DNA of 34,079 bases, from positions 1 to 34,079 of the forward strand of contig JAJDDE010000076.1 of assembly GCA_029260475.1 (NCBI GenBank). Direction: 5' to 3'. How positions within the stretch are numbered: the first letter of the stretch is position 1; the number at the start of each line of letters is the position of its first letter. Origin of the DNA: Phycisphaerales bacterium (GTDB taxonomy: Bacteria > Planctomycetota > Phycisphaerae > Phycisphaerales > UBA1924). Under the pieces are notes generated by a model. That model ran no database searches and was not told the DNA's origin. It worked only from the letters and a program-made list of their open reading frames with translations. Positions 1 through 34,079 of the stretch are shown here, in pieces. Position numbers and translations under genes: made by a program.

Positions 1-1464
1 GACTTCGTGAGGCGACAGGTTCTGCGCCTCGTCCACGATCATGAACTGGTGCGGGATTGAGCGCCCGCGGATGTAGGTGAGCGCCTCCATCACGAGCTTG
101 CCGTCGGCGAGCATCTTGCCGATGCGCTGCTCGGCGGACTGGCTGTCGGCGTGCTGCGTCCCGGCGCCGCGGGTGGACATGAGGTAGGTGAGGTTGTCGA
201 AGATGGGCTGCATCCACTGGGCGAGCTTCTCGTCCTTGTCGCCCGGCAGGTACCCCAGGTCTCGCCCCATCGGCATGATGGGGCGTGCGACGAGGAGCTT
301 GTCGTAGCGGCTCTCGGCGCCGAAGGTTTTGCTCATGCCGGCGGCGAGGGCCAGGAGGGTCTTGCCCGTGCCCGCGGAGCCGATGAGGGAAACCAGGCGG
401 ATGTCGTCGTCCATCAGCAGGTCGAGCGCCATGGTCTGCTGGACGTTGCGGGCCATGATGCCGTAGACGGGTTTGTTGCGGTGCCCGGCGATGGGCGTCA
501 TGTGGTCGGTGTCGCCGATGCGCCGCGCGAGGCCGGTGTGCGACTCGTCGGTCCGGTCGATCATCAGCGCGTAGCCGTTGGGCGGTATGGTGCCCTCGGG
601 GTCCAGGCCCGCGGCTTCCATCGCCTCGGAGAGAGCGGCGATCGCGAGCACGCGCTGGGAGTACAGCTCGTCGATGGTCGCGCCGTCGCAGCGCAGGGTG
701 ACGTACCCGCTGTAGAGCTGGTCTACGTCCACCTTCATGTTCTCGAAGTCCTCGGCGTTGAGGCCCAGGGCGTCGGACTTGATGCGGCAGTTGATGTCCT
801 TGGTGACCAGGACCACGTTGTCGCCTCTGGCGTGGTGCGCGAGGGCGACGCCGATGATCCGGTCGTCGGGCTTGTCGTAGGAGAGCGGCGGCGTAAGGGC
901 GGTGGGGGCCATCTCGACGCGGAGCGTGCCGGTGGGGCCGTACGGCCCGGCCTCCGGGAGCGCGGGGTCGCCGTTGCCCAGTTCGACGCCGTGATCGAGG
1001 CGGCCGATGTTCCGGAGGCGGTCGAGGTAGCGGATGGTCTCACGTGCGGAGCGGCCGCGATTGTCGTTGTCGCCCTTGAAACGGTCGAGCTCCTCGAGAA
1101 CGGTGAAAGGCACAACGACGTCGTTCTCTTTGAAGACAAAGAGCGCCTTGGGGTTGTGCAAGAGCACGTTGGTATCGAGGACGAAGGTCTTCACGGTGGT
1201 GTCGGAGGCACGCTCCGGAGCCTTCTTCGGCGTCGGAGCCTTCGCGCTGGAGCCCGACTTGGGCTTCTTGGGGGCATCGATGGTCGGCGAAACACCCGAA
1301 ACGGGGTCTATAAGGCGGTCGGTGCTGCTCAAGCCCTGCTCCTGCTGATCTGTGCGTGCATTCGGGACGGTCGTCGAGGGGTGGTCACCACCGACGGTAG
1401 GCGTGTCGGTGCGCGGGGTGACGTCTCCGACGCGGGCGTCGTTTATGTCGGTGGACGGTGTCAC
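1..1464 (-). CDS. PhoH-like protein with N-terminal PIN domain (3' end outside window)
   Basis: This is a PIN-PhoH protein: an RNase-fold PIN domain joined to a PhoH P-loop ATPase, a family linked to RNA metabolism. The PIN motif FVLDTNVLLHNP lies near residue 97 and the Walker A GSAGTGKT near residues 361-369. The Walker B stretch MIVDEAQNLSPHEV comes just before the window edge, so the last part of the ATPase domain is missing. I chose the GTG at 1464, just downstream of an in-frame stop (1471-1473). The next good candidate is a GTG at 1194 directly before the PIN domain. If 1464 is right, the first 90 or so residues are a Pro/Thr/Ser/Ala-rich low-complexity tail unusual for the family. It is divergent from the NERD gene across about 200 nt. 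Family assignment is secure; the start is not. Confidence 0.9.
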   Translation of the reverse strand, partial: MTPSTDINDARVGDVTPRTDTPTVGGDHPSTTVPNARTDQQEQGLSSTDRLIDPVSGVSPTIDAPKKPKSGSSAKAPTPKKAPERASDTTVKTFVLDTNVLLHNPKALFVFKENDVVVPFTVLEELDRFKGDNDNRGRSARETIRYLDRLRNIGRLDHGVELGNGDPALPEAGPYGPTGTLRVEMAPTALTPPLSYDKPDDRIIGVALAHHARGDNVVLVTKDINCRIKSDALGLNAEDFENMKVDVDQLYSGYVTLRCDGATIDELYSQRVLAIAALSEAMEAAGLDPEGTIPPNGYALMIDRTDESHTGLARRIGDTDHMTPIAGHRNKPVYGIMARNVQQTMALDLLMDDDIRLVSLIGSAGTGKTLLALAAGMSKTFGAESRYDKLLVARPIMPMGRDLGYLPGDKDEKLAQWMQPIFDNLTYLMSTRGAGTQHADSQSAEQRIGKMLADGKLVMEALTYIRGRSIPHQFMIVDEAQNLSPHEV

Positions 1465-1664
1465 GCGTGGTCACTCTCTCTCGCTCTGTGCAGGAGGGAG
1501 CGCCCGGCGTCCCGGCACCCCCGACCTGTTGTGTGGTCGTGCGTCCGTGCAACGTTTGGAGTGTATCGGTCGATTCTGCGCGTTGGGTGAAGAGAGGGTG
1601 CAAAGGCGGGGCATCGGAGCCCCTTGCCTGTTATGGTTTTGGAAGGAATGGAGGTCCGCCGCAG

Positions 1665-2723
1665 ATGATGATTCTCGAGTACGTCCCCGCCTCGCCCGGC
1701 ACGAAAGACCCGAGACGCTTGGCCGGGATGAAGGCTGAAGAGCAGATGGCGCACTACCTCGGGCGTGCGTTCGGTGAGTCCAAGGACGTGATGTTGCTGC
1801 ACGGGTTGAGACTCGTGGACGAGACTCAGCGTGAACCCAACGGCGGTCCCTTCGTGGCCCAGATCGATCATCTGGTGCTGCACCGGCACGGTGCGTTTAT
1901 TGTGGAGAGCAAGTCGTGCCTGGGCTCGGTCCGGATCACGCCGAGTGCTTCCGGGGCGGATGAGTGGGCGATCAAATCGCGCAAAAGCAATCGATACAAC
2001 GGGATGCCTTCACCGCTTGCTCAGGCGAAGCGCCAGGCCGACGCGCTGCGGAGATGCTTGCAGAAGCACGACAAGGAAGTGCTCGGGAAGATTCTCGGTC
2101 TGAAGCAGCGGACGTTCACGAACATGCCGATTCAGTTCATCGCTGCCATCGGCGATGGCGGCGTGATCGACAATGAGAAGGGGTGGGTTCCACCCCGGAA
2201 GCCGTATGCGGGCACCGTGGAAAAAGCGGACAACGTATGCGTGTTCATCGAGAATGAGATGGCCAAGCACCGCGAGAACGACAGAGCGCTCCTCGCCGAC
2301 ATGAAGAGTGAGTACGGCTGGTGGGCTTCCAAACCCGCCGAGGTGAATCACACTGCACGGCTGTTGTTCGCGCTGCATGCGCCGTTGAGGCCGGGCGCTG
2401 GAGTGCCCGCGCAACCCGTGCCGGCATCGCCACCGAAACGAACGCCAACACCATCCAAGGGGCCGAAGACCCCGCCCGCGGAGGACGCCGCCTGCAAGTC
2501 CTGCGGCGAGTCCCGCGCGCTCGACGCGATGTGCGGGAAGTTCGGGTACTACTGGAAGTGTCGATCGTGTGGTGTGAACACCACGATGCCGCGGGTGTGT
2601 TCGGCGTGCCGCTGCGCCGACAAAGAGGTGGTCCGCATCCAGAAACGTGGTCCCGAATACACCCGCCGGTGCGGGACGTGTTCGATCGCGGAGGTGATCT
2701 GGCGAGCGACGGGTGTGTCGTGA
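1665..2723 (+). CDS. NERD domain protein with C-terminal Cys-rich zinc ribbon
   Basis: A 352-residue protein. The N-terminal half carries a NERD (nuclease-related) core: QIDHLVLHRHGAFIVESKS near residues 65-85 gives the D...ExK pattern of this PD-(D/E)xK-like fold. A Pro-rich linker (PPKRTPTPSKGPKTPP) follows. The C-terminus has four CxxC pairs (CKSC, CRSC, CSAC, CGTC) with a CGKFGYYWKC stretch like topoisomerase-type zinc fingers, which suggests nucleic-acid binding. The start is the first ATG of an ATGATG pair, preceded by GGAGG at 1650-1654. The frame is open further upstream to 1458 but shows no family resemblance there. Its cellular role is unknown; NERD proteins are often assumed to act on DNA. 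No intact mobile-element gene adjoins it. Confidence 0.82.
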   Translation: MMILEYVPASPGTKDPRRLAGMKAEEQMAHYLGRAFGESKDVMLLHGLRLVDETQREPNGGPFVAQIDHLVLHRHGAFIVESKSCLGSVRITPSASGADEWAIKSRKSNRYNGMPSPLAQAKRQADALRRCLQKHDKEVLGKILGLKQRTFTNMPIQFIAAIGDGGVIDNEKGWVPPRKPYAGTVEKADNVCVFIENEMAKHRENDRALLADMKSEYGWWASKPAEVNHTARLLFALHAPLRPGAGVPAQPVPASPPKRTPTPSKGPKTPPAEDAACKSCGESRALDAMCGKFGYYWKCRSCGVNTTMPRVCSACRCADKEVVRIQKRGPEYTRRCGTCSIAEVIWRATGVS

Positions 2724-2757
2724 TAGTCTGACGCGACACCTCACACAGGAGATCACG

Positions 2758-3414
2758 ATGGACCTGCGCAAACCCCTCGTCGAAGGCATCGGCACCTTCT
2801 TCCTTGTCTTCACGATCGGGGCTGCGGTCCTCGGGGCGGCCGGTGATTTCGCACCATTGGCAATCGGTGTGGTGCTCGTCGCGCTGCTCTACATGGGCGG
2901 GCACATCTCCGGGGCGCACTACAACCCCGCGGTCACTCTCGCGGCGCTCATCCGCGGTGCGTGCACCGTGTCAGACGCGGTGCCGTACATCATCGCGCAG
3001 TTGATCGCGTCGGCGGCGGCCAGCGCCTGCGCCTTGTACGTCCGCGGTGGCGGCGCGGACATAGCGACCAACATCGATCTCTGGCCTACGATGCTTGTCG
3101 AGGCGCTCTTCACGTTCCTCTTGTGCTATGTCGTCCTGAACGTTGCGACCGCGAAGACGACCGCGGGCAACAGCTACTTCGGCATCGCGATCGGCTTCAC
3201 CGTGATGGCGGGCGCGTACGCAGTGGGCGACGTCTCCGGCGGGGCGTTTAATCCCGCTGCTGCTCTGGGATTTGGGATCATGGGGATGGTGGAATGGGCC
3301 GCGCTGTGGCCGCACCTCGCGGGGCAGATCGTGGGCGCGATCGTGTCGGCGTTGGTCTTCCTGTACGTCTGCAAGGACGCGGAGACCGAATCGGTCGAGG
3401 TGGAACGGGCGTAG
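2758..3414 (+). CDS. MIP-family channel (aquaporin-like)
   Basis: A 218-residue membrane channel with about six hydrophobic helices and the two NPA half-helices typical of aquaporins/glyceroporins: GAHYNPAVTLA near residue 63 and GGAFNPAAALG near residue 165. It would pass water or small neutral solutes across the inner membrane. The start ATG follows AGGAG at 2747-2751. The second NPA motif is followed by Ala rather than the Arg (NPAR) that forms the selectivity filter in AqpZ and GlpF, so substrate cannot be inferred. It sits 28 nt upstream of the tRNA-Arg gene on the same strand and may read into it. Confidence 0.88.
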   Translation: MDLRKPLVEGIGTFFLVFTIGAAVLGAAGDFAPLAIGVVLVALLYMGGHISGAHYNPAVTLAALIRGACTVSDAVPYIIAQLIASAAASACALYVRGGGADIATNIDLWPTMLVEALFTFLLCYVVLNVATAKTTAGNSYFGIAIGFTVMAGAYAVGDVSGGAFNPAAALGFGIMGMVEWAALWPHLAGQIVGAIVSALVFLYVCKDAETESVEVERA

Positions 3415-3442
3415 AATGGGGTGCCCGCACCGTGTGGGCCTT

Positions 3443-3516
3443 GCCCCGGTAGCTCAGTTGGATAGAGCAGCGGACTTCTAATCCGCCGGTCGCTGGTTCG
3501 AATCCAGCCCGGGGTG
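3443..3516 (+). tRNA. tRNA-Arg (anticodon TCT)
   Basis: A full cloverleaf can be folded by hand. The acceptor stem GCCCCGG (3443-3449) pairs with CCGGGGT (3509-3515), with a G-U at the end. The anticodon stem GCGGA/TCCGC holds loop CTTCTAA, so the anticodon is TCT (Arg, AGA codons). The T stem GCTGG/CCAGC holds loop TTCGAAT. The discriminator is G at 3516 and CCA is not encoded. A terminator hairpin follows immediately. Its 3' part is duplicated, with changes, at 21067-21101, which marks this gene as a likely integration target. Confidence 0.96.
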
Positions 3517-3520
3517 CTTC
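3486..3520 (+). repeat. Left copy of 35-nt repeat in tRNA-Arg 3' end (putative attL)
   Basis: The stretch runs from the end of the anticodon stem through the T arm, acceptor strand and 4 nt past the discriminator. It matches 21067-21101 at 30 of 35 positions by direct comparison, in the same orientation, 17.6 kb apart. Mismatches are at 3497, 3506, 3510, 3511 and 3515. Part of the match (GGTTCGAATCC-like) is generic to tRNAs, but the identity extends on both sides of it. Tyrosine integrases commonly recombine at tRNA 3' ends and leave such repeats; that this is an att site is inference. Confidence 0.65.
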
Positions 3521-3523
3521 GAG

Positions 3524-3549
3524 AACGCGGCCCATGTGGCCGCGTTTTT
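3524..3549 (+). terminator. Rho-independent terminator after tRNA-Arg
   Basis: AACGCGGCC (3524-3532) and GGCCGCGTT (3538-3546) form a perfect 9-bp stem around the 5-nt loop CATGT, followed by a run of T. It ends the tRNA (and perhaps aquaporin) transcript. A decayed hairpin with the same CGGCCCA core follows the right-hand tRNA repeat at about 21116-21131. Confidence 0.9.
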
Positions 3550-4020
3550 CTTTCCGAAGCCGTTGCCCTGCAAGCACTCAACTGGCATGGCACAAACCCC
3601 GTCGCTGCTGGAACAAGAAGCGGCAGGGCAATACGTACTACGTGAGGGTCGGCTGGTGCGCTGGAAGGCCGCATGAGGCGGATAGAGCGCGACTACCCCA
3701 TCGCCTCGGTCGGCGGTGACATCGGCTTGCCCGCGGACGACCCCGAGTGCCCCGCGCGCGGCAACACGGAACGCACCGAGTTCGGGCGTGTGGCTATGGG
3801 CGCCGTCCTCGACATGCTCGAGGAGGCGAAGGACCTCGACTCGCCGACACCGAGGTGGGTCCAGTCAATCGGCAACCAGCGTGGTGTTGGGTCGCAACCC
3901 ACCTCGACCTTGATGCACTGCCCGGACGAGAGGCCGAGCGCGAGGTCACCCTCCAGTTGCAAGCCGGACGCAAGTCGCAGACAATCCAAACGCGCGGACC
4001 AACCCGCGCCGGAGGTTTGC
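3550..4020 (+). other. Gene-poor stretch between tRNA-Arg and the xdh operon; no recognisable intact gene
   Basis: About 470 nt with fragments of open frame in all three plus frames but no protein I recognise. One frame contains WNKKRQGNTYYVRVG (about 3600-3650), faintly like the N-terminal arm-binding region of planctomycete tyrosine integrases, and it stops at 3719. The frame of the Mo subunit is open back to 3673, but that translation does not resemble xanthine dehydrogenase. Given its place beside a tRNA repeat, it may hold the remains of an integrase; this is speculation. The promoter of the xdh operon probably lies here, but I could not pick a convincing -35/-10 pair. Confidence 0.4.
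4011..4015 (+). promoter_or_regulatory. Ribosome binding site fixing the Mo-subunit GTG start
   Basis: A perfect GGAGG lies 5 nt before the GTG at 4021. It decides against the longer upstream in-frame extension, because the family-like sequence (QRLEGISKLTGRERYVDDL) begins exactly at this GTG. Confidence 0.8.
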
Positions 4021-6216
4021 GTGCAAAGACTCGAAGGCATCTCAAAGCTCACAGGTCGTGAGCGCTACGTCGACGACCTGCCCTTCGATGATGCCCTTTG
4101 GGGCATGACCGTCCGCACCCGCGTCCCCCGGGGGCGTATCCGCCAAATCAAGTTCGGTTCCGCGGTTGATTGGGCCGAGTTCGTCGTCGTCGATCATCGG
4201 GATATTCCCGGGCCCAACGAGGTCTTCCTCATCGAGCGCGACCAGCCCGTGCTCGCGGCGGACTACACGCGCCACATGCACGAGCCCGTTGTGCTTATCG
4301 CTCATCCCGATCGCGAGATGTGCCGCCGCGCCGTGGCGGACGTCCAGATTATCGTTGATGAAGAACCGCCCGCCCTCGACTACCGCCTCCCCGCGGGCCC
4401 CGAGCAGATACAGCGCAACAACGACAACCTGTTCAAAGTGCTCAAGATCGAGAAGGGCAATACCGAGCGCGCCCTCGAGCAAGCCGCCCACGTGGTTGAA
4501 GGGCTCTACGAAACCGGCGCTCAGGAACACGTCTATATAGAGAACCAGGGCATGATCGCCTGGGTGGAAGATGGTGTCGTCGTCACCAAGGGCTCGATGC
4601 AATGCCCGTACTACGTTGTCAACGCCCTCAAGCACGCACTCAACCGTGATGAGTCGCAGGTCCGCGTCATCCAGACGCCGACCGGCGGTGGCTTTGGTGG
4701 CAAGGAAGACTATCCCTCAAACCTCGCCCTCCACGCCGCACTCCTCGCCCTGAAGGCGAACCGCCCCGTCAAGATCATCTACGACCGCCCCGAAGACATG
4801 GCGGCAACAACGAAGCGCCACCCCGCGCAGACGCGACACCGGACAGGCTTCGACTCCGACGGCAAGCTCGTTGCCCAGCACATCGATGTCACAATGGATG
4901 GCGGCGCCTACGTCACGCTCTCGCCGGTTGTCCTGAGTCGCGGAATCATCCATGCCGCCGGACCCTACGCCTGTGACAATGTCCTGATTGACGGACGCGC
5001 GGTTCTTACCAACGCCGTTCCCTTCGGCGCCTTCCGCGGCTTTGGCGCCCCCCAAACCCTCTTCGCGCTCGAGCGTCACATGGATGTGTGCGCCGCTCAA
5101 CTCGGCATCGATCCCATCGAACTCCGCCGCATCAACCTCATCCGAGATGGACAGACCACCGCGACCGGACAGGTCATCAACGATGGAACCGATCGCACGG
5201 CAGTTCTCGATCAAGCCGCCCAAGCCATCCGCTTTCGTGAGAAGCAGCGAGCACACGAATCGTTCAATGCGACTGAGCCTTATCTCCGCCGCGGGGTCGG
5301 CCTCGCATGTTTTTGGCATGGAGCAGGCTTCACAGGCAGTGGCGAGGTCGCACTCAAGTCGCGCCTCCGCGTTCAAGGTCATGCCGACGGTCGAGTCGAG
5401 ATCCTCTCAAGCAGTACTGAGATGGGCCAGGGCACGTGGACCGTCTTCACGCAGATCGCCGCCGAGCACCTCGGCATCGCGCCCGCGGACATCATCATCA
5501 CCACGCCCGACACCTCGCGCGTTCCCAATAGCGGCCCGACGGTCGCCTCACGCACAGCTATGGTCGTGGGGCGTCTCGTCGAGCGCGCCTGCGACGACCT
5601 GCGCCAAAGTCTCGGCCTCGACAATGCCACCAGAGGTGAGGCTGTCACCGCCGCGATCCGCGCCTGGCACAACACGAACGCGGACCAATCTCTGTTTGGC
5701 GAAGCCCAGTACGAAAAGCCGCCCGGCATCAATTGGGACGACGACACATACGAGGGCGACGCGTACGGCACCTACGGCTGGGCGACGTACGCCGCTGAAG
5801 TCGAAATCGATCTGCGCACCTACACCGCCCGCGTTATCGATTTCGTCGCCGTTCAGGAAATCGGCAAAGTCCTCAACAATACTCTCGCACGAGGCCAGAT
5901 TCAGGGTGGCGTCGCGCAGGGCATCGGCTGGGCACTCCTCGAGGAATGCAAATGGGAGTTGGGAGGCATGAAGAACTGCCAGCTCACCAACTACATCATT
6001 CCCACGAGCGCTGACCTGCCACCCATCCGCGTCGCGTTCCTGGAAAACGCCTATGCCCACGGAGCGCAAGGAGCCAAGGGCATCGGCGAACTGCCTATGG
6101 ATGGACCCGGCCCCGCCATTGCAAACGCCATCGCCGACGCGATCGGCGTCCATGCCAATATCATCCCGCTGACGCCCGAACGCATCATGGGCATGATGGA
6201 CCAGACCCATGCCTGA
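4021..6216 (+). CDS. xdhA: Xanthine dehydrogenase, molybdenum-cofactor subunit
   Basis: A 731-residue molybdopterin-binding subunit that would hydroxylate hypoxanthine/xanthine to urate. Visible family motifs are QEHVYIE with Glu169 (equivalent to the purine-contacting Glu of bacterial XDH), TGGGFGGKED at 221-230 near the cofactor, AFRGFGAPQ with Arg339 (substrate-orienting Arg), MGQGTWTVFTQIAAEHLG, and GIGELP with Glu690, the position of the catalytic base. Length is normal for a separate Mo subunit. The Fe-S subunit starts inside its last 8 nt. Substrate identity rests on these residues plus the uricase pathway alongside; other members of the superfamily act on aldehydes or CO, so xanthine is likely rather than proven. 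Symbol follows the three-subunit E. coli naming. Confidence 0.92.
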   Translation: MQRLEGISKLTGRERYVDDLPFDDALWGMTVRTRVPRGRIRQIKFGSAVDWAEFVVVDHRDIPGPNEVFLIERDQPVLAADYTRHMHEPVVLIAHPDREMCRRAVADVQIIVDEEPPALDYRLPAGPEQIQRNNDNLFKVLKIEKGNTERALEQAAHVVEGLYETGAQEHVYIENQGMIAWVEDGVVVTKGSMQCPYYVVNALKHALNRDESQVRVIQTPTGGGFGGKEDYPSNLALHAALLALKANRPVKIIYDRPEDMAATTKRHPAQTRHRTGFDSDGKLVAQHIDVTMDGGAYVTLSPVVLSRGIIHAAGPYACDNVLIDGRAVLTNAVPFGAFRGFGAPQTLFALERHMDVCAAQLGIDPIELRRINLIRDGQTTATGQVINDGTDRTAVLDQAAQAIRFREKQRAHESFNATEPYLRRGVGLACFWHGAGFTGSGEVALKSRLRVQGHADGRVEILSSSTEMGQGTWTVFTQIAAEHLGIAPADIIITTPDTSRVPNSGPTVASRTAMVVGRLVERACDDLRQSLGLDNATRGEAVTAAIRAWHNTNADQSLFGEAQYEKPPGINWDDDTYEGDAYGTYGWATYAAEVEIDLRTYTARVIDFVAVQEIGKVLNNTLARGQIQGGVAQGIGWALLEECKWELGGMKNCQLTNYIIPTSADLPPIRVAFLENAYAHGAQGAKGIGELPMDGPGPAIANAIADAIGVHANIIPLTPERIMGMMDQTHA

Positions 6217-6691
6217 TTCAAACAACATCAATGTCGAGTTCACCCTCAACGGCAATCCGATCTCCATCGATGTCGCACCGCGGGATCGATTGCTTGACAC
6301 ACTGCGCTACGCCCTTGATTTGACCGGGGCAAAGGAAGGTTGCGGCGAGGGCGAATGCGGAGCATGCACCGTGTACCTCGACGGAGTGCCCGCGAATTCC
6401 TGCCTCATCCCGACATACCAAGTGTCCGGTCGCGCAATCGACACGATCGAATCTATCCCCGCCGATGCACTGAGCGACATGCTCGCAAGCGGCGCCACTC
6501 AGTGCGGCGCGTGCACGCCTGGCGTCGTCATGACCGCGTGCTGGCTCAAGCGCCATCCCGAGTTGCTCAAGACACACACCGTCCGCGAACTCATGGCAGG
6601 CAACCTCTGCCGCTGCACCGGATACGACGGCATCATCGACGGCATTACCGACGGCTGTCAGAGCAATTACGATCGTGGGAACGCCTCGTGA
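6209..6691 (+). CDS. Xanthine dehydrogenase, [2Fe-2S] subunit
   Basis: A 160-residue iron-sulfur subunit with both clusters of the family. The plant-ferredoxin-like cluster has Cys45, Cys50, Cys53 and Cys65 (CGEGECGACTVYLDG region). The helical-domain cluster has Cys99 and Cys102 (QCGACTPG) plus Cys134 and Cys136 (NLCRCTGYDGI). It passes electrons from the Mo site to the FAD subunit. It overlaps the end of the Mo subunit by 8 nt and the start of the FAD subunit by 4 nt (GTGA), so the three subunits are almost certainly translationally coupled. E. coli calls this subunit XdhC, which would clash with the accessory factor here, so no symbol is given. Confidence 0.95.
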   Translation: MPDSNNINVEFTLNGNPISIDVAPRDRLLDTLRYALDLTGAKEGCGEGECGACTVYLDGVPANSCLIPTYQVSGRAIDTIESIPADALSDMLASGATQCGACTPGVVMTACWLKRHPELLKTHTVRELMAGNLCRCTGYDGIIDGITDGCQSNYDRGNAS

Positions 6692-7524
6692 AAGTGCTTT
6701 CGCCCCGATCACTCGACGAAGCCTGTGCCTTGCTCGCGCGCGATCCTGCGCCGCGCCCCATCGCCGGCGCTACCGATATCCTCGTGCATTGGCCAGACAA
6801 CCTCAACGCCAAAGCCGAAACCGAAACCTATCTCGACATCTCAGCGCTCTCCGACCTGCGCCACATCACTCGAGAAGATGATGTGCTCACACTCGGCGCG
6901 TTGACCACCTATTGGGATGTCATTCAAAGCCAAGCATGCCGCGACGACTTCCCCATGCTCCTTGACGCTGCTCGCCAGGTCGGATCTGTCCAGATCCAAT
7001 CCCGCGGCACATGGGCCGGCAACATTGTCAACGCATCGCCCGCCGCCGATGGCGTCCCCGTTCTCATGGCCTACGACGCGACCGTTGTGCTGCGATCAAA
7101 GTCGGGCGAGATGGAAGTCCGCCTCGATGAGTTCTACTCCGGGTACAAGCAGATGCAGCGCCGCCCTGACCAACTCATCACCGCCATCCGCATCCCGCGT
7201 CGCACCTATGACACTCAGATTTTCGAGAAAGTCGGCCCGCGCCGTGCACAGGCCATCTCCAAAGTTGGCCTGGCCATCACCCACTCAACCGAAGGGTGGC
7301 GCGTCGTCGCCGCCGCCGTCGCGCCGATGATTCTCCGTTGTAAATCAGTCGAGGCGCTCCTTGAATCTGGCGCTCCTGTCCGTTCTCCGGACGATCTTGC
7401 GCAGGCCATCGACCAAGACGTTGCGCCCATCGATGACATCCGTTCCACCCGCGAGTACCGCCAGCGCGTTCTCGCACGTCTGATCTACCACGACCTCAAG
7501 GGCGTGCTGCCCGCCTTCTCCTGA
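6688..7524 (+). CDS. xdhB: Xanthine dehydrogenase, FAD-binding subunit
   Basis: A 278-residue FAD subunit of the CoxM/XDH-M family. The N-terminal FAD-binding motif RPIAGATDILVHW lies near residues 24-36. The second signature, QSRGTWAGNIVNASPAADG, follows at about 104-122, the usual TxGGNI/SPxGD region. A C-terminal CO-dehydrogenase flavoprotein domain follows. It takes electrons from the Fe-S subunit and reduces NAD or another acceptor. The GTG start at 6688 overlaps the previous stop as GTGA. The frame is open upstream inside the Fe-S gene, but only as an antiphase reading. The order Mo, Fe-S, FAD differs from the common FAD-first layouts. Confidence 0.93.
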   Translation: MKVLSPRSLDEACALLARDPAPRPIAGATDILVHWPDNLNAKAETETYLDISALSDLRHITREDDVLTLGALTTYWDVIQSQACRDDFPMLLDAARQVGSVQIQSRGTWAGNIVNASPAADGVPVLMAYDATVVLRSKSGEMEVRLDEFYSGYKQMQRRPDQLITAIRIPRRTYDTQIFEKVGPRRAQAISKVGLAITHSTEGWRVVAAAVAPMILRCKSVEALLESGAPVRSPDDLAQAIDQDVAPIDDIRSTREYRQRVLARLIYHDLKGVLPAFS

Positions 7525-7527
7525 CCG

Positions 7528-8310
7528 ATGTCAATCGATGCCAACATACTGCACGCCGCAGGCCAGCTCGCCGCAACAGGCCAGCCCTTCGTCTTGCTGA
7601 CCGTTATCGCGACCAAAGGCAGCGCACCCCGCGAACCCGGTGCACGCATGATCTGGCGCCCGGGCGACGGCTTCATCGGCACCATCGGCGGTGGGCAGTT
7701 CGAACACCTCGCGCTCGGAACCGCTGAGCGAATCTTTCGCGATCGATCCTGCACGACCGAGCAATTCGTCCTCGGCGCCGAAGCCGAACAGTGCTGCGGC
7801 GGCGTCATGGACGTCTTCATTGAATACATCGGGCCAGCCCAACGTCTCATCATTTTCGGTGCGGGCCACGTCTCGCAGGCGCTCACGCAGCTGCTCTCCG
7901 CAGCGCCCTTCGAGCTCATCATCGCTGACGATCGCCCCGACTGGAACACCGCCGATCGCTTCCCGACGGCTCAACGGTTGACTGACTATGAAGCCGCACT
8001 GCGCGCTCTGCGCATTGCGCCCGCCGCAACGCTCGCCTGCGTGATGACCTGCTCACACGACACCGACTTCGATCTGCTTCGCGGGCTGCTGTCACTCGAC
8101 AGCCCGCCCGCGTTCGTCGGGCTCATCGGATCGAAGAGCAAACGCGTAAGCCTCTTCACCAGGCTCGTCGCCTCAGGCATCGCGCAGGAACGTGTACAGA
8201 CGATCCACTGCCCCATAGGTGTGGGTGATACCGGCAAGGAACCAGACCTCCTCGCCATCTCGATCGCTGCGCAACTGCTCATCGAGGCAAAGAAACTTGC
8301 CGCCCTCTAG
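7528..8310 (+). CDS. xdhC: Xanthine dehydrogenase accessory protein XdhC
   Basis: A 260-residue XdhC/CoxI-family chaperone that binds the molybdenum cofactor, promotes its sulfuration and delivers it to apo-xanthine dehydrogenase. The N-terminal XdhC domain has VIATKGSAPREPGARM and GTIGGGQFEHLA, then a CCGG motif near residue 90. The C-terminal Rossmann domain has LIIFGAGHVSQAL near residues 108-120 and ends with HCPIGVGDTGKEPDLLAISIAAQLL, a family signature shown here only as its recognisable core PIGVGDTGKEPDLLAISIA. It begins 3 nt after the FAD subunit and is overlapped by the next gene. Length is normal. Confidence 0.94.
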   Translation: MSIDANILHAAGQLAATGQPFVLLTVIATKGSAPREPGARMIWRPGDGFIGTIGGGQFEHLALGTAERIFRDRSCTTEQFVLGAEAEQCCGGVMDVFIEYIGPAQRLIIFGAGHVSQALTQLLSAAPFELIIADDRPDWNTADRFPTAQRLTDYEAALRALRIAPAATLACVMTCSHDTDFDLLRGLLSLDSPPAFVGLIGSKSKRVSLFTRLVASGIAQERVQTIHCPIGVGDTGKEPDLLAISIAAQLLIEAKKLAAL

Positions 8311-8899
8311 CACAACCGATGTTGCGCTGGTTCTCGCCGCAGGTCGTGGCACCCGCATGGGTGGCCCCAAAGCACTCATGCACGTCGCGGGCAGTCCTTG
8401 GTGGCGCACGCAAAGCGCCCGCCTCGCCGCCTGGCACATCCCCGCGGTCTGGGTCGTATCTCAGCAGGTCCGCGACGCGCTCACGCCCGAAGGGGATGCG
8501 CCCAACATGATCACCGCTGAACCGGACGCGCCCATGTTCGCGAGCATCGCCGCGGGCCTGCGGCACCTCGCCGATGTGCCTCCCCGCGCCTTGTACCTGC
8601 TGCCGGTTGACGTCCCCGCCTGTTCGCCCGCCTGCATCGCAGCGTTCGGTGCGCACAACACCCGACCTGAAGTCCCAACCGTCAATGGCAAAGGCGGCCA
8701 CCCCGTTCGTCTCCCTTGGCCGTTTATTGAAACTCATATCAGACCGCATCTTACAAGCCCTGATGCACATACAGACGTGCGCCTCGATCATCTCCTCGCC
8801 GATCACGCTGCCCATCGCGAAGTTGGTGACCCCGCAGTCATCACCAACCTCAATACCCCGGAGGCGGTCGAAGTCTGGCTCACAAGTCAGGTACAGTAA
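8297..8899 (+). CDS. mocA: MocA-like molybdenum cofactor cytidylyltransferase
   Basis: A 200-residue nucleotidyltransferase opening with VALVLAAGRGTRMGGPKAL, the NTP-binding signature of the MobA/MocA/IspD group. LLPVDVPACSP supplies the metal-binding Asp region and KGGHPVRLP matches the GHP motif seen in MocA-type enzymes. It would convert Mo-molybdopterin to the cytosine dinucleotide form. No ATG or GTG precedes the NTP-binding motif, so I take the TTG at 8297, which overlaps the XdhC stop and has GAGG at 8284-8287. Sitting directly after xdhC supports a cytidylyl rather than guanylyl role; the nucleotide specificity is inferred from context. Confidence 0.82.
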   Translation: MPPSSTTDVALVLAAGRGTRMGGPKALMHVAGSPWWRTQSARLAAWHIPAVWVVSQQVRDALTPEGDAPNMITAEPDAPMFASIAAGLRHLADVPPRALYLLPVDVPACSPACIAAFGAHNTRPEVPTVNGKGGHPVRLPWPFIETHIRPHLTSPDAHTDVRLDHLLADHAAHREVGDPAVITNLNTPEAVEVWLTSQVQ

Positions 8900-8903
8900 A
8901 CCC

Positions 8904-10259
8904 ATGCAACGCACGCTCGATCACAATCAGCTCGCTCCGCTCCTCGCCAAACTCACCGAGGCCAACCGCGCATACGCGGGTGTCTATCCGGGCGAACCCG
9001 TCGATCGCCAGCCCGTCCACACCGTCTATGGTGGCGCTCAGCTCTTTCGTCGCGACACCGCGAGTCGCCTCGGCAAACTCGCCATCGCGTCGCTTGATGA
9101 GTATGCCCCCGACGCCGACACCTTTGCGAGCCTCCTCGGTATCGGCCCCAGCCTCGGGCCATCCATTTATGAGGCCGTCATTGCCAAACTCCACACCGAG
9201 CCGGTCGAAGACTTCCGTATCGATTTCGAAGATGGTTACGGCGTACGCCCCGAATCGGAAGAAGACCAGTGTGCGGTCCACGCTGCCGAGGAACTCGCGG
9301 CGGGCATGGAGCAAGGCACGCTTCCACCCTTCATCGGCATCCGCATCAAGAACTTCGGTGAAGATACGCTCGAGCGCGGCGTTCGTACGCTCGATCTCTT
9401 CCTTACCGCGCTCACGGCACGAACGAACGGCGCACTCCCTGCCAACTTCGTCGTCATGCTCCCCAAGGTCGTCTCCGAGCATCAGGTCGCGACACTGGTC
9501 GACATCTTCGAGATGTTCGAAGGCGCGGGCGCCTTTCCTCCCGGCTCACTCAAGATGGAGTTCATGGTCGAGACGACCCAGTCCGTTATCGATGAAAACG
9601 GCGCGGTTCCGATCAATCGCTTTGTTCGCGCCGCACGTGGACGCTGTGTCTCAGTCGCCCTGGGCGTGTACGACTACACCGCGAGCATCGGCGTCACCGC
9701 GGGGCACCAGCGCATCGATCACAACGCCTGCGACTTCGCCCGCCATATGATGCAGGTCTCGCTCGGCGGAAGCGGTCTCTATCTTTCCGACGGCGCCACC
9801 AACATCATGCCCGCACCGCCGCACAAGGCCCCGGATGGCGGCGCGCTCAGCGCTGCCGAGGCCCAGGCAAACCGCGACGCCGTCCAGTCTGGCTGGAAGC
9901 TTCACTTCCAACACTGTCGCCGTTCGCTCGAGCACGGGTACTACCAGGGTTGGGATCTCAATCCAGCCCAGCTCCCCACGCGCTACGCCGCACTGTATTC
10001 CTATTTCTGGGAATCGCTGCCCGGGGCGACCCAACGGCTCAGCAACTTCGTCGAAAAAGTGGCCCGCGCCACGATCGCTGGAGGCGGCGTGTTCGACGAC
10101 GCCGCAACCGCCCAGGGCCTGCTCACGTTTTTCATCCAGGGCTTGCGGCGTCGCGCCATCACCGAAGATCAGGTACGCGCCACCGGACTCACCGTCGACG
10201 AAATCCGAATGCGATCGTTCCTCGAAATCGTCAAGCATCGCGGGCTGTTGGATTCCTAG
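8904..10259 (+). CDS. DUF6986-like protein, HpcH/HpaI aldolase / citrate lyase fold
   Basis: A 451-residue protein that I place with the DUF6986 group of the HpcH/HpaI aldolase-citrate lyase superfamily. FRIDFEDGYG near residue 105 resembles the DxEDG metal-site strand. KMEFMVETTQS near residue 217 resembles the strand carrying the second acidic metal ligand. ARGRCVSVALGVYDYTAS near residue 245 fits the barrel core. Known relatives cleave or form C-C bonds using acyl-CoA, pyruvate or glyoxylate. It starts 4 nt after mocA and ends only 5 nt from the convergent uricase stop, so it belongs to the purine cluster. A role in handling glyoxylate or ureidoglycolate is attractive but unproven. Superfamily placement is good; the reaction is unknown. 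Confidence 0.78.
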   Translation: MQRTLDHNQLAPLLAKLTEANRAYAGVYPGEPVDRQPVHTVYGGAQLFRRDTASRLGKLAIASLDEYAPDADTFASLLGIGPSLGPSIYEAVIAKLHTEPVEDFRIDFEDGYGVRPESEEDQCAVHAAEELAAGMEQGTLPPFIGIRIKNFGEDTLERGVRTLDLFLTALTARTNGALPANFVVMLPKVVSEHQVATLVDIFEMFEGAGAFPPGSLKMEFMVETTQSVIDENGAVPINRFVRAARGRCVSVALGVYDYTASIGVTAGHQRIDHNACDFARHMMQVSLGGSGLYLSDGATNIMPAPPHKAPDGGALSAAEAQANRDAVQSGWKLHFQHCRRSLEHGYYQGWDLNPAQLPTRYAALYSYFWESLPGATQRLSNFVEKVARATIAGGGVFDDAATAQGLLTFFIQGLRRRAITEDQVRATGLTVDEIRMRSFLEIVKHRGLLDS

Positions 10260-10264
10260 CGCTG

Positions 10265-11104
10265 CTATCGCCTCACGGTCGCCTCGATCATGCCGTGCGG
10301 CTCATCGATCGGCAGGAAAATCTCGTTGTCGTTCGGCATTCCGAATGGCGACAAGTCGACAAGCAAGTTGTGATTGTTGGGCATTGCTAGATCAATAGCA
10401 TCGATCGATGCGCAGGCTCCAAGCGCGGCTTCGCCCATTGCAAACAGTGTGTGCTGGACTGACAAGCTGTCATGTTTCGCGAACGTCTCAAGCAGCGCCT
10501 TGCGAATTGCGCACCGCGCATCGTTGAAATCGGCATCAGTACCAAGCGCCCATGTGGCTGTCACCGATGTCCCAAAGAGGCGGTCGTCCGCGTCTTTGAG
10601 TGTCGTAAATTTGTCCCGCATGAAATCTGAAAAACCCGACTGCGTCGTCTTCAGGATCATCCAGTCGTCGATACCCGAGGTGATCCTCGCGCCTTCGCGA
10701 CCAACCACCGCGGCGCACGTCGCGGTCTCGGGCCCAACACGTTGGAAACTGTGATCGTGTGCCACACCTCCAACTTCCATCCGCTCCCACTGCACCTGCG
10801 AAATATCGATATGCGCTTCTGCGATATGCTTGCTCGTCGAAACGAAGTGCCGCCCGAGATGCAGCGCGAATGCTTCGATCGAAGACATCGGGTGATCTTT
10901 GGCGAGCGCGTATACGGTGTTCTTCATCGTGTCCGTGGGGAGCACGCCGGTGTTGTCTGCCTTGGTGTGGGCCGCATCAAAGTCACCCTCAAGCCCGATC
11001 TTCACCGTCAGTTCGCGAACACTGTGCTTCGCCCCATCCCGAAACACCTTCAGCACGCGCACCCGCGACTTGCCATACCGATTCCATCCAAGCGATGCGG
11101 CCAT
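10265..11104 (-). CDS. pucL: Uricase (factor-independent urate hydroxylase)
   Basis: A 279-residue cofactor-free urate oxidase that converts urate and O2 to 5-hydroxyisourate and H2O2. Both tunnel-fold signatures are present: ADNTGVLPTDTMKNTVYALA near residues 49-68, with the catalytic Thr of the PTDT motif (Thr57), and MPNNHNLLVDLSPFG near residues 241-255, with the active-site Asn/His pair (His about 245). Lys12 in YGKSRVRV matches the conserved catalytic Lys. It is the last gene of a five-gene minus-strand operon, 3 nt after uraH. It is unfused, unlike Bacillus PucL, because the OHCU decarboxylase is a separate gene here. Confidence 0.97.
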   Translation of the reverse strand: MAASLGWNRYGKSRVRVLKVFRDGAKHSVRELTVKIGLEGDFDAAHTKADNTGVLPTDTMKNTVYALAKDHPMSSIEAFALHLGRHFVSTSKHIAEAHIDISQVQWERMEVGGVAHDHSFQRVGPETATCAAVVGREGARITSGIDDWMILKTTQSGFSDFMRDKFTTLKDADDRLFGTSVTATWALGTDADFNDARCAIRKALLETFAKHDSLSVQHTLFAMGEAALGACASIDAIDLAMPNNHNLLVDLSPFGMPNDNEIFLPIDEPHGMIEATVRR

Positions 11105-11107
11105 CTC

Positions 11108-11449
11108 TTAACTCCCTCGATAGGTTGAATACCCAAACGGACTCAGGAGCAACGGTACGTGGTAGTGCTCCTCCGCGCGCGCAATCTCAAAGACAATCTC
11201 AACGAACGGATAAAAGCTCGTCGCGCCCTGTGCACGGAAATACTCCGCAACGTCGAACCGAAGCCGATGCACCGCCGCCTGCAATGGGCCGGCATCGGCG
11301 AAACCTTCGACGCGTCCGTCCGCATCCGTGAACGCCCGCCCAAGCTCCTGCCAGTTTCCGTCCTCGTTTACGCGCTCGAGCGCCACCGGCACCTCGGCTG
11401 CCGGCCGGCCGCGCGAGATGTCCAATATGTGTGTCGAAATCCGACCCAT
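11108..11449 (-). CDS. uraH: 5-hydroxyisourate hydrolase (transthyretin-related)
   Basis: A 113-residue transthyretin-like enzyme that hydrolyses 5-hydroxyisourate to OHCU. RISTHILDISRGRPA at the N-terminus and the C-terminal SPFGYSTYRGS tetrapeptide-type signature (YRGS) are diagnostic and include the active-site His, Arg and Ser residues. HYHVPLLLSP carries the third conserved His. The ATG at 11449 shares its A with the uraD stop (TGATG). An in-frame TTG one codon upstream is possible. The length is typical for bacterial UraH without a signal peptide, so it is cytoplasmic. Confidence 0.96.
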   Translation of the reverse strand: MGRISTHILDISRGRPAAEVPVALERVNEDGNWQELGRAFTDADGRVEGFADAGPLQAAVHRLRFDVAEYFRAQGATSFYPFVEIVFEIARAEEHYHVPLLLSPFGYSTYRGS

Positions 11450-11949
11450 CAATCCACCAGCTTCCCAAGACGCAGTCTCGTGATCAAGGCCTGCTGCTCC
11501 GTTGCGATCTTCATTTCCTTCGCGGGAGTGTTCCCGAGGCGCTCCTGCAGATTCTTCAGCATCTCTGCCGCCGACTTCCCGGTCGCGCAGATCAAGAATA
11601 CATGGCCGAACCTGTCCTCGTACGCCCGGTTCCCCTCGAGCAGCGCCGCCTCAACATCTGAGGTTGCCTGTGCCATCCCCACCTGCTCCTTTGACGACCA
11701 CCGCGACGTCGAAGCGTGCTTCGCGCCCGCGCGCTCGCCGATTCGCGGATGACCCGCAAACGCCTCGAGCCAGTCCGCTTCACCGAGTGCAAACCAAATC
11801 GCATCCGCTTTCTGTACGACCTCTTCGTCTGAGGCGAAGGGGCGTGCGCTGATCATCTGGGTTGCCCACGCGATCGAGGCGCAACACTTCAACAATGCTT
11901 CCCGCGCCGTGTCGGCATCTGCACCGTTCAAGAATCGCGCGATCGCCAT
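11449..11949 (-). CDS. uraD: OHCU decarboxylase
   Basis: A 166-residue helical enzyme that decarboxylates 2-oxo-4-hydroxy-4-carboxy-5-ureidoimidazoline to S-allantoin. The family motif GHPRIGER lies near residues 66-73 and supplies the catalytic His. The second half has NRAYEDRFGHVFLICATGKS, the other strongly conserved block. I take the ATG at 11949, which overlaps the allantoicase stop as TGATG; a GTG one codon upstream is equally in frame. It is encoded between allantoicase and uraH, in reverse of pathway order. Confidence 0.96.
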   Translation of the reverse strand: MAIARFLNGADADTAREALLKCCASIAWATQMISARPFASDEEVVQKADAIWFALGEADWLEAFAGHPRIGERAGAKHASTSRWSSKEQVGMAQATSDVEAALLEGNRAYEDRFGHVFLICATGKSAAEMLKNLQERLGNTPAKEMKIATEQQALITRLRLGKLVD

Positions 11950-12950
11950 CACACCGGCCGCCCAAAGACCCGCAGTCGGCTCACGCCGCCGTCCGGATGG
12001 ATGTTCAACCGCACATGCGTTGCAGGACCTTGGTCCACCAATTCCCCGTCGAACGAACGCTCTTCATGCGCGTTGAGCTTGGTCTCTCCGAGCAATGCCC
12101 GCCACGCGGGTCCGCCTTCTGCGTTCGGGACGAGCATCGCGCTCGTCGCACCCTCTGCATCACAGACTTCGATGTCACACGAATCCGGGTAGTTGCCCTT
12201 GAAGTGATTCGTATCAACAACCACCCGCTCGATCACGCCTCGACGCCCAAGCCGCAACACGACCCAGTCATAGCCCGGGCCCCGCCTGCGCTTTGTCTCC
12301 CATCCATCTCCCATATGGTCGGATCGCCCCGGCATGATCAAGTTCCTTGGCTCGGAGAAGAACGCGTCTGAACATCCCATTGGCTGGCCGCCATGCTCAA
12401 CCGCTGCCAAATCACACACCGATGACGCCGACACAATCGACGCCCAGTCCGCCGCCACCTCGCCCCACACACGAAACCGCGCGACCCCGCCATCCGGGTG
12501 GATGTTCAGCCGTACATGCGTCGTCCGCGCATCCCCGGTAACCGGAATCACGTTCTCAAAGTGCGCTTCGATCGGCGTCTTGCCAAGCAGCACACCCCAC
12601 GCCGCCTCCGCAAACGCCTCGTCCGGCGCATCCGTCGCAAGTTCACACCGATCGATCGAGACCGATTCCGGGGCATTGCCGCGGAAGTGATTCGTATCCA
12701 CCGTGACCCCGCGCACAATCCCCGGCAAGCCAAGCTTGATGACGCAACGGTCATGCCCCGGCGTCCTCCGCCGGCGCGACTCCCACCCGTCCATCCACTT
12801 CCCGCGCTCCGTGTACTTGTCCGCCAGAAAGATCCCTCGCCCCGGTTTGAGCAGATTCTCTTTCTCCGCGAAGAAGTCATCGTTCGCGAACAGCGCGCGT
12901 CCACCAACCCGTTCCGCCGCGAGGTCTATCAACTCAGTAAACGAACTCAT
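11949..12950 (-). CDS. alc: Allantoicase
   Basis: A 333-residue allantoicase that splits allantoate into ureidoglycolate and urea. It is built of two repeats of the allantoicase domain. The first has DGWESRRRRTPGHDRCVIKL near residues 54-73 and THVRLNIHPDGGVARFRVWG. The second has GDGWETKRRRGPGYDWVVLRL and THVRLNIHPDGGVSRLRVFG. Each also has a VDTNHF(R/K)GN motif. The internal duplication is plain by eye. It starts with GGAGGTGTC before an ATG that overlaps the allantoinase stop (ATGA). Its urea-forming chemistry means ammonia release would need urease, which is not in the window. Confidence 0.97.
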   Translation of the reverse strand: MSSFTELIDLAAERVGGRALFANDDFFAEKENLLKPGRGIFLADKYTERGKWMDGWESRRRRTPGHDRCVIKLGLPGIVRGVTVDTNHFRGNAPESVSIDRCELATDAPDEAFAEAAWGVLLGKTPIEAHFENVIPVTGDARTTHVRLNIHPDGGVARFRVWGEVAADWASIVSASSVCDLAAVEHGGQPMGCSDAFFSEPRNLIMPGRSDHMGDGWETKRRRGPGYDWVVLRLGRRGVIERVVVDTNHFKGNYPDSCDIEVCDAEGATSAMLVPNAEGGPAWRALLGETKLNAHEERSFDGELVDQGPATHVRLNIHPDGGVSRLRVFGRPV

Positions 12951-14299
12951 GACACCTCCCGATTGATCAACCGCCCATGCGTCGGGTGGATGCGCCCTTC
13001 GCGATAGACCTCAACACCCCGCACAAACGTCGACTCCACAACCCCGCGAAGCGTCATACCCTCATACGCCGTGAGCGCGTGCCTGTGCTCGAGCGATGCT
13101 CCGCGCACCTTAAACGATTCCTCGGGGTGCCACACAACCAGATCCGCATCATACCCGGGCGCGATCTGCCCCTTCCGATCTCCGAGCCCTGCCAACTGCG
13201 CTGGTGCTGCACACAACCACCGCGCGATCTCACCCAGCCCAAATCCACGGAACGACGCTCCGGTCCATGCCGCTGCAAGCCCCAATTGCAACGATGTGAT
13301 CCCGCCCCACGCCGCTCCAAAGTCGCCGCTCTCCAAACACTTGCCTGCGACCGGTGAAGGAGAGTGATCCGACGCGATCAAATCCAATGAACCATCCTTG
13401 AGCCCCTGCCAAAGCCGCTCTCGATGCTCGCGCTCGCGGATTGGGGGTGCACACTTGAACTGTGTCCCGCCGCTCGGCACATCTTCCGCCGCAAACGTCA
13501 GATAGTGTTGGCACGTTTCTGCCGAAATCGCGATCCCGCGCGCCTTCGCTGTTGCGATGAGTGCTGTCGCATCGCCGTCAGCAACGTGCACAACATGCAC
13601 GCGCAGGCCCGTCTGCTCACTCACGCGGATCAGCATCTCAATTGCGCTGCGCTCCGCGGCTGCGGGTCGTGTCGAAAGATACGCCGCATATGACTGCTCG
13701 TGCCCTCGTTCAATCGACGGCGCTTCTGCAAGAACCGCCGGATCCTCCGCGTGCACGAGCAGCGGCAAACCCGCGGCGACCAACACCGGTGCCGCTGCCC
13801 GGATGTCACTCTCTTGCGCATTCTCGAACTCATCGACACCCGAGGGGCTCAGGAAGCACTTGAACCCGAGCACCCCGCCATCGATCAACCCAGGCAGTTC
13901 ATTGATGTTCCCCGGCACCACTCCGCCCCAAAGCCCAACATCGACGCTGCACTTCTCCATTGCTGCGCTTCGCTTCGCCGCCAGGCCCGCGACCGTTGTC
14001 GTCGCCGGAACACTGTTGAGTGGCATATCAACAAGCGTCGTCACACCGCCCGCAGCGGCGGCGCGAGTGGCCGTCTCAAACCCCTCCCAATCCGCACGCC
14101 CCGGCTCATTGATATGGACATGCGTATCGACAACGCCAGCCATGACGACCGCATCAGCAACGTCAACGATGCGATCCGCATTCCCCGCCCCGTCGCGCAC
14201 CCCTTCAATCGTACCGCCCTTGCACAGAACCCACCCCGGGCGCACTCCACGCGGTGTCACGATCCGCGAACTCCCTATCGCCAGTGTTGCTGTGCTCAT
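12947..14299 (-). CDS. allB: Allantoinase
   Basis: A 450-residue cyclic amidohydrolase that opens allantoin to allantoate. GVVDTHVHINEPGRADWEGF near residues 57-76 gives the first metal ligands (HVH). GFKCFLSPSG contains the Lys that is usually carbamylated. VHAEDP, HVVHVA and ASDHSPS supply the remaining His and Asp ligands. DMPLNSVPATT is a typical allantoinase motif rather than a dihydroorotase one. I start at the ATG at 14299 (STATLAIGSSRIVTPRG). The frame stays open to 14461 but that sequence looks unrelated. It is first in the operon allB-alc-uraD-uraH-pucL, each junction overlapping or within 3 nt. No clear Shine-Dalgarno precedes this ATG. Confidence 0.95.
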   Translation of the reverse strand: MSTATLAIGSSRIVTPRGVRPGWVLCKGGTIEGVRDGAGNADRIVDVADAVVMAGVVDTHVHINEPGRADWEGFETATRAAAAGGVTTLVDMPLNSVPATTTVAGLAAKRSAAMEKCSVDVGLWGGVVPGNINELPGLIDGGVLGFKCFLSPSGVDEFENAQESDIRAAAPVLVAAGLPLLVHAEDPAVLAEAPSIERGHEQSYAAYLSTRPAAAERSAIEMLIRVSEQTGLRVHVVHVADGDATALIATAKARGIAISAETCQHYLTFAAEDVPSGGTQFKCAPPIREREHRERLWQGLKDGSLDLIASDHSPSPVAGKCLESGDFGAAWGGITSLQLGLAAAWTGASFRGFGLGEIARWLCAAPAQLAGLGDRKGQIAPGYDADLVVWHPEESFKVRGASLEHRHALTAYEGMTLRGVVESTFVRGVEVYREGRIHPTHGRLINREVS

Positions 14300-14605
14300 G
14301 CGGCGAAAGCATACGCCAGACCGCCATCGCGCCGGTGCCAACTCCGTCAAGCGGCGGGTCATCCCGTGCTGGTCGAGCAGCCATTTGCGCCGCCTCCTGA
14401 CGGCGCTCTCAAAGACCAATCCGGCCTCATTTCGTGCGGCGCACTTCCGTGGCGGCCTCAAGTACCCCCCCTCGAAGCATGCCCATCACGCGACAACAAG
14501 CACATCAACATGCGACGTCCCGATTGCGCATCTCCTGGAAACGGATGCCGGCGACTCTCGGTGTCATACGTTCACCCCTCACGTGGGGCCGCTACTCCCC
14601 CACAC
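14300..14605. other. 306-nt gap between moaA and allB
   Basis: No gene is recognisable on either strand. On the minus strand the allB frame is open back to 14461, and a second frame has GGAGG followed by an ATG (MAARPARDD...) that runs into the allB start in another phase; neither translation resembles a known protein. A promoter for the allantoin operon would be expected here, but I could not identify one with confidence. moaA could also read through into allB. Confidence 0.4.
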
Positions 14606-15667
14606 TCATCCGCCGAGGGAATTCATTGCCACGTTGGGCCGGCGGAAACGATCGGTGCCGATGCCGTGACCGGACTGCTTGCGCCAGACCGCATCCAGGA
14701 TCTCGTCCTTGATCTTCGGATCATCTGCCCCCGAACGGAGGAGCTGCATGAGATCTCCTTCCGTGGATCCGAATAGACAGGGGCGGATCGATCCGTCGGC
14801 GCTGATCCGCAATCTGTTGCACGCTCCGCAGAACGTGCGGGTAATGGGCGCGACCAAGCCGATCCTTCCCGGCGAGCCGTCCGCAAACTCGTACAGCTCG
14901 GAAGTGCTGCTCTTGCTCGCCCGCCCGATCGGCCGCAATGGGTACACCTCATGAATCATGTCATGCGTTTGTGCCGCCGAGATAAACGAGTTGCTCGTCC
15001 ATTTCCCCCCGCCGTCGAGGGGCATGAACTCGATGAAACGCATATCAACCCGGTGGGCCCGTGCCAGCCCCGCTAAGGGCACGGCCTGGCTGTCGTTGAG
15101 CCCCGGGAGGAGCACCGCGTTCAGCTTGGTTTCGCGATACCCCATCGCGATTGCCGCATCGACCCCCTCCATCACCCTGGCGACAGACGACGTGCTGCGC
15201 GTCAGCTCTCGGAACAGCTCTTCCTCTGCGGCGTCGATGCTCACGGTGATCCGATCGAGCCCGAGCCGCCGCCAACGCTCGAGCCTGTCGGGCGTGAGCA
15301 ACGAGCCGTTGGTGGTCATCGCCAGGTCATCGATATCAAGCCGCGCGATACGCTCGATGATCTCATCGAGGTCCGCTCGCGCGGTGGGCTCCCCTCCGGT
15401 CAGACGGACTTTGCGTACCCCCAGCTCCGTACACACGCGAGCAACGCGCTCGAGTTCGATCGCGCTCAGCAGAGAATCGCCGGGAAGGAATCGCTGATCG
15501 GGTTCCATGCAGTACACACAGCGGAAATTGCACCGATCGGTCACACTCAATCGTAAATCATGGACCACCCTCCCGTGCGCATCACGGATGTGATCGCGAC
15601 CCGCCCGTCGTGCAACAGCAGTCCGAGTCCTGGCTCGACCGAAGATGGGGAGTTGGATGTTGTTCAT
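14606..15667 (-). CDS. moaA: GTP 3',8-cyclase MoaA
   Basis: A 353-residue radical-SAM enzyme for the first step of molybdenum-cofactor synthesis, which with MoaC converts GTP to cPMP. The SAM [4Fe-4S] motif is CNFRCVYC with Cys46, Cys50 and Cys53. The second cluster lies in TFCGACNRLRIS...RPCLFGS near residue 290. KVRLTGGEPTARADL is the conserved SAM-binding loop. The C-terminus MNSLGG retains the Gly-Gly tail MoaA inserts into its active site. I take the ATG at 15667; a GTG two codons upstream is the alternative. It is the only molybdenum gene on the minus strand, divergent from the CMD-moaD operon. Confidence 0.96.
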   Translation of the reverse strand: MNNIQLPIFGRARTRTAVARRAGRDHIRDAHGRVVHDLRLSVTDRCNFRCVYCMEPDQRFLPGDSLLSAIELERVARVCTELGVRKVRLTGGEPTARADLDEIIERIARLDIDDLAMTTNGSLLTPDRLERWRRLGLDRITVSIDAAEEELFRELTRSTSSVARVMEGVDAAIAMGYRETKLNAVLLPGLNDSQAVPLAGLARAHRVDMRFIEFMPLDGGGKWTSNSFISAAQTHDMIHEVYPLRPIGRASKSSTSELYEFADGSPGRIGLVAPITRTFCGACNRLRISADGSIRPCLFGSTEGDLMQLLRSGADDPKIKDEILDAVWRKQSGHGIGTDRFRRPNVAMNSLGG

Positions 15668-15790
15668 GGACACAATCGGGCGCTCGCATTCGATTCGATT
15701 GTAGCCTCAGCGCCCGGTGCCACGCCCCGCAGTGCCGCGACGACCAGCACGATACCCACGGCGGGATGAACGGCTACTGTGATCTCAGCC

Positions 15791-15865
15791 ATGGCCCTCA
15801 AAGTCGCCATCCCGATCTTCACGAACAAGGTGGGCCTGCACATCAAGGAGGGGCGAGTTGACTGA
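15791..15865 (+). CDS. Small ORF (24 aa) overlapping the CMD-MoaD start; possible leader or NifX-like remnant
   Basis: ATG at 15791 to TGA at 15863-15865 encodes ALKVAIPIFTNKVGLHIKEG... after the Met. The opening KVAIPIF.NKV resembles the first strand of NifX/NifB-type iron-molybdenum cofactor-binding proteins, but only about 15 residues remain. Its end overlaps the next gene's TTG start, and the strong ribosome site of that gene lies within it. It could be a truncated gene, a leader peptide for translational coupling, or chance. I cannot tell whether it is translated. Confidence 0.3.
   Translation: MALKVAIPIFTNKVGLHIKEGRVD
15845..15853 (+). promoter_or_regulatory. Strong ribosome binding site before a TTG start
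   Basis: AAGGAGGGG lies 4 nt before the TTG at 15858. It is the best Shine-Dalgarno in the region and is the reason for accepting a TTG as the start of the CMD-MoaD fusion. Confidence 0.75.
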
Positions 15866-16460
15866 CCACAATCTCCCCAGCACGTTTAGGCGGTTCGCTA
15901 CCCAATTCCCCGGCGTCGTGGCGTGCCACGAGAACATGGCCAAGGCGGTAGACGCTGCGGGGCCGCTCGATGCCAAGACCCGTGCCCTGATCAAAATCGG
16001 GATCTGTGTGGGCGCGGAAATGGAGTCCGCGCTGCGGAGCCACGTCCAGAGCGCCAGGCAAGCAGGAGCCACCAAGCCCGAGATCGAGCAAGCCATACTC
16101 CAGGCCATGAACACGTGTGGGTTTCACCGAACGGTCGCGGCGTGGAGCTGGGCGCAGATTCAATTCCAGCGTGACGACCACTCCGAGGCCGCAGGTCCAG
16201 CCGGTGCGAGCGCTGTGCGGATTTCCGTCAAGCTCTTTGGGCCGCAGGCTCACGTCGCCAACACCGACGAGGTCCGGCTCACATTCGAACACGACCCCAC
16301 GTGCGCACAGGTGCTCGATGCGCTGGGCGATTCGTGCCCCGAGATCAGTCGTACGTTGTCCGGCTCGCGACTCGCCGTCAACCAGGGCTTCGCAACGCCC
16401 GAGGCAATCGTTCGCGAATCAGACGAGGTGGCGCTCATCGGGCTTGTGGGTGGTGGGTAG
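15858..16460 (+). CDS. moaD: Fusion of a carboxymuconolactone-decarboxylase-like domain with MoaD
   Basis: A 200-residue two-domain protein. Residues about 1-100 form a CMD/AhpD-like helical domain (LDAKTRALIKIGICVGAEME, then SHVQSARQAGATKPEIEQAI). It lacks the CxxC/Cys-His redox pair of AhpD; only the His of the usual CxxxH survives. Residues about 116-200 are a MoaD/ThiS-like beta-grasp domain (VRISVKLFGPQ, LAVNQGF, DEVALIGLVGGG) that ends in the Gly-Gly tail needed for thiocarboxylation. The MoaD part would be the sulfur carrier of molybdopterin synthase, with MoaE encoded 11 nt downstream. No separate moaD is present in the window, so the fusion is probably the working copy. What the CMD domain does here is unknown. 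Confidence 0.88.
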   Translation: MTDHNLPSTFRRFATQFPGVVACHENMAKAVDAAGPLDAKTRALIKIGICVGAEMESALRSHVQSARQAGATKPEIEQAILQAMNTCGFHRTVAAWSWAQIQFQRDDHSEAAGPAGASAVRISVKLFGPQAHVANTDEVRLTFEHDPTCAQVLDALGDSCPEISRTLSGSRLAVNQGFATPEAIVRESDEVALIGLVGGG

Positions 16461-16471
16461 GTACGCAACAC

Positions 16472-16915
16472 ATGGATACAGAGAAGAACATTAGAATATC
16501 GATCACGGAAGGACCGCTCCCCGCACTCCACAGCACCCCCACCAACCGATTGTCGTGCGAGGGTGCCGGGGCGATGCTCCGCTTCGACGGCATCGTTCGC
16601 CCGACAGAAGACGATCGCCCCATCGACGGTATCGCGTACGAGGCGTACGAGCCGATGGCCCAGAACGCACTCCGCGAGCTCGCACGCACTGCGATTGAGA
16701 AGTTCGGAGTGCTGGCGATCACCGTCGAGCACAGCAAAGGCATGGTCCCAAATTCCATGTGCTCATTCCGGTTACAGGTGGCCTCCACCCACCGGAAGGA
16801 AGGCTTGGCGGCCTTAGACTGGTTCATTGATGAGATGAAGCGCGACGTCCCACTTTGGAAACACCATGCCTGGTCCAGCGTGCTCCCAAACAGCGAGGAG
16901 GTCAACGATGCATGA
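16472..16915 (+). CDS. moaE: Molybdopterin synthase catalytic subunit MoaE
   Basis: A 147-residue MoaE that, with thiocarboxylated MoaD, adds the dithiolene sulfurs to cPMP. MLRFDGIVRP near residue 32, GIAYEAYEPMAQNALREL near residues 52-69, ASTHRKEG near residue 109 and KRDVPLWKHHAW near residues 127-138 match the conserved blocks, including the two catalytic-site lysines in the last one. The ATG at 16472 follows the CMD-MoaD stop closely; no strong Shine-Dalgarno is seen. The stop overlaps moeA out of phase (moeA ATG at 16908). Confidence 0.95.
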   Translation: MDTEKNIRISITEGPLPALHSTPTNRLSCEGAGAMLRFDGIVRPTEDDRPIDGIAYEAYEPMAQNALRELARTAIEKFGVLAITVEHSKGMVPNSMCSFRLQVASTHRKEGLAALDWFIDEMKRDVPLWKHHAWSSVLPNSEEVNDA

Positions 16916-18140
16916 TCCCTCCAGTACTTTGCGCCACCGCGCTCAACACCCCGATCTCGCGTGCGCCGAATTGACGGACACACTTGGCGCAGTCGGAACC
17001 GAGACCATCTCGCTCGCGGAAGCGTCGGGACGTGTACTTGCGGAGCAGGTATTCGCCGATCGCGACAGTCCCCCATGCGATGTTTCATCGATGGACGGGT
17101 ACGGCGTGCGCATCGCCGATGCAAATATGGGCCCGCTCCCGGTCTCGGGAGAGGTGCTCATGGGAGAGCGCCCGACGGAATTGCCGCCCGGGCACGCCGT
17201 CAAGGTCTTTACCGGCGGGCCTGTTCCGACGGGGGTGGAGTGCATCGTGCGGCGCGAACTCACCGATGAACGCGCCGTCTCTCGCGATGGCGTCGTCACC
17301 ATCCCCGCGGACGCGGACGATCTCTACCCGGGCGCGTACATCCGGCGTAAGGGCGAGAATATCAAGCGAGGCGCCGCGGTCATCGATCCGGGCGTAGCCA
17401 TCTCACCGGCGCACGTCTCCGCGCTCGCTGCGTTCGGGTACGACACGGTGCGCGTGTTCAAGCGGGTGCGAGTGACGCTGCTGATTACAGGGAACGAGCT
17501 GCGTGATACGGGTGTCTCCTCCTCCGAATTCACCATACGAGATTCCAACGGCCCCGCCCTGTGCGCACTATTCGCGCAGCGCCCGTGGATCGATGTCATC
17601 GCGTGCGACCGCGTTACTGACGAACGAAGCGTGCTGCTCAACAAGGCCGACGGCGCGCTGCGAACAAGCGACGCGGTTGTGTTCACAGGCGGCGTTTCGA
17701 TGGGAGATCACGACTACGTTCCCGGTGTGCTCGATGAACTCGGTGTGCGGACGATCTTCCACACACTCCCTATCAGGCCCGGAAAGCCCCTCTTGGGCGC
17801 CGTCGGCGCCGAGGGACAGGCGGTGCTCGGGCTCCCGGGCAACCCCGCGTCCGCACTCACCACCATGCTCCGCCTGGGCATGGGCGTTCTCGCGAAGAGA
17901 GCCGGGCTCACAGGCAACCCGGTGCAACCTCGGAGCGTGCGCATCGCGAACGCGGACGAAAAACAACTCCACTTGTGGTGGTTCCGCCCGGTCCGCCGAC
18001 GCGACGCCAACGCGGTGGAACTCGTCAGCACGAACGGATCCGGAGACCTCGCGGCGCTCGCCAACTCGGACGGATTCGTGCAGCAAGCACAGGGCAAGAC
18101 CATCGAGCACACCTCCGAGTACTGGGGCTGGACACCGTGA
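16908..18140 (+). CDS. moeA: Molybdopterin molybdenumtransferase MoeA
   Basis: A 410-residue MoeA/gephyrin-E-like enzyme that inserts molybdate into adenylylated molybdopterin. Family blocks in order are SSMDGYGVRIADA near residue 61, KVFTGGPVPTGVECIV near residue 100, TGNELRDTG near residue 195, VVFTGGVSMGDHDYV near residue 258 (the MoCF-binding loop), PIRPGKPLLGAV, and GLPGNPASALTTMLR near residue 309. GAGGAGG before the ATG at 16908 supports that start, which lies within the last codons of moaE. Length is typical. Confidence 0.95.
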   Translation: MHDPSSTLRHRAQHPDLACAELTDTLGAVGTETISLAEASGRVLAEQVFADRDSPPCDVSSMDGYGVRIADANMGPLPVSGEVLMGERPTELPPGHAVKVFTGGPVPTGVECIVRRELTDERAVSRDGVVTIPADADDLYPGAYIRRKGENIKRGAAVIDPGVAISPAHVSALAAFGYDTVRVFKRVRVTLLITGNELRDTGVSSSEFTIRDSNGPALCALFAQRPWIDVIACDRVTDERSVLLNKADGALRTSDAVVFTGGVSMGDHDYVPGVLDELGVRTIFHTLPIRPGKPLLGAVGAEGQAVLGLPGNPASALTTMLRLGMGVLAKRAGLTGNPVQPRSVRIANADEKQLHLWWFRPVRRRDANAVELVSTNGSGDLAALANSDGFVQQAQGKTIEHTSEYWGWTP

Positions 18141-18631
18141 CCGAGCACTCCTCTCGCAATCCGTTCACGCATCTCAACGACCAGGGCGCGGCTCGCATGG
18201 TGGACGTCACCGAGAAGCCCGCGACCGTTCGGCGCGCGGTCGCCGAAGCGGTCGTCCGGGTGAGCGATGAACTCGCCGACGCGATCCGTGCCGACAACGT
18301 CAAGAAGGGCAACGTGCTCGAGATTGCCCGGCTCGCGGGCATCCAGGGCGCCAAGCACACCTCCCTGCTGATCCCGCTCTGCCATCCGCTGCCGATCGAC
18401 GCGGTCAGGGTCGAACTCACCCTCGAAAAGAGCACCGTCACGATCCACGCTGAGGTGAAGACCACATGGAAGACCGGCGTCGAGATGGAAGCCCTCACCG
18501 CGGTGACGACCGCGGCACTGACGATCATCGACACCGGCAAAGCGATCGACAAAGGAATCGTCATCGAGCGCATCCGTCTCCTCTCAAAGACCGGCGGGAA
18601 AAGCGGCGACTATCTCGCACCGAGTCTCTGA
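18137..18631 (+). CDS. moaC: Cyclic pyranopterin monophosphate synthase MoaC
   Basis: A 164-residue MoaC that works after MoaA to form cPMP. MVDVTEKPATVRRAVAEA near residue 22, KHTSLLIPLCHPLPID near residue 73 (active-site His and the CHPL motif), TGVEMEALTAVTTAALTIID near residue 115 and IRLLSKTGGKSGDY at the end are all intact. The start is a GTG overlapping the moeA stop as GTGA, which implies coupled translation. Confidence 0.97.
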   Translation: MTEHSSRNPFTHLNDQGAARMVDVTEKPATVRRAVAEAVVRVSDELADAIRADNVKKGNVLEIARLAGIQGAKHTSLLIPLCHPLPIDAVRVELTLEKSTVTIHAEVKTTWKTGVEMEALTAVTTAALTIIDTGKAIDKGIVIERIRLLSKTGGKSGDYLAPSL

Positions 18632-18668
18632 TCCCCGAGGCAAGGCCTCTCCACGAACGGGTTTCCTC

Positions 18669-19262
18669 ATGGACCGTCTCTCCCCACCGATCACCGTCAC
18701 CGTGCTCACCGTGTCAGACCGGTGTTCCCGCGGCGAAACCACCGACACCTCCGGACCCGGCCTCCAGGACATCTGTCGCGATCAACTCGGCGCCACGGTC
18801 ATCGGCACGCGGTGTGTCCCCGACGAGCCGGCCGACATCACAGAGGCAATCCGCAATTGGGCTTTGCAAGGCGTGTGTGGGGGTCAGCACGCGCGTGTGA
18901 AACCGGATCTCATCATCACCACCGGGGGCACCGGCCTCGCCCCGCGCGACGTGACCCCCGAGGCCACGGCGTCCGTCTTAGAACGCCGGCACCCCGCCCT
19001 GCTCGAACTCGCTCGGTTGCGCTGCTATCAGATCACCCCGCGGACGTTCCTCTCGCGGGGTGAGTGCGGGACCCTCGCGCGTTCCCTCATCATCAACCTC
19101 CCCGGTTCTGTGCGCGGCAGTTCCGAGACGCTCGGCGCCATACTCGACATCCTCCCACACGCCATCGAGACCCTCCGTGGCGATGTCCAGGACGACGGCA
19201 GAACGGATGTCACGCCGACAACCGGAAGAGTCATCCAGCATCACGACAAGGGCGGGGCGTGA
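18669..19262 (+). CDS. mogA: Molybdopterin adenylyltransferase (MogA/MoaB family)
   Basis: A 197-residue MogA/MoaB-family protein that would adenylylate molybdopterin before MoeA acts. VTVLTVSDRCSRGETTDTSG opens the fold, IITTGGTGLAPRDVTPEAT near residues 78-96 is the molybdopterin-binding signature, and INLPGSVRGSSETL near residue 141 is the second family motif. It starts 37 nt after moaC with a weak ribosome site; the transporter GTG overlaps its stop. I call it MogA rather than MoaB because there is a single copy beside moeA, but the two are hard to separate by eye. Confidence 0.92.
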   Translation: MDRLSPPITVTVLTVSDRCSRGETTDTSGPGLQDICRDQLGATVIGTRCVPDEPADITEAIRNWALQGVCGGQHARVKPDLIITTGGTGLAPRDVTPEATASVLERRHPALLELARLRCYQITPRTFLSRGECGTLARSLIINLPGSVRGSSETLGAILDILPHAIETLRGDVQDDGRTDVTPTTGRVIQHHDKGGA

Positions 19263-20554
19263 CGCACCGAGTCACCCAAGGCGCACACGACTCCGAGCAC
19301 GGGAACCAAGCACGCTGGTGGGGACGATGGTTCGCGCCGCGCGAATGGGCCGGATCTCTCGCCGACCTGGGCACGTTCCTTCCTCTGGCGCTCGGGGTGT
19401 CGGTCGCGTGCGGTCTCGACCTCGCGGTGATCTTCGTCGGCGCGGCGCTCATGTGCGTTACGAGCGCCCTCCTCTTTCGCCAGCCGATCCCACCCCAGCC
19501 CATGAAGGCGATCGCCGCGATAGCCATCGCAGGCGGTGTACCCGCCGGAGCGATCGCGGCATCCGGGATCTGGATGGGCCTCTTCCTCGTCGTGCTCGTC
19601 GTCACCGGGCTTGTCGAACACGCCTTGAAGTTCATCCCCAAACCGGTCGTGATCGCGGTCCAGGTCGCGGTTGGGTTCAAACTCTTACTCGCGGCATTGT
19701 CCGCGGTCCTCACCGGCGACGGATCGCTCGGCACGGGAGAGCCCTTGCCGCTTCTCGGGTGGGACAGCATCCTCATCGCGCTCATTGCGCTTTCGCTGTT
19801 CATGTTCTGCAAGAAGATGCTACTCGTCCTCCCGCTCGTCTTCCTCGCGGGCATCGGCATCGCATGGGCGTCCGGCGAACTCATCGGCCCGATGATCACG
19901 CCGGCGCTCCCCACCCCTGGCCTGGTCACGATGACGCGAGAGCATTGGATCTCGGGCCTCGTGGATCTCGCGGGTGTGCAGTTCCCGCTCACGCTGCTGA
20001 ATTCTGTCGTCGCGGTCTGCGCGCTGAGCGCTCGGTACTTCCCCGACCACCCGGTCCCCCCACGCAGGATGGCCGCCGGCGTGGCCGGCTTGAATCTCCT
20101 CATCTCACCACTCGGTGCCATGCCCATGTGCTACGGCTCGGGAGGGCTCGCCGCGCAACACTGTTTCGGCGCACGCACCGGCGGCGCACCGATCATCCTC
20201 GGCTTCTTCTTGCTCGTCACCGCCGTCCTCTTCGGCCCGACCCTCACGAGCATCCTGATGGCGTATCCCAGGTCCATCCTCGCGATGATGCTGGTCCCCG
20301 CTGCCGTGGCGCTCATCCGCTTCCTGTTCGATATACGAGACGCCCGCTCGCTCGCGATCGTAGTTCCAGCGGTGCTCGTAGCACTCTGTTCAAACATGCT
20401 GTGGGGGTTCCTCACCGGGATGGCCCTGGCGAGCACCCTACGGCTGAGCCGCGGAGCGCCCGTACTTCAGCGTGCTCCGGGCGATACGCTCGACACTGGC
20501 ACCGTCAACGAAACCAACGCAACCATGAGAAACGACGACCCGGATGCCCGATGA
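19259..20554 (+). CDS. MOT1-type sulfate/molybdate transporter
   Basis: A 431-residue membrane protein with about ten to twelve hydrophobic helices. It has the signatures of the MOT1 family of molybdate transporters related to SulP: GSLADLGTFLPLALG near residue 31, PIPPQPMKAIAAIAIAGGVP near residue 78, and CYGSGGLAAQHCFGARTGG near residue 291. Placement at the end of a complete cofactor operon points to molybdate rather than sulfate. The start is a GTG overlapping the mogA stop (GTGA) after GGGCGGGG. No ModABC system is visible, so this may be the cassette's sole molybdate importer. Confidence 0.9.
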   Translation: MTHRVTQGAHDSEHGNQARWWGRWFAPREWAGSLADLGTFLPLALGVSVACGLDLAVIFVGAALMCVTSALLFRQPIPPQPMKAIAAIAIAGGVPAGAIAASGIWMGLFLVVLVVTGLVEHALKFIPKPVVIAVQVAVGFKLLLAALSAVLTGDGSLGTGEPLPLLGWDSILIALIALSLFMFCKKMLLVLPLVFLAGIGIAWASGELIGPMITPALPTPGLVTMTREHWISGLVDLAGVQFPLTLLNSVVAVCALSARYFPDHPVPPRRMAAGVAGLNLLISPLGAMPMCYGSGGLAAQHCFGARTGGAPIILGFFLLVTAVLFGPTLTSILMAYPRSILAMMLVPAAVALIRFLFDIRDARSLAIVVPAVLVALCSNMLWGFLTGMALASTLRLSRGAPVLQRAPGDTLDTGTVNETNATMRNDDPDAR

Positions 20555-21093
20555 CCTACAACGACCGGCGTACACCCTGGCCGGTGGGAAGAGCTCTCGA
20601 TTCGGTGCGGACAACTCGCCCGGTTTGTATCGCCTGTGGCCAGCTCCGTCACTACGGTCGCTGAGCATGAAAGTGGCTATCACGACCTGGGTGTGCGAAC
20701 AATCGCCGACGCGCACCAAAGAACCGGACCCTTCACTGGTATGTACGCCGCTTTGACGAACACACACCTGTCCTGATGTGGCAACGGATCGCCATCGAGG
20801 GGACTCGTGCTCTCTGGCGACCCGGTCTCTTTGAATGCACGTGGTGCGAGATCCTCGCGCAACACCGCAGCGGCCCTGCACGCGCCATCGCGTTTCGGCA
20901 CGACAAGTGGGAGCCCCTGTTCGGGCTGCATCGGACCGATCTGTTGCGCGATGTGACGCTTCGCATTGAGGCACGGTTGCACTCACTGCAGCGCCTACTG
21001 GATGATCTGCGGGCGTTCGCGGTAGAGCCCCCGGAGGGCTGGCCGAGCGTATTGCAAGTCAACACACCGGTCGCTGGATCGAATCCTGCCTAG
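20544..21093 (+). pseudogene. mobA: Decayed mobA (molybdenum cofactor guanylyltransferase)
   Basis: Pieces of one MobA are spread over three frames. The start at 20544, overlapping the transporter stop, gives the NTP motif YTLAGGKSSRFGAD. The frame then shifts with about 15-20 residues lost, and from about 20618 another frame reads VASSVTTVAEHESGYHDLGV, then TIADAHQRTGPFTGMYAAL. That frame meets a stop at 20774-20776, then gives LVLSGDPVSL, close to the MobA metal motif. A further shift leads to AIAFRHDKWEPLFGLHRTDL and WPSVLQVNTP, the MobA C-terminus. The last residues (VAGSNPA) are a translation of the tRNA-derived repeat, not MobA. At least two frameshifts and a nonsense change make it non-functional unless there are sequencing errors. 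Confidence 0.85.
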
Positions 21094-21101
21094 GGCGCTT
21101 C
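21067..21101 (+). repeat. Right copy of the tRNA-Arg 3'-end repeat (putative attR)
   Basis: A degenerate copy of 3486-3520 in direct orientation: CCGGTCGCTGG, TCGAATCC, GCC, GGG and GCTTC are identical blocks separated by single or double mismatches. No acceptor 5' strand, D arm or anticodon arm precedes it; the mobA C-terminus runs straight into it, so it is not a tRNA gene. A weak GGCC/GGCC hairpin at 21117-21129 follows, resembling the terminator behind the real tRNA. Confidence 0.65.
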
Positions 21102-21246
21102 CACCGTCGATCTAACGGCCCACAAGGCCTTGTCCGACGTAAGGGGTTCTCAAATCCCGGGATCCGAACTATCGTGACGCCCTGCACGCCCGGCGGTGGC
21201 GTGGAATGAGGTTTGTGACGCGGTGGTAGGCGTCGGGAGGTGATCG

Positions 21247-22008
21247 ATGGTGGGAACTGACAACGGCTCTATCGAATCGCGCCTCGCGATACTCGAGCGT
21301 TCGGTGCGCCGGACGCGGGTGATTGCGGCGGGGCTGTTGTGCGGGCTGATCGCGTTGCCGCTGCTCGCGCTGGGGCCCGGGGCGAGCCTAGTGCGGGCCG
21401 ACCGTGTTGATGCGCGTGAGGTGAACCTCGTCGATGACGCGGGGAACATGGTGATGTCGCTGAGTTCCGATGCCGGCGGGTCGCTGGCGATGTATCGGCC
21501 CGACGGCGACGTGGCGCTCGCGCTGGGCGAGCGCACCGGGACGCGTCACATGGTGCACCTGGGCGACCCGGGGATGCGCGGGTGGGGGGTGCTGGGCGAG
21601 GTGGACCCTGATGATCGCGCGAATCCCGCGGCTCGGGCGGTCGATGGTGTTCACGCGACGCCCGATCGCGGGCCCGAGGCCGCGGCGACGCTGCGCCCGC
21701 TTGAAAGCGCGACCGATGCGCAGCGCGCCGAAGCGATGGCGCTGGTCTCGCGTGGCTGGGTGTACCAGATGCCCAGGCCCAAGAGTTCGAGCGCCGCGTG
21801 GGGGCGGATGGACCGGCGGGCGACGTGGTTCAGCGGGTACTGGAAGAACCAGGAGACGGGCGCGGTGTCGTCGGTGGTGCCGAACACCACCAACGGGTAC
21901 GCGGGCGACGGCGTCGAGGTCCCCGAGTGGTATTACGGCGCGAAGTCGCTGGCGCCCTCGGTCCTCGAGTGGCTCTGCTCGCGTGAGGGCGGCGTGCCGC
22001 CGCAATAG
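21247..22008 (+). CDS. Membrane-anchored protein of unknown function
   Basis: A 253-residue protein I do not recognise. A short cytoplasmic start with many charged residues is followed by one hydrophobic helix at about residues 26-46 (VIAAGLLCGLIALPLLALG), so the rest is probably outside the inner membrane. After it, ADRVDAREVNLVDDAGNMVMSLS and the stretch to about residue 110 look like repeats of short beta-strands with Asp-Gly turns, as in 'LVDAxGxxR' domains of other secreted unknowns. The C-terminal half is rich in Arg, Trp and Gly. GGGAGGTG lies just before the ATG. It is the first gene outside the right tRNA repeat and converges on the pullulanase gene with a 14-nt gap. Confidence 0.72.
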   Translation: MVGTDNGSIESRLAILERSVRRTRVIAAGLLCGLIALPLLALGPGASLVRADRVDAREVNLVDDAGNMVMSLSSDAGGSLAMYRPDGDVALALGERTGTRHMVHLGDPGMRGWGVLGEVDPDDRANPAARAVDGVHATPDRGPEAAATLRPLESATDAQRAEAMALVSRGWVYQMPRPKSSSAAWGRMDRRATWFSGYWKNQETGAVSSVVPNTTNGYAGDGVEVPEWYYGAKSLAPSVLEWLCSREGGVPPQ

Positions 22009-22022
22009 CGATCAACGGCTGA

Positions 22023-24623
22023 TTACTTGTAGAACACGGCCGCCGAGTAGGGCGGCAGTGTGGTGTCGTCGGTGACGGTCCCGATCGTCTGGACGCCCGC
22101 GCGAACGTGGTTGACGACCTGGTTCCAGTCGCCGAAGGGCAGCGCGAAGGCCTGCTGCTTGTCACTGCCGTTGTAGACCACGACGACGGTGGACCACTCG
22201 TCGCCGACGGCGGAGCCGTCGAGCTCGAAGGCGATCACGCGGCGGTCCTTCGGATTAAGCCAGTCGAGATGACGTCGGATGTCGCCTGTGGTGCGCATGC
22301 GAAAGACCGGGTGGGCCTTGCGGAGTTCGATGAGGCCCGCGGTGTACTCGAAGACGTCGAGGTACTCCGCCTTGCGGGGCCAGTCGAAGGCGTTGTCGTC
22401 GTCCCCCGCGTTGTACGAGTTGTGGTTGCCGTTCTTGGTACGGCAGAATTCGGCGCCGCCATGGATGAAGGGCGTGCCCTGGCCGGTGAGGACGATCGCG
22501 TGGGCGAGTTTCTGCATGTCGCGCCGCGTCTCGTCGCTGGCGCCGGGGGAGACCTTGGTGATCTTGTCCCAGAGGGTGAGGTTGTCGTGGGCGCTGGCGT
22601 AGTTGATGGTCTCGCTTGGGCCGTCGGTGAAGTCGTCGATGGCACCCATGACGCCCCGTTTGATCTCACCCGTATTACCGTCGGGCCCGGTGGCGAAGCC
22701 CCGCGCATCGCCGTCGAGATCGCCCCGGATCGCGTTGCGGAGGTGGTCGTTGAAGACGGCGATGCCCATGGATCGCTGGGCGCCCTTGGGGAAGTAGGTG
22801 GGGCCGCCCCCGGTCCAGGGCTCGCCGTAGATGGTGAGGTCGCTGCGGAACTCGCGTAGACGCCGGACCCAGGAGCGGACGGAGTCGGGGTGGTGCGTGC
22901 CGATCAGGTCGAAGCGGAAGCCGTCCACCTTGTACTCGTTTGCCCAGTACATGAGCGAGTCGCTGATGTACTTGCTGACCATCACGCGTTCGTCGGCGAT
23001 GGAGTTGCCGACGCCCGCGTCGTTGCGGAGCCGCCCGTCCACTGTGGTGCGGAAGTAATAGAAGGGCACGGTGTTATCGAAATGGGAGTGCTCGAAGCTG
23101 CTCGAGGTGTGGTTGTAGACCACATCGAGGATCACGCGCAGCCCCGCGTCGTGCAGGCCCTTGATGGTCTTTTTCAGCTCGACGATGGGGAGCGTAGGCG
23201 TGCGCCAGTTCGTCGCGTAGTTGCTCTCGGGGACGTTGAAAAGCGTTGTCCAGTAGCCCCAGTTGTACTCGTCGCGGGGAGAGGGAAAGTCCTGGATCGG
23301 GAGCAGGTGCAGGGCGGTGACGCCGAGTTCCTTGAAGTGCCCGAGGCCTGTGGTCACGGGGCCCAGCGGCGTCTGGAGGCCCCCCTCGTTGATGAGGCCC
23401 AGGTACGTGCCCTGTGTGATGGGGTCGAGCGAATCATCGCGGATTGAGACGTCGCGGACGTGGATCTCGTAGATCACCTCGTCGGTGGGGTGCGCGATGG
23501 TGGGGGGCTCGTGCTGCGCCCAGCCCTCGGGGTTGGTGGCGTCGAGATCGACGACGACCGAGAGCGCGGAGTTGTACGTGGCGGCCCGCGCGTAGATGTC
23601 GGCGGCGGAGCGCAGCTTGGCGTAGGAGCGGTACTCGTAGTCGTAGAACCGCCCTTCCATGTCCCCCTCGACGATCGCTTCCCAGACACCGTTGCCGATG
23701 TTCTTCATCTGGACGACCTTGTTCGGCGATCTGCCGCGAGGGCCGCGATAGAAGTGGACGAAGGCCTGTTCGCTCACCGGCGACCAGGTGCGGAAGACGG
23801 TGCGCTCGGGTGTATAGAGGTTGCCAAGGGTGGTGAGGGGCGCGGTGAATCGCTTCTCATCGAGCACGTCGCGCGCGTAGACCGTGCAGGCACCCACCGA
23901 GCGGATGTTCAAACGCAGCCTGGCGACGTCCTCATCGGCAACCCGGGGCGTGATGGGCACGCGGTAGACGACGCCGCCGGGGACACGCCGATCGTCGAGG
24001 ACCGCCGCGCCGGTCCGGTACTCCTGCGAGGCGCGGAGCGTCTGCACGCTGACGGACGCGAGGGTGCGATCATCGAGCGGCGCACTGGTGGTGAAGGTGA
24101 TCGCGTCGGAGCTATCGAGGAAGGCGCCCACGACACGGACGGCGAGGTCCACATCGCCCGGCTCGGTGAAGACGGCGGGGTTGCCCGCGACGAGCCAGAC
24201 CTCGGTGACGCCGTCATCGTCGAGTTCGACGAATCGATCGCTGTCCATATCGCGCGCCTCCCAATTGTTCTTGCGGACGATGAGGCCCTGGCGCTCGACA
24301 TCGTGAGGAATTCGGAGGACGGCGTAATACCCGTACTCGGTACGCCCGCGCGTTCGCAGGGTGCTGTCGATCTGCGGATCACCCGAGAAATCGAACCGCT
24401 GGCCTTCGGCGCCCTCTGACCAACTCCACAGGTTCCATCCCTGGTAGTCATCGTCCTGGCGGTGGTAGTGGACGATGAGTGTTTGATCCACGCGATTCCC
24501 GCCGACGATCGCGTCTCGGACCTCCTCGAACCGTTGCTCGAAGGATGGGACCTCGGGTACCGCGAACGCGGCGTGCGATAGGAGCGTCGCCAAGAAGAGT
24601 GCGAGCGGGCGGGTGAGCTTCAT
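22023..24623 (-). CDS. pulA: Secreted type I pullulanase (GH13)
   Basis: An 866-residue debranching enzyme for alpha-1,6 bonds of pullulan, amylopectin or glycogen-like polymers. A signal peptide is evident (KLTRPLALFLATLLSHAAFA, cleavage after AFA). N-terminal carbohydrate-binding and CBM48-like regions precede the GH13 barrel. Catalytic residues are Asp572 (DGFRFDLIG), Glu601 (YGEPWTGG) and Asp680 (AHDNLTLWDK); VVYNHT is the first conserved barrel motif. The type I signature is YNWGYW, whereas most relatives have YNWGYDP. The start at 24623 has GGAAGG upstream; the frame is open to 25136 but a signal peptide at 24623 settles it. A C-terminal all-beta domain ends the protein. Confidence 0.94.
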   Translation of the reverse strand: MKLTRPLALFLATLLSHAAFAVPEVPSFEQRFEEVRDAIVGGNRVDQTLIVHYHRQDDDYQGWNLWSWSEGAEGQRFDFSGDPQIDSTLRTRGRTEYGYYAVLRIPHDVERQGLIVRKNNWEARDMDSDRFVELDDDGVTEVWLVAGNPAVFTEPGDVDLAVRVVGAFLDSSDAITFTTSAPLDDRTLASVSVQTLRASQEYRTGAAVLDDRRVPGGVVYRVPITPRVADEDVARLRLNIRSVGACTVYARDVLDEKRFTAPLTTLGNLYTPERTVFRTWSPVSEQAFVHFYRGPRGRSPNKVVQMKNIGNGVWEAIVEGDMEGRFYDYEYRSYAKLRSAADIYARAATYNSALSVVVDLDATNPEGWAQHEPPTIAHPTDEVIYEIHVRDVSIRDDSLDPITQGTYLGLINEGGLQTPLGPVTTGLGHFKELGVTALHLLPIQDFPSPRDEYNWGYWTTLFNVPESNYATNWRTPTLPIVELKKTIKGLHDAGLRVILDVVYNHTSSSFEHSHFDNTVPFYYFRTTVDGRLRNDAGVGNSIADERVMVSKYISDSLMYWANEYKVDGFRFDLIGTHHPDSVRSWVRRLREFRSDLTIYGEPWTGGGPTYFPKGAQRSMGIAVFNDHLRNAIRGDLDGDARGFATGPDGNTGEIKRGVMGAIDDFTDGPSETINYASAHDNLTLWDKITKVSPGASDETRRDMQKLAHAIVLTGQGTPFIHGGAEFCRTKNGNHNSYNAGDDDNAFDWPRKAEYLDVFEYTAGLIELRKAHPVFRMRTTGDIRRHLDWLNPKDRRVIAFELDGSAVGDEWSTVVVVYNGSDKQQAFALPFGDWNQVVNHVRAGVQTIGTVTDDTTLPPYSAAVFYK

Positions 24624-25288
24624 ACGAATGGGCCTTCCGGTCGGAGGGTCTCGTGGGAAATTGGGGTCGGGTCCGTTCGTCGCGGCGAGGGCCTCATCTG
24701 TGCGCACACGCTGGGTCAGCTTGATGAGGTCCTTGCATTCGAGGGTACCGTCGTTGTTCGCGTCGGTTGGGATGGCGACGAGTGGGTAGAGGACTTCCTC
24801 GTCTGTGTGCCGCTGGTGTTGATGTCGGTCACGAAAGTGGCCGGTCATGGGAAGCGGCCGGTCAACGAATGTGCTGTTGCCGTGCACCCGACGCTGTCGG
24901 GGACCAGGCTCACGACGCGATACCCGACCGCGGCGTGTGCCCGCGACGAACGCCTTCGTGCTCTGCGGGCACGCCTCTCGGCGATGGACCGAAACGCACC
25001 GGGCGCGGCCACGATTATTCGGAACATGATCGGGTGTCCATTGGCGTGCGGATATCCGGCGAATCATCGAATCCAATGGCCTGTGCCTGTCCCCGGTTGT
25101 GTACGCCAGAGGTATTGAGAGGACCTCCTCCGGCACGGAGCACTCGGGGGGGCGTCACACCCACTTCTGTACGCCGTAAAAGGTGGTTTCTGGTTGCGGA
25201 ACCCCTCTCACGAGGTCGATGACTGGGCACGAACACCCGAGTGGGTGTGCCGGGCCGGGCGAGGATGACGCCATAAGGAATTCAGAGG
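24624..25288. other. 665-nt intergenic region with a dockerin-like EF-hand relic
   Basis: No intact gene is convincing. On the minus strand, in the same frame as pulA and running into it without a stop, 24729-24764 encodes DANNDGTLECKD, a canonical EF-hand loop (D-x-N-x-D-G-x-L-x-x-x-D). DLIKLTQRV follows, the look of a dockerin repeat as found at the ends of planctomycete secreted proteins. The sequence before it (to 25136) is open but unlike anything I know. It may be the remains of a secreted-protein gene. Promoters for pulA and the kinase should lie here; none was identified with confidence. Confidence 0.4.
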
Positions 25289-27304
25289 TTGACTGAAGAG
25301 CTGGACAACACGAAGGGCGTACGCAGCGCGTGGCGCGAGGGTGTGCTGTCGGCGCTCTCCGGCGCGCTGGGCACCCCGCTCGCAACGATGGGTGCTCTAC
25401 GCCCCGCTGGCGAGTCGATCATCGCGTCGCTCGGATTCGTTCCGACTGACTCGTCGTGCCGTAACCCCCTGACCGATCTCGTGCCCCCGGACCAGGACGT
25501 CATCGAAATCCGCCGGTTCGATGGTGAGAGTTGGGCACACCAGCAGGGGGCTCGGTCGGGCCTGATCGCGCTCATGACCGGCCCGGACGGGCGACGCGTT
25601 GGCTGCCTCTGCGCTCTGGACACCGCGGAGCGGGCCTTTGACGACGACGACATCATGATGATCAGAACGCTCGCCTCGCTCGCGGGGCATCGGCTGGCAA
25701 CCGAGCGATCCTCGGAATGCCAAGAGGATCTCCACGCATCGGCCGAGCTCTTCGATGCGCTGTCACGCTGCGTGCCGGGCGTGCTGTACCAGTTCCGCAT
25801 GACGCCCGAGGGTGAGTCCTCTTTCCCGTGGGCGAGCGACGGGATCCGGGCGATCTACCGTGTGGACCCTGAAGAGGTCGCCGCCGACGCCTCTGTGGTC
25901 TGGGGACGGCTGCACCCGGACGACATCGATGGAGTCCACACGAGTGTGCTGGCGTCTGCGGAGATGCTCACGACGTGGCGTGCCCGCTACCGCGTGATCG
26001 ACGACGACGGCGCGGTCCGTTGGCTCGAGGGCGAGGCGAACCCGCTGCGTGAGCCCGATGGGTCCACGCTGTGGCACGGGTACATCCGCGACGTGACCAA
26101 CGAGGTGGAGCGTGAGGCGAAGCTGAAAGAAGCGCGCGACGACGCCCAGAAGGCGAGCAAGGCCAAGAGCGTGCTGCTCGCGAACGTGGGGCACGAGATC
26201 CGCACACCATTGGGCGCGGTCATGGGCTTCGCCGAGGTGCTGGAGCAGTACATCACGGACGTCACGGACCCGGAGTGCATCGAAGCGATCCGCACGATCC
26301 GGCGCAACGGCGAGCACCTTCTGGGCCTGGTGAACGACCTCCTAGACGTCTCGCAGATCGAAGCGGGGCGGCTGTCGATCGAGATGATCGGCGTGGACCC
26401 CGAGGCGGTGGTCACGGACGTCGTCGCGCTGCTGCGCGTCCGTGCCGAGGCGAAAGGGCTCGAGCTGCACACCACCAGCGAGGGGCCGATCCCAGATCGC
26501 GTGACGACCGACCCGACGCGATTGCGCCAGATCCTCATCAACCTCGTGGGCAACGCGATCAAGTTCACAGAACTAGGCTCCGTGACGCTGCGCGTGCGCA
26601 TGGGCGGGCACGAGCGGCTGCTCTTCGAGGTCTCCGACACGGGGATCGGGATGACGCAGGACCAGTTGGACGTGATCCGCAGGTTCGAGGCCTTCACGCA
26701 GGCGGACGTGTCAACGACGCGACGCTTCGGCGGGAGCGGGTTGGGCCTGCGCATCAGCGCCTCCCTCGCCGAGCGCCTGGGCGACCCCCTCGATATCGAG
26801 TCCGTCGAATCCAGCGGCAGCACATTCCGATTCGCGATCGACACCGGATCGCTGGATGGCGTCGGTTTTCACTCGGGGCACCGGTTCGAGCAGCCCCAGA
26901 ACGCCGACCCGAAGAAGCCGCTCGGTGGCGTGCGCATCCTTCTGGCCGACGACAGCGCGGACAACCAGCGTCTGCTCTCGCACCACCTCGTGAAGGCGGG
27001 GGCGGAGGTGGAGATCGTCGGCAACGGACTGGAGGCCGTCCGAGCGGTCCGCGGCGCCTCGGTCCCGTTCGCGATTGTGCTGATGGACGTGATGATGCCG
27101 GTCATGGATGGGTACGAAGCGACACGCGAGCTCCGGCGCGGCGGGTTCCGGGCCCCGATCCTCGCGATCACCGCCCACGCGGGCCACGATGAGCGGGAGA
27201 GCTGCCTGGGAGCGGGGTGCGACGCCTGTCTCACCAAGCCCGACGCCTCAGCGACACTGATCCGGGCGTGCGAGCGATTCCTGCTGCGAGCGAGCGCGGC
27301 GTGA
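25289..27304 (+). CDS. Soluble hybrid sensor histidine kinase (GAF-like, PAS, HK, receiver)
   Basis: A 671-residue hybrid kinase without membrane segments, so the signal is cytoplasmic. Residues about 20-145 look like a GAF-type sensor. About 155-275 is a PAS domain with PAC (WRARYRVIDDDGAVRWLEGE and HGYIRDVTNEVERE). The HisKA helix has GHEIRTPLGAVMGF with phospho-acceptor His302. The ATPase has NLVGNAIKFTE, DTGIGM and FGGSGLGL. The receiver has LLADDSADN and LMDVMMP with Asp600, then Lys in CLTKPD. The TTG start at 25289 is the only one that keeps the first domain, with AAGGA upstream. It lies 21 nt before ppc; a shared transcript is possible. Its downstream partner is not visible. Confidence 0.9.
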   Translation: MTEELDNTKGVRSAWREGVLSALSGALGTPLATMGALRPAGESIIASLGFVPTDSSCRNPLTDLVPPDQDVIEIRRFDGESWAHQQGARSGLIALMTGPDGRRVGCLCALDTAERAFDDDDIMMIRTLASLAGHRLATERSSECQEDLHASAELFDALSRCVPGVLYQFRMTPEGESSFPWASDGIRAIYRVDPEEVAADASVVWGRLHPDDIDGVHTSVLASAEMLTTWRARYRVIDDDGAVRWLEGEANPLREPDGSTLWHGYIRDVTNEVEREAKLKEARDDAQKASKAKSVLLANVGHEIRTPLGAVMGFAEVLEQYITDVTDPECIEAIRTIRRNGEHLLGLVNDLLDVSQIEAGRLSIEMIGVDPEAVVTDVVALLRVRAEAKGLELHTTSEGPIPDRVTTDPTRLRQILINLVGNAIKFTELGSVTLRVRMGGHERLLFEVSDTGIGMTQDQLDVIRRFEAFTQADVSTTRRFGGSGLGLRISASLAERLGDPLDIESVESSGSTFRFAIDTGSLDGVGFHSGHRFEQPQNADPKKPLGGVRILLADDSADNQRLLSHHLVKAGAEVEIVGNGLEAVRAVRGASVPFAIVLMDVMMPVMDGYEATRELRRGGFRAPILAITAHAGHDERESCLGAGCDACLTKPDASATLIRACERFLLRASAA

Positions 27305-27325
27305 ACACCGCCTACAGTGCGCGCC

Positions 27326-30049
27326 ATGACACAGGCGACCACACCGTCCGCTGATCTCAACGACTTCGCGCTCGTTACGGGCGTTCTCGACGAACTCTCC
27401 ACGGGCGAGCGTGCCTCGGCGCGGGACCTCGCCCACGAACTGGCCAGCGCCTGCCGGGCGGGAGACGACCGGTTGCCCTCGGTGCTCGAACGCGTGCGGA
27501 CACTGAGCGACGACCAGATCCTCCACCTGACGCGCTACCTGACCGTCCGGTTCCACCTGCTGAACAAGGCCGAGCAACTCAACATCGCTCGCGTGAACCG
27601 AAGGCGGGAGCGCGAAGCGGAGTCCCGCGGCGCCAAGCCCGAGTCCATCCGCGAGGCGGTGCAGAAACTCCGCGCGGGGGGCGTCGGGCTCGAGGACGCG
27701 CTCACGCTGCTCCGTTCGGTGGACATCCAGCCCACGTTCACAGCCCACCCGACCGAGGCACGCCGTCAAACCGTGCTGAACAAGCAGAGCGACGTCGCCG
27801 AGGCGGTGGATGAATTGCACTCACAGCGGGCCACGCCCCTGGAGCGCAACGAGGCGCGCGCCAAACTCCGCAGGGCCATCGAGCTCATGCAGTTGACAGA
27901 CGACGTGCGGTCGCTCCGCCTGCGCGTGCTCGACGAGGTGCGCAACGGTCTGCACTACCTGAGCACGTCGGTGTGGGAGACCGTGCCCCGCCTCGGGCTC
28001 GACACGCTGGACGCCCTGCGCGAGGCGTACCCCGAGGCCGCATCGACGCTCGCCCTGGCGGACATGCCCTCCGGCGTGCGCTACCGCACGTGGATCGGTG
28101 GCGATCGTGACGGCAACCCCAACGTCACGCACCGAGAGTCCGAGCGCGCGCTCCGCATGCTCCGCGAAAGCGCGATCGGCCTGCTCGACTTGGACCTCGA
28201 GCGCCTGCGCGACGAGCTCAGCCTCTCCGACCGTATAGCCCCGGCCCCCCGTGCACTCTTGGACGCGATCCGGGCGGCGGGCGCGATCGACCTCGAGGGT
28301 TCGGGCGACGCCGAGCACGCGGAGCACGAACCCTTCCGCCTGCGTGTGATGCAGATGAGAGCCCGCCTGAAGAGCGATCCTTCGTACTCCTCGCGCGACA
28401 TCCTTGAGGACCTCGAGACGCTGCGCAGCGCCCTGGAATCGATGGGCTGCACCGAGAGCGCCCGCTCGGGCCCGCTGGGCGAGACGATCCTGCGTGTGCG
28501 CACGTTCGGGCTCCACCTCGCGAGCGTGGACATCCGCCAGCACTCGAAGGTCCACGAGCGGTGCGCCGACGCCCTGCTCCGCGCCGGCGGCGTCGAGGAG
28601 GCCTACACGGCCCTCGACGAGGACGCGCGGTGCGCGGTGCTCCGCAAGGAACTGCTGTCGTCCCGCCCGCTCGTCCGTGATTGGGATGGCTTCGACGACC
28701 AGGTGCGCGAGGCGTTGGACGTGCTGCGCATCGTGCGCGAGGCGAAGCGGCGCGAGCCCGATTGTGTGCGCGCGTACGTCGTCTCTATGACCCACGAGGT
28801 GAGCGACGTGCTGGAGGTCCTCCTGATGATGAAGGAGGCGGGCCTGTACCGCGTGGTCGCTGGCGGCTCTATCGAGAGCGACATGGACGTCGTGCCACTG
28901 CTGGAAACCGTGGAGGACCTGAAGCACGGCGAGCGCGTCCTCCGCTCGCTGTTCAGCGACGACGCCTACCGCAAGGTCCTTGCGCACCGGGGCGCCGAGG
29001 AGCGGTGCGCGTTCTTCCAGGAGCTGATGCTCGGGTACTCCGACTCCAATAAGGATGGCGGGTTCCTGATGGCGAACGTCGCGCTGCAAGAGGCGCAGCG
29101 CTCGCTCGCAGCGGTGTGCGATGAGGCGGGCGTGACCTTCCGCTTCTTCCACGGTCGGGGCGGCACGGTCGGACGGGGCGGGGGACGCGCCAACCGCGCG
29201 ATCCTGTCCTCGCCGGCGAACAGCCGCAACGGCAGGATCCGCTTCACCGAACAGGGCGAGGTGATCAGCTTCCGCTACGCGCTGCCCGCGATCGCACGCC
29301 GGCACCTCGAACAGATCGTGAACGCAGTCGTGTTGGGCAAGCACAGCGCGGCCTCCGAGCCCGACGACGTCTCGGACCGGGACATCGCGCTGGCGCGCTC
29401 GATCGCCGAGAAGGGGATGTCGTCGTACCGCGCGCTCATCGACGACGAGGCGTTCTGGTCGTGGTTCACCTACGTGAGCCCGGTCACGCACATCGGGGGC
29501 CTCCCGATCGCGTCGAGGCCGATCATCCGCTCGGGCTCGAAGTTCGAGTTCGAGAACCTGCGCGCGATACCGTGGGTCTTCTCGTGGGTGCAGATGCGCG
29601 CGATCGTGCCCGGATGGTACGGCGTTGGTGCCGCGCTCAACGCGCTGGACGACACCGAACTGAAGCACTGCAAGGAGGCCTACGGGCGATGGCCCTTCTT
29701 CACGTCGCTGCTCGACCGCGCCCAGCGCGAGATGGCGCGATCCCGCTTGCCCATCGCCCGTCTTTACGCGATGGAACACCCCGACGGTGCCGCCTTCTTC
29801 GATCCGATCTGCGAGGACTACGAGCGTGCGCGCACCGCGCTGCTGAGCATCGCGGGTCGATCGGAGCTGCTGGACAACGAGCCGGTGATCAAGAGCGCGA
29901 TCGAGAAGCGCAACCCCTGGACGGACGTGCTGAACCTCCTGCAGATCGAGCTCATGCGCCGGGCGAGAGAGGGGCGGTCCGAGGAACTGAGCGGGCACAT
30001 GTTCGCGGTCATCAACGGCATCGCCGCCGCGATGCAGTCCACGGGATGA
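27326..30049 (+). CDS. ppc: Phosphoenolpyruvate carboxylase
   Basis: A 907-residue enzyme that carboxylates PEP to oxaloacetate, refilling the TCA cycle. FTAHPTEARRQT holds catalytic His141. GGDRDGNPNVT, GYSDSNKDGGFL and FHGRGGTVGRGGG are the other catalytic signatures. The C-terminus reads INGIAAAMQSTG, the conserved end of the family. Length and order are normal. The ATG at 27326 is preferred over a GTG three codons earlier. Its stop overlaps the methyltransferase start as ATGA, an unexpected link between a central anaplerotic enzyme and a polyketide operon. A long open frame on the opposite strand is only a shadow of its GC-rich codons. Confidence 0.97.
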   Translation: MTQATTPSADLNDFALVTGVLDELSTGERASARDLAHELASACRAGDDRLPSVLERVRTLSDDQILHLTRYLTVRFHLLNKAEQLNIARVNRRREREAESRGAKPESIREAVQKLRAGGVGLEDALTLLRSVDIQPTFTAHPTEARRQTVLNKQSDVAEAVDELHSQRATPLERNEARAKLRRAIELMQLTDDVRSLRLRVLDEVRNGLHYLSTSVWETVPRLGLDTLDALREAYPEAASTLALADMPSGVRYRTWIGGDRDGNPNVTHRESERALRMLRESAIGLLDLDLERLRDELSLSDRIAPAPRALLDAIRAAGAIDLEGSGDAEHAEHEPFRLRVMQMRARLKSDPSYSSRDILEDLETLRSALESMGCTESARSGPLGETILRVRTFGLHLASVDIRQHSKVHERCADALLRAGGVEEAYTALDEDARCAVLRKELLSSRPLVRDWDGFDDQVREALDVLRIVREAKRREPDCVRAYVVSMTHEVSDVLEVLLMMKEAGLYRVVAGGSIESDMDVVPLLETVEDLKHGERVLRSLFSDDAYRKVLAHRGAEERCAFFQELMLGYSDSNKDGGFLMANVALQEAQRSLAAVCDEAGVTFRFFHGRGGTVGRGGGRANRAILSSPANSRNGRIRFTEQGEVISFRYALPAIARRHLEQIVNAVVLGKHSAASEPDDVSDRDIALARSIAEKGMSSYRALIDDEAFWSWFTYVSPVTHIGGLPIASRPIIRSGSKFEFENLRAIPWVFSWVQMRAIVPGWYGVGAALNALDDTELKHCKEAYGRWPFFTSLLDRAQREMARSRLPIARLYAMEHPDGAAFFDPICEDYERARTALLSIAGRSELLDNEPVIKSAIEKRNPWTDVLNLLQIELMRRAREGRSEELSGHMFAVINGIAAAMQSTG

Positions 30050-30741
30050 GGCTGGATCGACGCGAACTCGTCGGCGAGCTCATGGACGATCCGGCGCTGG
30101 ACGCCCGTGAGCACGAACAGGCGCTGCGCGGGCTCGCCCGGCTCAACCGGCTGAGCAACGCGAGCGGTCCGATCGTGCGAGCGATCAGTGCCCACGATTC
30201 GCGACGCGACGCGACCCTGCTGGACGTCGCCTCGGGGTCGGGGGACGTGCTCATGCACGTGCTCAGGAGTGTGCCGGACGTGTGCGCGCACGCCTGCGAC
30301 ATCAGCCCGGTGGCGTGCCATCGCATCGAGTCCCGTGCCGCGAGTGCTGGGCTCCCCGTTCGTGTGGTCGAGGTGGACGCGCTCTCGCCGGGGAGCCTGG
30401 GCGACGGGGCGTACGATGTGGTGATGAACGCGCTCTTCCTGCACCATCTCGAACGGGATGACGCCCTGCGCCTGCTGCGCTCGATGCGCGAAGCTCTCGC
30501 GCCGGGGGGGCTGCTCGTCATCAGCGACCTGCTGCGGACGCGCCTGAACTACGCGATGGCGCTCGCCGCCTCGCGTCTGGTCACACGCTCGGGTGTGGTG
30601 CACACCGATGCGCTGCTGTCGGTGCGGGCCGCGTTCTCGATGGAGGAGGCACGATCCCTCGCGGCGGACGCGGGGCTGGTTGGCGCGGTGCTGCGCCGTG
30701 TGTGGCCCGAGCGGTTCCTTCTGACCTGGGTCAAATCGTGA
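30046..30741 (+). CDS. Class I SAM-dependent methyltransferase
   Basis: A 231-residue methyltransferase of the UbiE/type-11 kind. TLLDVASGSGDVLMHVLRS near residues 57-75 is motif I (SAM binding). ACDISPVAC holds the acidic residue after strand 2. DVVMNALFLHHLERDDALRLL near residues 124-144 and LAPGGLLVISDLLRTRLN are the later motifs. It begins with ATGA inside the ppc stop and ends with GTGA at the oxidoreductase start. With the type III polyketide synthase two genes on, it likely methylates the polyketide product, as in known methyltransferase / oxidoreductase / type III PKS sets for phenolic lipids; the substrate is inferred. Confidence 0.88.
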   Translation: MRLDRRELVGELMDDPALDAREHEQALRGLARLNRLSNASGPIVRAISAHDSRRDATLLDVASGSGDVLMHVLRSVPDVCAHACDISPVACHRIESRAASAGLPVRVVEVDALSPGSLGDGAYDVVMNALFLHHLERDDALRLLRSMREALAPGGLLVISDLLRTRLNYAMALAASRLVTRSGVVHTDALLSVRAAFSMEEARSLAADAGLVGAVLRRVWPERFLLTWVKS

Positions 30742-31820
30742 GCGGGTACGGCGCGGTGGTCGTCGGAGCGGGGCCCGCGGGCGCGTTGTCGGCGCTGCTG
30801 CTCGCGCGAAGTGGCGTGCGCACGCTGCTCGTCGAGAAGGCCTCGTTCCCGCGATACAAGGTCTGCGGCTGCTGCCTCGCCCCGACGGGTCAGCGCGTGC
30901 TGGAGCGCAGCGGTATCCAACAGATTCTCGAAGGCACCGCAACGATCGATCGGCTCGAAGTGCGCCATCGCGTAGGCCGCGTAAGCACCGTGGTTCCCGC
31001 GTACCGCGTGCTCACGCGAGAGACGTTGGACGCCCGTCTCGTGGAACTCGCGCAACGCGTCGGGGTCGAAGCACGGTTCGGCGCTGGCGCACGTGTGTTG
31101 CCATCGGGCGTTGTTGAGGTCGGTGACGAGGTTGTTCGGGCGGGCGTTGTGCTCTGCGCCGACGGTATCGGCGGCTCTTCGCTGCGGGGTTGGGACCGGT
31201 TCGGGTGGAACGTGCGCGAGGCGTCGCGCGTGGGCGTGGGGTGTGTGATCGATGATGGCGGCAACGCAGCGAGGGACGCGGTCACGATGGGCGTCGGCGC
31301 GGGCGGGTACTGCGGCGTTGCCCCGCTCGGTGACGGGCGCAGCGTGCTGGCGGCGGCGATCGATACCGCCGCGGTGCGCGCGCACGGCGCGCTCGGTGCG
31401 GTCGGGCGCGTGCTGGAAGACACCGGGATGGATGCGCAGATTCCGGCGGGCACGCTGGTCGGCGTGCCGACGCTGACGCGCACGCGATCTTCAATCGAAG
31501 CGGGCGCTGGCGATGGGGGGCGTATCTTCGTGATCGGTGACGGCGTGGGCTACATCGAGCCCTTTACGGGCGAGGGGATGAGCTGGGCGCTGCGGAGCGC
31601 CGAGATGGTGCGCGACCGCGTGCTTGCGTCGCTCGAGAGGTCGTACGTCGAGGGATCGTGGACACGGGATATGCGCCGCGTGCTCGGGCGTGAGAAGGCG
31701 GCCTGCAGGGCGGTGACCGCGGTGCTCAGGCGCCCGCGATTGACGGCGCTGTGCGCGCGGGCCGCGGGGTGGTCCCCTGCATTGGCTGGGTTCGCGGCGC
31801 GGCGGGTGGTGGCGGCGTGA
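30738..31820 (+). CDS. FAD-dependent oxidoreductase (geranylgeranyl reductase / hydroxylase-like)
   Basis: A 360-residue flavoprotein. AVVVGAGPAGALSALLLARSG near residues 5-25 is the Rossmann dinucleotide site, written here only as its core GAGPAGALSALLLARSG. RYKVCGCCLAPTG near residue 43 matches the KVCGGG-type motif of the geranylgeranyl reductase / flavin hydroxylase group. VIGDGVGYIEPFTGEGMSWAL near residue 265 is the GD motif contacting FAD; its core is GDGVGYIEPFTGEG. It would oxidise or hydroxylate the product of the next gene. GTG starts overlap stops at both ends (GTGA), making one coupled unit with its neighbours. Confidence 0.88.
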   Translation: MSGYGAVVVGAGPAGALSALLLARSGVRTLLVEKASFPRYKVCGCCLAPTGQRVLERSGIQQILEGTATIDRLEVRHRVGRVSTVVPAYRVLTRETLDARLVELAQRVGVEARFGAGARVLPSGVVEVGDEVVRAGVVLCADGIGGSSLRGWDRFGWNVREASRVGVGCVIDDGGNAARDAVTMGVGAGGYCGVAPLGDGRSVLAAAIDTAAVRAHGALGAVGRVLEDTGMDAQIPAGTLVGVPTLTRTRSSIEAGAGDGGRIFVIGDGVGYIEPFTGEGMSWALRSAEMVRDRVLASLERSYVEGSWTRDMRRVLGREKAACRAVTAVLRRPRLTALCARAAGWSPALAGFAARRVVAA

Positions 31821-32860
31821 GTGTGCGCGTGCTTGGCCTGGGGACAGCGCTGCCCGAGGGGCGCATCGAGCAGGGGCCGACAGCGACGATCGCGGCCCGC
31901 CTCGCGGACGCGGAAGATCGCATCGGCGCGATCCGGGCGCTCTTTCGGCGCTCGGGCGTGGACGAGCGACGCAGCGTGCTCGCGAGCGAGGATGGTGCGC
32001 TGCGATTCTTCGAATCGGGGCGCGTCCCGACGACCGCGGAACGCATGTGCACGTACGCACAGCACGCGCCGTCACTCGCGCACAGCGCCTGCGTTGCGGC
32101 CCTCAACGACGCCTCGACGGACACCGACGCGGTCACCCACCTCGTCGTCGTCTCGTGTACCGGCTTCGAGTCACCCGGCGTGGACCTGCGCCTCATCGAT
32201 TCCCTCGGGCTCAGCGCCGGCGTGCGGCGCACGAACGTGGGGATGATGGGGTGCCACGGCGCGATCAACGGGCTGGCGACGGCCCGCGCCTTCGCGAACG
32301 AGCACCCGTCGCACCGGGTGCTGATGGTCTGCGTCGAGCTCTGCACGCTTCACTTCTGCGCCTCGATGGAGCGCGGCGCGATGGTCGCCAACGCGCTCTT
32401 CGCGGACGGGGCCGGAGCGGTGGTGGTCGGCCAGGGCGATCGCGGGCGCGAGCTGGTGGGGTGCTCGAGCGTGGTGGTGCCCGGGACAGACGCGGACATG
32501 GGCTGGGTGATCGGCGATGCGGGCTTCGAGATGACACTCGCCAGCGGCGTGCCGCGGGCGCTTGGGGAGCGGGTGCCGGGCTGGGTGGATGGCTGGTTGA
32601 ACGAGCACGGGCTGTCGCGCTCGGACATCGGTGGGTGGGCGGTACACCCCGGGGGACCCAGGGTGCTGGACGAGGTATCCGCGTCTCTGGGCCTTGCAGA
32701 AGACTCGATGGCGGTATCGCGCGCCGTGCTGCGCACGAAGGGCAATATGTCGTCGGGGACGGTGCTCTTCATCCTCGACGCGATGCGCGAGCGGACGGGT
32801 CCGATCGTGGTGCTCGCGTTCGGGCCCGGGCTGTGCGGCGAGGGTGCGCTGCTGTTATAG
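31817..32860 (+). CDS. Type III polyketide synthase (chalcone synthase-like)
   Basis: A 347-residue homodimeric-type condensing enzyme. The catalytic triad is visible: Cys146 in MMGCHGAINGL, His277 in WAVHPGGPRVLDE and Asn310 in TKGNMSSGTVLF. CTGFESPGVDLRLIDSLGL near residue 120 and FGPGLCGEGALLL at the C-terminus match the family (usual GFGPG). It would extend an acyl-CoA starter with malonyl-CoA to a pyrone, resorcinol or similar. The starter is unknown; bacterial relatives with a linked methyltransferase and flavin oxidase often make alkylresorcinols or alkylquinones. The start is a GTG overlapping the oxidoreductase stop. Confidence 0.92.
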   Translation: MSVRVLGLGTALPEGRIEQGPTATIAARLADAEDRIGAIRALFRRSGVDERRSVLASEDGALRFFESGRVPTTAERMCTYAQHAPSLAHSACVAALNDASTDTDAVTHLVVVSCTGFESPGVDLRLIDSLGLSAGVRRTNVGMMGCHGAINGLATARAFANEHPSHRVLMVCVELCTLHFCASMERGAMVANALFADGAGAVVVGQGDRGRELVGCSSVVVPGTDADMGWVIGDAGFEMTLASGVPRALGERVPGWVDGWLNEHGLSRSDIGGWAVHPGGPRVLDEVSASLGLAEDSMAVSRAVLRTKGNMSSGTVLFILDAMRERTGPIVVLAFGPGLCGEGALLL

Positions 32861-32913
32861 ATACGATCGCAAACGGATCTGCCTTCGGCGAGATACTGAG
32901 GTACGTTGACTCG

Positions 32914-33753
32914 ATGCGTTTCTTGAATACAGACAATTCCAGAGGCACTACTCAGGATTCGGCTCGGCCTCAGTCAAGCCGTAGCTTCATGAAGCGAAAC
33001 CTCGTGTTTCTTGCGCTGCTCTTGGTCTCATTGCCAGTGTGTTTAGTCGTCATGTTGTATGCCGATCAGGGTCGAGCACGCTTTCAGAAAACCGTGGAGG
33101 CTTCACTCTTTGGTGGGCAATACACAATTCTCTATTCCCCGAGCGGAGACCGCGTCTTTGTTCCACCAAAACACAAACTGTTCGACGATGATGGGGACCC
33201 ACTTGGTGGCAGTTTCGATGTACACCTTGACAAAGGTTTTATCTCTGGAAGCGCCATCCCTGATGATCCTCCGCTCTTTCGCCGGCTGCTAGGTTCGCAC
33301 TCATACCGCGTTTCGGCACAATTATATATGCATGACGAGAGTGTCATTGGTGGGCCGAGGTTTTTTGGGACCGGTGCAAGCCCAACAACCCCTGTGACGA
33401 GCTACGCAACGGACGACGAGGTGTCGCTAGTACGGCAGTTCTTGCGGCTCGTCTGGGAACCAAGGAACGGACACATCGTGCGTGTTCACACACCGGATGA
33501 GTTTGTCGATGCGTTGATTCGTACCTCAACCTGGTCTGATCGACTCACCTCGGGGTGGTTCGTCGTGCACGTGACTTCTGTTGGAATCGCGCTTGCCGCC
33601 TTAACTGCGGTGGCAATTCAAACTCTTCGGCTTTCCCGAATGTATCGCAGACAGAAGTTGAATCGGTGCGCGATGTGTGGATACCCGATGGAAGGGAACG
33701 CCTCGGGTGCTTGTTCAGAGTGCGGGCTCGCCGTTTCAAAACCGACGGGTTGA
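32914..33753 (+). CDS. Small membrane protein with C-terminal zinc ribbon
   Basis: A protein of 279 residues from the ATG at 32914, or 254 from the ATG at 32989. Function unknown. One hydrophobic helix follows MKRNLVF (about residues 29-47) and a second lies near residues 210-230, leaving a central domain outside the membrane. The C-terminus has CAMCGYPMEGNASGACSECG, a CxxCGY...CxxCG zinc ribbon of the kind appended to many planctomycete proteins. Base composition drops visibly compared with the flanking genes, suggesting a different origin or relaxed codon use. Its 3' end overlaps the convergent secreted-protein gene by 18 nt. The first start has only a weak GAGG; the second has none. Confidence 0.75.
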   Translation: MRFLNTDNSRGTTQDSARPQSSRSFMKRNLVFLALLLVSLPVCLVVMLYADQGRARFQKTVEASLFGGQYTILYSPSGDRVFVPPKHKLFDDDGDPLGGSFDVHLDKGFISGSAIPDDPPLFRRLLGSHSYRVSAQLYMHDESVIGGPRFFGTGASPTTPVTSYATDDEVSLVRQFLRLVWEPRNGHIVRVHTPDEFVDALIRTSTWSDRLTSGWFVVHVTSVGIALAALTAVAIQTLRLSRMYRRQKLNRCAMCGYPMEGNASGACSECGLAVSKPTG

Positions 33754-34079
33754 TTGAGTAATTCTCCGGGATGCCGACGCTCGCCGACGTCGGCGTGTGC
33801 AGAGCGGGGCGATGATGAACAGCGCGAGCGCGGAGGGCGCGGGGACCGTGAGGTCGTAGCCGCGCCAGAGGGCGCCGGGGGTGTTGAGGATGAAGACCAT
33901 GCCGTTGGCGTAGCTGAAGGAGGTGCGGGCGCTGTCCGAGCCGTCGGCATCGGTGAGTATCGCGGTGTCGGTGCGCGCGCCTGTTGCATCCCAGAGCGAG
34001 ACGACGCCCGCCGCGAAGGTCAGGATGTCGCCGTCATCGGTGATCGCGAAGCGGTCGCGCCCGGGGAGGGCGGATTCGT
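33736..34079 (-). CDS. C-terminal part of a secreted protein with PEP-CTERM-like tail (5' end outside window)
   Basis: The last 113 or so residues of a protein whose start lies beyond the window. It reads as beta-rich secreted sequence (FAITDDGDILTFAAGVVSLWD, shown here to its first core FAITDDGDILTFAAG). It then has LTVPAPSALALFIIAPLC and a basic run RRRRR: a Pro-Ala-Pro motif, hydrophobic helix and arginine tail, the pattern of PEP-CTERM-type sorting signals in planctomycetes. After the arginines it runs on for 17 residues (ASASRRITQSTRRF), longer than usual, into the end of the opposite gene, suggesting loss of an original stop. Function unknown. Confidence 0.72.
   Translation of the reverse strand, partial: ESALPGRDRFAITDDGDILTFAAGVVSLWDATGARTDTAILTDADGSDSARTSFSYANGMVFILNTPGALWRGYDLTVPAPSALALFIIAPLCTRRRRRASASRRITQSTRRF

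Follow-up and report, generated by a model that had tools for sequence, protein, structure and literature searches.

Analysis of a 34,079-nt stretch of DNA from a Phycisphaerales bacterium (assembly GCA_029260475.1, contig JAJDDE010000076.1; hereafter the window) revealed one open frame of 200 residues, in which a carboxymuconolactone decarboxylase (CMD)-like domain is joined to a MoaD domain, directly ahead of further molybdenum cofactor (Moco) genes (Table 1). The frame starts with TTG, and its Shine-Dalgarno motif, AAGGAGGGG, pairs with the anti-Shine-Dalgarno sequence at −11.4 kcal/mol, compared with a background mean of −3.4 kcal/mol, in agreement with the preliminary description, which had noted a strong ribosome site. 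The other features noted there were also recovered. The N-terminal half matches the CMD Pfam family PF02627 with 51.7 bits (E value 9e-14, cut-off 23) and carries Met55 and Ala58 at the positions of the AhpD CxxC, so that the redox cysteines are missing, while the C-terminal half matches the ThiS/MoaD family PF02597 with 37.3 bits (E value 4e-9, cut-off 22.5) and ends in LIGLVGGG, leaving a free Gly-Gly, as do the VSGG or VGGG termini of MoaD in related genomes; moaE begins 11 nt downstream. With narrower models, the fusion scores 28.5 bits for the PcaC equivalog TIGR02425 (cut-off 155.7) and 18.4 bits for the AhpD core domain (cut-off 27.8), both below threshold; the MoaD half is a full-length domain, yet its 32.4 bits miss the TIGR01682 equivalog cut-off of 66.15, and it is a near-match to SAMP1 in NCBIfam. 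A 24-codon frame, MALKVAIPIFTNKVGLHIKEGRVD, at positions 15791–15865 stops just inside the fusion start (TTGACTGA overlap). It may be a leader peptide or a chance frame, and a functional role was set aside because nothing points to one.

Table 1. Coordinates of the fusion gene, its parts and the neighboring Moco-related genes in the window.
Feature	Position	Strand	Evidence or remark
moaA, divergent, start uncertain	14606–15673	−	TIGR02666, 330.9 bits, above cut-off
Xanthine dehydrogenase-type molybdenum subunit (3673–6216) and FAD subunit (6340–7524)	3673–7524	+	
Shine-Dalgarno AAGGAGGGG of the fusion gene	15845–15853	+	Anti-SD duplex −11.4 kcal/mol
CMD-MoaD fusion gene, 200 aa, TTG start, stop 16458–16460	15858–16460	+	One open frame
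CMD domain PF02627, residues 26–100, without CxxC	15933–16157	+	Pfam, Foldseek, AlphaFold
Linker EAAGPAGASA; stop codon and intergenic bases at the same place in relatives	16185–16214	+	
GTG (V120) at the ancestral moaD start-codon position, ribosome site gone	16215–16217	+	
MoaD domain PF02597, residues 124–200, ending GGG	16227–16457	+	Pfam, Foldseek, AlphaFold
moaE, starting 11 nt past the fusion stop	16472–16915	+	PF02391, 9.7e-22; sole MoaE of the genome
moeA	16908–18140	+	Profile matches
moaC	18137–18631	+	Profile matches
mogA/moaB-type MoCF_biosynth protein	18669–19262	+	Pfam
MOT1 molybdate transporter, true start uncertain, overlapping the preceding gene as drawn	19094–20554	+	PF16983, 5.7e-40

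The AlphaFold model of the fusion comprises the CMD helices, a less confident linker at about residues 111–120, the MoaD beta-grasp and a looser C-terminal tail. The pLDDT is about 95 for CMD (model 1) and 95–98 for MoaD (model 2, a single chain whose alignment contained two read-through rows bridging the two halves). Foldseek matched the CMD half to the CMD structures 2af7, 3d7i and 1vke, and the MoaD half to SAMP1 (3po0, the top match), MoaD (1fm0/1jwb) and 6jc0, while the best sequence match among solved structures was RclX (7y4r). The structural and NCBIfam resemblance to SAMP1 could mean that the MoaD half modifies proteins in the manner of SAMP/Urm1 instead of acting as a molybdopterin synthase subunit; this is highly improbable, as the half directly precedes the only moaE of a genome that has no other MoaD.

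The fusion gene is followed by moaE, moeA, moaC, a mogA/moaB-type gene and MOT1, with moaA divergent upstream. The preliminary description had seen no other moaD in the window and had allowed for a separate functional copy elsewhere; none was found in the genome, where the one further ThiS-family gene, a 66-aa thiS, adjoins thiG on contig C194, and the fusion is thus the only MoaD of this organism. One E1-like activating enzyme was found, a ThiF/MoeB-type protein on contig C167 (238 bits), which presumably serves ThiS as well. Among molybdoenzymes, xanthine dehydrogenase is the one clear case in the genome and is probably the client of the cofactor. No sulfite-oxidase family gene was found elsewhere in the genome, and molybdopterin oxidoreductases gave one weak partial match; together with the broken local mobA, this is consistent with a cofactor that would not be bis-MGD. 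The mobA relic lies at 20544–21093, where the MobA-like motifs AGGKSSRFG, DLGVRTIAD and LQVNTP occur in different reading frames and Pfam gave no match for the two open frames; it looks broken or mis-assembled, and the mobA of the syntenic locus in a relative (L112/G001) scored as a MobA homolog. A purine-degradation cluster adjoins the Moco operon (3673–14461) and contains the xanthine dehydrogenase subunits, XdhC, a DUF6986 protein, a MobA/MocA-type nucleotidyltransferase (8219–8899), an allantoicase (11949–12950) and an amidohydrolase resembling allantoinase (12947–14461). Searches of the window for a Moco riboswitch or other RNA families returned a single tRNA only.

Comparison with related loci indicated that CMD and moaD are separate genes in 12 of them, with a stop-to-start gap of 0–8 nt or an ATGA overlap. 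The two halves of the fusion meet precisely where the ancestral moaD start codon stood, with V(GTG)RISVKLFGPQ of the window aligning with the MRISVRLFGP start of the relatives, and upstream of it the CMD half enters the tail seen in relatives (RDDHS..., compare RDDHNASSGDGD in locus L077), so that the frame shows homology with relatives both before and after the junction. In Phycisphaerales bacterium OFTM74 (G001; loci L112 and L033), a member of the same family, the gene order matches and one TAA splits CMD from moaD. The simplest account is that a tightly coupled CMD-moaD pair heading a Moco operon would have lost its intervening stop codon and become a single protein. Whole-protein searches of 61 related genomes and of 397 genomes of the class found no other CMD-MoaD fusion. 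The internal GTG has a ribosome-site energy of −3.3 kcal/mol versus a background of −3.4 kcal/mol and an average of −7.0 kcal/mol for moaD starts of relatives. A background-level site is what would be expected after a genuine fusion, and an independent moaD start at GTG 16215 was rejected because its ribosome site is no better than background. The source is a metagenome-assembled genome in 210 contigs, and one substitution (GAG read for TAG at codon 16185) would restore a stop, which raises an assembly artefact with a miscalled stop codon between two genes. We consider this very unlikely: that substitution is the only single change past the homologous CMD end that yields a stop near the moaD start, no single indel doing so, and, were the TAG restored, the 27 nt between it and GTG 16215 would contain no ribosome site. 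The frameshift or mis-joining of two genes that the preliminary description had considered was likewise rejected, since both sides are homologous and single linker indels restore no stop near the moaD start.

To place the CMD half, we collected 80 loci with close relatives, fetched blind to their neighbors, and scored neighboring genes with strict thresholds within 5 kb. A Moco or molybdoenzyme gene was present in 67 of the 80 loci and a Moco biosynthesis gene in 63, the neighbors being moaA (52 loci), molybdopterin oxidoreductase (36), moeA (34), moaD (30), moaE (29), moaC (26), mobA (24) and mogA (23). The comparison set was 19 more distantly related CMDs from the same phylum, of which one has a true moaA next to it and another a generic radical-SAM gene; the Fisher value for this contrast, 1e-10, takes no account of common descent and serves as a description only. 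A twentieth distant CMD, L201, turned out to belong to the linked group and adjoins mobA. The window CMD half is 55–67% identical to free CMDs beside Moco genes and thus is a member of this group, hereafter subfamily I; in a poorly resolved tree of 94 rows and 111 columns, the nearest rows by path are CMD-moaD loci (L074, L075 and others). Subfamily I occurs in at least four Moco gene orders: moaA-CMD-moaD-moaE and onward, CMD-moaA with divergent moaDE, CMD-mobA beside molybdopterin oxidoreductase, and CMD-moeA. Several CMDs adjoin mobA without moaD close by (L078, L079, L085, L093, L113, L140 and L201), most of them near a molybdopterin oxidoreductase. In a myxococcal metagenome-assembled genome labelled Deltaproteobacteria (L109, 7560–10315), an aldehyde ferredoxin oxidoreductase (AOR) gene, a ThiS/MoaD-like gene and then a CMD gene stand in a row, which suggests that CMD is also linked with pterin enzymes of the AOR type (with tungsten or molybdenum); this locus was nevertheless counted as unlinked in the 5-kb tally. 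Three unlinked CMD homologs (L152, L106 and L119) have a common neighbor that by eye resembles elongation factor P, and a CMD on a Cupriavidus plasmid (33% identical) has no Moco genes nearby.

This pattern bears on what the CMD half may do. The preliminary description had regarded it as a helical oligomerizing domain that could enlarge the molybdopterin synthase assembly or recruit a sulfur donor; the analysis yielded nothing that specifically favors either idea. The relatives contradict the view of an oligomerizing module newly added to MoaD: in them CMD stands alone, and its links to moaA, mobA, moeA and molybdoenzyme genes are no less frequent than those to moaD. The fusion is therefore better seen as a consequence of the two genes having been neighbors, and what calls for explanation is the Moco-linked CMD gene itself. 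A CMD trimer or hexamer could still arrange MoaD-MoaE into a larger particle, given that the nearest solved CMDs (2af7, 1vke and 7y4r) are multi-chain depositions and that AlphaFold predicts two separate domains with a short linker; however, free CMD accompanies moaA, mobA and moeA just as well at loci where no moaD adjoins it, so that MoaD scaffolding cannot be its general role, and we regard this arrangement as improbable. Somewhat less probable again is that CMD acts as a general AhpD-like antioxidant shielding those Moco enzymes that are sensitive to oxygen, for example the radical-SAM protein MoaA. The frequency of moaA as the commonest immediate neighbor would suit such a role, as would the two or three distant CMDs that adjoin radical-SAM genes and the annotation of several solved CMDs as oxygen-detoxifying, but the redox CxxC is missing across the whole subfamily and the AhpD core score falls below its cut-off. 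The distantly related planctomycete CMD genes next to radical-SAM genes are those of L182, L184 and L199.

The association with Moco genes is not limited to one close-knit group, as there is a second subfamily of CMDs (subfamily II, 34–41% identical to the window CMD), whose genes in most of the loci inspected lie immediately ahead of moeA or are flanked by moeA on one side and divergent moaDE on the other. Subfamily I or II, assigned by our own reading of the matches, was present in 26 of the 61 related genomes, and moaE was found in 25 of these 26 carriers compared with 14 of the 35 non-carriers (Fisher p = 3e-6, uncorrected for phylogeny). The one carrier without moaE (G025) is a fragmented genome, 81% complete, in which moaA adjoins the CMD gene. 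Conversely, 14 of the 39 moaE-bearing relatives have no such CMD, which indicates that Moco synthesis can proceed without it.

Analysis of conserved positions revealed that Lys46, Glu56, His62 and Trp98 show little or no variation in either subfamily, while His24, Arg60, Arg64 and Trp96 are conserved specifically in subfamily I. Ala58 occurs in 99% of the subfamily, and no Cys pair occurs anywhere in it; PcaC-type CMD members need no redox CxxC. Cys50 was rejected as a catalytic residue, being less than 90% conserved in subfamily I. The window CMD deviates at four near-invariant sites (L55M, R64Q, R65S and P90H), suggesting that the CMD half may be drifting within the fusion. The fusion could accordingly be a neutral accident in which the CMD half is decaying baggage and only MoaD matters, a reading in keeping with its restriction to a single genome in the searches above, with the window CMD being one of those that, of the 81 compared, deviate most at invariant sites (R64, R65 and P90 lost) and with the relic mobA nearby, as if the Moco cluster were shedding parts. 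We consider it unlikely, though less so than the antioxidant and particle readings, since the CMD half is 63–67% identical to free homologs, retains His24, Lys46, Glu56, His62 and Trp98, is predicted to adopt the full CMD fold, and lies in an uninterrupted frame behind the strongest ribosome site among those tested in the operon. Comparison with the G001 operon showed CMD to be the best conserved product (65% identity), followed by MoaC (56%), MoaE (50%), MoaD (41%) and MoeA (40%).

Taken together, the fusion is probably an ordinary sulfur-carrier MoaD made in a 1:1 ratio with a conserved Moco-synthesis accessory whose association with the pathway is far older than the fusion itself. In the proposed mechanism, the MoaD half would work as usual: its C-terminal Gly-Gly would be adenylated and thiocarboxylated, dock into MoaE and hand sulfur to cPMP to give molybdopterin, and the resulting cofactor would go to the xanthine dehydrogenase encoded in the same window. 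Because the extension is N-terminal and leaves the Gly-Gly tail free, no cleavage of the fusion would be needed. The CMD half would be a non-redox accessory of Moco synthesis, older than the fusion and now held at 1:1 with MoaD. In the most speculative step, its pocket, the one usual for CMD proteins, would bind or shield a pterin-phosphate intermediate, with Lys46, His62 and Trp98 and, in subfamily I, His24, Arg60, Arg64 and Trp96 as candidate residues; this is our guess, favored because a CMD pocket surrounded by His, Lys, Arg and Trp residues would suit such a ligand. A broader proposal, which we put forward tentatively as possible rather than probable, is that the CMD subfamily is an unrecognized component of Mo/W-cofactor synthesis, either an enzyme acting on a pterin intermediate or a carrier, that entered several Planctomycetota Moco gene orders and was joined to MoaD here. 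The earlier interpretation holds in part. Although its architecture is new, the fusion represents a minor event, and it is the group of CMDs linked to Moco genes that deserves further attention. The Moco pathway counts as solved and nearly universal; a small CMD protein that stands beside Moco genes in most carriers, tracks Moco capacity, outconserves the neighboring canonical enzymes and has in one genome become fused with MoaD points to an accessory step unseen in model organisms, and offers a clear, easily tested gene.

Searches of the open-access literature for a link between CMD and moaD, Moco biosynthesis, moaA or aldehyde ferredoxin oxidoreductase found none, although an earlier description may exist; matches on related CMD/Moco terms were few and look incidental (PMC9431491 was checked). 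The text of a 2006 survey of MoaD neighborhoods and fusions names neither CMD nor AhpD (PMC1779556). Among known MoaD fusions, MoaX of Mycobacterium tuberculosis joins MoaD to MoaE, with MoaD at the N-terminus and cleavage after Gly82 freeing the Gly-Gly (PMC4326299). It resembles the window fusion in joining MoaD to another Moco-operon product, whereas the window protein carries MoaD at its C-terminus, with a tail that is free from the start, and the N-terminal MoaD of MoaX needs cleavage. The aldehyde ferredoxin oxidoreductase-MoaD fusion of Azoarcus (PMC1779556) likewise has a C-terminal MoaD with a free Gly-Gly and a partner from the same gene neighborhood, but that partner is a whole enzyme. 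The CMD half has its fold and family (PF02627) in common with PcaC-type proteins, including 2af7, the gamma-carboxymuconolactone decarboxylase of Methanothermobacter; it differs in falling below the PcaC equivalog cut-off and in its Moco, not aromatic-degradation, neighborhood. AhpD-type CMDs and RclX (7y4r) have the CMD fold in common with it, with a CxxC redox pair that is absent from the fusion. The unfused L112/G001 locus contains CMD, moaD, moaE, moeA, moaC, mogA, MOT1, mobA and a divergent moaA, and differs from the window in the single TAA that stands between CMD and moaD.
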